64,000 nucleotides of DNA from Aeriscardovia sp. Its GTDB lineage: Bacteria; Actinomycetota; Actinomycetes; Actinomycetales; Bifidobacteriaceae. Under the pieces are notes generated by a model. It worked only from the letters and a program-made list of their open reading frames with translations, had not been told where the DNA came from and did not search any database. The DNA is taken from contig JAGCPN010000001.1 in assembly GCA_017965665.1 (NCBI GenBank), positions 62,001 through 126,000 on the forward strand. Direction: 5' to 3'. Position numbers and translations under genes: made by a program. Of this stretch, positions 1 to 64,000 are shown piece by piece; the first letter of the stretch is position 1, and each line of letters starts with the position of its first letter.

Positions 1-49
1 CCCTGATTTTGGCTTTTTACTGCGGCACATTTGCTTTGGGAGGCAAGTG
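1..49. other. Short leader before the first gene
   Basis: No gene is visible in these 49 bases. They end with a GGGAGG ribosome binding site at 38-43 that serves the methyltransferase gene starting at 50. In actinomycetes the gene upstream of this position is usually ribosomal protein L20, but nothing here shows it. Confidence 0.4.
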
Positions 50-856
50 ATGAGGGGAGAGAGGCTCGAAGCGGGATCCGAAAGGGCGGCCAAGCTCGCG
101 TTCTACGCCACAAAGCCCGGCTGGAAAAAGACCGGCCGATTTTTGGTGGAAGGGCCCCAGGCGGTGAGGGAGGCCATAAGGGCCGGGGCGGCCGGGGACG
201 TCTACTTTGACGAGTCCCTTTCCCTCCCCCAGGAATTTACGGAGGGCGAAGGGGCCTACTTCCACCCCGCATCCCATAGGGCGCTCGAAAAAATTTCCAA
301 AGACTGCCAGGGGGTCTTGGCTTCTGCCCCGACATGGGACCTTTCAGAGGGCTTTTCTTCCCTGGACTTCTCCGCGCCCTGCGTGATTTGCGCTCTGTGG
401 CAGGTGAGGGATCCGGGAAACGAGGGGACGGTCATACGCAGCTGCGACGCCGCGGGGGGCAGGGCCGTCCTTTTGGTGGACGAGTGCGCCTCTCCCTTCA
501 ACCCCAAAGTCGTCAGGGCCAGCGCCGGCTCCATTTTCCACGTCCCCGTCCTTCGCTGCTCGGAAGCGGAACTTTTGTCGCTGCGTTCCAAAGCCTCCCT
601 CCTCTCTACAAGCGGCAGGGATTTTGATAAAAAGGTGTTAGTCGACAATTCCCCTTCCGATCTGGCAGGGCTGGGGCCGGTGGTGATGCTGTTTGGCAAC
701 GAGGCCCGCGGCCTTCCCGAACGGCTCATACGCTCCAGCCGGGCCGTGTGCAAGATACCTATTTACGGGGGGGCGGAGTCCCTCAACCTCTCCTCGGCCG
801 CGTCCATCCTGCTCTATGACGCGGCCCGGAGCCAAAGAATGAAAGGTGAACTATGA
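50..856 (+). CDS. TrmH/SpoU-family RNA 2'-O-methyltransferase
   Basis: A 268-residue SPOUT-class methyltransferase that probably 2'-O-methylates a ribose in 23S rRNA or tRNA using S-adenosylmethionine. The N-terminal ~90 residues resemble the substrate-binding domain of RlmB/TsnR proteins (FLVEGPQAVREA). The C-terminal half carries the three SPOUT motifs: DPGNEGTVIRSCDAAG, VMLFGNEARGLP and KIPIYGGAESLNLSSAAS, which form the knotted cofactor site. I chose ATG at 50 over GTG at 47 because GGGAGG at 38-43 is 6 nt from the ATG but only 3 nt from the GTG. Its stop overlaps the pheS start (ATGA), so the two are probably cotranscribed. The exact RNA target cannot be read from sequence. Confidence 0.9.
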   Translation: MRGERLEAGSERAAKLAFYATKPGWKKTGRFLVEGPQAVREAIRAGAAGDVYFDESLSLPQEFTEGEGAYFHPASHRALEKISKDCQGVLASAPTWDLSEGFSSLDFSAPCVICALWQVRDPGNEGTVIRSCDAAGGRAVLLVDECASPFNPKVVRASAGSIFHVPVLRCSEAELLSLRSKASLLSTSGRDFDKKVLVDNSPSDLAGLGPVVMLFGNEARGLPERLIRSSRAVCKIPIYGGAESLNLSSAASILLYDAARSQRMKGEL

Positions 857-1878
857 ATGCGGTTTTCAACCTCTCCGCACTCTCTTCTTCCCTGAAAGAA
901 AGCCTGGAAGAAATAGGGGGGGCGAAAACTTCCCAGGATCTCGAGGCCGTCCACTCCAAGTACTTCGGGTCACAGGGGATCTTCTCTTCGGCGTCTAAGT
1001 CCATAGGCTCTTTGGACAAAGAGAAAAGGAAGGAAGCCGGAGAATTTTTCGGAAGGTGCAAAAAGGAGTTCGACGCGGCATTCCTTAAGAAGAAGGAGGA
1101 AGTGGAGGCCGAAGAAGAGCGGGAGAAGTTATTGTCGGAAAGGGTCGACATGACCCTCCCCTTCACGCGCTTTCCCATGGGCTCCCTGCACCCCGTAACC
1201 CTGGTGCAGCGGGAGATGGAGCGCTTCTTTATGTCCCTGGGCTGGTCTTTGGGGGACGGCCCGGAAGTTGAGCACGCGTGGTACAACTTCGACGCCTTAA
1301 ACTTCCCTCCCGACCACCCGGCCCGCCAGATGCAGGACACTTTCTACATGGCCCCCGAGGAATCGAACCTGGTTTTGAGGACCCAGACCAGTTCCACCCA
1401 GGTCCGCGAGATGATTTCATCCCCCCTCCCCCTCTACACCGCCTCAATAGGGAGGGTCTTCAGATCCGACACCTTGGACGCCTTCCACTCCCCGGTGTTC
1501 CACCAGTGCGAGGGTCTGGCCGTAGACGAAGGGCTGAGCGTGGCGGATCTGAAAGGTGTACTCGAGGCCCTCGTCTCTTCCCTCTTCAAAAAGAAGGGGG
1601 ACGTGCGCCTTCGCCCCTCCTACTTCCCCTTTACCGAGCCCAGCTTTGAAATGGACATGCTCCTGGAGGGGAGCGGGAAGTGGGTGGAACTGGGCGGCGC
1701 CGGAATGGTGCACCCCAACGTCTTAAAGAGCGCGGGAGTGGACTGTGAAAAATACACCGGCTTCGCCTTCGGAATAGGGATTGAAAGGGTGGCCATGCTC
1801 AAATACGGCATAGCCGACATGCATGACCTGGTGGAGGGCGATGCGCGCTTCAGCCACCAATTTGCAATGGGGGACTAA
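853..1878 (+). CDS. pheS: Phenylalanine-tRNA ligase alpha subunit
   Basis: The 341-residue catalytic subunit of the alpha2-beta2 phenylalanyl-tRNA synthetase, a class II enzyme that charges tRNA-Phe in the cytoplasm. An N-terminal coiled-coil region (about residues 10-95, rich in Lys/Glu) is followed by the class II core. Motif 2 is seen around FHQCEGLAVDEG, and the ATP-binding motif 3 region around GAGMVHPNVLKSAG and FAFGIGIERVAMLKYGI. Length is normal for a bacterial PheS. ATG at 853 overlaps the stop of the preceding methyltransferase gene, and its own TAA shares a base with the pheT start (TAATG), so translational coupling is likely. Confidence 0.97.
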   Translation: MNAVFNLSALSSSLKESLEEIGGAKTSQDLEAVHSKYFGSQGIFSSASKSIGSLDKEKRKEAGEFFGRCKKEFDAAFLKKKEEVEAEEEREKLLSERVDMTLPFTRFPMGSLHPVTLVQREMERFFMSLGWSLGDGPEVEHAWYNFDALNFPPDHPARQMQDTFYMAPEESNLVLRTQTSSTQVREMISSPLPLYTASIGRVFRSDTLDAFHSPVFHQCEGLAVDEGLSVADLKGVLEALVSSLFKKKGDVRLRPSYFPFTEPSFEMDMLLEGSGKWVELGGAGMVHPNVLKSAGVDCEKYTGFAFGIGIERVAMLKYGIADMHDLVEGDARFSHQFAMGD

Positions 1879-4364
1879 TGAGTGTGATAGATCTGGACTG
1901 GATGAAGGACTACGTGGAGGTCTCGCCCTCCGCGTCCGCGCAGGATATCGCCTCCACCTTTACTGCCATGGGTTTTGAAGAGGAGAAGCTTTCTCCTGCG
2001 ATCTTGGGCCCCCTGGTCGTGGGGCACGTATTGGAGTGCGAGATTGAAGAGCACAGGGGCCGCACCATCCACTTTTGCAAAATCGACATAGGCGAAAAGG
2101 TGGAAGAGATAGTGTGCGGAGCTCCCAACATCGCCAAAGGTAGCTGGGTGGTGGCGGCCCTGCCGGGAGCCGTCCTCGCAGCAGGCTTCGCCATCCTCCC
2201 CCAGCCCAAGTACGGCCACACTTCCAACGGGATGTGCTGCTCATTTAGGGAGCTGGGGCTCAAAGGATCCAGCCAGGACGGAATTATCCTCCTAGACGAT
2301 CTGGGACAGGAGGGGAAAATCCGCCCCGGCCAGGACGCCATCCCCCTTTTGGGGATTAAAGGCTGGAAGCTCGAAGTGGAAATCACCCCCAACAGGGGAT
2401 ACGCCCTGTGCTACAGGGGGATGGCGAGGGAGTACTCGTGCGCCACCGGCGGGGCCTTCAAAGATCCCGCGCTGAATCCCGGCCTCCCCTCCCTTCCCGC
2501 CGCCGGGGCGGAAGAGATTGAAGTGGCCCCGGGCCTTGAAGAGCTTTACAACTTCTTTGCCGTCCGCGCCCTGGGCGGGGGCCTTTCAAAAGACCCTGAA
2601 GACGCGGTCTTTTGCCGCCTGGCGATGTCGGACGTGATGGCGAAGAGTGCCGTCCGGGCCGCGGCCTCGTTTGCGACCCTGGAGATCGGGTGCCCTGTGG
2701 AAGCTTTGGACGCCTCCAAGATCTCCTTCCCGCTGGAAGTGCGCCGGGGCGAAGCGGGAGAAAAGATCAGGATTTCGGGCAGGGATCTGGAGTGCGCAGG
2801 TAAAATCGTCCTCTCCCAGAAAAAGGACGGCAAGATCCTCTCCCTTCTCGGCCTGGGGTCCTCTTCGGATCTGGAAGCCGGAGAGGGATGCGAAAGCGCC
2901 CTCCTCTTTTCCTACTCCCTCCGCCCCTCCTATGCCTCCAGGCTCTCCCAGGGCCTGAAGGCTTCAAGCGACCTTTCTTACCGCTTCGAGCGCGGAGTTG
3001 ACAGCCGCGCCGCCGCGCCCGCCCTCAGGCGCGCCCTCTCCCTCCTGCCCTCCTGCAGCTTTGAAGGCGCCGCAAGATTCGCAAGGGAGTGGGAAGAAAG
3101 GGTGGTGGCGCTAGATCCCCGAAGGGCCGAAAAGCTTTTGGGAGAAAAGTTTCCCGCCTCAGACATGAAAGAAAAGCTCGAGGAGGCCGGCTGCCGGGTC
3201 GAAGAGGCAGGATCCCTGCTCTCTGTAAAGGTCCCCTCCTGGAGGTACGACCTCTCCCTGCCCGTGGACCTTGCAGCCGAAGCGGGAAGACTCAGGGGAT
3301 ACGGCTCCATTTCGGCCAAAGCCCCCCAAAACCCCGCCATGGCCTCCTCTTCCCCCCTCAAGCGCACCGAAGGCAAGGTCCAGGACGCTCTGGCGTACTT
3401 TGGGGCAGATGAAGTCATGAGCTACCCGTTTGTGGGAGAGAAGGACTTTGCCCTCCTCTCCGAGAGCGCATCCGAACTCAAACTCATGAAGATCGCCAAC
3501 CCCCTCTACGATTCGAGGCCGTACCTGAGGACCGATCTTCTCTCTACCCTGCTCTTTACCGCCGCCTCCAACGTCCGCCGGGGCCTGGAAGGGGTGAAAG
3601 TGTTTGAAACCGGGAGGGTGTTTCTCTCCAAGGGGAACGCCTGGTTCTCGCAGCCTTCCCCCCTCGCAGAAAGGCTGAGCGACGAAAAGCTGGCGGCCAT
3701 AGAGCTCTCTTTGCCCGACCAGCCCTGCCACGCGGCCGCCGTGTTTTCGGGGAAGGGCTTTGAAAACAACTGGCAAAAAGAGAGGGATCTGCTGGACTAC
3801 AGAGACGCTCTTGAAGCCCTGAACCGGATCCAGGAGAGGCTGGGGGTGAAATTTGAAATCCGCCAGGGAAGGCCCGATCCGGCCCCGGGCTTCAACCCAC
3901 AGATTTTCCACCCGGGCAGAAGCTGCGCGCTCTTGCTCGCGGGCTCCCTTTGCGGGGTGGCAGGAGAGATAAGCCCCAAAGCGGCCAGGGATTTGGGGCT
4001 GTTCGAGCATACCTCGGCGCTGGAACTCGACCTGGACAAGATCTCCTCTCTCCCTGTTGCGCCTTTCCGCGCCTCTTCCCCTTCTCCCTTCCCTTCGGTC
4101 AAACAGGACTTCTCTTTCGAGCCCGCGCCGGGCATGAGCTGCGGGGATCTGGAAGGCTTAATACGCGCGGGCGCGGGGGATCTTTTGGAAGACTTGGAGC
4201 TTTTCGACGTCTACAGCGAAGAGGGCGAAGCTCCCTCCCTGACATTTTCCGTCTCCTTCAGGTCCAAAGAAAAGACTTTGGATTCGCAAGAGATTACAAA
4301 GATACGTGATAGCATAATTTCCATTGCCCAGGCCGCGGGAGCGCGACTGAAAGGGAATTGTTAG
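1878..4364 (+). CDS. pheT: Phenylalanine-tRNA ligase beta subunit
   Basis: The 828-residue large subunit of phenylalanyl-tRNA synthetase. Visible in order are an N-terminal tRNA-binding OB fold (about 40-150, with GAPNIAKGSWVVAALPGA), the B3/B4 editing region (about 200-400, including RFERGVDSRAA), the B5 domain (about 405-480), the catalytic-like core (FGADEVMSYPFV onward) and a C-terminal FDX-ACB anticodon-binding domain in the last ~95 residues (PSPFPSVKQDFSFEP). It follows pheS with a one-base overlap, the usual bacterial arrangement. Nothing appears truncated. Confidence 0.97.
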   Translation: MSVIDLDWMKDYVEVSPSASAQDIASTFTAMGFEEEKLSPAILGPLVVGHVLECEIEEHRGRTIHFCKIDIGEKVEEIVCGAPNIAKGSWVVAALPGAVLAAGFAILPQPKYGHTSNGMCCSFRELGLKGSSQDGIILLDDLGQEGKIRPGQDAIPLLGIKGWKLEVEITPNRGYALCYRGMAREYSCATGGAFKDPALNPGLPSLPAAGAEEIEVAPGLEELYNFFAVRALGGGLSKDPEDAVFCRLAMSDVMAKSAVRAAASFATLEIGCPVEALDASKISFPLEVRRGEAGEKIRISGRDLECAGKIVLSQKKDGKILSLLGLGSSSDLEAGEGCESALLFSYSLRPSYASRLSQGLKASSDLSYRFERGVDSRAAAPALRRALSLLPSCSFEGAARFAREWEERVVALDPRRAEKLLGEKFPASDMKEKLEEAGCRVEEAGSLLSVKVPSWRYDLSLPVDLAAEAGRLRGYGSISAKAPQNPAMASSSPLKRTEGKVQDALAYFGADEVMSYPFVGEKDFALLSESASELKLMKIANPLYDSRPYLRTDLLSTLLFTAASNVRRGLEGVKVFETGRVFLSKGNAWFSQPSPLAERLSDEKLAAIELSLPDQPCHAAAVFSGKGFENNWQKERDLLDYRDALEALNRIQERLGVKFEIRQGRPDPAPGFNPQIFHPGRSCALLLAGSLCGVAGEISPKAARDLGLFEHTSALELDLDKISSLPVAPFRASSPSPFPSVKQDFSFEPAPGMSCGDLEGLIRAGAGDLLEDLELFDVYSEEGEAPSLTFSVSFRSKEKTLDSQEITKIRDSIISIAQAAGARLKGNC

Positions 4365-4376
4365 GCGGAAAGAAAA

Positions 4377-5270
4377 ATGAACGAGCAAAACGAAGGAAAC
4401 CACGGGTCGCCTCAAGATCCGCAGGGAAGTGTTTCTGCAGAGCCCCAACAGGCCCCCCAGGGCGCGTCTGGCGGCAGGGGGCCCCAAGAAGAGAAAAAGC
4501 AGGAAGAGGCCAAAGAGGAGAAGGCCGCACAGATAGATTACGACGCTTCAGGGCTGGATCCCGATCCGGACGTCCCCGGAACCGACAAGCCCCTCTACGG
4601 GCAGATGCTCTCGCAGTACCCGGGCTACAACCCCTACATCTTCGGCGCCCCCGACAGCTCCCAGCAAGCCCCAAAAGAAGAGGCAAAGCCCGCGGAAGGG
4701 GGTGACAACCCCTTCTCCGATGCGTACGGAGCTCAGGGCCCTGCGGGCGGCCCGGGGAGCTCACAGCAGCCTCCCCAAAACTTCCAAAACCCTCCCCAGA
4801 ACTCCCAGCAGTTCGGCCAAGGGCCCCAGAACCCCTACTTCGGCCAGCAGCCTCCCCAAAATCCCTACTACGGCCAGCCCTTCCAGGGACCCCAGCAGGG
4901 CCCCTTTGGAGGGTACGGATACGGGTCGCAGCCGCAAAACCCCTACGCCGGCAGGCAGGAGAATATAAACACCTCCGACCCGAGGCAGAACCCCTACTAT
5001 GGGAAGACGGACGGGTTTGCCGTCATCGCCTTCGTAGCTTCGCTGCTTGGGATCTGGATAGTGGGGCTGCCCCTGGGCATTTTCTCCCTCTTCCGCATAA
5101 AGCAGCTTCACACCCGCGGCAAGGGGCTGGCGATAGCCGCCATAGTCATCTCCTGCATCTACATAGTTTTGGAAATTGTCCTCTTTTTCTTCGGGATAAC
5201 CGACCAGCAGATTGTCAGCTGGCTCACCCAGAAACTTGGCGCGGGATCGGGAAGCGGCCTTAAGATCTGA
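4377..5270 (+). CDS. DUF4190-type membrane protein with long low-complexity N-terminus
   Basis: A 297-residue protein. Roughly the first 200 residues are disordered and extremely rich in Pro, Gln, Gly, Asn and Tyr, with a recurring NPYYGQ/NPYFGQ unit. Two hydrophobic segments follow (about 212-236 and 246-272), joined by a basic loop (FRIKQLHTRGKG), which is the DUF4190 pattern. The long tail precedes the first membrane segment and is probably cytoplasmic. The gene starts 12 bp after pheT and probably belongs to the same transcript. Function unknown. Confidence 0.8.
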   Translation: MNEQNEGNHGSPQDPQGSVSAEPQQAPQGASGGRGPQEEKKQEEAKEEKAAQIDYDASGLDPDPDVPGTDKPLYGQMLSQYPGYNPYIFGAPDSSQQAPKEEAKPAEGGDNPFSDAYGAQGPAGGPGSSQQPPQNFQNPPQNSQQFGQGPQNPYFGQQPPQNPYYGQPFQGPQQGPFGGYGYGSQPQNPYAGRQENINTSDPRQNPYYGKTDGFAVIAFVASLLGIWIVGLPLGIFSLFRIKQLHTRGKGLAIAAIVISCIYIVLEIVLFFFGITDQQIVSWLTQKLGAGSGSGLKI

Positions 5271-5290
5271 AGCAGGCGCAAGGAGGGAAA

Positions 5291-6235
5291 ATGGAAGAAG
5301 AGAGAAGAAAGAGCGGCTCGGGGAGGGGCGGAAAGCCTCCCTTCGGAGGGCAAAAAGGAAGGGGCGGAAAGCCTTCGGGGCGGAAGGGCGCCCCTGCCGC
5401 CCGCAGGCGCTCAGGCGCGGGCGCGGGCGAAAAAGGCGGGCGGACCTTCCGATCCCAAAGGCCGGAGAACAAAAAGAAGGCCGTGGACAGGGACAGGTAT
5501 CCTTCGCAAAACCCCTACGACAGGCTGCGGCCTGAAGAGCCTCCCCTCCCCCGGGGGCTTTCCTGGGACATGCTCTCCCCGTCCGACAAAGACGCCCTGA
5601 GATCCCTCAGCCGGGAGCACGCCGAAAATGTGGGCCTCCATATCCTCGCGGCCTACGGGCTGGAAGGCGAAGACCTCCCTCTGGCCCTGGCCCACGCCAA
5701 GTGGGCGGCCTCCAACGCCTCCCGCATTGACATAGCAAGGGAGTGCCTGGCCCTCATGGCCTACAGGTCCCAGGACTACAGGACCGCCCTGAAGGAGTTT
5801 TTGACCGTGCGCCGCCTCAACGGCGAAAGCGACTGGATTCCATTCATAGCGGACTGCTACAGAGGGCTGGGCGAGCCCCGCAGGGCGATCGAGTTAATAA
5901 AGCAGGAGAGCCCCAAAGCGGGTCCCGAGGCGAAGCTGGAAATGATGATGGTCATGGCGGGAGCCTTCGCCGACTTGGGAGACTTTCAGAAAGCGCTGAA
6001 AATCGTGAGGGTCATGGAGGAAATAAAGGGCCTGCCTGCGGCCTACAGGCTCAGGGCCCTGGAAGCCGAACAGAACTTTCTTTCCGCCTCCGGCCGCGAG
6101 CGCGAGGCTGACGCCATGGAAGGAAAAATCGAAGAACTGGAGGACCAGGTCTTTCCTCAGACAGAAGAGGAGGATGTCTTGGACTTCGACCTCGAGACCC
6201 TGGACGAGAGGGTGATAGCCGACCTTCTGGGTTAG
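5291..6235 (+). CDS. Tetratricopeptide-repeat-like cytoplasmic protein
   Basis: A 314-residue protein with a very basic, Gly/Arg/Lys-rich first ~90 residues followed by alpha-helical repeats of TPR type (for example LALAHAKWAASNASRIDIARE, then DYRTALKEFLTVRRLNGES, then GDFQKALKIVRVMEE). It ends in an acidic tail (QTEEEDVLDFDLETLDE). No enzyme motif is seen. The start ATG has a perfect AGGAGG 7 bases upstream. Actinomycetes often carry a similar TPR protein just before tlyA. The basic head suggests nucleic acid or ribosome contact, but that is inference. Confidence 0.75.
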   Translation: MEEERRKSGSGRGGKPPFGGQKGRGGKPSGRKGAPAARRRSGAGAGEKGGRTFRSQRPENKKKAVDRDRYPSQNPYDRLRPEEPPLPRGLSWDMLSPSDKDALRSLSREHAENVGLHILAAYGLEGEDLPLALAHAKWAASNASRIDIARECLALMAYRSQDYRTALKEFLTVRRLNGESDWIPFIADCYRGLGEPRRAIELIKQESPKAGPEAKLEMMMVMAGAFADLGDFQKALKIVRVMEEIKGLPAAYRLRALEAEQNFLSASGREREADAMEGKIEELEDQVFPQTEEEDVLDFDLETLDERVIADLLG

Positions 6236-6243
6236 GGGGAAGT

Positions 6244-6966
6244 TTGAGGCTCGACGCGTTTCTCGCCGGGCGCGAGAAGATCTCGCGCACCAAGTGCAAG
6301 GAGCTGATCCTTGCAGGAAAGGTCAAGGTGGAGGGCAAAGCCGCCCTCAAGCCCTCCCTTTTGCTGGATGGCGGGGAAAAAGTCGAAGTTGAGCCCGCAG
6401 AGGTGTTCGTTTCCCGCGGGGCCCTTAAACTGAAGGCCGCGCTGGAAGCCTTCTCCCCTCTAGGCCTCAGCGTCTCCGGGAAGCTGTGCATCGACGTAGG
6501 GGCGAGCACGGGGGGCTTTACCCAGGTCCTTTTGGCCCGGGGGGCCCGGGCCGTAATAGCATTGGACGTGGGGCGGGGCCAGCTCTCCTCCCTCCTGCGA
6601 AAAGATCCCCGCGTAAAAAATATGGAAGGGGTGAACATCAGGTACCTGGACTCTTCTTCCCTCCCCTTCCCCCCTTCGTTTGCCTCAGCCGACCTTTCCT
6701 TCATCTCCCTCGACCTGGCCTTCCCGAAAATTTCCGAAATAGAGAGCGTAAAGGACTGCGTGGCGCTCGTAAAGCCCGAGTTTGAAGCGGGCAGGGGCGG
6801 CCTCGGAAAAGGGGGAGTGGTAAGAGACGGGAAGGTGCGCGCAGAGTGCCTTAACAAGGCCGAGGAGGCGGCCCGAAGGGCCGGGTTTTCCGTCCTCTCC
6901 CGCATGCCTTCCCCCATCTTGGGCGAAAAGGGAAATGAGGAATTCCTCATTTGGGCACACAGATAG
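6244..6966 (+). CDS. tlyA: TlyA-family rRNA 2'-O-methyltransferase
   Basis: A 240-residue protein with an N-terminal S4 RNA-binding domain (MRLDAFLAGREKISRTKCKE, about 1-60) and an FtsJ-type methyltransferase domain. The SAM site reads CIDVGASTGGFTQVLL. The VSRGALKL lysine, LVKPEFEAG lysine and NEEFLIW glutamate match the K-D-K-E catalytic set of TlyA enzymes. Family members methylate riboses in 16S/23S rRNA and were first named haemolysins. The start is TTG at 6244, preceded by GGGGGAAG; no ATG fits better. It ends 10 bp before the likely nadK start. Confidence 0.92.
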   Translation: MRLDAFLAGREKISRTKCKELILAGKVKVEGKAALKPSLLLDGGEKVEVEPAEVFVSRGALKLKAALEAFSPLGLSVSGKLCIDVGASTGGFTQVLLARGARAVIALDVGRGQLSSLLRKDPRVKNMEGVNIRYLDSSSLPFPPSFASADLSFISLDLAFPKISEIESVKDCVALVKPEFEAGRGGLGKGGVVRDGKVRAECLNKAEEAARRAGFSVLSRMPSPILGEKGNEEFLIWAHR

Positions 6967-6976
6967 AATTGGTAGC

Positions 6977-7837
6977 ATGCGCCAGATAACCGTCATCTCC
7001 AGATCCTCCCTCATCCGCTCCCGAATGGTGCTCAGATTTTGCTCCCTGCTATCTAAGGGGTTTAAAGTCAATCTGGAAGCCGCAGTCCGGCACCATCCCT
7101 TAGAAGAGATGCCCAGGCCTTTGAGCCCTAAGACGGAGCTGGTGGTGGCGCTGGGGGGGGACGGAACTATCCTGGCCGCCTGCGAAAAGGTAAAAGGGAC
7201 CGGGATCCCCCTCTTTGGGATAAACATGGGCCATCTCGGGTTCCTCACCCAGCCCGGCACAAATCTTCCCCAGATCGCAGATGAAATTTTTGAAGGCAAC
7301 TATCCGCTCTCCAAACACTTCCTCTTGGAAGCTTCGATAGATCTGGGGCGCAAAACGGTCAAGGGCTGGGCCCTCAACGAAATGGCCGTGGAAAGATCCG
7401 CAAATTCCAGGATGGTTTCTCTCGGCATTTCCGTGGATGGGGAGCAGATGGCCGTCTTTGACGCCAATGGCCTGGTAATTTCGACCCCTACAGGATCCAC
7501 CGCCTACGCGCTGAGCGCCGGAGGAGCCGTAATCTGGCCGGGGGTCAAGGCGCTGGAAGTGGTGCCGGTAGCTGCCGCCGTGCTGATGCCCGGCCCCCTG
7601 ATAGTGGGCAAAGAAAGCGAGATTGAAGTGGAGATCCTCCCCGACTCGCCTTCGGATGCCTGCCTCATCTTCGACGGGCGCAGGCACCTGTCTGCAAAAC
7701 CCTCCCTCTCGATCCGGGTGCGCCACTCCTCCCAGTTCATAGCCATGGCGGGCAGCTACTCTTCTTTTGCAGGCCACCTCGCCTCCAAGTTCCGCCTTCC
7801 CGCCCTGGGATGGAAAGAGGGGGAGGGGGGAAGGTAA
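6977..7837 (+). CDS. nadK: NAD kinase
   Basis: A 286-residue NAD kinase that phosphorylates NAD to NADP. The diagnostic ALGGDGTIL motif lies at residues 58-66 and the second conserved block is ISTPTGSTAYALSAGG. I chose ATG at 6977 rather than an in-frame ATG at 6935, because the shorter form begins at the family's usual first strand (MRQITVIS). It also has TAGAAT exactly seven bases upstream, the spacing of a leaderless promoter. An almost identical TAGAATTGG-N-AG element precedes sdaA. In most actinomycetes recN follows nadK; here an unrelated small gene does. Confidence 0.95.
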   Translation: MRQITVISRSSLIRSRMVLRFCSLLSKGFKVNLEAAVRHHPLEEMPRPLSPKTELVVALGGDGTILAACEKVKGTGIPLFGINMGHLGFLTQPGTNLPQIADEIFEGNYPLSKHFLLEASIDLGRKTVKGWALNEMAVERSANSRMVSLGISVDGEQMAVFDANGLVISTPTGSTAYALSAGGAVIWPGVKALEVVPVAAAVLMPGPLIVGKESEIEVEILPDSPSDACLIFDGRRHLSAKPSLSIRVRHSSQFIAMAGSYSSFAGHLASKFRLPALGWKEGEGGR

Positions 7838-8290
7838 GTGAAAAAGGATTTGTGTCCCCCTTCGGGCGCTTCCAGCCTCCCCTCCTCCTCCGGCGACTGC
7901 TTCGATCTCCTTTTGGCCGCCTGTTGGCGCCTCAGCCAGCTGCGCTACGTCTTTCTGGTGTGGGCGGAAAAGGGGAATATGAACCCGAATTTCGAACCCG
8001 TTTTGAGGTTCTGCTCCGCCATCATTTCCCCCTGGCCCAAGAGGGAGGCCTGCCTTCCCCCCTCGCCTGAAATGCTGAAGAAAGAGAAGGAGATGTTCGC
8101 CTCCATGGAAAGGCACGTCTCTTCTTTCAGGCACGCAGAGAGGGAGGCCGACGCCTCCCTGATGGCAGACGAGCTCGTGCAGGTAGCCGATTTTGCTTCG
8201 GCGATAAGGGAGCTGTGCGATCCCGGGTTCTCCCCGGCGTCTTTTTTGGACGTGAAGGCGGCATGGGCCGCCGAGGGGGGAAAGGGATGA
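7838..8290 (+). CDS. Unrecognised 150-residue protein between nadK and nadD
   Basis: I do not recognise this protein. GTG at 7838 directly follows the nadK stop (TAAGTG) with GGGGAAGG upstream, and its stop region overlaps the nadD ATG, so it is very likely translated in the operon. It has no signal peptide, membrane segment or metal motif. The second half is mostly helical and charged (EMLKKEKEMFASMERH, SFRHAEREADASLM). It occupies the place where recN normally sits, but 150 residues with no Walker A rules out RecN itself. Confidence 0.65.
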   Translation: MKKDLCPPSGASSLPSSSGDCFDLLLAACWRLSQLRYVFLVWAEKGNMNPNFEPVLRFCSAIISPWPKREACLPPSPEMLKKEKEMFASMERHVSSFRHAEREADASLMADELVQVADFASAIRELCDPGFSPASFLDVKAAWAAEGGKG

Positions 8291-8883
8291 AAAGGATCGG
8301 AATAATGGGGGGGAGTTTCGACCCCATTCACTACGGCCATCTGGCGGCCGCCTCCCAGGCCGCTTTCAGCCTCGGCCTGGACAGGGTGGTCTTTGCCCCT
8401 ACAAATTTTTCCCTAAATAAGCGCCCGAAAGCCGGGGCCCGGGATCGGTGCGCCATGGCCGCCATGGCCACGGCGCCGGATCCGAGGTTTTCAGTGTCGC
8501 AGGTGGACGTTGAGAGGGGAGGGCCTACTTTCGCCTTTGACACGGTTTCGGACCTTTCCGCCATTTTGGGGCCATGCGAGCTCTTCTTTATAACCGGGAT
8601 GGACGCCCTGGCGGGGATGGAAGGGTGGAAAAACTGGGAAGATCTCCTCTCCATGGCGAAGTTTGTAGGCGCTACGCGCCCGGGCTGCAGCACGCGCCTG
8701 CCCGAAAAACTTGAGGGGAGGGCGATTGTTTTGCCCGTCCCTTCCCTGGCGATCTCTTCCACCGAGATCCGCAGGAGGGTCGGACGGGGAGAGCCCATAG
8801 ACTACCTCACTGCGCCCTCCGTGTGCCGGTTTATACGCTTTCGCGGCCTGTACGGGGCGGAATTTGTCCACAGAGTTAATTAA
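8287..8883 (+). CDS. nadD: Nicotinate-nucleotide adenylyltransferase
   Basis: A 198-residue NadD that makes deamido-NAD from nicotinate mononucleotide and ATP. The nucleotidyltransferase motif GGSFDPIHYGHL (HxGH) is at the N-terminus and the second signature ISSTEIRRRVGRG near the C-terminus. ATG at 8287 has GGGGGGAAAGGG just upstream and overlaps the preceding gene's stop. With nadK it places two NAD(P) steps in one operon. No RsfS or DnaA-adjacent partner follows; prs is next. Confidence 0.95.
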   Translation: MKRIGIMGGSFDPIHYGHLAAASQAAFSLGLDRVVFAPTNFSLNKRPKAGARDRCAMAAMATAPDPRFSVSQVDVERGGPTFAFDTVSDLSAILGPCELFFITGMDALAGMEGWKNWEDLLSMAKFVGATRPGCSTRLPEKLEGRAIVLPVPSLAISSTEIRRRVGRGEPIDYLTAPSVCRFIRFRGLYGAEFVHRVN

Positions 8884-8892
8884 TTTCGTTTT

Positions 8893-9897
8893 GTGACACA
8901 AGATTGTGATACGCCCTACGAGATGCTCTCCTCCAACGCCGCGCGCAAGCTCGTGCTGGTGTCGGGGAGATCGTACCCTGATTTGGCCAGGGATATAGCC
9001 TCCTACCTCGGAATAGACGTCCTTAAAACCACCCTTTACGACTTTGCAAACGGGGAAATCTACTGCCGCTACACCCAGTCGGTGCGCGGGACAGACGCTT
9101 TCGTCTTCCAGACCCACTGCCAGCCCATAAACAAGTGGATCATGGAGCAGCTGATTATGATAGACGCCCTCAAGAGGGCGTCGGTGAACTCCATCACCGC
9201 CGTAATTCCGTTCCTCGGCTACTCCAGACAGGACAAAAAGCACCTCGGGCGCGAACCGATAAGCTGCAAGCTCGTCATGGACATCCTCACCGCCGCCGGC
9301 GTGGACAGGGTGATGTCTGTGGACCTGCACACGGCTCAGATTCAGGGCTTCTTCAACGGGCCGGTGGACCACCTGCAGGCTATGCCCACCCTCGTCTCCT
9401 ACATCAAAGAGAGCATGAAAGGGCGCGACCTTGCCATAGTCTCCCCCGATGCGGGCAGAATCAAAGTCTCCGAACAGTGGTCCAACCGCCTCGGCGGCGT
9501 CCCCCTCGTCTTCCTTCACAAGACCCGCGACGTCACCCGCCCCAACGTCACCGTCTCCAAGGAAGTGGTGGGGAACGTGGCCGGCAAAGACTGCGTGATA
9601 GTCGACGACATCATCGATACGGGGGGCACTATCATAGGCGCCACCCACGCCCTCCAGGACGCAGGCGCCAAGAGCGTCACGCTGGTCGCCACCCACGCCC
9701 TTTTGAACGGGAACGCCAGCGAGGCCCTCGCCTCGTGCGGAGCGAGGGAAGTGGTGGTTACAGACACCGTCCCCGTGCCGGAGGAGAAGAGGTTTAAGAA
9801 CCTGACTGTCCTGTCCATCGCCCCGGTCCTCGCCAAAGCCATAAAGGCGGTGTTCGAGCACACCAGCGTGGCCGGCATTTTTGAAGACGGGGCCTGA
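8893..9897 (+). CDS. prs: Ribose-phosphate pyrophosphokinase
   Basis: A 334-residue PRPP synthetase that transfers pyrophosphate from ATP to ribose 5-phosphate, feeding purine, pyrimidine, His, Trp and NAD synthesis. Visible motifs are the ribose-phosphate/ATP region GYSRQDKKHLGRE, the metal-binding MSVDLHTAQIQGFF and the PRPP loop VIVDDIIDTGGTI. The start is GTG at 8893 with no Shine-Dalgarno; TAATTT lies six bases upstream, compatible with a leaderless message. ATG at 8923 is the alternative. It precedes tRNA-Gln and glmU. Confidence 0.95.
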   Translation: MTQDCDTPYEMLSSNAARKLVLVSGRSYPDLARDIASYLGIDVLKTTLYDFANGEIYCRYTQSVRGTDAFVFQTHCQPINKWIMEQLIMIDALKRASVNSITAVIPFLGYSRQDKKHLGREPISCKLVMDILTAAGVDRVMSVDLHTAQIQGFFNGPVDHLQAMPTLVSYIKESMKGRDLAIVSPDAGRIKVSEQWSNRLGGVPLVFLHKTRDVTRPNVTVSKEVVGNVAGKDCVIVDDIIDTGGTIIGATHALQDAGAKSVTLVATHALLNGNASEALASCGAREVVVTDTVPVPEEKRFKNLTVLSIAPVLAKAIKAVFEHTSVAGIFEDGA

Positions 9898-9927
9898 AGG
9901 CAAGTTTATTTTTGGCCGGTTTGATTT

Positions 9928-9933
9928 TATAAT
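9928..9933 (+). promoter_or_regulatory. Probable -10 box of the tRNA-Gln promoter
   Basis: A perfect TATAAT hexamer lies 13 bases upstream of the mature tRNA-Gln, which would put transcription a few bases before the tRNA. The -35 region is poor (TTTATT or TTGGCC are the nearest candidates). Confidence 0.5.
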
Positions 9934-9946
9934 TGTACGGTGGTAT

Positions 9947-10017
9947 TCCCCCATGGTGTAATGGCAGCACACGGGTCTTTGGAACCCTTAGTTTTGGTTC
10001 GAATCCAGATGGGGGAA
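9947..10017 (+). tRNA. tRNA-Gln (anticodon TTG)
   Basis: The cloverleaf can be drawn from the sequence. Acceptor arms TCCCCCA and TGGGGGA pair over seven bases. The anticodon loop CTTTGGA gives anticodon TTG, reading CAA. The T loop is TTCGAAT. No CCA is encoded after the discriminator. The anticodon stem pairs GGGT with ACCC and has one mismatch at its base. Confidence 0.93.
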
Positions 10018-10022
10018 CTTGG

Positions 10023-10042
10023 CGGGCTCAGGCCCGTTTTTT
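10023..10042 (+). terminator. Rho-independent terminator after tRNA-Gln
   Basis: CGGGC, a TCAG loop region and GCCCG form a short GC-rich hairpin followed at once by six T residues. It lies just after the tRNA and before glmU. Confidence 0.8.
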
Positions 10043-10107
10043 GCGTCTTTTTGCGCTCGCTTTAACCTCCCTTTAGTATTCTTCAGTAAACCGGATCTGG
10101 AGGCAGA

Positions 10108-10947
10108 GTGGATTTAGTGTGCGTGATTCTCGCCGCGGGAAAGGGCGTCAGAATGGCGTCCCCCGTGCCCAAACCCCTGGTAAAGTTCGAGGGGAAAAGT
10201 TTTCTTGAAAGGGCCATTTTAGCCGCACAGGGCGTGGGGCCGGATGAAGTGTGCGTAGTAGTGCGCTTTGAGAGGGAGAAAGTGGAAAGGGAGGCCAGGA
10301 GGGTTTTGCCCTCCTGCGTTTTTGCCCTTCAAGACGATGTGCCCGGGACGGGACGGGCGATGGAGTGCGCCTTGGACACGCTTAAAGCGGATCTTGGACC
10401 CACTTCCACCATCCTCGCCATGGCATCCGACATCCCCCTCCTCTCTTCCTCCATCCTCTCCAACCTGCTTTTAGCCCATAAAAAGTCCAAAGCGGCGGCG
10501 ACGGTCCTCGCCGCCAGAGTGGACGATCCCTTCGGGTACGGCAGGATCATCCTCTCACCCTCCGGAGAAGTGGAAAAACTGGTGGAAGAAAAAGACGCTT
10601 CGCCCGAAGAAAAGAAGGTGAGGCTGGTAAACACGTCGGTGTACGCCTTTCAGGCCGCCGCACTGGAAAAGGCGGCGGGGCGAGCGGGGCGGGGCAACGC
10701 GCAGGGGGAGGTGTACCTTACCGACCTTCTCATGCTCTGCAGGGAGAGCGGGAAGGTAGAATCTTTCGCCTGCCAAGATCCTCTGCTTTTGCGGGGCGTA
10801 AACAGCCCTTCGCAGCTTTTGGCGCTGCAAAAGGACTGGAACGGTAGGAAGGCGGAAGAGGCAGAAAGAATAGAATATAGGAAGGCGCCCGGCCCGGATG
10901 ACGAGCAGAAGGGCCGGCTTGCAAGAAGTAAGGAGGTTGGGCTTTGA
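10108..10947 (+). CDS. UDP-GlcNAc pyrophosphorylase domain protein (GlmU N-terminal half only)
   Basis: A 279-residue nucleotidyltransferase with the sugar-nucleotide signature ILAAGKGVRM near its start, the PKPLVKFEGKSFL segment and QDDVPGTGRAMECAL, matching the N-terminal uridylyltransferase half of GlmU. Typical bifunctional GlmU proteins exceed 450 residues and end in a left-handed beta helix that acetylates glucosamine 1-phosphate. Here the gene stops after the first domain, and its tail is a charged helical extension. Start is GTG with GGAGG upstream. Position beside prs and tRNA-Gln matches glmU in relatives. The acetylation step must be done elsewhere, or this enzyme uses another sugar phosphate. 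Confidence 0.8.
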   Translation: MDLVCVILAAGKGVRMASPVPKPLVKFEGKSFLERAILAAQGVGPDEVCVVVRFEREKVEREARRVLPSCVFALQDDVPGTGRAMECALDTLKADLGPTSTILAMASDIPLLSSSILSNLLLAHKKSKAAATVLAARVDDPFGYGRIILSPSGEVEKLVEEKDASPEEKKVRLVNTSVYAFQAAALEKAAGRAGRGNAQGEVYLTDLLMLCRESGKVESFACQDPLLLRGVNSPSQLLALQKDWNGRKAEEAERIEYRKAPGPDDEQKGRLARSKEVGL

Positions 10948-11618
10948 TTGACACTATCTTTTTGATTCGGCACGGCCAGACGGATTGGAACGTGACGGGG
11001 CGCATCCAGGGCAACCCCCCATTGAACCGAGTGGGGCTTTGGCAGGCCAGGCAGAGCGCCGCGGCCCTGACCAGGCGCTACAGGCCGGATTCAAAGTCCC
11101 TGGTAGTGTGCTCCGGGCTGATTCGCTCCTGCCAGACCGCCCACATCTTCGCCGACCCCCTGGGCCTGAAAGTGGAAACGGACCCCAGGCTGATGGAGAG
11201 GAAGTTCGGGGAGTGGGAGGGCCGCCTCAGATCCGAACTCGAAGCGGCCTACCCCGAAGACATGGCGGGATGGATCAAAGGGCTGGGGACCGAGCTCAAG
11301 TACGGGGTGGAGCCTCATGAAGAAGTGGCCAAAAGGACGGGCGAGGCCGTCCTGGAGTGGGCCGACACTCCCGGCTACAACAAGCTCTTCATCTTTTCCC
11401 ACGGCACCTGCATCAACGACTGCATTCGCTTCCTCTTCTCAAAAGGCAGGAACGTCAGCTTCCTGGAGGGCCCTGCCCTCCTTGACATGGACAACGCCTT
11501 TTGGTCCAGGTTTGAGCGCGAGGAATCCAGGTGGGCGATGAAGTCCTTCAACGAAGGCCCGTGCGTGGCCTACAAGTGCGACTGGGACGCGGGAGGAGAG
11601 AACGGCAAAGAAGAATAA
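10944..11618 (+). CDS. Histidine phosphatase family (phosphoglycerate-mutase-like) protein
   Basis: A 224-residue member of the branch-1 histidine phosphatases. The phosphohistidine motif LIRHGQTDWN is at the N-terminus, an ERKFGEWEG block follows, and the second catalytic histidine lies in FSHGTCIND. Such proteins are phosphatases or mutases of small phosphometabolites; the substrate cannot be told. The start is TTG at 10944, overlapping the previous stop, with AGGAGG at 10931-10936. It is cotranscribed with the GlmU-like gene. Confidence 0.88.
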   Translation: MIDTIFLIRHGQTDWNVTGRIQGNPPLNRVGLWQARQSAAALTRRYRPDSKSLVVCSGLIRSCQTAHIFADPLGLKVETDPRLMERKFGEWEGRLRSELEAAYPEDMAGWIKGLGTELKYGVEPHEEVAKRTGEAVLEWADTPGYNKLFIFSHGTCINDCIRFLFSKGRNVSFLEGPALLDMDNAFWSRFEREESRWAMKSFNEGPCVAYKCDWDAGGENGKEE

Positions 11619-12651
11619 GTCCGACGGCAGGGGCCGCTGGAGGAATTTCTTTAAAAACATTTCTTTTGCCCAGATCGCCGCATCCGGGCTGTCTGCGATA
11701 ACTGTTTTTTTTCTTACAGCCAAGATTGGCCTTGCGGGTTCCATCATAGGAGCTGCCCTGGCCTCTATTATTTCCACCATTTCAAGCCAGCTCTACAAAA
11801 ACGTCATCGACGAATCTTCCAAAAGAATTAAAGGGAAGCGCGATGACGGCGAAGAGGAAAAAGATCTGGGCAAAGAAGAAGAAGAAGAAAAGGGCAAAGG
11901 GGAAGAAAGCAAGAGGCCGGAGAGGAGATCTGTAAGCGCGCCGATATATCTCGAGCAAGACGATCTGCCTGCCCAGTTTTCCCCCCACCTCCCTCCGCGA
12001 GTTGCTGCGGTGCGGCCTCGGCATGCAAGGCCTGCAGGGAGGACGGTTTCCAGCTCTTCTACCGTAGTGCCTTCTTCTCCCACAGCTCCTGTAAAGAGCT
12101 TTAAGAAAGAAAGAAGAAAAACAAAAAAGAAAGTTATAGCGGTATCTATCATCTCTTCCCTCCTTACGCTCGTAGTGGTGTGTGGAATCATACTTTTTGT
12201 TACCGGCGGAAAGGGGACGGACCTGTTCATAAGGGACGCCGTAAACAAGTCGAAGAGCATTAAAGAGGATGCTCAAAAGCTTACAAACCAGGCCGAAGAA
12301 AAAAGCGCGCCGTCTTCGGATTCTTCTTCTGCCTCCTCCCTCCCCTCTTCTTCTTCCTCTTCTTATTCTCCTTCGCAGACTCTTAGCCCGCCAGCTTCTT
12401 CTGCTCAACCTAAGACCGAAGGAGAGCCAAGCCCATCCACGCCCTCTCCTTCCCCTTCCCCATCTCAAAACGGGGAAAAGAAGGAAGAAAATCAGCCCTC
12501 CTCTAAGGCTCCTTTGACTTCTGATTCTCAGGAAGGGTCGGAAAACGGAAATAACAAAAATAACAAGGAGAAGAAGGACTCTTCGGCCCCAGGTTCCGCC
12601 CCTGACGCTTCAGCCTCAAATGGAGCGGATCAAAACGCTAAGAAAAATTGA
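11602..12651 (+). CDS. Two-TM protein with Ser/Pro-rich tail; apparent ACG start
   Basis: An open frame of 350 codons that has no ATG, GTG or TTG before 12010, although it is clearly coding from about 11600. An excellent ribosome binding site (GGGAGGAG, 11591-11598) stands just before ACG at 11602, and ACG-GCA-AAG-AAG-AAT would read M-A-K-K-N as in a typical basic head. The first membrane segment spans about residues 22-60 (IAASGLSAITVFFL, then IIGAALASIISTI), followed by a charged linker, a second TM (VIAVSIISSLLTLVVVCGII) and a ~130-residue Ser/Pro/Lys-rich tail that probably faces outside. Starting at GTG 12010 would drop the first membrane region. Function unknown. Confidence 0.6.
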   Translation, partial: TAKKNKSDGRGRWRNFFKNISFAQIAASGLSAITVFFLTAKIGLAGSIIGAALASIISTISSQLYKNVIDESSKRIKGKRDDGEEEKDLGKEEEEEKGKGEESKRPERRSVSAPIYLEQDDLPAQFSPHLPPRVAAVRPRHARPAGRTVSSSSTVVPSSPTAPVKSFKKERRKTKKKVIAVSIISSLLTLVVVCGIILFVTGGKGTDLFIRDAVNKSKSIKEDAQKLTNQAEEKSAPSSDSSSASSLPSSSSSSYSPSQTLSPPASSAQPKTEGEPSPSTPSPSPSPSQNGEKKEENQPSSKAPLTSDSQEGSENGNNKNNKEKKDSSAPGSAPDASASNGADQNAKKN

Positions 12652-12693
12652 TGCAACGCGAATACAACCTGGTTTTAGCTGAGGAGGTTTGTT

Positions 12694-13578
12694 TTGGATT
12701 TTTGGATGGAAAAACTGTTTACCGGTTTGACGGATGGAAGCGAACTGGGAATCGATACGCCCGGAATTCAAATTGCCCACACCGTATGTGATTACTGCGG
12801 CAAAGAAGTTATAGGGGTGTGGGATGATCACATAAAATCAAGCCGGGGCTTACCTTATCAGGGATGGGTTGCAAGGACACCCAGATCCGGTAGTAAGAAT
12901 AATCGGTATCCCTATAAAGCACGTACCATCGCTGAGATCAAAGACCACTACGGCATTGGCGAAAAAGAGTGGTTCACCGAAGAAAATAATTTGCTAAACG
13001 TCTGCGGCAAGGTCCATATCCTTGTTTTTAAAGGCGGAAAGTGGAACCTGAGAACAGATTTGTCATACGAAAGCCCCGCTGCTACCAGGATTTTATGCAA
13101 CAACTGCTTTGAGAAGGCAAACAACTGCCGCGTAGCAATTATGGGAACGGATGGCCTCATGTACTCTGTTTCGGCAATGGCGGACAAGGGAGAAACTATT
13201 GAAGAAAACGACGGAAAAGTCACAGTAAAGTTGTGGGGATATGACAAGCCCTTGCAAATGGAGGGGGCTGTCATAGGAGCCCGTATTGCCCCCTTCAATA
13301 TCGCGTTGGGCGGATGGAAAGTCAGCGCAAGCGGAAAAATCACAGGAGTTCCTGATTTAAAGTGGGAGGCTGAAGAACACCTCTTTAGCTGCCGCTACTC
13401 CGGCACTTTTGGACTGTCGGGAGAAATCCGCGAGTATGAGGCCTGTGCGCGCGTGACTGAAAATATGGATGAATTTAAAGAAGAATTCAAACAGCACTGC
13501 GAAGAAAAAGATTACATGATCCTGCGCAAAGAGGCGATATCCGAACAGACGCTTAAGGAACTTGAGTCCCTCAAATAG
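12694..13578 (+). CDS. Unrecognised protein with two CxxC pairs
   Basis: A 294-residue protein I do not recognise. Two cysteine pairs, CDYC near residue 32 and CNNC near residue 134, could hold one zinc ion as a split zinc ribbon. The rest is mixed alpha/beta with no signal peptide or membrane segment. The start is TTG at 12694 with GAGGAGG at 12681-12687. The gene is less GC-rich than its neighbours, which may mark an acquired gene. It lies between the two-TM protein gene and tRNA-Ala. Confidence 0.7.
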   Translation: MDFWMEKLFTGLTDGSELGIDTPGIQIAHTVCDYCGKEVIGVWDDHIKSSRGLPYQGWVARTPRSGSKNNRYPYKARTIAEIKDHYGIGEKEWFTEENNLLNVCGKVHILVFKGGKWNLRTDLSYESPAATRILCNNCFEKANNCRVAIMGTDGLMYSVSAMADKGETIEENDGKVTVKLWGYDKPLQMEGAVIGARIAPFNIALGGWKVSASGKITGVPDLKWEAEEHLFSCRYSGTFGLSGEIREYEACARVTENMDEFKEEFKQHCEEKDYMILRKEAISEQTLKELESLK

Positions 13579-13593
13579 AGATAAGTACGGGGA

Positions 13594-13621
13594 TTGAATT
13601 ATTTTAATTTACCTGTATACT
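13594..13621 (+). promoter_or_regulatory. Promoter of tRNA-Ala
   Basis: TTGAAT (13594-13599) and TATACT (13616-13621) are separated by 16 bases and precede the tRNA by 28 bases, a good vegetative sigma-factor promoter. Confidence 0.7.
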
Positions 13622-13649
13622 CTTTAGAGGAAACTTCGGTTTCTCAGTT

Positions 13650-13722
13650 GGGGCTATAGCGCAGCTGGTAGCGCATCTCCATGGCATGGAGAGGGTCGCC
13701 GGTTCGAATCCGGCTAGCTCCA
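13650..13722 (+). tRNA. tRNA-Ala (anticodon GGC)
   Basis: A complete cloverleaf of 73 bases: acceptor GGGGCTA pairs with TAGCTCC, the anticodon stem TCTCC/GGAGA encloses ATGGCAT with anticodon GGC (reads GCC), and the T arm GCCGG-TTCGAAT-CCGGC is perfect. No encoded CCA. A run of T residues follows directly at 13724. Confidence 0.96.
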
Positions 13723-13801
13723 CTTTTTTTATGCCCCGGCGGCCTGCGCAACTCCAAAAGGTAGAATCTAATTGAGAAAGTCGTGCGGCGTTGGAGGACA
13801 G

Positions 13802-14680
13802 ATGAGGGTCGCTAGGGTGGCGAAGTTTGCTGTGGCAATAGCTTTGATGTGCTCCATGTGCCTTTTGGCGGCCTGTGGAAACGGGATGCAGAACGCTGCA
13901 GAATCCACCGGGCCCACGGTCACGATCGGAATCTCTACAGACCTGCCCTATCTCAGCCTTCAGGAGGGGAACAAATATTCGGGCTTCGACGTAGATGTGG
14001 CCGAATACGTGGCCCAGCAGCTGGGCTACTCCTATAAGCAGATAATCTGGAAACAGGTCCCTCCCAGCGAGAGGGTTCAGGATCTGAATGACGGCGTGGT
14101 GGGCATGATTATAGGGGACTTCCCGATAACGGCCCAAAACAAGCAGGAGGTCGACTTTGCCGGGCCTTACCTCGTGCAGGGCCAAAAGCTCCTTGTCAAC
14201 GCCAAAGACAATTCGATAACCTCCCCGGCGGATCTGGCGGGAAAGAGCGTGTGCGTGACGAGCGGATCTCCCGCCGAGCAGGTGCTCAAAAACGCCCTGG
14301 GCTCTTCCGCTTCCATCCGCGCTCTGCCTTCGGCGCCCCAGTGCGTAACCGAGCTTCTTGACGGGAGCGTGGAGGCTGTGAGCGCCGGAGGAGTGATGCT
14401 GAGCACCCTGAACAAATTCAAGGGAGGCGGCTACCTCAAAATCGTAGGCAGCCGGTTCGCCACTGAGTACATGGGGATAGCGGTTAAGAAGAATTCTCCG
14501 GGCCTCGTGTACCAAATGAACAAGGACATAAAGTTGATGATGACTTCCGGCGTCTGGGAGCGGGATTTGAAGGCCACGGTGGGGCAGAGCGGGTATGAAG
14601 TGACGTCCTACAACATGCCTTCCTCCCTTTCCGCCCAGGACAGCCAGGAGACGGCAAGCGAAGGGACAGGAAAAGAATGA
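13802..14680 (+). CDS. Amino-acid ABC transporter substrate-binding lipoprotein
   Basis: A 292-residue family 3 extracellular solute-binding protein. A signal peptide ending in the lipobox LLAAC anchors it to the membrane by lipid. The mature part carries SBP_bac_3 features such as VTIGISTDLPYLSLQEGNKYSGFDVDVAEYVAQQLG and VDFAGPYLVQGQKLLV, typical of polar or charged amino-acid binders. I chose ATG 13802, which has GGAGG 5-6 bases upstream, over TTG 13772. No permease or ATPase is adjacent, so it must use components encoded elsewhere. Its stop overlaps the leuS start. Confidence 0.9.
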   Translation: MRVARVAKFAVAIALMCSMCLLAACGNGMQNAAESTGPTVTIGISTDLPYLSLQEGNKYSGFDVDVAEYVAQQLGYSYKQIIWKQVPPSERVQDLNDGVVGMIIGDFPITAQNKQEVDFAGPYLVQGQKLLVNAKDNSITSPADLAGKSVCVTSGSPAEQVLKNALGSSASIRALPSAPQCVTELLDGSVEAVSAGGVMLSTLNKFKGGGYLKIVGSRFATEYMGIAVKKNSPGLVYQMNKDIKLMMTSGVWERDLKATVGQSGYEVTSYNMPSSLSAQDSQETASEGTGKE

Positions 14681-17400
14681 TCGAAGCGCCCTCTTGGAGA
14701 TATACCCCGGCCCTGGCCGAAAAGATAGAGCTAAAGTGGCAAAAAAGGTGGGCCGAAGAAGGGTGCTTCTACGCGGCCAATGTGGAAGGACCCCTCACCG
14801 ACGGGCAGGGGCGCCACGCCGACGGAAGGAAGCCTTACACCGTCCTGGATATGTTCCCCTTCCCTTCCGGCAAGGGCCTCCACGTGGGCCATCCTCTGGG
14901 CTACATAGCCACTGACTTCGTCTCCCGCTTCAAGCGCATGCAGGGCTACAACGTGCTCCACGCACTGGGTTTTGACGCCTTCGGGCTTCCGGCGGAGCAG
15001 TTTGCGATAGCCACGGGGCAACATCCCCGGAAAACTACCGAAGAAAACATCGCCAACATGCGCCGCCAGCTCTCCCGCCTGGGGCTGGGATTTGACCCCA
15101 GAAGGAGCTTTGCCACTACCGATCCCGAGTACATGAAGTGGACCCAGTGGATCTTTGCCAGGCTCTACTCATCCTGGTATGACCCCGAGTTTTCCCGCCC
15201 TGACGGCGGGAGAGGATGCGCCAGGCCGATCGAGGATCTGATCTTGCAGTTTGAGAGCGGGGAAAGGCGGAGCAAAAAACCCTGGGAAAAGATGAGCGAG
15301 AGGGAAAAGAGCGGGGTTTTGAACTCTTTCCGCCTCGCCTATATCTCCGATTCCTTTGTGAACTGGTGCCCGGGGCTGGGGACGGTTCTTGCAAATGAGG
15401 AAGTGACCCGGGAGGGGAAGAGTGAGAGGGGGAACTACCCCGTCTACAGGAAAAGGCTCAGGCAGTGGTCCATGCGGATCACGGCCTACGCCGACCGCCT
15501 GCTCGAGGATTTGGACGGCCTGGACTGGCCGGAGACCGTGAAGGCAATGCAGAGAAACTGGATAGGCAAATGCGAGGGCGTCAAAGCCCGCTTTGCCTGC
15601 CCGGGAGGAGACGCCGAGGTCTTCCTCCCCTCCCCCTCGCTGCTTTTCCACCCCTCCTTCCTCGTCGTCCCCTCTTCCATGGCTCCCTCCCTTCCTGAAG
15701 CGTGGCCGGAGGGATGCAGGAAAGAGTGGGAGGAAGGATCCCCTTCTCCCCGCCATCTTTTTGCCTCTTTCAAGGCCTCCCACCCCTATCCTCTGGCCCA
15801 CAGCATGGACGGGGTCTTTTCGGGCCTCTTTGCCGAAGTGGCGGGGGAGGCTGTCCCCGTCTTCATTTCCGACTACGTCTCAGAACCCCACCTGGGTTCG
15901 GAAGGCGAAGAGGATGCGAAGTTTGCCCGCATCCACTCCATAGATTCCTCCCCCTCCCCCGAAAGCCTCCCGACCGAAGAGGAGGCGGCGAAGTGGGCCG
16001 AAAAGGAGGGGATAGGGCAAAAAGAGCGAAGGTACCGTCTTCGCGACTGGCTCTTTTCCCGCCAGCGCTACTGGGGAGAGCCCTTCCCCATCGTCTATTC
16101 GGAAGACGGGGTGGAGCATCTTCTGCCCGATTCGGCCCTCCCGGTCCGCCTTCCCTCTCTTCCGGACTACAGGCCGGAAAGCTTCGAGCCTGAAGATTCT
16201 TCCTCCATGCCCCAGGCGCCCCTGTCCCGGAGCCGGGACTGGGTGGAAGTGGAGCTGGATCTCGGAGACGGCCCCAAAAAGTACAGGCGCGAGACCAACA
16301 CCATGCCCAACTGGGCCGGGAGCTGCTGGTACTACCTGCGCTACCTCTCTCCAAAAGACGACAGCCACTTTGTAAACCCCGAGGAGGACCGCTACTTTCT
16401 CTCCGCCTTCCACAACCCCTCTTCGGGCGCCCTGGGAGGGGTGGATCTGTACGTGGGAGGGGTGGAGCACGCGGTCCTGCACCTTCTCTACGCCAGGTTC
16501 TGGCACAAAGTCCTCTACGACCTCGGCTACCTCTCTTCCAGAGAGCCCTTCTTCAAGCTCTTCAACCAGGGCTACGTGCAGGCGTACGCCTACACCGACA
16601 GCCGCGGGCAGTACGTCCCGGCGGCAGGGGTGGAGAGCCGCTTCGAGGGAGGAAAGGAAGTTTTCTACTTCGAGGGCGAAAAGGTCAACAGGGAATTTGG
16701 AAAGATGGGCAAGAGCCTCAAGAACATGGTCACCCCCGACGAGATGTACGAGGCGTACGGGGCCGACACCTTCAGGGTTTATGAAATGAGCATGGGGCCC
16801 CTCTCGGAATCTCGCCCGTGGAACCTGAAAGACGTGTCGGGATCGCAAAGGTTCCTCCAGAGGCTCTGGAGGAACGTCATAGACGAGGAGACGGGAGAGG
16901 CGAAGGTATCTGAGGAGATGGACTCTGAGACCTCCAGGCTGTTAAATAAGACTATAGAGGGCGTCACTTTGGACATGGAGGAAATGAGACCCAACACCGC
17001 CATAGCCAAGCTCATAGTCTTAAACAACCGCCTCACATCCCTTCCCTCCACTCCGCGCGCCGCCGCCGAAGCCATGGTCAAAATGCTCTTCCCCATAGCC
17101 CCCCACATCTGCGAAGAGCTGTGGGAAAAACTGGGCCACGCTTCCACCCTCTCCTTCACCCCCTGGCCTGAAGCCGGAAAAGTGGAAGAAGAGGAGGTCA
17201 CGGCCGTAGTCCAGGTGGACGGAAAAGTCAGGTGCAGGCTGCAGGTTCCTCCCTCAATCGGCGCAGAGGATCTGGAAAAGCTCGCCCTCGATCAGGAGGC
17301 GGTAAGGCAGTGGCTGGGCGGAGAGGATCCCGCCAAGGTCATCTGCAGGCCGCCCAAGATAGTTTCACTTGTGAGCCGGAGTGGAAGAAAGGAGAAGTAA
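14677..17400 (+). CDS. leuS: Leucine-tRNA ligase with degenerate editing domain
   Basis: A 907-residue class I synthetase that charges tRNA-Leu. The HIGH-type signature is HVGH at 69-72 and the KMSKS loop is KMGKS at 676-680; anticodon-binding helices and the C-terminal domain follow. The connective CP1 domain is present in size (about residues 290-450) but I cannot find its usual proofreading motifs. The Thr-rich TTRPDT block is replaced by FLPSPSLLFHPS, and the region that should read GTGAVMAVPGHD with the key Asp reads HLGSEGEEDAKFA. Aminoacylation looks intact; post-transfer editing of mischarged tRNA-Leu looks lost or altered. Start ATG overlaps the preceding lipoprotein stop. Confidence 0.93.
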   Translation: MIEAPSWRYTPALAEKIELKWQKRWAEEGCFYAANVEGPLTDGQGRHADGRKPYTVLDMFPFPSGKGLHVGHPLGYIATDFVSRFKRMQGYNVLHALGFDAFGLPAEQFAIATGQHPRKTTEENIANMRRQLSRLGLGFDPRRSFATTDPEYMKWTQWIFARLYSSWYDPEFSRPDGGRGCARPIEDLILQFESGERRSKKPWEKMSEREKSGVLNSFRLAYISDSFVNWCPGLGTVLANEEVTREGKSERGNYPVYRKRLRQWSMRITAYADRLLEDLDGLDWPETVKAMQRNWIGKCEGVKARFACPGGDAEVFLPSPSLLFHPSFLVVPSSMAPSLPEAWPEGCRKEWEEGSPSPRHLFASFKASHPYPLAHSMDGVFSGLFAEVAGEAVPVFISDYVSEPHLGSEGEEDAKFARIHSIDSSPSPESLPTEEEAAKWAEKEGIGQKERRYRLRDWLFSRQRYWGEPFPIVYSEDGVEHLLPDSALPVRLPSLPDYRPESFEPEDSSSMPQAPLSRSRDWVEVELDLGDGPKKYRRETNTMPNWAGSCWYYLRYLSPKDDSHFVNPEEDRYFLSAFHNPSSGALGGVDLYVGGVEHAVLHLLYARFWHKVLYDLGYLSSREPFFKLFNQGYVQAYAYTDSRGQYVPAAGVESRFEGGKEVFYFEGEKVNREFGKMGKSLKNMVTPDEMYEAYGADTFRVYEMSMGPLSESRPWNLKDVSGSQRFLQRLWRNVIDEETGEAKVSEEMDSETSRLLNKTIEGVTLDMEEMRPNTAIAKLIVLNNRLTSLPSTPRAAAEAMVKMLFPIAPHICEELWEKLGHASTLSFTPWPEAGKVEEEEVTAVVQVDGKVRCRLQVPPSIGAEDLEKLALDQEAVRQWLGGEDPAKVICRPPKIVSLVSRSGRKEK

Positions 17401-18356
17401 TGGCTTCCATAGTGTTTGCCAGAGGAGTGGCAGGGGAGCTTTTCGACGTCGATTCCCCTAAGGGCGATCCCACCGCAGAGAGCCACCTCATCTATGCAGA
17501 CCCCAACCTCTTTCAGGTCAGCTGCTTTGACCTCGGCTTTTCCAGGGGGGACGGGTTCTTTGAGGCCATAAGCGTAATAGACGGGAAGATTCCCGTCTCC
17601 CTCGACCTGCACCTGGAAAGGCTGGTGTCCCACACGAGGACCCTGGAGCTGCCCCTGGCCAAAATCGGGGCCTTCAGGGAAGCCTGCATGGACGTGATAA
17701 GAAGGTTTGAAGGGAAAAGTTCGGATCCCATGCTCAGAATCTTCATCTCCCGCGGTTTTGACCCCAAGACCGGAATCGGAAAGGAACATCACCCCGGCGT
17801 TCCGAGCGTATGGATCTACATGGACGGCGAAGGGACGGAGCACTCCACAAAGCCTCTTTCCCTCTCTTCCATTTCTTCCGGCCGGCCCAGCGATGCGGCC
17901 AAGCTCTATCCCTACCTCCTTTTGGGAATAAAGAGCATGAGCTACCTTGTGAACATGTCGGCGGAGAGGGAGGCCGCGCGCAGAGGCGCAGACGACGTGG
18001 TCTTCGAGACGACGGACGGATTTGCTTTGGAATGCACGCACGCCGCCATAGTCGCGAGGTTCGGTTCCCGCTGGGTGACGCCCGACCCTTCCATAGGGAT
18101 TGTGTGGAGCACGAGCCAAAGAGAGCTCTTTGCCTACGCCAAGAGGCTGGGCATGGAGACGGGATACGAAAAGCTCTCCATGCAGCGGCTCAAAGAGGCC
18201 GACGAAGTTTACGAGACGCGCGGCGGATGGGTGATACCCGTAAAGCGGATAGACGAGGCCGAGTTCCCCGTGAACGAAGAGTTCGTCAGGCAGGCGAACT
18301 TCGCCATCCACTACGAGCAGCCTGAACAGGAAAAATACTGGGAGCATGAGCAGTAA
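17400..18356 (+). CDS. Class IV PLP-dependent aminotransferase/lyase
   Basis: A 318-residue fold-type IV enzyme, related to branched-chain aminotransferase and 4-amino-4-deoxychorismate lyase. The likely PLP lysine is K178 in LLGIKSMSY; the conserved region DDVVFETTDGFALECTHAAI supplies the cofactor phosphate site. Length near 300 fits IlvE or PabC; there is too little to choose between them. ATG shares its A with the leuS stop (TAATG). Its product overlaps holA by 11 bp. In bifidobacteria comEA/comEC usually occupy this place between leuS and holA. Confidence 0.85.
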   Translation: MASIVFARGVAGELFDVDSPKGDPTAESHLIYADPNLFQVSCFDLGFSRGDGFFEAISVIDGKIPVSLDLHLERLVSHTRTLELPLAKIGAFREACMDVIRRFEGKSSDPMLRIFISRGFDPKTGIGKEHHPGVPSVWIYMDGEGTEHSTKPLSLSSISSGRPSDAAKLYPYLLLGIKSMSYLVNMSAEREAARRGADDVVFETTDGFALECTHAAIVARFGSRWVTPDPSIGIVWSTSQRELFAYAKRLGMETGYEKLSMQRLKEADEVYETRGGWVIPVKRIDEAEFPVNEEFVRQANFAIHYEQPEQEKYWEHEQ

Positions 18357-19242
18357 GTTTGGCTACGACTTTCCCGAACCCAAAAAGGGAAAGATGATCC
18401 TCTTTGCGGGCCAGGAAGCCCTTTCTTCCCACTTCATGAGGAAGTTTAAAAAGGACCTGGAAGGAGGCGGGAGAGAGGTCGCAGAGCTTTCCGAAGTCTC
18501 TTCCCCCCTCCAGCTCCAGGAGGCTTTGGGAACGGGCCTCTTTTCTTCCTCCAAGCTCGTCGTCCTCAGGGACATCCAGGAGATGAAGTTCGACTTTTCC
18601 AAGATTTTGCAGAGGTTTTTGAAGTCGGATTCAGACGTCATCTGCCTTGCCACGGCCGATTCCAGGTTCCTGAGGACCCGGGCCGCAAAGGATCTGGAGG
18701 CTGCAGGATGCCAGATCGTCCGCTACCTGCAGCCCGACAATTATTTGTCCCGCAGGGAGATGATTAAAAAGCTTTTTGAAAGCGAGGGGGGAAAGATAGA
18801 GCCGCGGGCCGTAGCCCTTTTGGACAGGAGCGTCGAAGACTGCTCGCTTCTGGTCGGCTTTTGCCTCCAGCTCCTCTCCGACTTTCGGGGTCCCGTCACG
18901 GAAAAAGACGTCTTCGCCGTGACGGGGCTTTCGCCTAAGATCACAGCCTTTGACGCGGCCAGAAAGGCCCTCTCGGGAGACAGGAGCGCCTTGCAAGATC
19001 TGAGGGCGGTGCTCTCTTCGGGAGAGGCCCCGATAGCCGTCGTAGGGGCAATCGACTACAAGTTGCGGGAGCAGTGCATCAAAGGCGAAAGCGCCCTTCC
19101 CCCCCGGGCATGGGCGAAGTCTTTTTCGCTCCTGTCCCGGGCGAACCTGCTCCTCACTTCTTCTTTTCCCCAGGAAGGGATCGATCTTATATACCGGACC
19201 CTCATAGGGGTGTGCGAAGGGGCGAGATGGCAGAAGAAGTGA
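18346..19242 (+). CDS. holA: DNA polymerase III delta subunit
   Basis: A 298-residue clamp-loader delta subunit that opens the beta clamp during DNA replication. Recognisable are the N-terminal AAA-like strand (KMILFAGQEAL), SSKLVVLRDIQEMKFD, a central DNYLSRREMIKKLFESEG and the C-terminal helical collar with LQLLSDFRG and TAFDAARKALSGDRSAL. Length is slightly shorter than the usual ~320-340. It overlaps both neighbours and lies in the conserved holA-tsaE-tsaB-rimI-tsaD order. Confidence 0.88.
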   Translation: MSSKFGYDFPEPKKGKMILFAGQEALSSHFMRKFKKDLEGGGREVAELSEVSSPLQLQEALGTGLFSSSKLVVLRDIQEMKFDFSKILQRFLKSDSDVICLATADSRFLRTRAAKDLEAAGCQIVRYLQPDNYLSRREMIKKLFESEGGKIEPRAVALLDRSVEDCSLLVGFCLQLLSDFRGPVTEKDVFAVTGLSPKITAFDAARKALSGDRSALQDLRAVLSSGEAPIAVVGAIDYKLREQCIKGESALPPRAWAKSFSLLSRANLLLTSSFPQEGIDLIYRTLIGVCEGARWQKK

Positions 19243-19757
19243 AGGTGAAGACCTGCGGTGTCAGGGAGACCAAAAAGCTCGGGGCGATCCTCGCCCCCTT
19301 CCTCTCCCCCGGAGACCTTTTGATCCTGCGCGGCCCCCTGGGGGCGGGCAAAACTACCTTCACCCAGGGGTTGGGCGAGGGTCTGGAGGCAGAGCGCCCC
19401 ATAATCTCCCCCACTTTCACCCTGGCCAGAGAGGTCAAGGTGAAGTTCAAGGGAGGCCGCGAGGGCCTTTTGATACATGTGGACGCCTGGAGGCTCAAAG
19501 CCCAGGGCGGAGACATTTTCGAAGAATTCGAGGCCCTCGGGATAGAAGACGACTTTGAAGGCAACAGCGCCCTGGTAGTGGCCGAGTGGGGGGACGGGGT
19601 GGCGGAGGCCCTTTCGGATCGCATCCTCTATGTGGACTTTGCCAGGGACCCCGAGAAAGAATCGGAGAGGCTGATCTCCTTTACCCCCAAAGGATTTAGG
19701 GCCCTCGGGGACTTTAAAAAGAAGGCGGAGGAAGTCTTTGGCAACTCTGTTGATTGA
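19227..19757 (+). CDS. tsaE: tRNA threonylcarbamoyladenosine biosynthesis ATPase
   Basis: A 176-residue P-loop ATPase that works with TsaB and TsaD to make t6A37 in ANN-decoding tRNAs. The Walker A is LRGPLGAGKTTFTQG, followed by the conserved ISPTFTLAREV segment and HVDAWRLK. The internal ATG at 19227 marks the normal N-terminus; upstream sequence in the same frame belongs to holA on another frame. It overlaps the ends of holA and tsaB. Confidence 0.93.
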   Translation: MAEEVKVKTCGVRETKKLGAILAPFLSPGDLLILRGPLGAGKTTFTQGLGEGLEAERPIISPTFTLAREVKVKFKGGREGLLIHVDAWRLKAQGGDIFEEFEALGIEDDFEGNSALVVAEWGDGVAEALSDRILYVDFARDPEKESERLISFTPKGFRALGDFKKKAEEVFGNSVD

Positions 19758-20442
19758 CACCACTTACTTTCTGACGGTGGGTATTTTGGGGCGCAAGCCC
19801 TTTTGCGAAGAATCCAGCACGGACCACGTCGAAAAGATCGCCCCGCTGGCTGCAAGGGCCATGGAAGAGGCCGGGGGGAAAGTGGAAAAAATTGAAGTCA
19901 TGGCCGGGCCCGGCCCCTTCACCGGCCTCAGGGCCGGCCTGGCTTTCGCCACCGGCCTCTCCCTCTCCCTCGCCGTCCCCCTCTCGGCCGGAGGCCTCCT
20001 TTTTGCCGAAGACGCCTGGGCCAGATCCGAAGGCGCAAAGGTTCCCGTCGTGGCGGTAAACAACGCCAGAAGGCGCCAGGCCTACTTCCAGATTTTTTCC
20101 GAACGGGGGGAGGATCTGTCCTCCATTGACATCGCTTCTCCGGACAAAATCGCCCAATCCGCCCTCGCGCTGGGGCGCCCCGTGGCTCTCGCAGGCCTTG
20201 CGGGAGATTACTTTGACAAGATTTCTTGCGCCTTTTCGGAGGCCAAAGTCCCCTTTACCCCCTTCCTTCGCCCGGCCGGATCTGCGCGCTGGCTGGAGAG
20301 CATGCACGAGAGCGTGAAAGAGAGGCCGCTTCCACCCAGGCCCATTTACCTCAGGGATGCCGACGCCGTCCCCCTCTTTGCGCCGCAAGGAGAGCATCCC
20401 CAAGAGATCCTGGCAAAAAACCTGCTCTGGAGCCTGAATTGA
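19738..20442 (+). CDS. tsaB: tRNA threonylcarbamoyladenosine biosynthesis protein TsaB
   Basis: A 234-residue ASKHA-fold partner of TsaD. It begins LLIDTTYFLTVGIL and holds the conserved GPGPFTGLRAGLAFATGLSLSL block that defines TsaB/YeaZ. TTG at 19738 is used as start, preceded by GGAGG and overlapping tsaE by 20 bp; no ATG is available at the right place. It scaffolds the TsaBDE complex and has no catalysis of its own. Confidence 0.9.
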   Translation: MATLLIDTTYFLTVGILGRKPFCEESSTDHVEKIAPLAARAMEEAGGKVEKIEVMAGPGPFTGLRAGLAFATGLSLSLAVPLSAGGLLFAEDAWARSEGAKVPVVAVNNARRRQAYFQIFSERGEDLSSIDIASPDKIAQSALALGRPVALAGLAGDYFDKISCAFSEAKVPFTPFLRPAGSARWLESMHESVKERPLPPRPIYLRDADAVPLFAPQGEHPQEILAKNLLWSLN

Positions 20443-20867
20443 TCAGGAAGATGGAGGAAAAGGATCTCGAGTGGGCCAAAGAGCTGGACGTTAGGCTCTT
20501 CTCCGATGCCGCGTGGGGAATGGAAGAGATGCGGGAAGCGATGCTGCCCGGCAGGAGGTTTGTAGTAGCCGACGATGGCGGCCCGGTCGGATGGGCCGCA
20601 ATGGACATACGGGGCGCCAAGGCGCACATCCTCTCCATAGACGTGGATCCCGCTCACCGCAGGGAAGGGGTGGGATCCGCCCTCCTTTCCTCCCTGCTTT
20701 CCTGCGCCCGCAGGCTCGGCAAGGACAGATGCGTCCTGGAAGCGGCCTGCTCGAATGCGCCGGCCCTCGCCCTCTACAAAAAATTCGGCTTTAGCGCGAA
20801 GGGGAGGATCGGGGGCTACTACTCCCCTTCTCTGGACGCCTTCGTCATGGAAAAAGATTTGGACTGA
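20439..20867 (+). CDS. rimI: GNAT N-acetyltransferase, RimI-like
   Basis: A 142-residue GNAT protein. The acetyl-CoA loop reads DPAHRREGVGSALLSSLL and the C-terminal ALALYKKFGFSAKGRIGGYY is typical of RimI, which acetylates the N-terminus of ribosomal protein S18. Start is TTG at 20439, overlapping the tsaB stop with GGAG upstream; ATG at 20451 sits immediately after AGGAAG with no spacer and is less likely. Position between tsaB and tsaD is the actinobacterial norm. Confidence 0.87.
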   Translation: MIRKMEEKDLEWAKELDVRLFSDAAWGMEEMREAMLPGRRFVVADDGGPVGWAAMDIRGAKAHILSIDVDPAHRREGVGSALLSSLLSCARRLGKDRCVLEAACSNAPALALYKKFGFSAKGRIGGYYSPSLDAFVMEKDLD

Positions 20868-20870
20868 AGC

Positions 20871-21914
20871 ATGGTTTTGAAAGTTTTGGGAATTGAATCT
20901 AGCTGCGACGAGACGGCGGCCGCCGTCTCGCGGGGAGAAGGGGGAAAGCGGGAGATTTTGTCCAACGCCGTGGCTTCTTCCATGGACTTTCACGCAAGAT
21001 TCGGGGGGGTTATACCCGAGATCGCTTCAAGGGCGCATCTCGAGGCGTTCGCCCCCCTGGTGGAAAAGGCCCTTTCTTCCGCGCTCCTTTCCCTTTCCGA
21101 TCTCGACGCCATAGCGGTGTCGTCGGGACCGGGCCTGGCAGGATGCCTCGCCGTCGGCACGAGCGGGGCCAAGGGCCTGGCTTTGGGCTCGAAAAAGCCC
21201 CTGTTTGAAGTGAACCACGTGGTGGCGCATCTTGCGGCGTCGGAGGGGGAGTTCGGTCCCATACCGGACGGCTCGGTGGGCCTGGTGGTATCGGGGGGGC
21301 ACACCACCCTGTTTGAGATTGAAAAATTCCCCGGCAGGCTGCGCGTGGCCGGATCCACCCTGGACGACGCCGCCGGAGAGTGCTTCGACAAGATTGGGCG
21401 CCTGCTGGGGCTCCCCTACCCTGCGGGCGCCGCCATCGACGCTTTGGCAAAGAAGGGGGATCCTTTCGCCATAAAAGTGCCCCAGGGCCTGCGGGGGCAG
21501 AAGGACCGCCTTTTCGACTTCAGTTTTTCCGGCGTCAAGACCAGCGTGGCGAGGACGGTGGAAAAGATGAGGGAGGAGGGCAGGCCGATTCCTGTCGAAG
21601 ACATCTGCGCCTCCCTGGCCGAGAGCGTGTCGGAAGTGCTGAGCCGCAAAGCCGTGGCGGCCTGCCTCGCCTTCGGATCCGGGGTGCTGGTGGTGGGAGG
21701 GGGGTTCAGTGCCAATTCCCAGCTTCGGGAAAAGCTCAAAGCCAAGACGGAGGAGGCCGGAATAGAGCTGCGCATCCCTTCTCTGAGCCTCTGCACGGAC
21801 AACGGCGCTATGGTCTCCCTTCTGGGGCTGGACCTTTTGCGCTCCGGCGCCTCTCCGAGCCCCATGGACGCCTCCATAGATTCTTCCATGCCCCTCGATC
21901 TCTCCTCCTTTTAG
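20871..21914 (+). CDS. tsaD: tRNA N6-threonylcarbamoyladenosine transferase
   Basis: A 347-residue metalloenzyme that transfers the threonylcarbamoyl group to A37 of tRNA. It starts LGIESSCDETAAAV. The metal-binding histidines are in NHVVAHLAA, followed by GLVVSGGHTTLFEI, the nucleotide loop DDAAGECFDKIGRLLGLPYPAG and the C-terminal CTDNGAMVS. Complete and of normal length. With tsaE and tsaB it forms the t6A operon, which a tRNA-Arg gene follows. Confidence 0.96.
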   Translation: MVLKVLGIESSCDETAAAVSRGEGGKREILSNAVASSMDFHARFGGVIPEIASRAHLEAFAPLVEKALSSALLSLSDLDAIAVSSGPGLAGCLAVGTSGAKGLALGSKKPLFEVNHVVAHLAASEGEFGPIPDGSVGLVVSGGHTTLFEIEKFPGRLRVAGSTLDDAAGECFDKIGRLLGLPYPAGAAIDALAKKGDPFAIKVPQGLRGQKDRLFDFSFSGVKTSVARTVEKMREEGRPIPVEDICASLAESVSEVLSRKAVAACLAFGSGVLVVGGGFSANSQLREKLKAKTEEAGIELRIPSLSLCTDNGAMVSLLGLDLLRSGASPSPMDASIDSSMPLDLSSF

Positions 21915-21943
21915 TTGCAAAAATGCAAAAGGAGTTGTATCCT
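21915..21943 (+). promoter_or_regulatory. Promoter of tRNA-Arg
   Basis: TTGCAA (21915-21920) and TATCCT (21938-21943) stand 17 bases apart, the ideal spacing, and the tRNA begins 22 bases later. Confidence 0.72.
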
Positions 21944-21965
21944 ATGAATTAGGCTTAAGCCCAAT

Positions 21966-22039
21966 GCACTAGTAGCCCAACGGATTAGAGCATCTGACTA
22001 CGGATCAGAAGGTTACAGGTTCGAATCCTGCCTAGTGCA
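21966..22039 (+). tRNA. tRNA-Arg (anticodon ACG)
   Basis: A 74-base cloverleaf: acceptor GCACTAG/CTAGTGC, anticodon stem TCTGA/TCAGA around CTACGGA (anticodon ACG, whose A is normally deaminated to inosine to read CGN), and T arm ACAGG-TTCGAAT-CCTGC with one mismatch. No encoded CCA; six T residues follow. Confidence 0.96.
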
Positions 22040-22082
22040 CTTTTTTATGCCCGCACTTCCAAAACTTCATAGAATTGGAAGT

Positions 22083-23639
22083 ATGCTGAGCATTTTCGAT
22101 ATTTACAAAATTGGCATAGGGCCCTCTTCCTCCCACACTTTGGGGCCTATGAACGCTTCCCTCACTTTCCTGGATCTCTTGGAAAAGACGGGCAATTTTG
22201 AAAAGACCGAAAGGATCCACGTCACCCTCTTCGGATCCCTCGCCCTCACGGGCAAGGGGCACGGCACCGATCGCGCCCTGTTTGCGGGCCTTGAGGGATG
22301 CAGGGCAGAGACGTGCGACGTGGAAGAAGTGAGGATCGGCCTGAAAAAAGGGCTGGAAACCGAAACCCTGATGCTTGGGGGAATAAAGCCCATACGCTTC
22401 GAAGAGGGGGACATAGAGTTCGACTTCGATCAGCGCCTGGATCTGCATCCCAACGCCCTCTTCTACCAAGCCTTTGACGGCGAAGGGCGCAGGATCGCCC
22501 ATCTCATCATCTACTCGGTGGGCGGAGGATTTATAGCCACCGAAGAACAGCTCGAAAAGAGCGGGATCTCTCACCCTGAAGCGGATGGGGTGAGCATAAT
22601 AACGGCAAAGCAGGTCCTTCAGGGCGCTTCAGGACGCGGGGACGGGTTCCGCGCAACTGAGCCCGAAGAGAAGTCTGCCGGATCGTTTGGAGACCTTCCC
22701 ACAGGAAACGTCGCCTTTTCGTGCCCCTTCGAGTTCTCGACTATGGAAGATCTCCAGAAGATAGTCAAAAGGGAGGGCAAGAGCATAGCGGAGATCGTGC
22801 TCGAAAACGAGATGGCGGTCCGGCCCTCAGGCGAGATAGAGGCCAAAATGGAGAACGTCTGGAGGACCATGCTCACCTGCGTTTCGGACGGCATCCACTC
22901 CAAAGCAAAAGAGCTCCCCGGAGTCCTGCACGTTCCCCGCAGGGCGCCCGGGGCCGCCCGGCAGCTTTTGAAGGGGATGGCAGATCCCTTCACTTTGGAT
23001 CCCGAAGATCTAAAGTCCCTCAAGGAGACGGTGGGCGGCAACACTGCGGCCAGCGAGTGGGTGGAAGTTTTCGCCATGGCGGTAAATGAGGAAAATGCCG
23101 ACGGTGGCAGGATTATCACAGCTCCCACCAATGGCTCGGCAGGCATCATTCCGGCCGTGCTCCACTACATGTACGCTTTCCTGGATGGAAACTGGGAAAA
23201 GGTCAAAACCTTCTTCCTCACTTCCTTTGCGGTGGGGTACCTGTGCAAAAAGCTCGCCAGCATCTCTGGGGCAGAAGGGGGATGCCAGGCCGAAGTGGGA
23301 AGCGCCTGCTCCATGGCGGCCGCAGGGCTCTGCGCGGTATTCGGGGGATCTCCCCGCCAGATCGAGAAGGCGGCTGAAATCGGGATAGAGCACAACCTGG
23401 GCCTCACCTGCGATCCCGTGGCCGGCCTGGTCCAAATTCCCTGCATTGAGAGGAACGCCATAGCGGCCAATACCGCGGTGAACGCGGCCAGACTCGCTAT
23501 GATCGGTCCGGAAGACCATATAGTGTCTTTGGACACTGCTCTGGCCACCATGAAAAGGACGGGAGACGACATGCTCTCCGAATACCGGGAGACTTCAAAG
23601 GGAGGCCTCGCCGTGAGCGTGGCGATCCCGGAGTGCTGA
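22083..23639 (+). CDS. sdaA: L-serine ammonia-lyase (iron-sulfur type)
   Basis: A 518-residue one-chain L-serine dehydratase that converts serine to pyruvate and ammonia with a [4Fe-4S] cluster. The beta domain begins [19 protein letters not shown]; the alpha domain holds the cluster cysteines in [25 protein letters not shown] and [10 protein letters not shown] place the start at ATG 22083: earlier in-frame starts at 22035 (inside the tRNA) and 22047 add residues not seen in the family. TAGAAT stands seven bases before this ATG, as at nadK, suggesting a leaderless message. Confidence 0.94.
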
Positions 23640-24220
23640 GCGGCCCATTTGCAAACCTTTGGCCTAAAATGCCGGGCAGGGGGCCGAAAGGCAGGGGGCC
23701 GGATTTTGCAGGTTCTGCATGCAGATGTCTTAACTGTCTTTGCCTTTTATCTCCTGAGGCGGGGGTTTTGATGCCCTTTTTCGCTCCAAGCGCGGTTTAA
23801 GTCTTTCTGTGAGTCTTTTTGCAAGATTTTTCTTTGATTTCAAGTTTCAGAAAGGCAGTTAAAGGCCTCCGGCCCGCATACGGGGCTGCGGACAGTTTCT
23901 TACATAAATCGACGGGGAGGATCCCTTCCGCCAATTTGAATCTGGATGGGTGCAAAAGGAAAAAAGGCCTGGAAACAGGGAATAGTCAGAAGATCCGGCG
24001 GGTGGGGAATTTCTCAAAAGAAATGAATTTTTGGCGGCCAGGCGGCGCCGGGGGCGGGGCGCTCTCAGGGGCACAAGCGGCCGCGCGGATGCGATAAATT
24101 CGGACGCTCTAGACGTAAAACGCCGCTTTCTTCAGACCGCAGTTGTCCGCCTCCCTGTTTGCCCGCTTGCGCCCTGTCAGATTCGAAGATCGCATGGACG
24201 AAGCGGGTTCCAAAGCCCGT
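23640..24220. other. Intergenic region without a recognisable gene
   Basis: About 580 bases between sdaA and the converging surface-protein gene. Open frames here are short and lack start sites or recognisable content. A 12-base GC-rich unit (GGCAGGGGGCCG) occurs twice, at 23675 and 23690. I see no hairpin with a T run for sdaA. Confidence 0.5.
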
Positions 24221-24244
24221 AAAAAAGGCGGCCATCGCGGCGCC
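24221..24244 (-). terminator. Terminator of the first transglutaminase-like gene
   Basis: Read on the minus strand, GGCGCC, a five-base loop and GGCCGCC pair with one bulge and are followed by six T residues. It stands 47 bases beyond the stop codon at 24291. Confidence 0.6.
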
Positions 24245-24290
24245 TCAAGCACGTTTAGCGGGTTTCGGCAGGCGGCGCCGCAGGGCCGGA

Positions 24291-26546
24291 TCAGGACTTT
24301 ATCTGGGAAGTCAGGCTGGAGATGATGTTGTCGTAGTTGATGGGGCCGTTCATCGGGGGCACAGATCCCGGCATTATGTAGGGGGCGCTGGCCTGCAGGG
24401 TGTCAAACGCGCTCTTTATCTGATTTGCCAGCCCGCTCGTCTCCTTCAGGTAATTTGCGGCCTGGATGTAGGCCTGCCAGGAGGCGATGTTGCTGGGGGC
24501 GATGCTCACAGCCTGTTTGAGGTCTGAAAGGGCCGCATCGTAGTTCCCCTGGGCCATGTCGCCCTCGGCTTCAAAAGTGAGAAGATAAGACTTGTCTTTG
24601 GAGGACTGGTTCGCGTTTAGCTGGGTACCCACGAACATGAGGGGGATGTTGGAAGTGGAATAAGCCGTGTTGTAGCGGTAGTTGTTTATAACCTGCGTGC
24701 CCCACCCCGATTCGTTGTAGCCCAGGTTCCACTTGCCCTGGTAGAAGTAAACATAGGCGCAGTGGCCGGTCTGCCCTACGGCCCAGCCGGCTTCGCCGAG
24801 GGCGTTGAGAAGGAAGACGCTGAACTTGGAGTTGGCCCCGCATGCCCCGCCGTAGCGCATTAGGTTCCATATGGTGGCTTTGGGCCCGTAATACCCCCCG
24901 TCCTGCACGAAGGCGTAAGGGCTGTAGCCGAGATACTTGATCAGGGTGTAGCCCATATAGGTAAGCGAGGGGAAGGTGTAATAGGCGGACTCGTGATTGA
25001 GGATGTAGGATCTTAGCCACTCCAGCCCCGCGTTGCTTATCCTGTCGTCGACGACGTCTCTGAGCATCTGGGTGCTGTAGTTTACAAAAGCCTCCGTGAG
25101 GGTGCCGTCAGCAAATGCCGAGGCGTAAATTTCGTAGCGGCCCAGCGGATTTACGGGTTTTCCGGGAAGCCAGGCTATGACGTTGTGGGCGCAGTCCAAA
25201 GACACCGCGATGGCGATCTTCATATCCTCTCCGCCCCTCGAACCCGGGTACGCCCTCCATATCTTCGCCCAGATTTCCAGCGCCGCTAGTTCCGAAGAAG
25301 GATCTTCCGTCGTCCCCCACAGGTACGCCCCCATGCCGCCTATGGTGCTGGTGGAGGCGTAGCCCGAAGTCAGAAATTGGTTCAGGGCCTCAGGATCTGC
25401 CATAAGCCACCTGAAGAAGTCGGGGTAATGCGTCATCAGATCGTTGTAGTTCGCGCTCCCCAGGTATTTGTAGAGCATGTAGCGGTAGGTGGGCAGATCT
25501 GAGGTCGTGGGCTGCCAGACGAGCTGGACGGAGTTGTACCTGTTGGCGACGGTGTTGTCCCCCTCGAGGTTCCAGCCCTGCAAAGAGAGATCTGATGCCG
25601 ACGTCACGCTCCCGCTCGAGGTGTTTTTTTCGGAAGTTATGGGGTTGGAAGAAGTTGTGGAAATCTCAATTTGGCTGCCGGGGCTGAAGGGGTTGTTGTA
25701 ACTGTCTTCGTCCATGGAGGGGGTGGAAAGAACGCTTCCGGTTGAAGAGGAAGCCACCTTTACGCTGGTGTCTGGGGAGCCTGATCCCTTCTGGATGCTG
25801 AAGGTGCCGCTGTAAGGGTTGAAATCTATCGAGGCTCCGTTTTTAAAGGTCACCGACTCGGAGGAAGGGCCCGTCTCGTATATCGTGTTGTTTTGAATTT
25901 CAAAGTTAATCGTGTTGGACGCGCCGTTGTTTATTTGCGTCTCGGTCCCGTCGGCCGCCACCGAATTGCGGGTGATAGCAGTGTTGAAAGTGTCAGGATC
26001 GCACTTGACGACGGAATTTCCGCTGCTGTAGCTGTGCAGAAGATACCCCTCATAGTACTGAATGGAAAAAGTCTCCCCGTTTTGAATGGAGACGGTTGAC
26101 GAATTGACCGTCCCCGGATCTGCGTAGTTGAAACCGGTGGGAGGCGTATAAAGCCATTGCCCCGATATTTCATTCGGGAAGTTTATATCCACTTGCCCGT
26201 TAAATTGGCTTCCCCCGAAGGGCGAAACCTCATTTAAAGCTTCTTCGGACCCGGCGTAGTAGAACGTCAGGGTTGAATTGGAGGGGTCAAACTTCAGATT
26301 CATGAAGGGGTAGATGTTCGATTTGGGGCTGAAGTTGTTTATGAAAAACAGGCCCAGCTGGGAGCCTTGGGCGCCCGGAAGGGTCTCCAAATTCGTGCTC
26401 CCGGCATCGCCGTAGCCGGTTCCCGCGGCCGGAACGTCGTCGGCATAGGCGAGATGGCCGGAAAATGCCGTCACTCCCGCCACGAGCAGGCAGCAGGCCA
26501 GGGCTCCTACCGCCTTTTGCAATCTTCGTAGGTTATTATTAATCAT
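24291..26546 (-). CDS. Secreted transglutaminase-like protein, copy 1
   Basis: A 751-residue exported protein. A signal peptide (about 1-36: basic head, hydrophobic core, ending AYA) is followed by a ~500-residue Ser/Thr/Asn-rich beta region. A transglutaminase-like core follows: Cys569 in YGGACGANSKFSVFLLNALG and His595 in GQTGHCAYVYF, then a GKWNLGYNESGWG segment where the third catalytic residue should be. A usual W-x-x-x-D is not obvious. The last ~100 residues look like a TPR pair (MAQGNYDAALSDLKQAVSIAP). No LPXTG or membrane anchor is present. It is divergent from an LPLTGG adhesin gene 44 bp away, and the pair recurs at 33.4-38.7 kb. It may cross-link or process surface proteins; that is inference. 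Confidence 0.8.
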   Translation of the reverse strand: MINNNLRRLQKAVGALACCLLVAGVTAFSGHLAYADDVPAAGTGYGDAGSTNLETLPGAQGSQLGLFFINNFSPKSNIYPFMNLKFDPSNSTLTFYYAGSEEALNEVSPFGGSQFNGQVDINFPNEISGQWLYTPPTGFNYADPGTVNSSTVSIQNGETFSIQYYEGYLLHSYSSGNSVVKCDPDTFNTAITRNSVAADGTETQINNGASNTINFEIQNNTIYETGPSSESVTFKNGASIDFNPYSGTFSIQKGSGSPDTSVKVASSSTGSVLSTPSMDEDSYNNPFSPGSQIEISTTSSNPITSEKNTSSGSVTSASDLSLQGWNLEGDNTVANRYNSVQLVWQPTTSDLPTYRYMLYKYLGSANYNDLMTHYPDFFRWLMADPEALNQFLTSGYASTSTIGGMGAYLWGTTEDPSSELAALEIWAKIWRAYPGSRGGEDMKIAIAVSLDCAHNVIAWLPGKPVNPLGRYEIYASAFADGTLTEAFVNYSTQMLRDVVDDRISNAGLEWLRSYILNHESAYYTFPSLTYMGYTLIKYLGYSPYAFVQDGGYYGPKATIWNLMRYGGACGANSKFSVFLLNALGEAGWAVGQTGHCAYVYFYQGKWNLGYNESGWGTQVINNYRYNTAYSTSNIPLMFVGTQLNANQSSKDKSYLLTFEAEGDMAQGNYDAALSDLKQAVSIAPSNIASWQAYIQAANYLKETSGLANQIKSAFDTLQASAPYIMPGSVPPMNGPINYDNIISSLTSQIKS

Positions 26547-26590
26547 ATCTATATCAGTATCTCATATATAAAAAGCAAGGGTCTGGAAAT
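26547..26590. promoter_or_regulatory. Compact divergent promoter region, copy 1
   Basis: Only 44 AT-rich bases separate the two start codons. TATATA at 26565-26570 suits the + strand gene. GATACT on the minus strand, 9 bases before the opposite ATG, suits a nearly leaderless minus transcript. The two promoters must overlap, so expression is probably linked. Confidence 0.5.
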
Positions 26591-29500
26591 ATGAAAAGAA
26601 AACTCTCGTCTGCTCTGTTGTCAATCTTCTCTGCAGCCGCCCTTGTCATGGTATTTGCCGCAAATGCGGATGCCGCCGCCTTGAAGTCTTCAAATCAAAC
26701 CTCCCAGAACCCTGCGGCGGCCAAAAGCTCTCCTGACTTGGCGGTTTCAAAAACTGACAAAACGAATGCCGGGCAGGAAAATCAGAGCGGAGGTAAAGGG
26801 ACGGTAGTGGCCAAAGGGGTCTATGCCCCCGGGTCTTCTTCAAAGCCGTACTCGCCCTTTTCTACCAACCTTTCCGCTTCTCCCTCCCCTTCACTCGCCC
26901 AAGATTCCATCCCCTCATCTTTCGGAAGCGGGTGGAGCGGCGAAGTTTTGACCTACGCTTCCAACAACCTCCTAAATTCCTCGGATCCGGCAAACGCAGA
27001 CTCCCCTTCCGTCACCGCCGCCGCCGTAATTTCCTTCCTGGAAGGGAAGGGGATAACAATCGCCACATCTGCCCAGACCCAAATTACAAATGAAGTAAAC
27101 AGCCTCATCAACACTTACAATGATCGCCTCGGGCTCATAGACGGCGCCCCTCTGGCCAGGATTTTCGCGATCCAGATCATGTGCATGAAAAACACTTCCA
27201 CAGGCCAGCTCGTCTACCCCTCCGCCTTCCCCCAGGACATGCTGGACAAAGACTACAGCAGCGAGTACCAGTCTTCGTGGAACGCGGCTACAAGCGGAAA
27301 GTCCTACACTTTAGATTCTTCCTACATTTGGAACACTATTTCCTACACTTCTTCCGACTCCATTTGGCTGGATCCGGCCCTGACGGCCAACCCCTCAAAA
27401 ACCAATTCCGGCATATACTCCCTGGATCAGATAGAGCAAAACCACCTCAGCTCCATGAAGGCCCAGAAGGGGCAGATAAACTCTCTAAACCTCATAGGCA
27501 TCACCCAGAGGGCGTACGCCATAAGTACAAATCCGCCCTCCATGTCGATTGCCGACGGATATGAGGAAAGCACGGGAGCCGGGGCTTCCGGCCAGACGGC
27601 AGGAGGAATGACGGCCCAAAGCGTGGTGAGCCCGGGGTCTTCGGCTACCGTGAAATTCACCGTGGAGACCGGCCCCACTTCCACTTCCGGCCTGAGCGCC
27701 ACCCTGACTTTGAGCGGGGCGTCCAACGCCCAGATAGATGCGGGAAGCCTTCAGGGATACGTGAACGGAAACAGCACTGCCATTTACGGCCCGCTCCTGA
27801 GTTCGGCCTTCAGTCCCACCCTCAAAGACGGCGGCCGAAGCCTGACCCTCGACTACAATGCGTCCGAGGGAGACCTGGGGGCTACCACTTCCTATACCTT
27901 TTCCGTGAAGGTGAATGTGACAAAGCCGGCCTCAAATATGGCCGAAGTCTGCTCCGTCGCCCAAGGCAGCGTCACTTCCAACGGAGGAGGGTTGAACCTG
28001 AAGGGCAAGAGCAACACGTGGTGTTTTGCCGTAGCTTCAATTTCCCAAAAACCCGCCTCCCCGGATGCGCTTTATCCCCCGCTGCCATCCAAACCTTCCT
28101 ATATTTCCATGGAAGTTCCCGGCTGGGCCTTCCAGTACAACGGAGACGTTGTAAATACGCTCTGGAGCACTCTGGACGGAAAGGACACTCCCCTGAGCGA
28201 TTATGAGGCCTTTCAGCCTTCTTCTCCGGAGGATCTTGACAAGTACTCCGTAAACGCAAGCGAGGTTACCGTAACCGATCTCACAACCGATCAATCTGTG
28301 ACTTCCCTTTTTTCTTCTTCCTATTCCCCTGCCTCTTCCTTTAGTACGGGCCTGCCTTATTCGGGAGCCCAAAACTATGGGGGCTACCAGCTAACTCCCC
28401 CCTCTCTGACTGTTTCATGGAACAACAGCTGGACGGGATCTGCCATGCAGGACCCCGATATGTGGGGCTACAGCACTACCCCCATAGGCTACGACATGTT
28501 CGAGGTTACTTTCCCCCTGACTCTTTCTTCCACAGTTGGAGGAGACATTTATACCCAATCCAGCACTTCCGGACCTGCCACTACTTTTTCTTCAGACGTC
28601 TACACTATTTCTACTCCGCTTTCTACGCCTTCCCCTTCCCCCATTAGCCTCACAGCTGCCGGAATTGAAGGGAAGGACGGGAGCGTGCAAAGCTCCAATG
28701 TGACAGCTACCCTGGGGGTGGACATGCCGTTTGAAGCCGAAGCGGATTTTCCGACTTCCGCCCAGATTTCCTCTATGCAGGCAGCATCGGACTCCCTTGT
28801 GTTTTACAGTTACGACTCCGATTCAACGCTGGATTCTGCAAAAGGCGCCTCAGTAAACGGAATTCCCCTCTCTTCGCTTTCCGGCGCGCTCATTCAATCT
28901 CAAAACGGAGCCGTGGCGATTTTGCTAACTCCTCAAGACTTGACTGCCATTGCCAATCGCGCTTCCAATCCTTCCAAACTCCTTATAACCTACAACTGGT
29001 ACGTAACTTCTGCGCCCAGCAAGGCAACCAGTGAAGCGGGGTATGTAAAGGGAACCTCCCTTTCCCTCTCTGCCCCCAATTGGGAGCCTCAATTCATTTC
29101 CTCTTCAGCGGCCTTGACGTTGACAGTAGATTCGAACGGCACAGGTCCCCTCACCCCCAATGCAAAGCAGAGCTCGGCTTTGACGGGCATCTGGTTCCAA
29201 AACCAGCTGCTTAGCGGAGGGGAGGCCAAAGGGGCCGAATTTAGCGTGCAAAACGCCGAGGGGCAGTACCTGACTTCTTCTGGTAAAGGCCAGCCCCCCT
29301 ACTCTTACTCTTCTGCCCCCTATTACTTCTCTTCTACTGACGGCGATGGCCTGTTTAGGATTTGGGGCCTGGCCGACGGAACCTACACCGTAACCGAGAC
29401 CAAGCTGCCAGAAGGCGCATCGGGCTCAATGCCGAGCTTTAAAGTCACTTTAAACTACGCTTCGGGCAAGCCCTCCTCCATTTCGGATGCCAATCCCTCT

Positions 29501-29665
29501 TCTTTGGTGGACGGATCCACTTTCATGGTCTTTAATCAGGAGAATCCGTCCAATCTGCCCTTAACGGGAGGAAAACTCAAAATTGCATTTCTTTGCGTGC
29601 TTCTTCCCGTGCTTTTGGCTTTAGCGGGATACGCATCCTACAGGATTTACAAGCTAAGGTCATAA
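26591..29665 (+). CDS. LPLTGG-anchored surface adhesin, copy 1
   Basis: A 1024-residue cell-wall protein. Residues 1-30 are a signal peptide; a disordered Ser/Pro/Lys stretch runs to about 100. An N-terminal domain (about 110-320) holds one conserved cysteine, C198 in QIMCMKNTSTGQLVYP. Middle beta domains (about 330-870) contain a cysteine pair in EVCSVAQ and NTWCFAV. A SpaA/Cna-B-like domain follows (ALTGIWFQNQLLSGGEAKGAEFSV to ADGTYTVTETKLPEGA). The sorting signal LPLTGG begins at 989, followed by a hydrophobic segment and a basic tail. A sortase should link it to peptidoglycan. Its partner is the divergent transglutaminase-like gene. Confidence 0.85.
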   Translation: MKRKLSSALLSIFSAAALVMVFAANADAAALKSSNQTSQNPAAAKSSPDLAVSKTDKTNAGQENQSGGKGTVVAKGVYAPGSSSKPYSPFSTNLSASPSPSLAQDSIPSSFGSGWSGEVLTYASNNLLNSSDPANADSPSVTAAAVISFLEGKGITIATSAQTQITNEVNSLINTYNDRLGLIDGAPLARIFAIQIMCMKNTSTGQLVYPSAFPQDMLDKDYSSEYQSSWNAATSGKSYTLDSSYIWNTISYTSSDSIWLDPALTANPSKTNSGIYSLDQIEQNHLSSMKAQKGQINSLNLIGITQRAYAISTNPPSMSIADGYEESTGAGASGQTAGGMTAQSVVSPGSSATVKFTVETGPTSTSGLSATLTLSGASNAQIDAGSLQGYVNGNSTAIYGPLLSSAFSPTLKDGGRSLTLDYNASEGDLGATTSYTFSVKVNVTKPASNMAEVCSVAQGSVTSNGGGLNLKGKSNTWCFAVASISQKPASPDALYPPLPSKPSYISMEVPGWAFQYNGDVVNTLWSTLDGKDTPLSDYEAFQPSSPEDLDKYSVNASEVTVTDLTTDQSVTSLFSSSYSPASSFSTGLPYSGAQNYGGYQLTPPSLTVSWNNSWTGSAMQDPDMWGYSTTPIGYDMFEVTFPLTLSSTVGGDIYTQSSTSGPATTFSSDVYTISTPLSTPSPSPISLTAAGIEGKDGSVQSSNVTATLGVDMPFEAEADFPTSAQISSMQAASDSLVFYSYDSDSTLDSAKGASVNGIPLSSLSGALIQSQNGAVAILLTPQDLTAIANRASNPSKLLITYNWYVTSAPSKATSEAGYVKGTSLSLSAPNWEPQFISSSAALTLTVDSNGTGPLTPNAKQSSALTGIWFQNQLLSGGEAKGAEFSVQNAEGQYLTSSGKGQPPYSYSSAPYYFSSTDGDGLFRIWGLADGTYTVTETKLPEGASGSMPSFKVTLNYASGKPSSISDANPSSLVDGSTFMVFNQENPSNLPLTGGKLKIAFLCVLLPVLLALAGYASYRIYKLRS

Positions 29666-30140
29666 GCCAAGGGCAAAGAGGCATCTTGGAAAGGCCAGCA
29701 GCGCCCTATAACAAAGTTTTCAAGAAAAATGATGTCTTCGTCATATAAGAGGTTTTTAAAGGGCGACAACGAAATTTTTATGTAAAGAAGATAAACAAAA
29801 ATAGACAAGAAAGGTTTACCTTTTCAATTCCACAGAAAAGAAGAAAAATTACTTTTTCGTCTGTGCAATTTGGAGGAATGTGATGGAAATTCTGATACAC
29901 ATGCGTCTGAAGGCTTTATAAAGTATTTGCACAGTGGTTATAAATTTTTACTTTAAATCTCAGGTGGAAATAAGGAGCGCTTTTAATTCTTAGTGCGCAA
30001 AAAAGAGGCAGCCTCTACCCGTACTTCTCTATTTCCTCTGTCCTTTAAAACGTTTAATTGCCCGTTAAAGTTTTCTAATATTTATACTGTTTAAGCCTTT
30101 CATAAAAGTGATTTTGGGGAAGAATGTGGGGTAAAGACAT
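29666..30140. other. AT-rich intergenic region before the restriction-modification gene
   Basis: About 475 bases, much more AT-rich than the core genome, without a credible open frame. I see no clear terminator hairpin for the adhesin. The change in base composition here and after the next gene fits insertion of the restriction-modification gene between the two surface modules. Confidence 0.5.
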
Positions 30141-32975
30141 ATGGAGGGATTGTTTTCGGCCGAAAAGCCCCTGAAAGAAAAGGCGGAAGAGTTTGTAAGG
30201 GACTGGAAGTCCAGACTTGCGGAGAAAAAGGCTAATCAAGGCGAGATAAATCTAAACCAAACCTTGTGGAACGACCTATCCGACCTTGTCTTAGGATCCC
30301 ATGGCGGATTGAAATTTGAGTACCCTACAGCCTCCGGCGGCCGAATAGACGTTTACTCAAAGCAGTGCGGCTTTATAGTCGAGCAAAAGTCGAAAGGAAT
30401 AGACCTGGATAAGCCCGAACGCAGGAGAAGGGAGGAAGTTACCCCGTTTGAACAGGCAATAGGCTACAACAATGACCTCCCCGCAGGAGACAAGGCATCC
30501 ACTATAGTCACTTCCAATTTTGAGAAGTTCAGGTTCTACGACTTGAGGACTAAAAAGGGACTTGAAGGCGAAAAACACGAGGAATGCACCCTAGAGGAGA
30601 TCCCCGATAAGATTGAACTTTTTATAGAACTTTTCCACGGTGAGGCTCCTAAAGAGGAATATTCAATCCTCGACGCTTCAAACACCGAAAAAGCTGCAGA
30701 TAAGATAAGCGGCCTTTACTCCATGCTTTCAGAGGAAATTGAGTCGCTTCCCATAAGCCAGAAAGCAAAGGAGAAATATAAAAGGCAAATCCCCCTCATC
30801 GTAATGCGTATGGTATTCCTACTCTTTGCAAACAACACTTCGCAGGACAGGGGAAAGATATTCAAGTACGACCAATTCAGGACTTTCCTTGAAAAGAGCA
30901 CGGACGACACCCATTTCACCCGCGACCTTTTGGATCTTTTCAGGTGTTTAGACATCCCCGAAACCGACATAGACTCCCGTTTTACGGTAATGCCCGAAGT
31001 GAGAGACTTCCCATATGTTGACGGAGGGCTTTTCAAAAGCGATGTCGAGTTTCCCCAGTTTCCCGAAGGCACCAGAAAAGAACTCCTGGATCTTGTGAGC
31101 GATTTCAAGTATTGGGACCGTATCAACATTTCCGTCTTCGGACCCATCATGGATAGCGTGTTTGCAGGGAAGTACAGGCGCGAGAACGGTATTTACTACA
31201 CTTCCCGAGAGAACATACTCAAAGTCATAAACCCCCTCTTTATGGACGATTTAAAGCATGAGCTGGAAGAAATCAAGAAAACTAAGGACTTTGAAAAGCA
31301 GCGAAGCGATCTTGATGCCTTCCACGGGAAATTAAGCCGCCTCCAATTCTTTGACCCCGCCTGCGGGAGCGGTAACTTTTTGACCGAAACCTACATGGAG
31401 CTTAGGGCACTTGAAGACGAAGTCATAGCCCTTGAAAGTTCCACCTCCCACAACCTAAACAACGAGATAAAAGTCTCACTTTCCCAGTTCCACGGGATTG
31501 AATTAAACCCCTATGCCGTAACTGTTGCCAGAACGGCCCTTCAAATCGCCAGGGAAGAGGCTTTGGAGAGGAGCTATGCAAGATTTTCGGATCTTCAAAG
31601 CGTTACCCTTTCTTTCCTCCCGCTTAAAGACGAGGCCAGGGGGATAGTGTGCGGGAATGCACTTGAAATGGATTGGGAAGATCTTGTAACTCCTTCCCCG
31701 GACCTTTTTGTCTTCGGAAATCCCCCCTTTGCTGGAGACTACAACAAGAGTAAAAAACAACAAGCGGAGATGAAAGGGATATTTGCTAATCTACCCAGTT
31801 CTGAATTAGATTACTGCGCCGCATGGTACTACAAGGCAGCCAAATTCCTCAATGACTCCGGGAGCAGGTTCTCCTTTGTTTCAACAAACTCTATTACCCA
31901 AGGGGCTCAAGTAAGGGATCTGTTCAAACCTATATTTGATCTTGGCTGGAAGATTTCATTTGCCTATCCTTCATTTATTTGGGATCACACACAGGATGCG
32001 GCAGTATACGTAGTGATAATCGGATTTTCTCAGAATATGAATGATAACCCGCATTTATATTCTGATAAATCAGGATGGTCTAAAGCAGATAATATATCTC
32101 CCTATTTGTTAGCGTTACCCACAGTATTTATCGAGGATCTGACTACTCCCATTTCCAACCTTCCGCAATGCTTTAAAGGCAGTGAGGTTGATGGCAAAGA
32201 TCTTATTTTGCACGATGAAAATGAACTTAAAGAAGCTAAAAAAGATCATATAGCCTCAAAATATGTACGGTTATATTTAGGGGCCGAAGAACTCATACAA
32301 AATAAGAAAAAATGGTGTTTATGGCTAGTTAGTTCTAGTCCAGAAGAAAGGCGAAAAAGCACATTCCTCAGACGGAAGATTGAAACTGTAAAACAATTTA
32401 GATTGGCATCAAACAGATCGAATACAAAACGGGCGGCTCTGAAGCCGTGGGAATTTGGAGATAATAGACAACCTGATACCCAATATCTAGCAATTCCAAG
32501 AGTGTTTTCCGAAAACAGGGACTACTTCACTGCAGGGTACGAATCTCCTGACGTTATAGCCAGTGATGCCCTGTTCACAGTGAAAGACCCTGACGGCTTT
32601 GCTTTCTCCGTCATAGAAACCTCCATGTTTATGGCTTGGCAAGACCTTGTAGGGGGACGTCTAAAGGAAGACAACCGCTTCTCCAACACCCTGGTCTGGA
32701 ATACCTTCCCGCTTCCCAGCCTCACCCAGGATCAGAGAGACTTCATCATCGAAGGGGGAAGGAAAGTCCTAGAAGCCAGGGATGCACCTAAAAACAGACG
32801 ATCTTCTCTGGCTGACCTCTACGACCCTGCCAATATGCCTGAAGACCTCAGAAAGGCGCACCAGGCCCTAGACAAGGCCATGGACAGGGTATTTTCAGAC
32901 AAGCCCTTTAATAGTGAAGAAGAGAGGCAGAAGGCGCTGCTAGAAATGTATAAAAAAATGACAAACGAGAAATAA
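30141..32975 (+). CDS. Type IIL (MmeI-like) restriction-modification enzyme
   Basis: A 944-residue single-chain enzyme that should both methylate adenine and cut DNA. The N-terminal nuclease shows the D-ExK pattern at D70, E81 and K83 (GGRIDVY, FIVEQKSKG). A helical linker follows to about residue 380. The methyltransferase has the SAM motif FDPACGSGNF (404-413) and the catalytic NPPF at 527-530. The C-terminal ~300 residues contain the target-recognition region (PWEFGDNRQPDTQYLAIPRV) and a helical tail. This order fits MmeI-type proteins, where one recognition domain sets both activities. No separate nuclease or specificity gene is nearby. The frame is intact. The target sequence cannot be predicted. 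Confidence 0.88.
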   Translation: MEGLFSAEKPLKEKAEEFVRDWKSRLAEKKANQGEINLNQTLWNDLSDLVLGSHGGLKFEYPTASGGRIDVYSKQCGFIVEQKSKGIDLDKPERRRREEVTPFEQAIGYNNDLPAGDKASTIVTSNFEKFRFYDLRTKKGLEGEKHEECTLEEIPDKIELFIELFHGEAPKEEYSILDASNTEKAADKISGLYSMLSEEIESLPISQKAKEKYKRQIPLIVMRMVFLLFANNTSQDRGKIFKYDQFRTFLEKSTDDTHFTRDLLDLFRCLDIPETDIDSRFTVMPEVRDFPYVDGGLFKSDVEFPQFPEGTRKELLDLVSDFKYWDRINISVFGPIMDSVFAGKYRRENGIYYTSRENILKVINPLFMDDLKHELEEIKKTKDFEKQRSDLDAFHGKLSRLQFFDPACGSGNFLTETYMELRALEDEVIALESSTSHNLNNEIKVSLSQFHGIELNPYAVTVARTALQIAREEALERSYARFSDLQSVTLSFLPLKDEARGIVCGNALEMDWEDLVTPSPDLFVFGNPPFAGDYNKSKKQQAEMKGIFANLPSSELDYCAAWYYKAAKFLNDSGSRFSFVSTNSITQGAQVRDLFKPIFDLGWKISFAYPSFIWDHTQDAAVYVVIIGFSQNMNDNPHLYSDKSGWSKADNISPYLLALPTVFIEDLTTPISNLPQCFKGSEVDGKDLILHDENELKEAKKDHIASKYVRLYLGAEELIQNKKKWCLWLVSSSPEERRKSTFLRRKIETVKQFRLASNRSNTKRAALKPWEFGDNRQPDTQYLAIPRVFSENRDYFTAGYESPDVIASDALFTVKDPDGFAFSVIETSMFMAWQDLVGGRLKEDNRFSNTLVWNTFPLPSLTQDQRDFIIEGGRKVLEARDAPKNRRSSLADLYDPANMPEDLRKAHQALDKAMDRVFSDKPFNSEEERQKALLEMYKKMTNEK

Positions 32976-33456
32976 ATAAAGCTGTCAACGTGTTCATATA
33001 AGACATCAAAATTTACAAAGTTAAAAAAGGGCATTTACAGTAGCGATCGCGCCCGGAATTATTTTGCTTATTGTTTTTGGTATTAAAAATGTTAGAACAA
33101 GGGCATTCCTTTCTTTGTTTTGGTTTACATTGAAAATAGTCCCTTGGAATAAAACTCAAGGGGCCTTTTCTTTTCGTCAAATAATTAAAACCGCAATCGG
33201 TTAAAACGTAAATAAAGTGCCGCCACTCCCTCAGAACCATATTGAGAGAAACGCTTTTCTTTTGGGTTCAATAGTGAATCTCAATGGTTTTTTCTATCAG
33301 GTGCTGCATGATGAGAACTTTTATTTGCCCTACATGGCTAAGCCAGGTATGCCATAGAAATGAAATCTGAAGGTGGGAGCCTCAGTTTTTAAGAATGCAA
33401 GATCGCTTTTTCTTTCCCAGAAAGGGGTAGAAAACCCTCCCTTTTGTCTTCCTGCG
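32976..33456. other. AT-rich intergenic region after the restriction-modification gene
   Basis: About 480 bases between the restriction-modification gene and the converging surface-protein gene. It contains one hairpin (listed separately) and no credible open frame. Confidence 0.5.
33141..33172 (+). terminator. Probable terminator after the restriction-modification gene
   Basis: CCCTTG, a ten-base loop and CAAGGG form a stem followed by GCCTTTTCTTTT. It lies about 165 bases after the stop codon, in the right orientation. Confidence 0.55.
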
Positions 33457-35628
33457 TCAGGACTTTATTTGAGAAGTTAGGGAAGAAATGATGACGTCGT
33501 AGTTTAGGCTTGGGCCCCAAGCCGTGTAGGGCTGATTTGTGGATGCAAGGGAATTAAAAGTGCTTTGGATTTTGCTTGCAAGCCCGCTGTCCAAATTCAG
33601 GTAGTTTGCTACCTGTATGTAAACGCGCCATGCATCCACGTTGTTAGGGGCCAAAGCCACCGCGGACTGCACCTTGGAAAGGGCGCCCTGGTAATTGCCC
33701 TGGTCCATATCCTGCTCCGCTTCAAAAGTTAAAAAGTAGGATTTATCTTTGGAATACTGGTTGGCATCCAGCTGCGTTCCGTTAAAGGTCCACGGTTCGT
33801 TTGAGTCTCGACCCCCGGTGTGTTCCCAGCCTGTGTAGGCATAGCCAAGCTCCCACTTGTTGTTGGTGTAAAAGAAGATGAAGGCGCAGTGGGCAGGCTC
33901 CCCTTCGGCGTAGCCCGGCATTCCGAAAGCATTTAACAAAAATACGCTTGCCTTCGACATCGCCCCACACACTCCCCCGTAGCGCATTATGTTCCAAATA
34001 GTGGATTTGGGGCCGTAAAAGCCGCCTTTTTGCACATACCCGTAGGGGCTGTACTCGAGGTAGTCGATAAGGTAGTAGCCATAGACCAGCTTGGAGGGGA
34101 AGGTGTAAACGGAATTGTGGTCGATTATGTAAGACCTCAACCATTCCATTCCTGCATTGCTTATCCTGTCGTCTACCACGTCCCTCAGCATTTGGGCGCT
34201 GTAGTCGCCGAAAGTTCCGACAAGGATATGGTTAGCAAAAGCCGATGCGTAGAGTTCGTAGCGCCCTAAGGGGTTTATGGGCTTTCCGGGCTGCCAGGCC
34301 ATGACGTTGTGGGAAAAGTCCAAAGCCACGGCCACTGCAATTTTCAGGTTCTCTCCTCCCCTAGAGTCCGGATACTTATTCCATATTCTCGACCATATAT
34401 TCAGGGCTGAAAGTTCGGAATCGGGATCCAAATTGTCGCTCCACTTGTAGGCTCCCATGCCTCCTATGAGGCTGGTAGAGGCGTAACCCGAAGTTAAAAA
34501 CAGGTTTAGGGCTTCGGGATCGGTTATAAGCCAATCGAAGAAGGCGGGGTGGGCAGTCTTCAGAGTCTCAAAATTAGAGCTTCCAAGATACTTGTAGAGC
34601 ATGTAGCGGTAGGTGGGAAGTTGAGAAGCTGTGGGCTGCCAATAGAGTTGGACGGAGTCGTAGCGGTTCATAACCGTGTTGTCTCCATCGAGATTCCAGC
34701 CCTGAGAAGTCAAATCCGAGCCGGAAGTCACATCCCCTGTAAGCGTATTTTTTACAGAAGTTATGGGATTTGCAGAAGTAGTCGAAATTTCTATGCGATT
34801 TCCCAAACTAAAGGGATTGTTGAAGCTGTCTTGATTCAAAGAAAGATTTGAAACTACTTTTCCATCAGTGGAGGAAGTTACCTGCACATCAGTGCCGCAA
34901 GTGCTCGATCCCTTTTGAATGCTGAAAGTGTTGTCAAAGGGATCAAAGTCAATCGAGGCCCCGTTTGCAAATATCAGGTTTTCATCCTGATACCCGGTTT
35001 CGTGGATCCCCCCGTTTTCCACTGCAAATGAATTTTGATTGACTCCGCTTTTGGCCTGGACTACTTTTCCATTTTCATAATTTATGAGGATATGGGTGAT
35101 TCCGGAATTGAAAGTGTTGGGATTGGAGCTGAAAGTGGGACTGTTTTGCACATAGCTGTGAAGAACGTCATAAGTGGGATAACTGACGGATACGCTGTCT
35201 CCGGACGCCAAAGAAATGGAGGTATGCTCTACCGCATCCCTTCTCAGGCGCGCGCCTGAGTAAGCGTAGGTAGAAGAAGTTCCCGAGGCAGTTGTAACGG
35301 TGATAATGATATCCTTGCCCGCAGTGGCTTTGTCTCCTGCTTTGCGCACCTGGGAATAAACGGTGAGGGAAGTGGGGGAGAATTTTAACTGCATAAACAA
35401 GCAGTTTGAAAAGACCCTCTGGCGGAAATAGAACAAACCGAGCTGGGATCCCTGAGCGCCTGAGAGCATCAGCTTCCAGGGATCTTGGGTGTCCATATCC
35501 GAAAAGCCGGTCCCGGGCGCAGGAACATCGCTTGCCCATGCGCAAATGCTGTTTGGGAAAATAGCCATTGCCACTGCGCATATCCAGCAAAGGACCGCTA
35601 TTACCGAATTTTTAATTCCATGCCTCAC
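33457..35628 (-). CDS. Secreted transglutaminase-like protein, copy 2
   Basis: A 723-residue paralogue of the protein at 24291-26546 with the same layout: signal peptide (about 1-33), long beta-rich part, transglutaminase-like core and C-terminal TPR-like repeats. The core cysteine is C554 (YGGVCGAMSKASVFLLNAFG) and the histidine H580 (EPAHCAFIFFY), with the same 26-residue spacing as copy 1. The segment NNKWELGYAYTGWE again lacks a clear catalytic Asp, and the Asn of copy 1 is Ala here. Long blocks match copy 1 (PTYRYMLYKYLGS, MLRDVVDDRISNAG). The start is GTG at 35628, with TATCAT six bases upstream and no ribosome binding site, suggesting a leaderless transcript. Confidence 0.8.
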   Translation of the reverse strand: MRHGIKNSVIAVLCWICAVAMAIFPNSICAWASDVPAPGTGFSDMDTQDPWKLMLSGAQGSQLGLFYFRQRVFSNCLFMQLKFSPTSLTVYSQVRKAGDKATAGKDIIITVTTASGTSSTYAYSGARLRRDAVEHTSISLASGDSVSVSYPTYDVLHSYVQNSPTFSSNPNTFNSGITHILINYENGKVVQAKSGVNQNSFAVENGGIHETGYQDENLIFANGASIDFDPFDNTFSIQKGSSTCGTDVQVTSSTDGKVVSNLSLNQDSFNNPFSLGNRIEISTTSANPITSVKNTLTGDVTSGSDLTSQGWNLDGDNTVMNRYDSVQLYWQPTASQLPTYRYMLYKYLGSSNFETLKTAHPAFFDWLITDPEALNLFLTSGYASTSLIGGMGAYKWSDNLDPDSELSALNIWSRIWNKYPDSRGGENLKIAVAVALDFSHNVMAWQPGKPINPLGRYELYASAFANHILVGTFGDYSAQMLRDVVDDRISNAGMEWLRSYIIDHNSVYTFPSKLVYGYYLIDYLEYSPYGYVQKGGFYGPKSTIWNIMRYGGVCGAMSKASVFLLNAFGMPGYAEGEPAHCAFIFFYTNNKWELGYAYTGWEHTGGRDSNEPWTFNGTQLDANQYSKDKSYFLTFEAEQDMDQGNYQGALSKVQSAVALAPNNVDAWRVYIQVANYLNLDSGLASKIQSTFNSLASTNQPYTAWGPSLNYDVIISSLTSQIKS

Positions 35629-35678
35629 ATAAATATGATAATAATTTAATGAGAATCTAATAAAGGGAGACGCAAGAT
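35629..35678. promoter_or_regulatory. Compact divergent promoter region, copy 2
   Basis: Fifty AT-rich bases between the two start codons. AAAGGGAG at 35662-35669 is the ribosome binding site of the + strand gene, and TATCAT on the minus strand stands six bases before the opposite GTG. The layout repeats that at 26547-26590, although the sequence differs. Confidence 0.5.
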
Positions 35679-38678
35679 ATGAAGCGACAGAAGATTTATA
35701 TTGTAAGGATAATAGCAGTAATTCTGTCGCTATTTTTTACAGCAAGTTTTTTTATAGGCGCCGATGCGGATGCCGCTGCAACTCCCGGCGAAAATAGCGC
35801 GCAACCGACTTCATCGGAAAATATTAAGCCTTCATCCGCCACTTCTTTGTCTGCAAAGAATGGGTCGGATTCAGCAGGTGAAACCCAAGATAAAACCGGG
35901 GTAGCGGCTGAAGGGATGTATTCTTCAGGCTCTGCTTCCAAGCCCTACTCTCCCTTTGCCACCAACCTTTCCAGCTCCCCATCCAAAATGCCTTCTCTCG
36001 CCCAAGATTCTGTTCCTTCTTCTTTTGGAAGTGGCTGGACAAGCGAAGTTTTAACCTTTGCTGCCAACAACCTTTTGAACGCTGCAGATCCTTCAAGCGC
36101 GCAAGATCCCTCCGTCACCGCGGACGGCGTAATTTCCTTCCTTGAAGGGAAAGGGATAACTGTGGCCACCGGAGCTGAAACGGAAATAACAAACGAAGTA
36201 AACAGCCTGATAAAAAAGTACAATGACCACCCCACCCTTATTACGGGAGCCCCTCTGGCCAGAATTTTTGCGCTTCAAATTATGTGCATGAAAAACACCT
36301 CTACAGGCCAGCTCGTCTACCCCGAAGCCTTTCCCCAGGACATGCTGGGAAAAGACTACAGCAGCGAGTACCAGTCCTCATGGAACGAGGCTACAAGCGG
36401 CAAGTCCTACACTCTAAGTGCCACCTACATCTACGATTCCATTTCTTACACCACTTCCAACGTCATTTGGGAAGACCCCGCCATCACCCCCATGGCTTCA
36501 AAAGAGAATTCAGGGGTCTACTCCTTGAATCAGATTGAAACGAACCACCTAAATTCCATGAAGGCCCAAAGCGGGAAAATAAACTCTCTAAACCTCATAG
36601 GCATAACCCAGAGGGCCTACGCCATAAAGACAAATCCCCCTTCCATGTCGATTTCTAAGGGATATGAAGAAGGCACCGGAAACAACGGAAATGCAAAGGA
36701 CGCCTATATAGACATCACTCCAGATGACGTAGTTTCTCCCAGCTCCTCAACCACGGTGGAATTTAGCGTGCAGACCGGTCCCTCCTCCACTTCAGCTCTT
36801 AGCGCCACCCTCAATTTAAGCGCGGCTCCCAATGCCCAGATAGAAAAAAACAGTTTTAAGGTCTCAAAAGAGAGAGGAATCGACGCCTCCGATTTTCAGG
36901 CATCTCTTAGCAACGGCAACCGGACCGCTTTCATAAAATACATCGGCTCCACTTCGCTTCCTGCAGACAAAAAGATTACTTTTTCCTTCGCTGTGGACGT
37001 AACTTCTCCTGCCTCTTACCTCTCCGAAGTTTGCTCAGTGGCAAGAGATGAAGTGGTTTCAGACACTTCCACCCTCACCCTGACTGCCAGCAGCGACACC
37101 TGGTGCTTCCCGATTGCTTCCCTCTCCCAGCCTCAGCCCAGCGCCTCTTCTTTGTCTTCCCCCTCTCAAATCACTATGGAAGTTCCAGGCTGGCTTTTTG
37201 AGTACTCCGTCCCCGTTACCGACATTTTCTGGAGCGATTTTGGCTCCGGAAAAACTACGTCTTTAAGTCAATACCGTCAATTCCAGCCCGCCCTCCCAAA
37301 CCTCAATCAGTATTCGGTAAATACTTCAGACCTTAAAGTAGAAGATCTTACTACGGGCCAAAACGTTACCTCCCTCTTCTCCGCTTCCTACACTCCCGCA
37401 TTTTCTTACGACACGGGCCTTCCCTATTCAGGGGCAAACAGCTATGGAGGCTACAGCCTCACTCCCGCCTCCTTAAAGGTGTCGTGGAACGGCTCGTGGC
37501 CCGCTTCCCCGGCTTCTCCAATAGGCTACGATATGTTTGAAGTGAGTTTTCCTCTGACCCTGAAAACCGCAAACGGGGGAAGCATCAATTCCCAGGTTTC
37601 AGCTTCCCCCTTAATTGCTTCGAGTCAGGAACAAATTCCCACCCCATCTTCCACGCAGCCCGATCCAGACGAGCTTGAAAATGCGGGAAATGTGGAAAAC
37701 GGAAATATTGTCAATTCCAACCTCACGGCTACTCTTGGAGTACCAATGCCTTTTGAGACTAAAGCCGCCTTTCCGGATGCTAGCCAGATTGCGGCGATGA
37801 GCGCCTCATCTCTTTATCTTGTCTTTTATCTTCACGACCTCACCGCGAGCGCCTCTTTAGGCTCTATAAAGATTAATGGGCTCGCCTATTCCAGCCTCCC
37901 TTCACACCTTGCATCTTCAAACAATGGCATCACTTTAATTCCCCTAAACGCGGAGGACATAAACTACATAAAAAATCACTCCTCTTCCGCCTCCACTCTG
38001 ACGGCCTCCTTTAATTGGAGCCTAAGTTCGGCTCCCAGCTATGCCACTGTTGAGACGGGCTACCTTCCCTCTTCTTCCCTAGGCGCCTCTTTGGCTCCCT
38101 CCTTTATTTCCCTCTCGGCAGCCAAATCCCTTAGCGTTTACACCAACGGAGTTTCTTCCCTCACCCCCAACGCAAATCAGAGTTCAGCCCTAACGGGGAT
38201 ATGGTTCCAAAATGAGTACCTTCAGGGAGGGGACGCTAAGGGGGCGAAGTTCAGCGTTCAAAATTCAGAGGGCCTGTACCTCGCCGCCTCTTCTTCACAA
38301 AATCCCCCTTACTCCTACTCTTCTGCCCCTTACTACTTCTCTTCTGTAAACGGCGATGGCCTGTTTAGGGTTTGGGGCATGGCCGACGGAACCTACACCG
38401 TAACCGAGACCAAGCTGCCCGAAGGGGCCGCAGGCGAAATGCCGAGCTTTAAAGTCACTTTAAATTACTCTTCCGGCAGGCCTTCTGCCATTTTTGACCC
38501 CAATCCCTCTTCGCTTGTAAACAAGAGCGGATTCATAGTTTTTAATAGAGAAGGGACCGCTTCGCAACTTCCCCTGACCGGAGGAAAACTCAAAATCGCA
38601 TTTCTTTGCGTGATTGTTCCCGTGCTTTTGGCTCTTGCAGGTTTTGCATCTTATAGGATTTATAAGTTGAAGTCCTAG
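35679..38678 (+). CDS. LPLTGG-anchored surface adhesin, copy 2
   Basis: A 999-residue paralogue of the adhesin at 26591-29665. It has a signal peptide and a disordered stretch with YSSGSASKPYSPFATNL. The N-terminal domain holds the lone cysteine C203 in QIMCMKNTSTGQLVYP. Middle domains carry the pair SEVCSVARD and DTWCFPI. The terminal SpaA/Cna-B-like domain (ALTGIWFQNEYLQGGDAKGAKFSV) is followed by LPLTGG at 964, a hydrophobic stretch and a basic tail. The ends of the two adhesins are nearly the same while the middle parts differ, as expected if the ends keep a shared job and the middle meets the host or partner. Confidence 0.85.
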   Translation: MKRQKIYIVRIIAVILSLFFTASFFIGADADAAATPGENSAQPTSSENIKPSSATSLSAKNGSDSAGETQDKTGVAAEGMYSSGSASKPYSPFATNLSSSPSKMPSLAQDSVPSSFGSGWTSEVLTFAANNLLNAADPSSAQDPSVTADGVISFLEGKGITVATGAETEITNEVNSLIKKYNDHPTLITGAPLARIFALQIMCMKNTSTGQLVYPEAFPQDMLGKDYSSEYQSSWNEATSGKSYTLSATYIYDSISYTTSNVIWEDPAITPMASKENSGVYSLNQIETNHLNSMKAQSGKINSLNLIGITQRAYAIKTNPPSMSISKGYEEGTGNNGNAKDAYIDITPDDVVSPSSSTTVEFSVQTGPSSTSALSATLNLSAAPNAQIEKNSFKVSKERGIDASDFQASLSNGNRTAFIKYIGSTSLPADKKITFSFAVDVTSPASYLSEVCSVARDEVVSDTSTLTLTASSDTWCFPIASLSQPQPSASSLSSPSQITMEVPGWLFEYSVPVTDIFWSDFGSGKTTSLSQYRQFQPALPNLNQYSVNTSDLKVEDLTTGQNVTSLFSASYTPAFSYDTGLPYSGANSYGGYSLTPASLKVSWNGSWPASPASPIGYDMFEVSFPLTLKTANGGSINSQVSASPLIASSQEQIPTPSSTQPDPDELENAGNVENGNIVNSNLTATLGVPMPFETKAAFPDASQIAAMSASSLYLVFYLHDLTASASLGSIKINGLAYSSLPSHLASSNNGITLIPLNAEDINYIKNHSSSASTLTASFNWSLSSAPSYATVETGYLPSSSLGASLAPSFISLSAAKSLSVYTNGVSSLTPNANQSSALTGIWFQNEYLQGGDAKGAKFSVQNSEGLYLAASSSQNPPYSYSSAPYYFSSVNGDGLFRVWGMADGTYTVTETKLPEGAAGEMPSFKVTLNYSSGRPSAIFDPNPSSLVNKSGFIVFNREGTASQLPLTGGKLKIAFLCVIVPVLLALAGFASYRIYKLKS

Positions 38679-39003
38679 ATTTTTAAATAGGGTGCAGGCA
38701 CCGTTTCAAAAGGATTTTCAGGTTTAACCTAAGAAAGGGCAGGGTTCTCACCTAAGCCAATTTTCATGCCTCCGGTTTTCCGAAGATCTGCCAAACTTTT
38801 AAGCGGAAATTTAGGGGATCTAAGAGGCTGAAAAGCCATATGCCCTTTTGCCTCTAAAACGGGAGTTTTAAAAGGAAATAAAACAGCGGCGCAACGGCTT
38901 AAATCCAAATAGGCTTTCGGGAATTCGACAGCCCTCCTTCGCCTTTTCCAAAATATGATGGGGCGGTAGTGTTTAGTAGTATTTAGGTGTCAGGAGAAGG
39001 AAG
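38679..39003. other. Intergenic region before the third adhesin
   Basis: About 325 bases. No gene. A small GGTGC/GCACC inverted repeat lies shortly after the adhesin stop but lacks a T run. The 3' end holds the AGGAGAAGGAAG ribosome binding site for the next gene. Confidence 0.45.
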
Positions 39004-41739
39004 ATGAAAAAAAAGAGATCTAAAAAAAGAAGAAAGCTTTTAGCCCTATTTTCAGCTATGGCCGTCTTACTGGCTGGCGGGGCAGGAGCCGGGATAGCTT
39101 TTTCGGCTATGGCGGCGGTAAAAAAGCATCCCTCTTCTTCCTTCCCCTCTTCCCCCTCCTCTCTTTCAAACTTTAAAGAGCTCTACTTTAAAGCCGAGGG
39201 CGAAGAGGGGGGAAGCCTAAAGGAAGTGAAGTTCCTTTTAACTTCCCCCTCTTCTTCTAAGGCTTCCCTCCCCCCGTCATCTTCTTCCTTTGAGGTCCCG
39301 AAGGGCTCTTCTGCCTCCTATTCCAAAAGAGGGGATTTGATAGATCTCTCTCAAGGAGAGAATGGGGTATTTTCCTTTGAGGTAAAGCCCGGCAAATATG
39401 ACATCACAATGCAGGGAGGGGAAAGTGAGGAAGGAAATCCCCTTTCCTACGGCTCTTACTATCTTGCCCCGACATTTGAAGTGGATCGTACTTCTTCCTC
39501 TGAAACTATCGCTTCCGTTTCAGATCCCTTTGGATTTGTAAACCCAAAGGAAAAGGAAGTTGTAGTGGGCTCTCAAAATCCCGCTTCCGAAAGGATTGAG
39601 GGAAACAAACTTTCGACTTCTTCCTTTACTGCCCTCCCGGGTTCCTCCCACCCCTACTCCTACCAAGTGGAAAGCTTCCTTCCGTTTATACAGAGCGGCA
39701 AGGACGCGGAAGGAAAGAATGCTTCTTCAACTCCGCTCTCCTTCTCGCTCTCCCTTCCTTCCCAGACCCTTGTAAAGAAGAGCATAGAGATAAACTCCCT
39801 CTCCCTTTCCTCCCTTAAGGGCGTGTCCCTCTCTTCTTCCCCTGCTTCTTCTTCCCTTAAACTGACCTTTTCGCCTCTGGCGCTTGAAACCATAGAAGAA
39901 AAGGGAAAGTCCCCTCTTCCCTCGATTTCTCCCCTTGTCCAGAAGTCAGGGGTGAGAAGGATGATTTCCGTCACTTTCCAGGCCTATCTAAACTCCGCTT
40001 CTTCCAAGGCTCCTTCTTCAACCTTTGAATTCGATTACCAGGCATGGATGGGTAAAGAGCCTAAAGGGAAAGAAGAAATGATGGAGCCAAAGGTAACGGT
40101 TGGCACCCCCGTTATAGAGAAGAGGCAATCCTCGGATAAAACCCCTGCCAGATCGGTTCTTACCTCTTCTTCTTACCAGGGACTTCCCTGTGTAGGAGAA
40201 GATGGAAAACCCCTGAAGCAGGTGACTGTGCTTCTTGCAAATCCAGATTCTGGCGGAGACGGCTACTCGATACCTTATGTGTTCACCAATTCAAATGCCA
40301 ATATTCCCTCAGGAGACATCGGCCTTCCGGAGGGATCTACGGTCACAGCTTCTGATCAGGGCGATACTGTCACTTTTGAGGGGTCAGATATAACCCTATA
40401 CAATCCTTCGGGCCCCGAGCTCCCTATTCAATTAACCCCAATTTCAGGCGTAAACCAGGAGGGGGAGAGCGTCTCTTACGGCTCCGACTACGTTTCCCCC
40501 CAACTCTATCTAAGTTTTACTTCTTCCGGAGTTTCTGCAACCGTACAGGTATGGTCGCCCTTCCTGGATTATTCCTCGCAGGGGAATGTGACCCAAATTG
40601 TAGTGGGGGCAACTAACCCTGCGATCTCCCGGGTGGATGGTTCTTCCCTCTCTTCCTCCGCTTTCACTGCCACCGTAGGTTCTTCCAACCCCTACACTTA
40701 CCAAGCCACCGCTTTCCTTCCTTACGGCTATGGGGACGACTATATAAATTCAGGAAATTCCTTCCTTCCTTCCGATCCTCTCACCTTTACCCTTTATGCC
40801 CCCGGCCAAAGCATTCTGTTAACCAGCATTAAAATAAACGGCCTTTCTTTGTTTTCCCTTCTTGAAGCCGGGGGAGGTTTTCCTTCAGAATCCGGATCCG
40901 ACTTTAGCATGCAGATAACTCCGCCAGAGCTTTCATTTATAGAAAGTCAGGGGAACCTCCCTCTACCCTCTTCAGGGCTTCTTACCCAAAACGGGGTAAC
41001 CAACCACACTCTTTCCATAGAGTGGAACGCCTACCTTGATCCTTCCTTTACTTCTTCTTCCGATGCCACTTTCGCCTTTTACTACGAAGATCTCGTAGGC
41101 AACCAGGGACAGGGCGAAGCAAGCGGAAGCGCCATGCCCGTGACGCCCGAGGTTTCAACTAACGGCCCTGCAGATAACTCGGTTCCCTCTTCCCTTTCTC
41201 CCCAGGACCCTTCTTCTTCTACCGGCCTCTGGTTTAAAGCCCTTTGGAAAAGCAAAAACACGTCTGCTACGGGGGCAAAATTTAGCGTTCAAAATTCAAA
41301 GGGCCTCTACCTTTCGCCTGAAGAAAGCAACGGATCTTTTGAAGGATGGGAATTTTCTTCTTCTCCCTTCGACTTTGAAGGGCAAAATGCCGTTTTCTCG
41401 TTTGGCGGCCTGGCGGACGGAACCTACACCATAACCCAGCAGGATCCTCCCGCAGGAGCTCCTTCTTCTTCTGTGTCTTTTACTTCCGCCCTTTCCTATT
41501 CCTCCCCGGAAGCTCTAAAGGCCCTAAACGATCCCATGGGAATTTTGGATCCCTCCCTCGATACCCTTTACTACGGCCTCAATGTCCCTTCTACTTCTTC
41601 CCTTCCGCTGACGGGAGGAAAAGGCCTGTTGCTTATTTCTCTTTCTTCCTTTTTCTTCCTCATTTTGGGGGCAGGAATCTGGTGGTCAATTAAGAAGAGA
41701 GGGGGAAGCGGGCGCTCTTCTTTTGGAAAGCATGCATAG
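39004..41739 (+). CDS. LPLTGG-anchored surface protein with duplicated domain
   Basis: A 911-residue cell-wall protein. A very basic head (KKKRSKKRRK) precedes a signal segment (about 12-38). Two long homologous units follow, about residues 58-352 and 391-705. Matching landmarks are VVVGSQNPASERIEG against IVVGATNPAISRVDG, FTALPGSSHPYSYQ against FTATVGSSNPYTYQ, and SIEINSLSLSSL against SIKINGLSLFSL. A SpaA/Cna-B-like domain (GLWFKALWKSKNTSATGAKFSVQN to ADGTYTITQQ) precedes LPLTGG at 867, a hydrophobic stretch and a basic tail. ATG 39004 has AGGAGAAGG upstream. It has no divergent transglutaminase-like partner. It is probably an adhesin. Confidence 0.85.
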   Translation: MKKKRSKKRRKLLALFSAMAVLLAGGAGAGIAFSAMAAVKKHPSSSFPSSPSSLSNFKELYFKAEGEEGGSLKEVKFLLTSPSSSKASLPPSSSSFEVPKGSSASYSKRGDLIDLSQGENGVFSFEVKPGKYDITMQGGESEEGNPLSYGSYYLAPTFEVDRTSSSETIASVSDPFGFVNPKEKEVVVGSQNPASERIEGNKLSTSSFTALPGSSHPYSYQVESFLPFIQSGKDAEGKNASSTPLSFSLSLPSQTLVKKSIEINSLSLSSLKGVSLSSSPASSSLKLTFSPLALETIEEKGKSPLPSISPLVQKSGVRRMISVTFQAYLNSASSKAPSSTFEFDYQAWMGKEPKGKEEMMEPKVTVGTPVIEKRQSSDKTPARSVLTSSSYQGLPCVGEDGKPLKQVTVLLANPDSGGDGYSIPYVFTNSNANIPSGDIGLPEGSTVTASDQGDTVTFEGSDITLYNPSGPELPIQLTPISGVNQEGESVSYGSDYVSPQLYLSFTSSGVSATVQVWSPFLDYSSQGNVTQIVVGATNPAISRVDGSSLSSSAFTATVGSSNPYTYQATAFLPYGYGDDYINSGNSFLPSDPLTFTLYAPGQSILLTSIKINGLSLFSLLEAGGGFPSESGSDFSMQITPPELSFIESQGNLPLPSSGLLTQNGVTNHTLSIEWNAYLDPSFTSSSDATFAFYYEDLVGNQGQGEASGSAMPVTPEVSTNGPADNSVPSSLSPQDPSSSTGLWFKALWKSKNTSATGAKFSVQNSKGLYLSPEESNGSFEGWEFSSSPFDFEGQNAVFSFGGLADGTYTITQQDPPAGAPSSSVSFTSALSYSSPEALKALNDPMGILDPSLDTLYYGLNVPSTSSLPLTGGKGLLLISLSSFFFLILGAGIWWSIKKRGGSGRSSFGKHA

Positions 41740-41810
41740 GATTTTTAAATAAGGAAGCACCTTCTCCCTTTAAAGCTTTTGCTTTTAGCGCCTTAGGCCC
41801 TAATCAACAA

Positions 41811-41829
41811 GGGCGCAGCCCGTTTTTTT
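41811..41829 (+). terminator. Terminator after the third adhesin
   Basis: GGGC, GCA loop, GCCC followed by G and seven T residues. It lies 72 bases after the stop codon of the adhesin. Confidence 0.8.
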
Positions 41830-41983
41830 ACGCACCCAAAACCAAATTCTGACTTTTTATCCTCTTTTTGTTTTTGCTTTTAACCGAGCGGGATCTTTAG
41901 TAAAAAATTTACAAATCCTTCAGCCGCCTTTCCAAATCCTTCCCTCTTTTTTTGCTAGCATTAAAAAAACTTTAAGGAGGAAA

Positions 41984-43306
41984 ATGGGAGCCGTAATTTC
42001 AGGAATACAGGTGCAAGAGGAGAGCCTCGAGGTTCCTCTCGACTGGAGGGGACTGAACCCCTCCGACGAAGGCGAGGTCGAAAAAAGGATTAGAGAGGAG
42101 AAGCTCTCCGTTTCCTATAAAGTTTTAAAAAAGGCGCAGTCGGCAGAAAAAAACCTGCCTCCGCTCATATACTTCCAGGGAGGGCCGGGCGAAAAATGCC
42201 CGCGGCCAGGGGGGCTCAATGCCTGCAAGCCCTGGATTAGGACGGCTTTAGACGCCGGATTTGAGGTGGTGCTTCCCGATCAGAGGGGGGTCGGAAATTC
42301 TTCCCCCATCACGCCGGCCGACCTTCTGCGGCGCGGAAAACCCGAGGCGCAGGCCGAGTATCTGAAAAGGTTTTTGGCCAGATCCATCGCCTGCGATTTC
42401 GAGTATCTGAGGATAAAGAAGTTCAGGGGCGAAAAGTGGACCTCCCTGGGGCAGTCCTACGGAGGGTTTATCACCCTGTGCTACCTTTCCTTCTTCCCCG
42501 GGGCCTTCAAGATCGCCTTCACTTCGGGCGGAATTCCTAAGATTCCTTCCGAAATATCGAAGGTGTACGAGAAGACCTACGAGAGGCTTGAAGAGAAGAA
42601 TGAGGCGTATTTTGAGGCCTTTCCTGAGGACAGGGAGATTCTTTCCCGCATAGCCGACCGGCTGGAAGCGGGAAGCTACCGCCTGCCCGACGGAAGCCAG
42701 ATGACGGTTCAAAGGCTCCAGTCTCTGGGGCAGGCGTTCGGGATGTCTACGGGGTTTGCATCCGTGCACTGGATGCTCGACGAGGCCCTGCAGGGCACAG
42801 GCCTGGGCGAGAACTTCCTCAGGGACGTCTGGCAGGCCACTTCCAGCTACGGTGGCGAGCTCTATTGGACCCTGCAGGAGGCCATATACATGAACGGCAA
42901 GGGCAGGCCCGGCTGGGAAGCCGAGAGGCAAAGGGACCTTCGCCCGCAGTTCTCTTCTTCCGCCCGGCCCCTCATGTTTACGGGAGAAATGACATACAAG
43001 TGGAGGTTTGAGGAAGACAAGGCCCTCATGCCCTTCAGGGACGCGGCTTTCGCACTGGAAGAGAGCGAAGAATGGGATCCTCTCTATTCTCTTCCCCAGC
43101 TCAGGGAAAATCCCGTTCCCCTCTACGCCATGGTGTATTTCAACGACATGTACGTGCCGAGGGAATGGTCAATGGAGACTCTGTCTGAAATCGGAAACTC
43201 CCACAGCATAGTCACCAGCGAGTTCGAGCACGACGGTATACGGGTCGGAGACGCTTTCAAGAGGATCTTCGAAATGGCAGTGAGAAACGGAGACGTGCGG
43301 AACTAG
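41984..43306 (+). CDS. S33-family prolyl aminopeptidase-like hydrolase
   Basis: A 440-residue alpha/beta hydrolase of the proline iminopeptidase group, which removes N-terminal proline from peptides. The oxyanion loop is YFQGGPGEKCPRPGG, then LPDQRGVGNSS, and the nucleophile elbow GQSYGG places the catalytic serine at 158. The acid is probably the Asp in YFNDMYVP and the base the His in SEFEHDGIRVGD. No signal peptide, so it is cytoplasmic. AAGGAGG precedes the ATG. It converges with the nickel permease gene over a shared terminator. Confidence 0.88.
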   Translation: MGAVISGIQVQEESLEVPLDWRGLNPSDEGEVEKRIREEKLSVSYKVLKKAQSAEKNLPPLIYFQGGPGEKCPRPGGLNACKPWIRTALDAGFEVVLPDQRGVGNSSPITPADLLRRGKPEAQAEYLKRFLARSIACDFEYLRIKKFRGEKWTSLGQSYGGFITLCYLSFFPGAFKIAFTSGGIPKIPSEISKVYEKTYERLEEKNEAYFEAFPEDREILSRIADRLEAGSYRLPDGSQMTVQRLQSLGQAFGMSTGFASVHWMLDEALQGTGLGENFLRDVWQATSSYGGELYWTLQEAIYMNGKGRPGWEAERQRDLRPQFSSSARPLMFTGEMTYKWRFEEDKALMPFRDAAFALEESEEWDPLYSLPQLRENPVPLYAMVYFNDMYVPREWSMETLSEIGNSHSIVTSEFEHDGIRVGDAFKRIFEMAVRNGDVRN

Positions 43307-43320
43307 GTTTTGGACAAACA

Positions 43321-43353
43321 AAAAAGCAGGGCACCGTAAAGCCCTGCTTTTTT
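43321..43353. terminator. Bidirectional terminator
   Basis: AAAAAGCAGGGC, an eight-base loop and GCCCTGCTTTTTT form a long stem with A and T runs on both sides. It serves the hydrolase gene on + and the nickel permease gene on -. Confidence 0.9.
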
Positions 43354-43365
43354 ATCCCAAAGGTC

Positions 43366-44562
43366 TTAAATTAATTTCTTCTTTTTAAGTTCCTCGGGAT
43401 CGAAGGTGGCTTCTCCGGAGCCCGTTATGACCCGGTTGGCCTCGACCACCATTGCCCTTATGGCCTCATTCTTTTCAAGCTGCTCTTTGAGGAAGATATC
43501 TTTTTCCGAAAGGTGGAATACCTTCCAGAACATCCAGGACAGGAGCCAGGCGAGGGCGAACATTCCAACCAGGCAGTAGCCGATGTCGGCAAAATCGATG
43601 TTCTGGATCCAGAAGAGGAATCCGGACTGGGCGTTCACCTCCATGCCTATGACCTGTATCACTTCAATCCACGCCACTATGAAGGCCACAGTGACCGAGA
43701 GGATGGTGATGATCATGTTGTAGTAGATCTTCTTGAGCGGGGAAGTCAGGGTCCACTTGTAGGCGCTGGCCATGAAGAATCCGTCCAAGGTATCCATCAG
43801 GCACATTCCCGCAGCGAACAAAATCGGGAGGGCTATGACGGCGGTCGGAGGGGCTCCGGCGGCAGTCGCCTGGGCGGAAGTGGCGAGCATGGCGACCTGT
43901 GTGGCCGTGTCGAAGCCGAGGCCGAAGAGGAAGCCTATGACGTAGATCTGCCAGTTCTTGTTGGCGACGTTGAGGACCTTGTTGACGGCCTTGTCGACTC
44001 CGCTTTCGCCTTTCCTTTTTACATCGTCGTCTGCGGGGTTGTACCTTCCGGCCTTCACTTCCTTGAAGGTGTGGTAGGTGCGCCTGAGAATGACGATGTT
44101 GGCCAGGCAGAGAATGAAGAGGAAGACTGCAGAGATTATGGTACCGGCCACGTTCCCCCATGCCGCGAGCTTCGGAATTGCGTTTTTGGCCAGTTCCACA
44201 GCAGTAATAGTTAAAATGCCCATGCAAAACACCACGGTGGAGTGCCCCAGGGAGAAGAAGAATCCGGCCCCACGGGTCCTTTTGCCCATTTGGACGAGTT
44301 TTCTTGTGGTGTTGTCGATGAAAGCTATGTGATCGCAATCGAAGGCGTGCTCAAGTCCGAATACCAGAGACAGGCCTCCCATTGCCAGAAGCCAGGGATA
44401 ATGGGCTATGCCGCTGCACAGCACGCCCCATCCAATTGCCCATAGGCACAGGATTACAATTCCGTACCTTAGGGCGTCACCTTTCCAGGTTCTGCTAGCA
44501 TTAGCCATACTAGAATCTTTCTTTCCAGAAGAAATAAGTTGGTCGTAAGGTGAGACGGACAT
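43366..44562 (-). CDS. NiCoT-family nickel/cobalt permease
   Basis: A 398-residue membrane protein of the NiCoT (HoxN/NixA) family, importing Ni2+ and/or Co2+. About eight membrane segments are visible; the family signature lies in segment II (GLEHAFDCDHIAFIDNTTRK), with LGHSTVVF, GFLFGLGFDTATQ and AAGMCLMDTLDGFFM. I place the start at ATG 44562, because a good promoter (TTGCAT, 16 bases, TATAAA) ends exactly seven bases upstream, giving a leaderless message; ATG 44508 is the alternative. An in-frame extension to 45243 runs through the opposite gene and is not real. No urease or hydrogenase genes are nearby to name the metal user. Confidence 0.92.
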   Translation of the reverse strand: MSVSPYDQLISSGKKDSSMANASRTWKGDALRYGIVILCLWAIGWGVLCSGIAHYPWLLAMGGLSLVFGLEHAFDCDHIAFIDNTTRKLVQMGKRTRGAGFFFSLGHSTVVFCMGILTITAVELAKNAIPKLAAWGNVAGTIISAVFLFILCLANIVILRRTYHTFKEVKAGRYNPADDDVKRKGESGVDKAVNKVLNVANKNWQIYVIGFLFGLGFDTATQVAMLATSAQATAAGAPPTAVIALPILFAAGMCLMDTLDGFFMASAYKWTLTSPLKKIYYNMIITILSVTVAFIVAWIEVIQVIGMEVNAQSGFLFWIQNIDFADIGYCLVGMFALAWLLSWMFWKVFHLSEKDIFLKEQLEKNEAIRAMVVEANRVITGSGEATFDPEELKKKKLI

Positions 44563-44569
44563 TGCCAAT

Positions 44570-44597
44570 TTTATAGGATAAAAAATACGAGATGCAA
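44570..44597 (-). promoter_or_regulatory. Promoter of the nickel/cobalt permease gene
   Basis: On the minus strand TTGCAT (44597-44592) and TATAAA (44575-44570) are 16 bases apart, and the start codon follows seven bases later, so transcription probably begins at the A of ATG. Confidence 0.65.
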
Positions 44598-44667
44598 GAG
44601 TAAAAGGTTTTAAAATTGCGGCCTCAGTACAATAAAAAGGGCCATAAAAAACCGATTGGAAATTGCA

Positions 44668-45687
44668 ATGCCAAATCATGAAATTACTCAGCCCGGCACT
44701 CTTTTGGATGCCGAAGGAAACCTCAGGGAAGCCGGATGGAGCCGCCAGCCGCTCCTCTCTTACGACCGGTCCAAAGTAAAAGCCAACCCGCTGAGGATAA
44801 AGGAGTGGGATTACTACCTTGTTATGAACAACCACTTTGGGGCGGCGTTCACGATATCCGACGAAGGGTACCTGGGGTTGGAGTCCGTTTCGCTCCTCCT
44901 CTTTGACGAGCCATGGGAGCACACCCAAAGCTCCCTTTCGCTCCTCCCCCTGGGGCACCTTCACATGCCTCCCTCTTCGCAAAAGGGCTCGACGGAATTT
45001 CGCAGCGACAAGCTCAACCTCAGGTTCTCTTTCACAAAGGAGGGGAGGCACATTCAGTGCAGGTACAGGCGCTTTGACAAAAAGAATTTTGAGTGTGACC
45101 TCACCCTTCTCCCGCCTCCCGCTCCCGCGGATTCTGTCTGCATAGCCATACCCTGGCCCAAGGAGGGGCATTTTTATTACAACCGCAAGCTCAACTGCAT
45201 GCGCGCACAGGGAATTATGCGCTTTGGAGAGGCTGAGTACCACTTTGATCCTAAAAACAGCTTTGCCACTATGGACTGGGGGCGGGGCGTGTGGACCTAC
45301 GACAACACGTGGTACTGGAGCTCTTTAAATTGCGAAGTGAAGGGGAAGGTCTTCGGGTTTAACCTCGGATACGGCTTTGGGGACACTTCGGCCGCCACCG
45401 AAAACGCGCTGTTTTATAACGGGAAAATTTCCAAGCTTGAGAAGGCGATATTTGAAATTCCCAAAAACCTTTACGATCAGTGGCACCTTTTCACGCTGGA
45501 CGGAAGGCTTGAAGTTGTGATGGATCCCGTTTTAGACAGGTCTGCAAACTTGGACTTTAAGGCAGTATCATCCAACCAGCATCAGGTATTCGGAATGATG
45601 AGGGGAAGGGCGATCTTGGACGGCGGCAAGGAAGTGGAATTTAAAGACGTGATGGGATTTGCCGAGAGGGTGCACAATAAGTTCTAG
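44668..45687 (+). CDS. DUF2804 family protein
   Basis: A 339-residue protein matching the DUF2804 pattern: it starts EITQPGTLLDAEGNLREAGWSRQPLLSYDR and carries the conserved WDYYLVMNNHFGAAFTISDEGY and GVWTYDNTWYWSSLNCEVKGKVFGFNLGYGFGD segments. The family is a beta-rich single domain of unknown function, common in bifidobacteria and other Gram-positives. ATG 44668 begins the usual N-terminus; TTG 44656 is four codons earlier. It is divergent from the nickel permease gene. Confidence 0.85.
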   Translation: MPNHEITQPGTLLDAEGNLREAGWSRQPLLSYDRSKVKANPLRIKEWDYYLVMNNHFGAAFTISDEGYLGLESVSLLLFDEPWEHTQSSLSLLPLGHLHMPPSSQKGSTEFRSDKLNLRFSFTKEGRHIQCRYRRFDKKNFECDLTLLPPPAPADSVCIAIPWPKEGHFYYNRKLNCMRAQGIMRFGEAEYHFDPKNSFATMDWGRGVWTYDNTWYWSSLNCEVKGKVFGFNLGYGFGDTSAATENALFYNGKISKLEKAIFEIPKNLYDQWHLFTLDGRLEVVMDPVLDRSANLDFKAVSSNQHQVFGMMRGRAILDGGKEVEFKDVMGFAERVHNKF

Positions 45688-45704
45688 GCGCACCCTTAAA
45701 TATC

Positions 45705-46175
45705 TTAAGATGACTTTGGTTTGGACGGATGGCGCTTTTTGACTTGCAAAACTATAAAGCCGCAGATAAGCAGTATAAAAGCTACTATGGCCGGGATTAC
45801 CCCATATCCTCCGCTCGTGCCAAAAGTTTCAGATATGAAGGCAGCCGCTATGAGAAGCATGAAAAACATTCGGGCAGACCAGTCCGATACTAATTCTTTC
45901 CCATCCCTCCATCCGGCAATTTTGAACACTGTAGGAAGAAACCTATCGGTCTGAATGCAAAACAGCTGCACTATGAAGGAAATCACAAGGTAAATACCCA
46001 AAAGGTTGATGATGAATGTAAGCCATGAGCCGTGCCATATATGGCTTCCGGTCAGAATATCCCTCCTTGCAAAAAAGGAAATTGAATTTATGATGAAGAA
46101 GACGATTTCGGCAACTGCGATCGGATAATAAACCGCATAAACAAGAATCGGATTGGGCTTCTCGGATTTTTCCAC
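45705..46175 (-). CDS. Four-TM membrane protein of a local family
   Basis: A 156-residue hydrophobic protein with four predicted membrane segments (around 10-35, 45-75, 105-125 and 128-150) and a basic tail. It has no motif I recognise. Related proteins lie at 46855-47420 (broken) and 47706-48188; shared features are a GSW motif after the first loop and GGYGVIP-like sequence near the last helix. Start is GTG at 46175, with TATAAC exactly six bases upstream and no ribosome binding site, as for the gene at 47706. Its place beside bacteriocin remnants suggests an immunity-type protein, which is inference. Confidence 0.65.
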   Translation of the reverse strand: MEKSEKPNPILVYAVYYPIAVAEIVFFIINSISFFARRDILTGSHIWHGSWLTFIINLLGIYLVISFIVQLFCIQTDRFLPTVFKIAGWRDGKELVSDWSARMFFMLLIAAAFISETFGTSGGYGVIPAIVAFILLICGFIVLQVKKRHPSKPKSS

Positions 46176-46446
46176 GCCTAAGTTATATCACAATCTTAAA
46201 GCTCTGAAATTGCAGATTGCTGTCACTTTAAGCACATAGACCCAAAAATAAAAATCAGGCTTTAGTTTTGCTCCCGTCTGGCGGAATTTTTTCAAACAAA
46301 CTTGAAGAATAATGAGGCGCATTTGACGTTAGCAATCAAAGTCACGTGAGGTGTATAAGGCTTTTAGTACGGATTTTATATTTTTAGAGTTTTTCATGCT
46401 TTCGTTATAATTGCACTTTAAAACGCAGGATCCATTTTCTGGGAAT
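46176..46446. other. Short AT-rich spacer
   Basis: About 270 bases between two membrane-protein loci of opposite direction. It contains the TATAAC -10 element of the minus-strand gene at 46182-46187; I see nothing else. Confidence 0.4.
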
Positions 46447-46922
46447 ATGGAAATGATAAACATTTACAAGCCGGTAAGTCTATATTTAGCCCCGAAGGCA
46501 ATGATGCTGCCGGGATTGTGGATAGGGGGGAATTCTGTCTGCCGTAGCCTTCAGTTTTGAAGGAATCGCATGGCGTTATACTCTCTCCCGCTTCAACGAG
46601 GAGGCTTTCTTCGTATTTCTGATATTTAGCGGAGTATACGCATTGTGTTCTGAAAATTTAAAAAGATATGCGAAGAAACTGTCTTATATGGGGAAAAGCC
46701 GAAGAAATCCCTGACATTATAGATATTCATGCCGCCTTCTGGATGCCGATAATAATCATAGCCTGCCTGCCGGAGGGGGCTAAGTGGATCTGGCCATAGT
46801 TTATGGTGGGAGCAATTCCTGCGCTTCTCTGGATGATTTGGGGAGAATGCATGTCTAAAGGGATGAGGAAAAATAGGATAACTTCAAAGGATTTTGAAGA
46901 AGTTTATTCGTCAAGGGACTAA
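46447..46922 (+). pseudogene. Broken copy of a four-TM immunity-like gene, + strand
   Basis: Three pieces in different frames add up to one protein of the local four-TM family. Piece 1 is MEMINIYKPVSLYLAPKAMM, stopping at TGA 46558. Piece 2 contains YTLSRFNEEAFFVFLIFSGV. Piece 3, interrupted by TAG, ends LLWMIWGECMSKGMRKN, RITSKDFEEV. The last piece matches the end of the first half of the 319-residue protein at 52761-53720 (VWIAWGIYVVLGMKKNEISIEDF). At least two frameshifts and one stop make it dead. It is the only member of the family on the + strand. Confidence 0.6.
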
Positions 46923-47420
46923 TTAAAATTTTCAATAATTTAAATTGGCTGTTTATAGCGCATTTAGGAAACTGGATAAAAGACTTCGCGAAAGCTATAA
47001 GGGACAGGAGTATCCCATATCCCCCGCTGTCCCCATAGGTCTGGATTATAAAGGCTGCACATATTATCAGGATGTAGCACTGGCGCATGAGCCAAGTGCC
47101 CAGATTGCCGGACGTATAGTTGGACCCCGGAGACCAGAAGAAGACGGGCAGGTTCTTATCGTTCGGAATGCAGTAAACCTGGGCGCAGGAGGCCGTGAGA
47201 ATCCAGAGGGCGAGGATATTGATTGTAAAGTTTATCCAGGAGCTGTGCCACAGGAGGCTTCCGGTCAAGCATATAGAATATGCGCGTAGTGGAAGGAAGC
47301 AGAATGCAGATGCTCAAAAGGACGGCTGTAAATTGTTCTAATTCGCTTTGCCGGAGAGAATGCTTGAGGCGCCGGGGATGTCTTTTAAGATTAAGAAGCG
47401 CTTTCAGGGAAAAGTCTGCG
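46855..47420 (-). pseudogene. Frameshifted copy of the four-TM protein at 45705
   Basis: A damaged relative of the 156-residue protein. The readable middle (TGSLLWHSSWINFTINILALWI, then QCYILIICAAFIIQTYGDSGGYGILL) lines up with LTGSHIWHGSWLTFIINLLGIYL and GTSGGYGVIPAIVAF of the intact gene. The N-terminal part continues in another frame upstream of about 47280. After GGYGILL the frame runs into unrelated sequence (KSFIQFPKCAINSQF). It overlaps the end of the + strand pseudogene. Confidence 0.55.
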
Positions 47421-47705
47421 CAGGTAAATAGCTTCATTCTTTTGAGGGCTTTTGCGCATCGGGAAGCTTTTGGCACACCTGAAATTTGAAACTGCCTAAA
47501 ATTTTCCGATTGCCACAGGGAGCGGAAGTGAGGTACGGACCCTGGCGGGATCCTTTGTTGTGTTTAAAGTTTAAATCGCTTATACGGTTTTGTGAGAAGT
47601 GAAGAGTAGAAAGCCGTAACGGCTTCACGATTTTGTGACTGCCCTACAAGGCAGCCAAAGCGCAGCCGGATAACTAAGGAAAATTGCAGTTTATCCTGTA
47701 CCGGA
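47421..47705. other. Spacer without recognisable content
   Basis: About 285 bases between two members of the membrane-protein family. I find no open frame or hairpin that I can support. Confidence 0.4.
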
Positions 47706-48188
47706 TTACTCCTGCCTTAAATCCGTTTTAGGAAGTTCATTAGTTTTCTTTATAGTCTTGCGCAGCATGAATGAGCATATTAGCAGCAACACTATTGCAA
47801 TGAGGGGTATTATGCTCCATTTGCTTCTCTCGTTAGTTGCAAAATCAGCTATCAGCATTACTGCTGTAATGATTTCCGAGTTCCATGCGAGTAGCAGCCA
47901 CTGCCTGCGCGACCGGCTTTCTGAAAGGGCCCAATCTGATTTTTTCAAAAGCAGTGGCCGCTTTCCTCTTGCGACAAACACTGCTTGTATAAACATTAAA
48001 ATCTGCATGCATATGAAAAACAACCCCAGGCAGAGCCCAATCCAAGAGCCACTCCACATAAGGTACTTCGTTAAAATATTCCCTTTGAAGAAGAAAGAGG
48101 CCGTAGCTACAGCCAGAAAGAAAAGTTCAATCGCCATAACGGGATACAGCGCTACAAGCGCAAACCTCTCGTTTTTCGACATTTCCAT
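47706..48188 (-). CDS. Four-TM membrane protein of a local family
   Basis: A 160-residue protein with four membrane segments (about 10-34, 48-72, 100-118 and 126-146) and a charged C-terminus (RKTIKKTNELPKTDLRQE). It resembles the protein at 45705 in length, helix spacing and the MWSGSW motif. ATG at 48188 has TATAAC six bases upstream (48200-48195), the same leaderless layout as its relative. It sits next to the broken bacteriocin export genes. Function unknown; a bacteriocin self-protection role is a guess from position. Confidence 0.65.
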   Translation of the reverse strand: MEMSKNERFALVALYPVMAIELFFLAVATASFFFKGNILTKYLMWSGSWIGLCLGLFFICMQILMFIQAVFVARGKRPLLLKKSDWALSESRSRRQWLLLAWNSEIITAVMLIADFATNERSKWSIIPLIAIVLLLICSFMLRKTIKKTNELPKTDLRQE

Positions 48189-48307
48189 GTCTCAGTTATA
48201 CATCACGGGCTGAGATTGTGCATGCCCCTCCAGGTTGGCAAGGCAGGCAAAAAAGGCTGGGCGCCCCGGTCCTCGCTCAGAGGCCCTATGCGCCTGAGGC
48301 GCGCCAC

Positions 48308-49652
48308 CTACCGCCTGCTGGTGTCAATGCCCATTTTGTTGAGGATGAAGTAGAGCATCTTCTCTTTTCGGGAAACTATTTTGACCTGGCAGGCCATGCC
48401 GAGCTTGATATCCCCTTTTTGGCCCTGAAAGTTGCTTATCGTGCTTTTGTCGAGGGAGCCCGTGACCTGGTAATAAGACTGTCCCGTCTCTTCGTCTGTT
48501 ACACTCGTCACGGCATAATCTTTCCGTTAAGAAACCCGTACTGCGTGTAAGGGAAGGCAGGGAAGCTGTACTTCACTGCGTCCTCAAGTTTAATGTTGCC
48601 TATTTTGTCGTTCGGGATCGCGAGCTTTATTTGAAAATTCTGACTGTCAGTTATGACCTGGGCAATTTGCTGACTTGCCCTGGGCATCATGCTGACCTCA
48701 ATGTTGGAAGGGATGTAAAGTGTGCCACTTGTATAAACTTCCAGTGCCTTTCCGAAATTTTCTCTTTGAAGTGGCTAAAAATTTCGTAGATAAAGAAAGA
48801 AAGTTGTAGAAGAGAGAGGGGAAGGGGAAGTTGAAAACAATCTAATTTTCAACGCATCGTAGATTTTGATAAAAGGAATGCAGACCCAGAGACTTAATTT
48901 TAATGTTTGACGGTTATACAGATCTAACAGGAACCGCAGTTGTAGTAGACAATTGGTTATATCTTAGGTGCTTTTGGAATTGGTAAAGCTTCAGCTTTTT
49001 CAAGCTTTTTAACCATTGATCTTGTCTTTCCATATTGACCTGTAAGCCAAAATTTAAATGTTACTTTTTGAGGAGGTATGCCATACTGCTGGCACCATTT
49101 TTTGTACCGCAACTTCATAGCAATAAGTCCGCCGGCCCCCATATGATCACCCCCAGAATTACCTTGATCTTTTAGCTCATTATACGTGGAAATTTCGGAA
49201 TTTATCCGATTCAGGCTGGCAGAGGATACGGCGTTCCCCTCGTCATCCTCATATAGGCCACGTAGTGAACGAAGCAAGCGACCGCTCTTGTCGTTTTCAA
49301 AATTATTTCCTTCCGAAACGCTCTGCTTTAGGGAATTGAGGTCTGAGATCTGGGAGGCGAGGGAAGATTTCTGCTCATTTAAAGAGTCCAGTTGCGCCGA
49401 GAGGTTTTGGGTGTCTAAGTTGACTATTATGTCTCCCTTTTCCACATGGCTGCCGTTGGCATAGTTTACGGATTTTACGGCCCTCGCCGATATCGGGGCT
49501 ATGGTCTCTACAGGCTTGTCAGACTCGACAATCCCTTGTACCGAGACGACCACGGATTTTGTCGAGAACCAGGCCCAGATAATGAAGGAGATTAATATCA
49601 GGCAGAGAAGGTAAATGAACCGCGAAGTGAATCGCCTGGGATTCTGTTTCAA
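48308..49652 (-). pseudogene. Broken HlyD-family bacteriocin export adaptor
   Basis: The N-terminal half (49652 to about 49150) has one membrane segment (FIYLLCLILISFIIWAWF), then HlyD features SVQGIVESDKPVETIAPISA and GSHVEKGDIIVNLD with a coiled coil. It then switches to unrelated sequence (YKKWCQQYGIPPQKVTFKFW) that ends at 48957. The C-terminal half resumes at about 48775 (VYTSGTLYIPSNIEVSMMP) and shifts frame once more at about 48510, between GKIM and TSVTDEETGQSYYQVTGSL. Intact adaptors link a C39-ABC exporter to the outside and are ~400+ residues in one frame. An insertion of roughly 370 bases plus a one-base frameshift make this copy dead. Confidence 0.75.
48780..49150. mobile_element. 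Foreign insert inside the HlyD gene, type unknown
   Basis: Sequence between the two HlyD halves does not belong to that family. It encodes a ~60-residue basic peptide fused to the truncated HlyD frame, and contains a small perfect hairpin (GTTGAAAA/TTTTCAAC at 48830-48853). I do not see transposase motifs or clear target-site duplications, so an insertion-sequence remnant, a deletion scar and a rearrangement are all possible. Confidence 0.35.
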
Positions 49653-49708
49653 AAGCTCTCTTGAATTTGAAAGCTCCTCGAGCTTGTACAGAGATCAAAG
49701 CGCGCCGT

Positions 49709-50557
49709 TTAAAGCCTCAAATTCCAGGCGGGATTCCTGCCAAAGCCGGGCGAAAGTTCCGACGCTCCTGATGAGATCTCCCTTGTGGCGTACTCTCCGA
49801 TCTCTCCGTCTTCAATCACAATCACCTGCGAGCACTCTGAAATTATGGCGAGCCTGTGCGCGATAAATATGCAGGTCTTCCCTTCGACGGCTTCCCTTAT
49901 GGCCGCCATCACTTCCCTTTCCGTTTTCGCATCCAGGTTGCTCGGAGCCTTGTCAAGGATGAAGACGTCCGGCTTTTTTAAGATGGCCTTGGCGAGGGCG
50001 AGCTTCTGCTTTAGCCCTGAAGATAGGCTAGTCCCATTTTCCTCCACGAGCGTGTTATAGCCGGAGGGGAGAGATGTGATTTAGTCGTGTATCCTGGCTT
50101 TTTTGCACGCTTCTATGATTTCTTCGTATTTCGCAGCAGGGTTGGCGAACCAGAGGTTTTCAAGGAGCGTGTCGTTGAAGAGGAAGTCGTCCTGGCTGAC
50201 ATAGGCTATGCGAGAACGGCTATGAGCATGGAGTGCTTATCTATTTTTTTTGGATAACTACAAAGTGTTGATAACGCTTATCGAGTACCACATGGGCAAT
50301 AGCTGGGGGGGGAGTTCCTTATTTGTGAGAAGTTGCCTTTTATCGTCAAACATAAAGGCCTTGGCAGAGCATCCTAACTTTTTTGCTGCCATTGTTAGGC
50401 CATATACGCTTGTGCCATACAGATCTGTCTTTGCCAATTCCCTTATTTTGTAAATGGGAATTTTAAGGCCAAACTGCTCAAAGACAGTGGCAAAGCAAGC
50501 ACAACCGCAGTCCTTTTGCTCCTGCTGCCTTATGCAGTAATACTTTTTGGAGAACAC
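49709..50557 (-). pseudogene. Internally deleted C39-peptidase bacteriocin ABC exporter
   Basis: The start encodes a normal C39 peptidase beginning (YYCIRQQEQKDCGCACFATV, catalytic Cys in DCG), which cuts double-glycine leaders. It stops at 50258 after about 100 residues. The sequence then jumps to the Q-loop part of the ATPase (IAYVSQDDFLFNDTLLENLW), so the membrane domain and Walker A are missing. Further damage: a TAA in the ATPase just before ITSLPSGYNT, and a Walker B end of ILDKAPSNLD instead of ILDEATS, replacing the catalytic Glu. Intact exporters are ~700 residues. It cannot make a working transporter. Confidence 0.8.
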
Positions 50558-50567
50558 CTATCTTCCT

Positions 50568-50990
50568 CTATTTTCTATCTTTTATAAATCCTTCCGGCAC
50601 AAGATGATTTTTATATATTCCTAGTACAATATAGGTGCCATATACAAGATAGAGGAAGACTATATAGGCCCACCATACGTGATTTCCAATAGCAAAGATG
50701 AGGAGTATGCCAGTAAAGCATAATGAAAGTACGGATACTGCATTTATCACCCTTTTAGACTGCAAAGTTTGATATCTACCATTGATTGTCCTGTGTAATA
50801 TCTGCAGTATTTTTAATACAAAAGTTATTAATCCCACTGCAAGGATAAAGTCCACTAGCCATTGCAAAAAATTGTGCGGGGGAGAAGTTGTGCAGGCTTC
50901 ATAGATAGTGACTGTTGGAAAACCTATGAGACTCGGTATATAAAGCGAAAAGATCGCTAATTTTGCACTAATTATCCTGAAGAAATGCAC
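50568..50990 (-). CDS. Four-TM immunity-like protein A
   Basis: A 140-residue protein with four membrane helices, ending in the family motif GIYKNHLVPEGF. It is the closest relative of protein C at 52196 (VHFFRIISAKLAIFSLYIPSL against MHFFRGINAKLVIFSIYLPSL). That match, and GGAG six bases upstream, favour GTG at 50990 over ATG at 51002. It lies directly after the bacteriocin gene and 11 bases before the exporter remnant, the usual place of an immunity gene. Role inferred from position. Confidence 0.7.
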   Translation of the reverse strand: MHFFRIISAKLAIFSLYIPSLIGFPTVTIYEACTTSPPHNFLQWLVDFILAVGLITFVLKILQILHRTINGRYQTLQSKRVINAVSVLSLCFTGILLIFAIGNHVWWAYIVFLYLVYGTYIVLGIYKNHLVPEGFIKDRK

Positions 50991-51046
50991 AACTAACTCC
51001 ATCTAGGAATTAATAATAGTTTATTCTTTAAGGGGATAAATTATTG

Positions 51047-51244
51047 TTAGTTCATCAAAGCTCCGACAAACCCGCAAGCCGCTCCGGCCAGTTCTAGTGC
51101 ACCTCCGACAGGAGGGACTTCCATTCCCAGATCTCCAAGGTACTCAAGTGCCCCTCCAGCAAAACTAAAACCTGCTCTGCCTGCAGCCCACCAGTTCCAA
51201 CCGCCATTGCAGATTTCCTGCTCGGTTATGGTAAGTTCACACAT
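51047..51244 (-). CDS. Double-glycine-leader bacteriocin precursor
   Basis: A 65-residue precursor of a class II bacteriocin. The 15-residue leader MCELTITEQEICNGG has the double-glycine cleavage site recognised by C39 exporters. The 50-residue core starts WNWWAAGRAGFSFAGGALEY and is small, Gly/Ala-rich and hydrophobic, with several GxxxG-like spacings, as in two-peptide bacteriocins that insert helix pairs into membranes. ATG at 51244 has AGGTGA five bases upstream; an ATG three codons earlier is less well placed. A second leader of the same type lies 170 bases upstream. The nearby exporter is broken, so secretion would need one elsewhere. Confidence 0.8.
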   Translation of the reverse strand: MCELTITEQEICNGGWNWWAAGRAGFSFAGGALEYLGDLGMEVPPVGGALELAGAACGFVGALMN

Positions 51245-51315
51245 TATGATCACCTATATTGTCAATTAATTTCTAGATCTATCACATTTTTGATAGATGT
51301 ACTTGTTTAGTTGCA

Positions 51316-51349
51316 TCGATTTTTAGTTATCATCTAACCTAAAAATCGA
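51316..51349. promoter_or_regulatory. Inverted repeat between the two bacteriocin genes
   Basis: TCGATTTTTAG and CTAAAAATCGA are perfect 11-base arms around a 12-base loop. No T run follows on either strand, so it may be an operator or an attenuating/processing hairpin for the downstream peptide gene. Confidence 0.45.
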
Positions 51350-51361
51350 GCTGGTAGCCTA

Positions 51362-51466
51362 TCAAAAGAAAAGGGGGCCAAGCCAGGAAACTACATTCCA
51401 AAACGTTCCCCAGTTCTATCCTCCGCCATTTATGGCTTCCTGCTCGCTAGTAGTCAATTCGTGCAT
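51362..51466 (-). pseudogene. Second bacteriocin precursor, stopped by TAG after the leader
   Basis: ATG at 51466 opens the 15-residue leader MHELTTSEQEAINGG, the same length and pattern (M-x-E-L-T-x-x-E-Q-E-x-x-N-G-G) as the intact gene. One Gly codon follows, then TAG at 51418-51416, and the same frame continues NWGTFWNVVSWLGPLFF to TGA at 51364-51362. Lined up with NGGWNW in the intact peptide, the TAG stands where TGG (Trp) is expected, a one-base change. The gene is otherwise short but plausible, so it looks like a recently killed peptide. Confidence 0.65.
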
Positions 51467-51472
51467 TTTTTC

Positions 51473-51592
51473 TCACATTATTTTATAAATAGGGATTCTA
51501 AAGCCACACTGTTTGAAGATAGTGGCAAGACAGGCACAACCGCAGTCTTTCTGCTCTTGCTGTTTTATGCAGTAATATCTCTTAAAAAGCAT
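51473..51592 (-). pseudogene. C39 peptidase start fragment, copy 2
   Basis: A 39-codon frame reading MLFKRYYCIKQQEQKDCGCA and on to CLATIFKQCGFRIPIYKI, a good match to the first 40 residues of the exporter peptidase at 50557. It ends at TGA six bases before the stopped bacteriocin leader. It begins four bases after the stop of immunity-like protein B. It is the truncated start of a second exporter. Confidence 0.7.
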
Positions 51593-51595
51593 AGT

Positions 51596-52048
51596 TTATA
51601 TCTTTTTTGTAAATCCATATGGAATAAGGTGGTTCTTGTAGCATCCGATTTCAACATAAATTCCCCATAGGATGAAGATAATTGAAAGTGAAATTCCAGA
51701 AATAGCCCATGCATGCGTATCCCATTCTGCAAGAGACAAAGCTATAGTGCCCCACATACCTACTGGCCATGCATTAAGGAATATAAAAGCTTTGCGCGGG
51801 GATCTATATTTTGTAAATTTGATCCCATTTCTTATTTTGTATAGATCTTGAATAGCCCGTCCTGAAAGGAACGCGGTCATAAGCACTATGAAGAAATGCC
51901 CAAAATTAGTTAAATTTGGTATATGAAAAAAATCGAATCCCCCATTAATACCCATGAGAATGAAACATATTACTAACCCTCCCCAAAGGGCTGGGTAATA
52001 AAATGTATACAATGCTAATCGGGGGCTGATAAACTTAAATGCTTTCAT
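51596..52048 (-). CDS. Four-TM immunity-like protein B
   Basis: A 150-residue membrane protein with four helices and the family end motif GCYKNHLIPYGF. It is closest to the second half of the 319-residue protein D (RLALYTFYYPALWGGLVI against FALKYCYFPGLLGGFAVY, and WGIYVEIGCYKNHL against WGIFVEVGCYRNDL). ATG at 52048 overlaps the stop of the chimeric small frame and has AAGGTGA upstream. It is followed at once by a C39 fragment. A bacteriocin-immunity role is inferred from position and repetition. Confidence 0.7.
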   Translation of the reverse strand: MKAFKFISPRLALYTFYYPALWGGLVICFILMGINGGFDFFHIPNLTNFGHFFIVLMTAFLSGRAIQDLYKIRNGIKFTKYRSPRKAFIFLNAWPVGMWGTIALSLAEWDTHAWAISGISLSIIFILWGIYVEIGCYKNHLIPYGFTKKI

Positions 52049-52206
52049 ATCTTTAACTTCACCTTACGTATCCTGTATGCGTTCACGAGGCACAGGCCGT
52101 ACCAAAAAGCCCCTAGAATCCAAAGGATGACGCTTTCAAGGTCCGAATAGTTGTAGCTCTCTTTTTGTTCCTGCTGTCTGATGCAGTAATGCTTTTTAAA
52201 AAGCAT
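52045..52206 (-). pseudogene. Chimeric small frame: C39 start fused to an immunity-like segment
   Basis: Fifty-three codons. The first 16 read MLFKKHYCIRQQEQKE, the C39 exporter start. The rest, SYNYSDLESVILWILGAFWY and onward to LVNAYRIRK, is the segment of protein D that reads NYSELESVIFWILGDFWY. At DNA level the second part is a close copy of 53515-53610. The join lies at about 52158. It overlaps the end of gene C and the start of gene B. It looks like the product of recombination between cassettes. Confidence 0.65.
52062..52155. repeat. Copy of part of gene D (53515-53610)
   Basis: About 94 bases closely match 53515-53610 in the same orientation; the shared runs include ACGTATCCTGTATGCGTTCA. 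It is the footprint of the recombination that made the chimeric small frame. Confidence 0.6.
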
Positions 52207-52636
52207 TACTGTTCCTACTCTGTCTTACAAATCCCCCCGGAATAAGATGGGTTTTATATAAACCAACTATTTCATATATTGCATAAATTAAGTAAAAAAT
52301 GAGCATTATACTCCACCATGAATGAGATATGGATATAAGCCCCACTATAGTGGCAATAATAAGCACCAATGACACAGTGGATATACTTCTTATGACCCGT
52401 TTACTCTGAAGAAATGAATACTTATTACGATGCACATTGTAGAGTTCGACTATAAGTCGAATCACAATAGATGCCATACTAATTACCAGTAGAGATGCAC
52501 CTATATTCTGTACAGCATTATGGGGAGGTAAAGTAGTATAAGCCTCATAAATTATTAGTGTGGGTAAACATATGAGACTTGGAAGATAAATGGAAAAAAT
52601 TACTAACTTTGCGTTAATTCCTCGAAAAAAATGCAT
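52196..52636 (-). CDS. Four-TM immunity-like protein C
   Basis: A 146-residue membrane protein with four helices and the end motif GLYKTHLIPGGF. It pairs with protein A (shared NAKLVIFSIYLPSL-type start, LQSKRVI before helix 3). ATG 52636 has no strong ribosome binding site. Its stop overlaps the ATG of the C39 chimera. With A and B it shows the repeated order of immunity-like gene then C39 start. Function inferred only. Confidence 0.7.
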   Translation of the reverse strand: MHFFRGINAKLVIFSIYLPSLICLPTLIIYEAYTTLPPHNAVQNIGASLLVISMASIVIRLIVELYNVHRNKYSFLQSKRVIRSISTVSLVLIIATIVGLISISHSWWSIMLIFYLIYAIYEIVGLYKTHLIPGGFVRQSRNSNAF

Positions 52637-52663
52637 ATTGTGCTACGTCCCCTATCGTAATAT

Positions 52664-52705
52664 AGATTCAGTCTTGCAAGGACTATTTCCTGCAAGACTG
52701 AATCT
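52664..52705. promoter_or_regulatory. Long perfect inverted repeat upstream of gene C
   Basis: AGATTCAGTCTTGCA and TGCAAGACTGAATCT are perfect 15-base arms, with GGA/TCC able to extend the stem inside the 12-base loop. There is no T run on either side. It stands between genes D and C and could be an operator, a processing hairpin or the end of a small mobile repeat. Confidence 0.55.
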
Positions 52706-52760
52706 CAGTCAATTAATGAAGGCATATATATACTTTGTCATTATTTTTTCTTAAATACTT

Positions 52761-53720
52761 TTAAGCTACCGGTGCCTTCACGAACCCCTCTGGCACCAGG
52801 TCGTTCCTGTAGCATCCTACTTCCACAAATATCCCCCACGCCATAAAAAGGAGGATTAGGGCTATGCATGCCACGGTCCATGCCTTCGCCCCCATGGACC
52901 AAAGGATCCCTATAAGGGCCAGGGGCATGTCCACGGCGGACCTGGTGTTTATGGAGTGGAAGGCCCTTCGGGGGGAGTAGTGGAACAAAGGCTTCTTGCC
53001 CCTCCTGATCCTGAAGAGGTTTGTTATCGCCCAGACGTAGAGGAGGATGCCTAAAAGGGTCCAAAGGAACCCCTTTATGTTGGGGCCCGTAGGGGAGGAG
53101 AACACGTCGAACCCTCCCCTGAACCCTGCAAGGACGAGGTACACTGCAAATCCTCCCAAAAGCCCCGGAAAGTAGCAGTACTTCAAGGCGAAGGAGGGGG
53201 TAACGAATCTAAAGAGCCTGGAAGCCTTCTTTTCCTTCTCCTCTTCCTCCTTTTCCCCTTCCCCTTTTGCGAAGTCCTCTATAGAAATTTCGTTCTTCTT
53301 CATTCCCAAAACCACATATATTCCCCAGGCAATCCAGACCCCTGACGGGACTATCCCTATAAGGGCCTGATCTACCGGGGCGAACATGGCCATGGCGACG
53401 ATCATCCCTATGATGAGGATCCCCGGGATGATGAAGGCGGAGGATGCGTTCAGGGTCCCCAGCGCCTTCTTTCCCACCCTCCAGAGGACGGGCTTCTTCC
53501 CCTCACGTATCCTGTATGCGTTCACGAGGCACAGGACGTACCAAAAGTCCCCTAGGATCCAAAAGATGACGCTTTCCAGTTCCGAGTAGTTGAAAGTTTT
53601 AAGGAACCCAACGAATTGGTAGGCACAAAGGGCCAGTATGAGCAGCAGGCTTATTGTGAGCCCCGGGTACCAGAGGCCGTAGAGCACGAGAGAAGGTTTA
53701 ATGTGTCTAAAGGGCTTCAT
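52761..53720 (-). CDS. Tandem-duplicated immunity-like membrane protein D
   Basis: A 319-residue protein made of two copies of the local four-TM unit. Unit 1 is about residues 1-150, ending GMKKNEISIEDF; unit 2 is about 170-319, ending GCYRNDLVPEGF. A highly charged Glu/Lys linker (GEGEKEEEEKEKKASRL) joins them. Matching landmarks are LVLYGLWYPGL against FALKYCYFPGLLGG and IREGKKPVLWRVGKKALGTLN against IRRGKKPLFHYSPRRAFHSIN. ATG 53720 follows GGGAG and is better than an earlier in-frame start at 53765. Its codons are more GC-rich than those of genes A-C. Function unknown. Confidence 0.7.
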   Translation of the reverse strand: MKPFRHIKPSLVLYGLWYPGLTISLLLILALCAYQFVGFLKTFNYSELESVIFWILGDFWYVLCLVNAYRIREGKKPVLWRVGKKALGTLNASSAFIIPGILIIGMIVAMAMFAPVDQALIGIVPSGVWIAWGIYVVLGMKKNEISIEDFAKGEGEKEEEEKEKKASRLFRFVTPSFALKYCYFPGLLGGFAVYLVLAGFRGGFDVFSSPTGPNIKGFLWTLLGILLYVWAITNLFRIRRGKKPLFHYSPRRAFHSINTRSAVDMPLALIGILWSMGAKAWTVACIALILLFMAWGIFVEVGCYRNDLVPEGFVKAPVA

Positions 53721-53746
53721 TTTTTCTCCCAGGTTATAAATATAAA

Positions 53747-53791
53747 GGACACGTCCAACCCCCAATCTTTAGACGGTGAGTAGACGTGTCC
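53747..53791. promoter_or_regulatory. Inverted repeat at the promoter of gene D
   Basis: GGACACGTC and GACGTGTCC are perfect nine-base arms separated by 27 bases. They lie just upstream of a TATAAC-like -10 on the minus strand, 27 bases before the gene D start. This position suits an operator for a dimeric regulator. Confidence 0.45.
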
Positions 53792-54600
53792 CATCAACAG
53801 GGATTACTTTCCGGTTATCTGCTGAAAATTCAGCAGATACTGCATATAGTACCATTTTTACTCTAATTTAAAAAGGCAAATATATCTATATATATATATA
53901 TTGTGTTATTATGTTTTTCTTTGGATAGTGCTAAAGCTAAATAGGTAGATACGAATTATCGTAGTTATTCTAATGAGGGTTCAGTAGCGAATTGGAATTT
54001 TCGCTGATACTTTGAAAAGTCTGCGAAAAGTTAAAAATGGAAATAGAAGGGTTTAACTGCTACAGGCCATCTTTTTAATAAAAAGGGTATTCCTTCTGGG
54101 CATTCAAGATTATTTTTCCAGGAAACACAGAGGACTGAATACTGCTATATTACTAATATTATTAGGGCTAATTTTGAAATTTTTCGGGGATAAGAAAAAT
54201 TAATGCCATGTCAATAGCAGTATTGTAATCAATTATTAACTAATAGGTCAATATGTAAAATGAATTTCAATAAGAAGTGATTTTGAAAAGCACCGACACG
54301 ATGGACTGTATATTTTCCGCATTTCCCCTGGCAGTTTTTATAACATGGAGTAGAGCAAAAAAACAATTCAATGAGGGGAGAAAGGTATGTGCCACATATC
54401 TCATGTTCCGTCCAGCAGCTCCGAGCTGCCCGCATTCATGTTTGTAGGATCCATGTCTTTGGTTCAAAGGCAGCAAACCCAAGGGCGTAAAGGAAATTAA
54501 CGGTGTTGAAATTCCCGGAGCAGTTTATGCGCACGGAATTTCAATGAATTCGCCAAATTTCCAATAGGCGATTCTTTAAATCTGCGACGGCAATCTGTAT
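53792..54600. other. AT-rich region without a convincing gene
   Basis: About 800 bases between gene D and the broken ATPase. It holds a short TA run (53880-53902) and an inverted repeat of ten-base arms, TTGAAATTCC at 54506 and GGAATTTCAA at 54535, 57 bases beyond the ATPase stop. Small open frames near 54230-54480 lack start signals and any recognisable content. Confidence 0.45.
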
Positions 54601-55929
54601 TTATGGCTCAGGCCATTTGGATTCCGATTTGTGCAGCGCCCGGAGCCAAGAATCTGCCATAAACGGCGGGACGTTTGTAATGCGATCTTGTTGTTTAAAG
54701 CCCGTTTGAGAAAATCGGATGGCAGTCAAATTCTGCTTTTCATTTAGTACCGTCTTTACACTCTTGGCTTTCGTATTATTTCCTGATTTAACTTCGATTG
54801 GAATGACCAAACCTTTGTCTTGTACGACAAAATCCAATTTAAGTTGAGAATTTGATTTCGCGTAATAGAACGGCGCAAATCCGTTTGCGATTAAAGTCTG
54901 CGCGATTAGCTGTTCTGCAAAGGCTCCATTAAATTCCACAAAGAAAGTACCTTTCACAAAAATAGAGGCCAGATCAATATTCGCCATACATCCTAAAAGT
55001 CCGAGATCCGAAGGAAAGAGCTTGAAAATATTTGGCTCTTCATAAAACTTCAGAGGGTAGCTGACTTTGGAGCACCTGTCCACTTTATAAACTAGGCACG
55101 CTTCTTCGAGCCAGTTAATGGCTTCTTCAAATTCTTTCAATCTGGAGCCCTTTTTAATTGAGGATAAAGTAAATTTTTTATTTTCCTTTGCCAGTTGTGA
55201 CTGGAGGGAGTTCCAAACAAGGTTTACTTTGGGAAGCAGAGAAGAAGGTATATGTTTTGAAAAGTCTTTTTCGTACCCGAGCAATATGGATTTTTGTATT
55301 TGTCTGGTTTTATAGAGGTCTTGCCCGTCGATATAGGCTTTTACAACTTCTGGCATCCCCCCTGTAAAGCAGTATTCCTGCAACAAAGAAGAGAAATCGG
55401 AGTGGAGCGTGCTTATTTCATCCCAGTTTGAAGATTCTAAGAAATCAAATTTTGCCTCTCCGCCCTTCGCCCTCACAAACTCATTGAAGGACATTGGATA
55501 AAGGCGTACTTCCTCGACTTTTCCTATCGGGAATCCGGTTCCCTTGTGCAAGCCGATGCCAAGGAGGCTTCCCGACGCGCATATGTCGTACTCCAATTCA
55601 GATTCGGCAAAGTACTTGAGGGAAGTAAGGGCGAGGGGATTTTCCTGAACCTCATCGAAAACGATCAAGGTTTTGGACGGCACAATGGATTGTCCAGTAA
55701 GGGAAGAAACGGCCCTTATTATCCTCGGGATATTAAATCCGGTAAATACCTCTTCAGGCAAAGGATCGAAGTCAAAGTTGACATAGGCCGTATTTTCATA
55801 TTCATTCTTTCCGAACTCTTTTAAAAGTCATGTCTTCCCGGTTTGCCTGGCCCCATCGAGCAGCAAGGGCTTGTGAGGCTTTGCGTTTTTCCAATCCGCA
55901 AGCCTTTTATAGGCATATCTGAAAAAAAC
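54601..55929 (-). pseudogene. AAA/DUF4143 ATPase stopped inside Walker A
   Basis: A relative of the intact ATPase at 59693. Reading from about 55929, RYAYKRLADWKNAKPHKPLL leads into Walker A GARQTGKT, then TGA at 55830-55828, then LLKEFGKNEYENTAYVN and an open frame of 409 codons to TAA at 54601. The stop stands where relatives usually have a large hydrophobic residue such as Trp, so TGG to TGA is likely. No start codon precedes RYAYKR in frame. The remaining part has Walker B (TLIVFDEVQE), LYPMSFNEFV and the DUF4143 end (KLDFVVQDKGLVIPIEVKSG). Without its P-loop any shorter product could not bind ATP. Confidence 0.75.
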
Positions 55930-55940
55930 TCTCTCCTTAC

Positions 55941-56026
55941 TACATTTTTATGAGGGAATATTATTCAGTGTATTACATTTTTATGAGGGAATATTTGCTT
56001 CTATTTAACACTTTTATGAGGGAATA
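55941..56026. repeat. Three 33-bp-spaced direct repeats upstream of the broken ATPase
   Basis: A 20-base unit ending TTTTATGAGGGAATA starts at 55941, 55974 and 56007; the first two are identical and the third differs at two positions. The exact 33-base period (about three helical turns) and place just upstream of the ATPase suggest an operator array read from the minus strand as TATTCCCTCATAAAA. Confidence 0.75.
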
Positions 56027-56049
56027 GGCACTTGGGGCACTATTGACAC

Positions 56050-56838
56050 CTAGAATCTCAGCGGACACCTTCCCTTGAACTCGGGCTTAATCCTCTCTTC
56101 CCCGCCTTCAGAACCGGCCTCAAGAGTGTGAGAGGGGTGGGCGGAATCTAGAACAAATCCGGAAATTCCGGCCCCAAAGTAATTTTCAATCCGCTTTCCC
56201 AATTCTTCCATGGCTTCGCGGCTCCGGCCTTCCAAATCCTTTTGCGTGCACTCTATCAGGAAAATCGCATCTTTCGTCCCGTCCGACAGTTCCGTCCTCT
56301 GGCCATCCCTCCAGTTCATGCAGCGGCACACTGCCCCCGCATCGTCCAGGTAGCAGATTTCCCCTTCGAGCGTAGGTTCGTTATCTTCAGAGCCTATGGG
56401 GAGGAAGGAATCTCCCCCCTTTGTGAGACAAAGGCCCATGCTGCCCTGAATCTTGTCCAGATCCTCCCCGCCCACGGGCACTGCGAAGGTGAGGGAGATT
56501 GCGTTATACACGTCTACCAGGGGGGTTATCGAAGAGACGGGCTTGTCCTGAGATACCCTTTTGAGTAGGGCTTCAATGGAGCTTCTTGCTCCCTTCTTCG
56601 TCTTGAACTTTTTGTAGGCATCCCTCCACACCATAACAGGCTCATTTTCGGAAATTATGTCGCTTGTTATCCACTGGCGTGCTTTCAAATTGGCTTTCTC
56701 CAGATCACTTTTTATCTCTTCCTTCTTTTTTTCGTCCAGAGCCTCGGCAGAAGGTAAGTTTTGGGCTATAACGCAAAAAAGATGAAAATCCGGAAATGTG
56801 GAAAATACGGGGGCATCTATGTATATGCGGCGTTCCAT
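56050..56838 (-). CDS. Solo B3/B4 (tRNA editing-like) domain protein
   Basis: A 262-residue protein consisting mainly of a B3/B4 domain, the fold used by PheT to clear mischarged Tyr-tRNA-Phe. Conserved features are ARSSIEALLKRV, ITPLVDVYNAISLTFAVPVGGEDLDKI, LDDAGAVCRCMNWRDGQRTELSD and DAIFLIECTQ. No synthetase domain is attached. Free-standing members are thought to act on mischarged tRNAs or free aminoacyl compounds, but the substrate here is unknown. ATG 56838 has TGGAG upstream. It may matter that LeuRS in this window seems to lack editing motifs. Confidence 0.82.
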   Translation of the reverse strand: MERRIYIDAPVFSTFPDFHLFCVIAQNLPSAEALDEKKKEEIKSDLEKANLKARQWITSDIISENEPVMVWRDAYKKFKTKKGARSSIEALLKRVSQDKPVSSITPLVDVYNAISLTFAVPVGGEDLDKIQGSMGLCLTKGGDSFLPIGSEDNEPTLEGEICYLDDAGAVCRCMNWRDGQRTELSDGTKDAIFLIECTQKDLEGRSREAMEELGKRIENYFGAGISGFVLDSAHPSHTLEAGSEGGEERIKPEFKGRCPLRF

Positions 56839-57230
56839 TGCAGCTCCATTCTCTAAAGAAAAAGGCTATTAAACATCATAGGATCTAACGATTGGGAAAT
56901 TAATTACATGGGATCTGAGCTGGATTTTAAGAAATTGTTATTTTGAGCCTTATTGTAAATTTTCTGTAAAAGCAAACAGCTTTCAGGTTTTCAGGTATTT
57001 ATTTGTATTTTATTTTAATTAGTAATAAACTTGATAACTCATAGTTATTAATTCTATAGTGGGTTTTCTCAAATTTAGATTTGAGTTAATTCATTATTTA
57101 CAGATCGTAATTCCCCCCTCCACATGTGTAGGGTTTCTAATTTTTTAATTCCAAGAAATTGCTTCAGATCTGCATAGATCGAGGAATAGGGAAATCCCGA
57201 AGCGATCTGGGAAGCTAGGAGCGTGCAAAA
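56839..57230. other. AT-rich divergent intergenic region
   Basis: About 390 bases between the divergent B3/B4 gene and the next + strand gene. It should contain both promoters; I cannot pick one with confidence. AGGAG at 57217-57221 serves the downstream GTG. Confidence 0.4.
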
Positions 57231-58166
57231 GTGAAAAGTCAAAGAGGAACTATACAACAACTTATTGCTAGGAATGACTTGCTGGACGACAAGGAAATTT
57301 TTTATGGCACTTCTCCTATTCCATTAGGACACAGTGTTGCAATAATTCCAATAGTCTGCGGAGGTTTTGACTGGGAATATGAAGCAGAAGGGGAGGTGAA
57401 AAAAGAGGTGCTAAAGAGTGCGGAAGGAGTTAAGTTAAAAGCTGAAACTTGGAGGGAATTTTTTCAGCAGGTAGACACGAGCGGTTATTCAAAAGTGTAT
57501 ATCAACCCCGAAGGCATAGCCAAGATCTCGCACTCACGAATAAAAAAATCTCCTATGACGGAGGAACAAAGAAAACTAGAGGAAAAAGAACGAAGTTTGA
57601 AAGCCGATCATGATATATTGAAGGGTCTTCTTAAGTTATGGGAAGCAAGTCATTATAAGGATGCGCATGGAAAGTGGCACGAGTATGAAAGTGATAATGA
57701 AAATGAGATCGAAGGAGATGAGGAAACTGCATATGCTAAAACTTGCATTCCAGTTTCTATAAAGGAGGGGGAAGAAAATAAAAACCCCGAGGAAGAGGAG
57801 AAGATCGGATATAATTTCGCTATTTATGGCGACCTGAAAATTCTTGTACGCATTGCCCAGTCCATAGCCCTCCCCCTATTGCCTATGAGTCTGTGGATGA
57901 GTTCTACGTTAAGTTTATTCGCGCAGTGTGCTCTGGAAGCAGCAGGTTTGAGGGTAAAACCTGAGCATATTCATCTGCCCTCAATTAACGATGACAGCAC
58001 GATAATGAGGCATGATGACTTTGTGAATCAGCTGATTAATGATGCTGTCAATGCTCACTACAACGAATTCAGATGGCAAATCAAAAAAATTAAAAGGATA
58101 AAAAACGAACTTGATGTCGAAATGGGTCAAATAGATTTTAAGGAATTTGACTGGAAGGAAAAATAA
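57231..58166 (+). CDS. Unrecognised 311-residue cytoplasmic protein
   Basis: I do not recognise this protein. It is acidic and Lys/Glu-rich in the middle (about 140-215), lacks a signal peptide, and ends with a long amphipathic helix (RWQIKKIKRIKNELDVEMGQ). A moderately hydrophobic stretch (IAQSIALPLLPMSLWMSSTLSLF, about 210-235) could be buried or membrane-associated. Start is GTG at 57231 with AGGAG ten bases upstream. Its AT-rich composition differs from the core genes, which suggests acquisition. No neighbour points to a role. Confidence 0.6.
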   Translation: MKSQRGTIQQLIARNDLLDDKEIFYGTSPIPLGHSVAIIPIVCGGFDWEYEAEGEVKKEVLKSAEGVKLKAETWREFFQQVDTSGYSKVYINPEGIAKISHSRIKKSPMTEEQRKLEEKERSLKADHDILKGLLKLWEASHYKDAHGKWHEYESDNENEIEGDEETAYAKTCIPVSIKEGEENKNPEEEEKIGYNFAIYGDLKILVRIAQSIALPLLPMSLWMSSTLSLFAQCALEAAGLRVKPEHIHLPSINDDSTIMRHDDFVNQLINDAVNAHYNEFRWQIKKIKRIKNELDVEMGQIDFKEFDWKEK

Positions 58167-58541
58167 CAAGATTTGTTTGCTTCAAATACGGCAATAGATT
58201 GCGATCTTGACCTGCCTTTATAAAATCTCTTGTGCAAGGTTGAAAATTAACATTGGATTAGTTTTCAAAAAATGCTGCGAAAAGCCATGCATTCGCACTT
58301 GTAAAATACCAAAATCCTTTTTAGCGACCTTTAACCAATTCTTTTATTTGCCTTTCAAACTTTTTAAACAAATATTAGAGTCACGCAGGTGCTTTTATTG
58401 GGCCGTGCATATTCAGATCTTAGCTGAATGATTTGTTGCATAGATATAGGATAGGGTGGAATATTTTTTATATGTTTTATATGTAGAAGGAAGTCAGACT
58501 CTTCCTGAGCTTTTAGAGCTTTAGAGTAGAAAGAAAAAGAA

Positions 58542-58724
58542 ATGTCGCAACATCGAGTGGGAGAATGGCATTTTAACGACAGGGAATTTTTGGTTCTTCA
58601 AACCCTGGCCAATTTGCATGATATGAGTCCGAAAGAATATATCTCGCACCTTCAGTTCGATCCTAAAGAAACAATAAAAGCCGTTACAATTAATCCGCTA
58701 GCTAGAGGGTGTAGAAGGGTTTAA
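58542..58724 (+). CDS. Possible small protein of 60 residues
   Basis: ATG 58542 opens a 60-residue frame (MSQHRVGEWHFNDREFLVLQ, then DMSPKEYISHLQFDPKETIK). The content looks protein-like but has no strong ribosome binding site and no recognisable family. It may be a fragment of a larger gene or an antitoxin-sized protein. Confidence 0.25.
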   Translation: MSQHRVGEWHFNDREFLVLQTLANLHDMSPKEYISHLQFDPKETIKAVTINPLARGCRRV

Positions 58725-58836
58725 GCATGCCTAAAGTTTATAAGACTTGCCTGCCTTTGAAGGGATGATTTTCCGGTTTCAGTTTTGAATCTGGCCTGCA
58801 GATGGCAGCCATTGGGGTTAAGTCTGATTGCCTAAT

Positions 58837-59082
58837 CTAGGTAGTTACTGAGTCTCTAGTTTGCAGCCGAATGGTATTTGCGTGATTTATATCAGCGTTA
58901 AAACTCCATCCGTGATTAGCGGAAGCTTCATATCCCTGTAGGTCTCCGCAATTCGGTTGGGTATTTGTCACGGTTATCTCGTTGACCTTTAATGTGATTG
59001 TGCCCGCAGTGTCTGAAGTGACGCCCCTCACCGCATTGTTTATTATTTCCACTTTTTGCCCCGACAGTTGCCTTTGCCCCAC
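58837..59082 (-). CDS. Possible small protein or gene fragment of 81 residues
   Basis: GTG at 59082 opens an 81-residue frame rich in Thr, Asn and Val (GTITLKVNEITVTNTQPNCG), reminiscent of a beta-rich surface-protein piece. It has no signal peptide and no anchor. It could be the remnant of a larger secreted protein; support is weak. Confidence 0.25.
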   Translation of the reverse strand: MGQRQLSGQKVEIINNAVRGVTSDTAGTITLKVNEITVTNTQPNCGDLQGYEASANHGWSFNADINHANTIRLQTRDSVTT

Positions 59083-59609
59083 CTACATGTAGGCAAGAGG
59101 TCTATGAGGTTGGGTCGAATCCCTTAAGCCAACAGATTATTTATTTATTTATTTTTTCCTGCTGCGTTTGGGCACTAAGCACTTCGCTCTTTTCGACAGA
59201 TATGGAGCAGTTTTAGGATGGTTGGCTCTATTAGAAGAAGCCTGATTTGAGATGTTTGAGTCGTTTTCTGGGTCTGAACATTACCAGTGCCGGTAGAGAA
59301 ATTAATCCGCATTTCGCCATTGGGGATAAAAGGCACAGCCCCGCTTCAACTTGGCTGCAATTCTGACTATCCTCTTACCCCCTCTTCTCACTTGCCCCCT
59401 CCTCACACTATCAGGACACACCTCGTATAAATCTGAATTGTAAAACAGTAGCTCCAAACCCGGCAAAAATAGCGCTCGAGGCGCCCCATTTTGAATCACA
59501 TAAGTTTGGATAGAGCTATCACTGGGAAATCAGGAGTAGGGCGTCCACTTATTTGAGGTACTTATGAGAGAGTAGAAAAAGTGGCAGATATATTTCAAAG
59601 GCTTATTAT

Positions 59610-59676
59610 AAATTTGTTTAATTTGTGAAACAAATTTATAATATTTGTAAATTTGTTTAATTTGTGAAACAAATTT
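59610..59676. repeat. Two palindromic direct repeats upstream of the DUF4143 ATPase
   Basis: A 28-base unit occurs twice without change, at 59610-59637 and 59649-59676, period 39. Each unit is itself palindromic: AAATTTGTTT, an eight-base centre, AAACAAATTT. The second ends 16 bases before the ATG of the ATPase, so bound protein would block its expression. Sequence differs from the array before the broken ATPase, but position and phasing are alike. Confidence 0.8.
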
Positions 59677-59692
59677 AACAGAAAGCTTATTT

Positions 59693-60931
59693 ATGATATT
59701 GCGTAGATCTTATCTTGAACAACTGGAGCAGTGGAAAGACAAGAAAATTATTAAGGTTGTAACAGGAGTGCGACGAAGCGGAAAATCGACGCTTCTTGCA
59801 GAATTTCAGGCCAAACTCTTACAAGGCGGAGTAGACATAGGGCAGATTATCAGTCTGAATTTTGAAGACCTATATTATGAAGATCTTTTAGATTATCGGA
59901 AACTTTATAACTTTTTGCAGAAAAAAATTATTACAGGCAAGCCAATTTATATTTTTCTTGATGAAATTCAAAGAGTACCTCAATTTGAGAAGGTTGTAGA
60001 TAGCCTGTACCTCAAAGATAACGTAGACATCTACATCACGGGATCAAATGCCTTTTTGCTTTCTGGAGAGCTGGCAACTTTTTTATCAGGGCGTTACATA
60101 GAAATTAATGTGCTTCCAATGTCGTTTAAAGAGTACATGGAAGCCCGATCAGGGCAAAACCCCGAGAAAGAATTCCTTAATTATTTGCAATACGGAGGGT
60201 TTCCTTATGCGGCCGTTAACTTGAAAGACGACCGAAATATGTTTGATACTTACTTTGATGGAATTTACAACACGATAGTCGTGAAAGATATTGAAGAGCG
60301 ATCCATGAGGAAAAATAAGGGATCGGATTTGCATGAAATAAGTAATATCCCCCTATTGAAAACTATTTCTTCTTTTCTTGCAAGTTCTGTAGGAAGCCTG
60401 ATTTCGCTTAGAAATATTGCAAATTATCTTTCTTCTTCCCTCGATCGCAGCTCATCTGTCGCTACCGTGAGCAGCTATGTGAAGGCATTGGAAGAGTCAT
60501 ACCTTTTTTATCCTGTGCATGCAATGAATGTCAGTGGAAAACAGCTTTTAAAAAATATAGTCAAATATTACATTGTCGATCCGGGGTTGAGAAATTACTT
60601 GGTCCCAAGACAAAACTACGATTTGGGATTTTTACTGGAAAATATAGTTTATTTAGAGCTACGTCGCAGAGGCTACGAGGTATATATCGGCAAGATGAAA
60701 GATCTTGAAGTTGATTTCATCGCGCAAAAATCTGGAGTTTGCAAGTATTTTCAAATTACCGCTAACTGCAGCGCTAAAGAAACGTTTGAAAGGGAAATAG
60801 AGCCGCTGCAAAAAATCAAGGATAGTTATAAAAAGACAATCCTAACTTTAGATAATTTCACCCTTGGCAATTACGGGGGAATTTCAGTAGAAAATGCGAT
60901 TTCCTGGCTCCTTGCAGAGGATGCAGTTTAA
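59693..60931 (+). CDS. AAA-family ATPase with DUF4143 domain
   Basis: A 412-residue ATPase. The N-terminal AAA domain shows Walker A GVRRSGKS at 25-32 and Walker B IYIFLDEIQRVPQFE, followed by ITGSNAFLLSGELATFLSGRY and the characteristic LPMSFKEYMEARSG. The C-terminal DUF4143 part has a nuclease-like fold segment (LEVDFIAQKSGVCKYFQI) that may be an inactive PD-(D/E)XK relative. The family is widespread in hosts with mobile or accessory genes, and its job is unclear. Two palindromic repeats directly precede the gene and probably control it. No partner toxin is adjacent. Confidence 0.88.
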   Translation: MILRRSYLEQLEQWKDKKIIKVVTGVRRSGKSTLLAEFQAKLLQGGVDIGQIISLNFEDLYYEDLLDYRKLYNFLQKKIITGKPIYIFLDEIQRVPQFEKVVDSLYLKDNVDIYITGSNAFLLSGELATFLSGRYIEINVLPMSFKEYMEARSGQNPEKEFLNYLQYGGFPYAAVNLKDDRNMFDTYFDGIYNTIVVKDIEERSMRKNKGSDLHEISNIPLLKTISSFLASSVGSLISLRNIANYLSSSLDRSSSVATVSSYVKALEESYLFYPVHAMNVSGKQLLKNIVKYYIVDPGLRNYLVPRQNYDLGFLLENIVYLELRRRGYEVYIGKMKDLEVDFIAQKSGVCKYFQITANCSAKETFEREIEPLQKIKDSYKKTILTLDNFTLGNYGGISVENAISWLLAEDAV

Positions 60932-61149
60932 AAAGTTGCAGTTTAGGCTTTTGATATTTTTGCTGTACGAAACCAATAATTGTTGGATTATCAGCATCTT
61001 AATTTCGGATCGTATAAGCTTTCAAAGCCGGACATACCAAATAGAGCCACCTTGATTTGTAATTTGGACTTTTCCAGCTAATGGGCAAGATCTTCCTTTT
61101 AAGACCCGACTTACAAAGATCTGAAAATAACCAACAAAATCAAGTGTTG

Positions 61150-61443
61150 CTACATAAATAGGAACCACGAGGACACACGGAAAACATTCACATTGTTGGG
61201 GTCGTTATAAATGGGGCTGTCGTAAAGGGTAGAGCCTACCCTTCCGGGCGTGAAGATGGCGAAAAATTCACACAGGAAGACCACGGTGAGGAAAAAGACC
61301 AAAAGAAGCTTGGTTAGCTTTACCAGGTAGCTCCCCTCCCTTTCCACGCATACCCATTTGGGAAGCATGGTGTAGAGGACGAAGACGGTGACGAAAGTGT
61401 GGTAGATCCCAAAGTCAATCAAATGATTAATAGAGATACACAT
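61150..61443 (-). CDS. Small two-TM membrane protein or fragment
   Basis: A 97-residue frame with two hydrophobic stretches (IYHTFVTVFVLYTMLP and LLLVFFLTVVFLCEFFAIF) and a short polar tail (GRVGSTLYDSPIYNDPNNVN). Codon use is GC-rich in part, like host genes. The lack of a good ribosome binding site and the abrupt N-terminus suggest that it may be the C-terminal remnant of a larger membrane protein. No family recognised. Confidence 0.4.
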   Translation of the reverse strand: MCISINHLIDFGIYHTFVTVFVLYTMLPKWVCVEREGSYLVKLTKLLLVFFLTVVFLCEFFAIFTPGRVGSTLYDSPIYNDPNNVNVFRVSSWFLFM

Positions 61444-61526
61444 AGAAGGCGCGGAAAAGAAGTTATTGTGACTAATTACGATTATTAAAAAGAACGAAAT
61501 TAGTTGAGAACTTTACTATAGTTTTA

Positions 61527-61543
61527 GCCAAGGATCACTTGGC
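61527..61543. terminator. Hairpin at the end of the last surface-protein gene
   Basis: GCCAAG, a five-base loop and CTTGGC form a six-base stem right after the stop codon of the minus-strand adhesin. The T run (CTTATTTTTT) is on the + strand side, so it looks stronger for + transcripts than for the adhesin. Confidence 0.4.
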
Positions 61544-61544
61544 C

Positions 61545-63875
61545 TTATTTTTTCCTTCCTTTCTCCATCTTCTTCCTATTTTCAATCCAAAAGTAAACTC
61601 CATAGGCCATTGCGCCTGTCAGAAGGAGCGTGGCCGCAGGTATGAGAAATGAAGCCTCTCCCTTTCCGCCAGTCAAAGGAAGCTCCTTTATTTTGCAGAA
61701 GGGAAGAACCTGCAGTGTCCCAGTGGAAGCGTCCAGCATGTCATAAGAGATATTGGTCCCGTCTTTCATATCGCTGTAGGAATTAGGGGAATTGTGGTTC
61801 ACGGTTATATAAAAACTGGGAAGGGAAGAAGAAAGCGTATTTTGCGCAGGAGTGGTTTGAGAGACTATATAGACCCCATTTGCAAGTCCGCCAATTTCAA
61901 ACAGTCCGCTGTTTTCCTGAAGGGAGGGGGAGGAAGTTCCTGCGTAAACGCTGGAGTATTCTACAGGATCGGATCCAAAGGACCAGCCCGCAAATTCGCT
62001 TCCGGAAGGTCCTTCTTGAAGCGGATTTTGCGAGTTGCCCCCGGCAGGCTCCAAGTAGGCTTGCCCGTTTGAAAGCGTGTCTCCCGAACTCGGATTTGAA
62101 CCGGGGCCAGTGTAGAGGGTGTCGGCCAGGGTGGCTACGGTAAATTTTGCTCCCTTTGTAACTTTTCCGTTGCAGCTTTCATTCGGAAATTCCTCTTTCC
62201 ACCATAGCCCCGCATTCGTAGTTTGAGGGGTGGGAGATCCATAGGAATCTGCATTGTTTATGCCGTTTTCAGGATCCAAAGCAAAAGAGCTCCCTATCTG
62301 CCCCGTGCCATTGGGGGTGCCGTTTGTGTAAACGGCCACAGAAGACTGAGGGGAGGTTTCCGGGTAGTTAAAGGGGGCTTCTCCCGTAATGGTAGCGCCA
62401 AGGGAAACTCCGTCCGAGGTGTCTACAACATCGCGGTTCAAGTAGCCTATAAAGTCCAAGGCAAAAGACGATCCGTTATAAATGCTCAAGGTACCGTAAC
62501 CTGTAGAAGATCCGTTGCTCGTGTTTATCCCTGCGCCATTCCACCTAAGGTAATGAAGCGCGGGGTGGTTAAGCGCGACCCGGAGCTGGGTTTTCCCGTT
62601 GCCTTCTACAGTTTGGTTCAGATTGTTTATTTCATTTCCATCCCAGCTCACCGTAACTGCCCCGGATCCCTCTTCGCTGTTGATGGTTGAAGGAGTTTCG
62701 CCTCCCACCTGAATGGTATTTAGCATTATAGACTCCCCCGCTCCGGGCGTTACCGTGAAGTCAAAGGTAGATCCGTAAAACCAGAGCGTAGCCATTTGCC
62801 CAGACTGGGGAAATTCCGTTCCCACTTGGTAGGAAATGGGATTCATTTCCCCTACGGAAAATGACATATCCTCCGGATTTGTAATCCATGTTCCAGTCTC
62901 GGCCCAGAGGTAGTCCGGAGAGTGCATACCGGTGTTTAAGACGTGCACCATGGGGGCGGAGGTGTCGATCAAGTTTGACGTCTTTATCGCCTGCAGATAC
63001 TCCTGCTTTTTCAGGGACTTTGTTTCCTTTGCCCCGGATTTTGTCTTTAAAGCAGCCTTTGCTTTCTTGGCCTTGACGGCCGTTTGGTCTGCCTTTTTTG
63101 TCTTTTTATCCGCTTTGCTATTCTTCGATGCAGACTTCAGCGATGTCTTTTCTTTTTCAGCATCTTTGGAGGAAACGGGGTTTAATTTCACAAAGTCGCT
63201 TTGAAGCAAATTTTTTATTTTTGCGCCCGTGGAAAATACAACCTGAGGCAAAAAAGTGTTATTTTCCGAGTAGAAGAGGTAGCCTCCGGCCGGCAGGGCC
63301 GCGACAGCGGCGGGATGAGTGGGGGAATAGGTGAGAGGGAGAGGCAAAGAGGCTAATTTGTTTTTTGAACACAGTTTTTCAAGATAGGAGGCGAAAGACT
63401 GATCTGTCTTCAAAATCTTTGCCTTCTCCGCCTTTGCTTCAGAAGAACTTAAACTTGAAGGAACCTTCGAAAAGATAAATCCCTGCGATCCTAATTCAGA
63501 CTGCAGGGGCAGGGTCTTGTTGAAATTTTTATACCCTTCCTTTGAAAGGTACTGGGAAATCAGCTTATTTAGTTCGGAGGTCGTTACGAGCTTTGCGCCG
63601 TTTTCGCCTTCCATGTACTGGGCAATCTGAACATATCGCATTTTTGAATTTTTAATGCTTTTTGGCGCGGCAAAGACCATAGATTCGTTTGTCTCAACTA
63701 TTTTGTCTGCAGCAATCTTTTTGCCCAGGTTTACCTGTTTTACGCTAACGCTTCCGTTCGTTTGATCTGCATGCGCCATGGGAAGGCAAAAGGTCTGAGC
63801 TCCTATGGCGCAGGCCAAGGACGCGATAATAGCGCCTGTTCGTTTGGCGTGGCCTCTTATAAAGTGAAAACTCAT
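61545..63875 (-). CDS. LPLTGG-anchored surface protein with Lys/Ala-rich linker
   Basis: A 776-residue cell-wall protein. The signal peptide covers about 1-36 (ending AHADQ). An N-terminal domain (about 40-230) is followed by a strikingly Lys/Ala/Ser-rich stretch at 237-295, resembling a histone-like tail. Beta domains follow (about 300-550, with FSVGEMNPISYQVGTEFP), then a SpaA/Cna-B-like domain (GLWWKEEFPNES to GGLANGVYIVSQ). The sorting signal LPLTGG begins at 732, with a hydrophobic helix and a basic tail. ATG 63875 has AGGGGG five bases upstream. It shares the terminal domain with the other three LPLTGG proteins. Probable adhesin. Confidence 0.85.
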   Translation of the reverse strand: MSFHFIRGHAKRTGAIIASLACAIGAQTFCLPMAHADQTNGSVSVKQVNLGKKIAADKIVETNESMVFAAPKSIKNSKMRYVQIAQYMEGENGAKLVTTSELNKLISQYLSKEGYKNFNKTLPLQSELGSQGFIFSKVPSSLSSSEAKAEKAKILKTDQSFASYLEKLCSKNKLASLPLPLTYSPTHPAAVAALPAGGYLFYSENNTFLPQVVFSTGAKIKNLLQSDFVKLNPVSSKDAEKEKTSLKSASKNSKADKKTKKADQTAVKAKKAKAALKTKSGAKETKSLKKQEYLQAIKTSNLIDTSAPMVHVLNTGMHSPDYLWAETGTWITNPEDMSFSVGEMNPISYQVGTEFPQSGQMATLWFYGSTFDFTVTPGAGESIMLNTIQVGGETPSTINSEEGSGAVTVSWDGNEINNLNQTVEGNGKTQLRVALNHPALHYLRWNGAGINTSNGSSTGYGTLSIYNGSSFALDFIGYLNRDVVDTSDGVSLGATITGEAPFNYPETSPQSSVAVYTNGTPNGTGQIGSSFALDPENGINNADSYGSPTPQTTNAGLWWKEEFPNESCNGKVTKGAKFTVATLADTLYTGPGSNPSSGDTLSNGQAYLEPAGGNSQNPLQEGPSGSEFAGWSFGSDPVEYSSVYAGTSSPSLQENSGLFEIGGLANGVYIVSQTTPAQNTLSSSLPSFYITVNHNSPNSYSDMKDGTNISYDMLDASTGTLQVLPFCKIKELPLTGGKGEASFLIPAATLLLTGAMAYGVYFWIENRKKMEKGRKK

Positions 63876-63985
63876 TCATTCCCCCTGAGTTTATTTGTGA
63901 CTACAACAAAGCCTGAGTTTTAAATTGCCTATTTTCTAGTTTAAAACCTAAAGATGTACCGCGGGAAAATGATTAAGGAGATTAA

Positions 63986-64000
63986 ATGGAAATCAAACGT
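63986..64000 (+). CDS. First codons of a gene running off the window
   Basis: AAGGAG at 63975-63980 followed after five bases by ATG, then four more codons (MEIKR). The good ribosome binding site makes a real gene start likely; nothing can be said about the product. Confidence 0.4.

Follow-up and report, generated by a model that had tools for sequence, protein, structure and literature searches.

Neighbouring enzyme and adhesin genes are already known from a few bacteria, with enzyme families other than the one described here. In Pseudomonas, the transglutaminase-like cysteine proteinase LapG, exported from the cytoplasm and encoded beside the large adhesin LapA, cleaves this adhesin (PMC3032545), and in the Gram-positive gut bacterium Clostridioides difficile the secreted enzyme ZmpI/PPEP-1 (CD2830) cleaves CD2831, an adjacently encoded, sortase-anchored adhesin (PMC4591827). 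The DNA analysed here, a window of 64,000 nucleotides from an Aeriscardovia sp. genome of 784,903 bases in 8 contigs, contains two gene pairs of comparable layout, each with a secreted candidate cysteine enzyme (ENZ1 and ENZ2) and an adhesin (ADH1 and ADH2, Table 1). The likeness to the Pseudomonas pair has its limits: LapG is a periplasmic enzyme of a Gram-negative bacterium and is held in check by LapD, a c-di-GMP receptor; an ABC exporter secretes LapA, which has no LPXTG motif, unlike the Aeriscardovia adhesins with their LPLTGG; and LapG belongs to the BTLCP family (PF06035), for which there was no match in nine Aeriscardovia enzymes at E values up to 5, nor was the adhesin supported as their substrate. 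PPEP-1 is a zinc metalloprotease and not a Cys-His enzyme, whereas Pfam and NCBIfam scans of the Aeriscardovia enzymes revealed no metallopeptidase, and it is under the control of c-di-GMP riboswitches, whereas Rfam found no such riboswitch in the window. The statement of an earlier sequence-only reading of this DNA, that no named system has such a pair, therefore needs qualifying by these two named neighbours from other enzyme families. Here, a catalytic core for which neither Pfam nor NCBIfam has a matching model is retained 1:1 with an adhesin in genomes of only about 0.8 Mb. Our preferred reading, given a probability of about 0.45, is that each pair may be a two-gene attach-and-process surface module, in which a tethering adhesin and a secreted, glycoprotein-processing enzyme are kept for one colonisation step.

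Table 1. Features of the two divergent modules (positions in the window)
Feature	Coordinates	Strand	Remark
ENZ1, secreted Cys-His enzyme	24291..26546	-	751 aa
ENZ1 TPR-like segment, residues 664-696	24459..24557	-	sub-threshold Pfam TPR match, E 0.004
ENZ1 candidate catalytic His595 codon	24762..24764	-	conservation
ENZ1 candidate catalytic Cys569 codon	24840..24842	-	GGACG; conserved in 9/9 intact relatives, Enterococcus and Coriobacteriia
Module 1 intergenic region between the divergent starts, candidate shared promoter	26547..26590	.	44 bp start to start
ADH1, LPLTGG wall-anchored adhesin	26591..29665	+	1024 aa
ADH1 PYSPF motif	26846..26860	+	in variable N-terminal linker
ADH1 Cys198, unpaired, in ectodomain	27182..27184	+	Val instead in adhesin G037_C35
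ADH1 SpaA-like (prealbumin-like) domain	29228..29455	+	PF17802, E 2.7e-5
ADH1 LPLTGG sorting motif	29555..29572	+	motif
ENZ2, second enzyme copy	33457..35628	-	723 aa, GTG start
ENZ2 candidate catalytic His580 codon	33889..33891	-	conservation
ENZ2 candidate catalytic Cys554 codon	33967..33969	-	conservation
Module 2 divergent intergenic region	35629..35678	.	50 bp start to start
ADH2, LPLTGG wall-anchored adhesin	35679..38678	+	999 aa
ADH2 PYSPF motif	35943..35957	+	motif conservation
ADH2 LPLTGG sorting motif	38568..38585	+	motif

The open reading frames, coordinates and start-to-start distances of the two divergent pairs were exactly as the sequence-only reading had described them, and the homology of the products was borne out by whole-length alignments, in which ENZ1 and ENZ2 were 53% identical over 755 columns, and ADH1 and ADH2 57% over 1037 columns, both far above chance. 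When a shared promoter was sought by a consensus scan of the intergenic region, the score was not above that of shuffled sequences. The two modules are separated by a gene for an MmeI-like single-chain restriction-modification protein (30141-32975); a related sequence occupies the equivalent position in another genome of the genus (G012, L049 4360-6444).

The distribution of enzyme and adhesin was determined in 151 genomes of the family Bifidobacteriaceae, comprising 144 from other genera and 7 from the genus, the latter a small sample made up of MAGs. The enzyme was present in five of the seven genus genomes and in none of the 144 others. The adhesin ectodomain was found in the same five genomes, the remaining two carrying neither family, and the only other entry (G127) was a match of 14.8 bits in a stop-containing frame of 63 residues. 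A sample of 297 genomes of the phylum yielded the ectodomain solely in the genome from which the window was taken, and a plasmid search yielded none. The enzyme's named relatives (48 to 96% identity) all came from Aeriscardovia sp. MAGs from the abomasum of yak, goat and water buffalo. As to how often an adhesin is divergent to the enzyme, all adhesin copies with assembled upstream DNA (9/9) faced an enzyme in this orientation, while a tenth (G056_C63) starts near a contig end. The gap between the starts was as short as 11 bp and as long as about 0.9 kb, and some of the values depend on the choice of start codon. In all five species the module site lies between sdaA and an alpha/beta hydrolase gene, with some copies in G037 lying farther from these flanks.

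Ka/Ks ratios were 0.09 to 0.16 for the enzymes (0.05 to 0.10 for their cores) and 0.13 to 0.24 for the adhesins, indicating that both genes are under purifying selection, and both are still open in paralogous modules whose identity has dropped to about 50 to 60%. The seven genus genomes yielded no intact orphan enzyme or adhesin gene. Two enzyme remnants were detected, one with stops and without the Cys (G012), the other a fragment retaining the C-terminal 306 residues (G037), and in both cases there was no adhesin beside the missing enzyme start. Since a partner without use would have decayed like these remnants, enzyme and adhesin are likely to form a functional unit, and the proposal that the partners act together is thus supported, for a single genus and a single chromosomal site. 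The copies do not represent independent trials, as all come from this genus and, in essence, from the same chromosomal region, and the correlation between enzyme and adhesin distances (Mantel r=0.75, p=0.0005) is no proof of co-evolution, because linked genes share ancestry. The absence of any functional link, with neighbours copied and lost together by adjacency alone in a recombination-prone surface-protein island, would agree with the location of the copies in one common island, with the joint absence of enzyme start and adhesin in both remnants, as from a single deletion, and with the independent shuffling of alleles described below, including an enzyme gene exchanged alone. We consider this explanation unlikely in view of the intact, selected state of both genes in modules only about 50% identical, the visible decay of broken copies and the lack of intact orphans.

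ENZ1 consists, in order, of a signal-peptide-like N-terminus, an N module (residues about 50-330), the catalytic core (about 335-640) and a TPR-like C-terminus; in the enzymes such a tail is weakly seen by Pfam and is the only part of the protein that it sees. The predicted Cys-x25-His arrangement was confirmed in both copies (C569/H595 and C554/H580). Both candidate residues were retained in the nine intact Aeriscardovia relatives (9/9), with an 11-residue insertion separating Cys from His in the G037_C35 enzyme. Where an Asn or Asp would be expected as the third position of a triad, Aeriscardovia enzymes have Asn, Ala or Arg, and copies with Ala or Arg, of which there are several including ENZ2, may in some cases be weak or inactive. 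The name transglutaminase-like, given by the sequence-only reading, held at the level of motifs but not of Pfam: PF01841 (Transglut_core) had no match in the genome or in the nine enzymes at E values up to 5, and an Enterococcus relative reached an E value of only 0.11. The core block GGVCG...GxP...G...GH resembles the GxC...HA block of transglutaminases, and in hhalign comparisons the GxC-helix block was in register with 26 PF01841 members, at a modest significance (P 0.005-0.009), one of 60 column-shuffled controls scoring equally high. A transglutaminase-like fold is probable for the core, if not proven, and the family is best read as one of papain/transglutaminase-like cysteine enzymes. 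That it might form cross-links rather than hydrolyse bonds is a guess.

AlphaFold2 models of the enzyme (7 sequences) and the adhesin (8 sequences) had a mean pLDDT of 41 in each case, too poor for a fold search. Sequence searches of the PDB returned TPR designs as the sole matches to the enzyme and no match to the adhesin, and a literature search on the enzyme found nothing. Evolution is faster in the enzyme's N module than in its core (42% versus 65% mean identity), which fits a binding module facing variable targets; its assignment as a mucin-binding module was unsupported (P=0.3), and a glycan module was likewise not demonstrated.

Relatives of the core were found in two groups outside the genus. 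Proteins encoded on Enterococcus plasmids (L062, L063 and L064; for example, WP_103301357), five of the six plasmids being conjugative, were about 35% identical to the core query over 86 to 90% of its length, with E values of 2e-55 to 3e-55. In these proteins the core is followed by a TPR-like tail similar in alignment to that of Aeriscardovia and is accompanied in cis by two Mucin_bdg (PF03272) modules, with a class A sortase gene nearby; in contrast to the Aeriscardovia enzymes, they are not paired with an adhesin of the Aeriscardovia type. More distant relatives with the same GGVCG...GH core occurred in 5 of 200 Coriobacteriia genomes (L072, L073, L074, L120 and L121). Most of these proteins (G389, G470, G683 and G702), of 1284 to 1904 residues, differ from those of Aeriscardovia in that one polypeptide carries the enzyme together with its own glycan-binding modules, F5/8C or NPCBM (NPCBM plus F5/8C), and in most cases ends in an LPXTG-like sorting signal or an anchor-like tail, the exception being a 662-residue core protein in G358 with neither these modules nor an anchor. 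Cys and His were invariant across the cores of all three groups, and the core is a candidate new Pfam family. The joining of the core to mucin- and glycan-binding modules points to external glycoprotein substrates. No module relatives were found in viral contigs and phages, and a Salmonella record contained only an enhancin, which matched the Enterococcus protein in its mucin-binding part. A search for 'Rosetta' fusions, with adhesin domains within the Coriobacteriia or Enterococcus core proteins, found none. Homologues found apart, which the sequence-only reading had named as evidence against a link between the partners, are thus a fact for the catalytic core and not for the adhesin.

A comparison with the G025 genome provided information on how the modules are inherited. 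Its enzyme gene (L052) was 96% identical to ENZ1 at the DNA level, against only about 75% for neighbouring core genes, and the similarity, covering 24277-26590 of the window, broke off sharply at the end of the enzyme gene and inside the 44-bp gap. From the start of the adhesin the identity per block dropped to 70% and then to 43%, and synonymous divergence was 0.14 for the enzyme versus 1.27 for the adjoining adhesin N-terminus. In turn, the C-terminal portion of the adhesin that was assigned to G025 was 96% identical to one in G012. The junction is known from a single MAG, in which one contig carries the enzyme and the adhesin N-terminus; a misassembly would require two joins. From these identities, a single enzyme gene looks to have been replaced between species without its adhesin. 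The pattern in G025 and G012 implies that enzyme and adhesin genes have been exchanged separately between species, which argues against an allele-matched pair of enzyme and substrate.

These results bear directly on the possibility that the enzyme acts on the neighbouring adhesin, either by a cleavage that releases cells or by maturation or cross-linking through Cys569/Cys554. Strict 1:1 divergent pairing, maintained through repeated duplication, speaks for such a relationship, for which the cleavage of LapA by LapG (PMC3032545) and of CD2831 by ZmpI/PPEP-1 (PMC4591827) are precedents, and a possible docking or target site is offered by the motif PYSPF, invariant in all ten adhesin N-termini (10/10) within a linker that is otherwise variable. 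On the other hand, this motif is at the distal tip and not near the anchor, where a protease releasing LPXTG proteins would be expected to cut; the core family exists without the Aeriscardovia adhesin in Coriobacteriia and Enterococcus; in G025 an ENZ1-type gene is next to an adhesin N-terminus of 70% identity, with the sharp break between the two; and the enzymes do not match the LapG family. Action on the adhesin is accordingly regarded as possible but doubtful, and the earlier suggestion that the enzyme cross-links or matures its neighbour was not supported, the core occurring without the adhesin and the enzyme gene having been exchanged on its own. A more specific version, in which an undescribed extracellular transglutaminase-like family would have, in Aeriscardovia, a free form dedicated to a genus-specific LPXTG adhesin, modifying it covalently (by cross-linking to host or neighbour proteins) within a multi-copy cassette of exchangeable parts, seems improbable to us. 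The preferred reading, with external glycoproteins as substrates, is favoured by the persistence of one enzyme allele beside adhesins of different ancestry; against it, the need for one enzyme copy per adhesin copy is not obvious.

Both adhesins have signal-peptide-like N-termini and LPLTGG close to the C-terminus, and this motif with its tail marks them as sortase-anchored (LPXTG) proteins, two sortases per genome being encoded elsewhere. The SpaA-like domain scored above the PF17802 cut-off of 23.1 bits in ADH1 (24.7) and below it in ADH2 (16.3, E 0.011); this type of C-terminus alone is widespread across the family and hence not specific. Thioester domains (TEDs) form their bond without an enzyme, which counts against a scheme in which such a domain in the adhesin would bond covalently to host proteins with the enzyme as a chemical partner. 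The scheme was suggested by the unpaired Cys198, followed about 110 residues on by ITQRAYA, a sequence similar to the TED motif TQXX-hydrophobic-W (PMC6194298). No match to PF08341 was found in four adhesins scanned at E values up to 5 or in the genome, a profile comparison with Bifidobacteriaceae TEDs gave P=0.68, and ITQRAYA lacks the Trp, with one adhesin (G037_C35) having Val for Cys and two having Lys for the Gln of TQ. A thioester domain at C198/ITQRAYA was rejected on these Pfam, profile and conservation results, and the scheme as a whole is most improbable.

Contigs of two MAGs (L049-L053) stop inside the adhesin at a stretch of 117 to 141 nt that is identical between copies, longer than the identities that paralogues share elsewhere. 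A programmed recombination site at adhesin residues about 198-241, considered because of these contig breaks, was rejected, as the stretch has the length of an assembly word; recent gene conversion at these residues is possible.

Under the preferred reading, in which attachment and processing are divided between two genes, the sortase-anchored adhesin would tether the cell to the abomasal mucosa or another surface, while the secreted transglutaminase-like (papain-fold) cysteine enzyme would use proteolysis, deamidation or acyl transfer to process glycoproteins near the cell. The partners would be kept together through a short common divergent control region, serving one colonisation step. The surface-protein island in which the modules were copied and have diversified lies between sdaA and the alpha/beta hydrolase gene. 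In Aeriscardovia the core is part of a free secreted protein and the adjacent gene encodes a wall-anchored adhesin, where relatives carry the core and glycan- or mucin-binding modules on one chain; a colonisation module divided in this way is the most economical model. For this scheme we infer a papain-like fold, catalysis, an external substrate and co-expression of the module. The presence of up to three module copies in such small genomes argues that surface processing matters in the ruminant abomasum, and the core, common to bifidobacterial relatives, Coriobacteriia and mostly conjugative Enterococcus plasmids, is a concrete, assayable candidate enzyme for gut mucosal colonisation.

Elsewhere in the window, module 2 is followed by a third LPLTGG protein (39004-41739) with an internal duplication of two halves of about 310 residues, 33% identical, and a C-terminal region in common with the adhesins. 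A fourth LPLTGG surface protein of 776 aa, with a weak PEGA match, is encoded at 61545-63875 on the minus strand. An ARAGORN tmRNA call at 13264-13723, the 3' end of which coincides with a tRNA-Ala (13650-13723), is probably false; Rfam found the tRNA only. The window (1-64000) has a G+C content of about 60% on its left side, declining to about 40% on its right, which is a strong gradient for a genome of 0.8 Mb.
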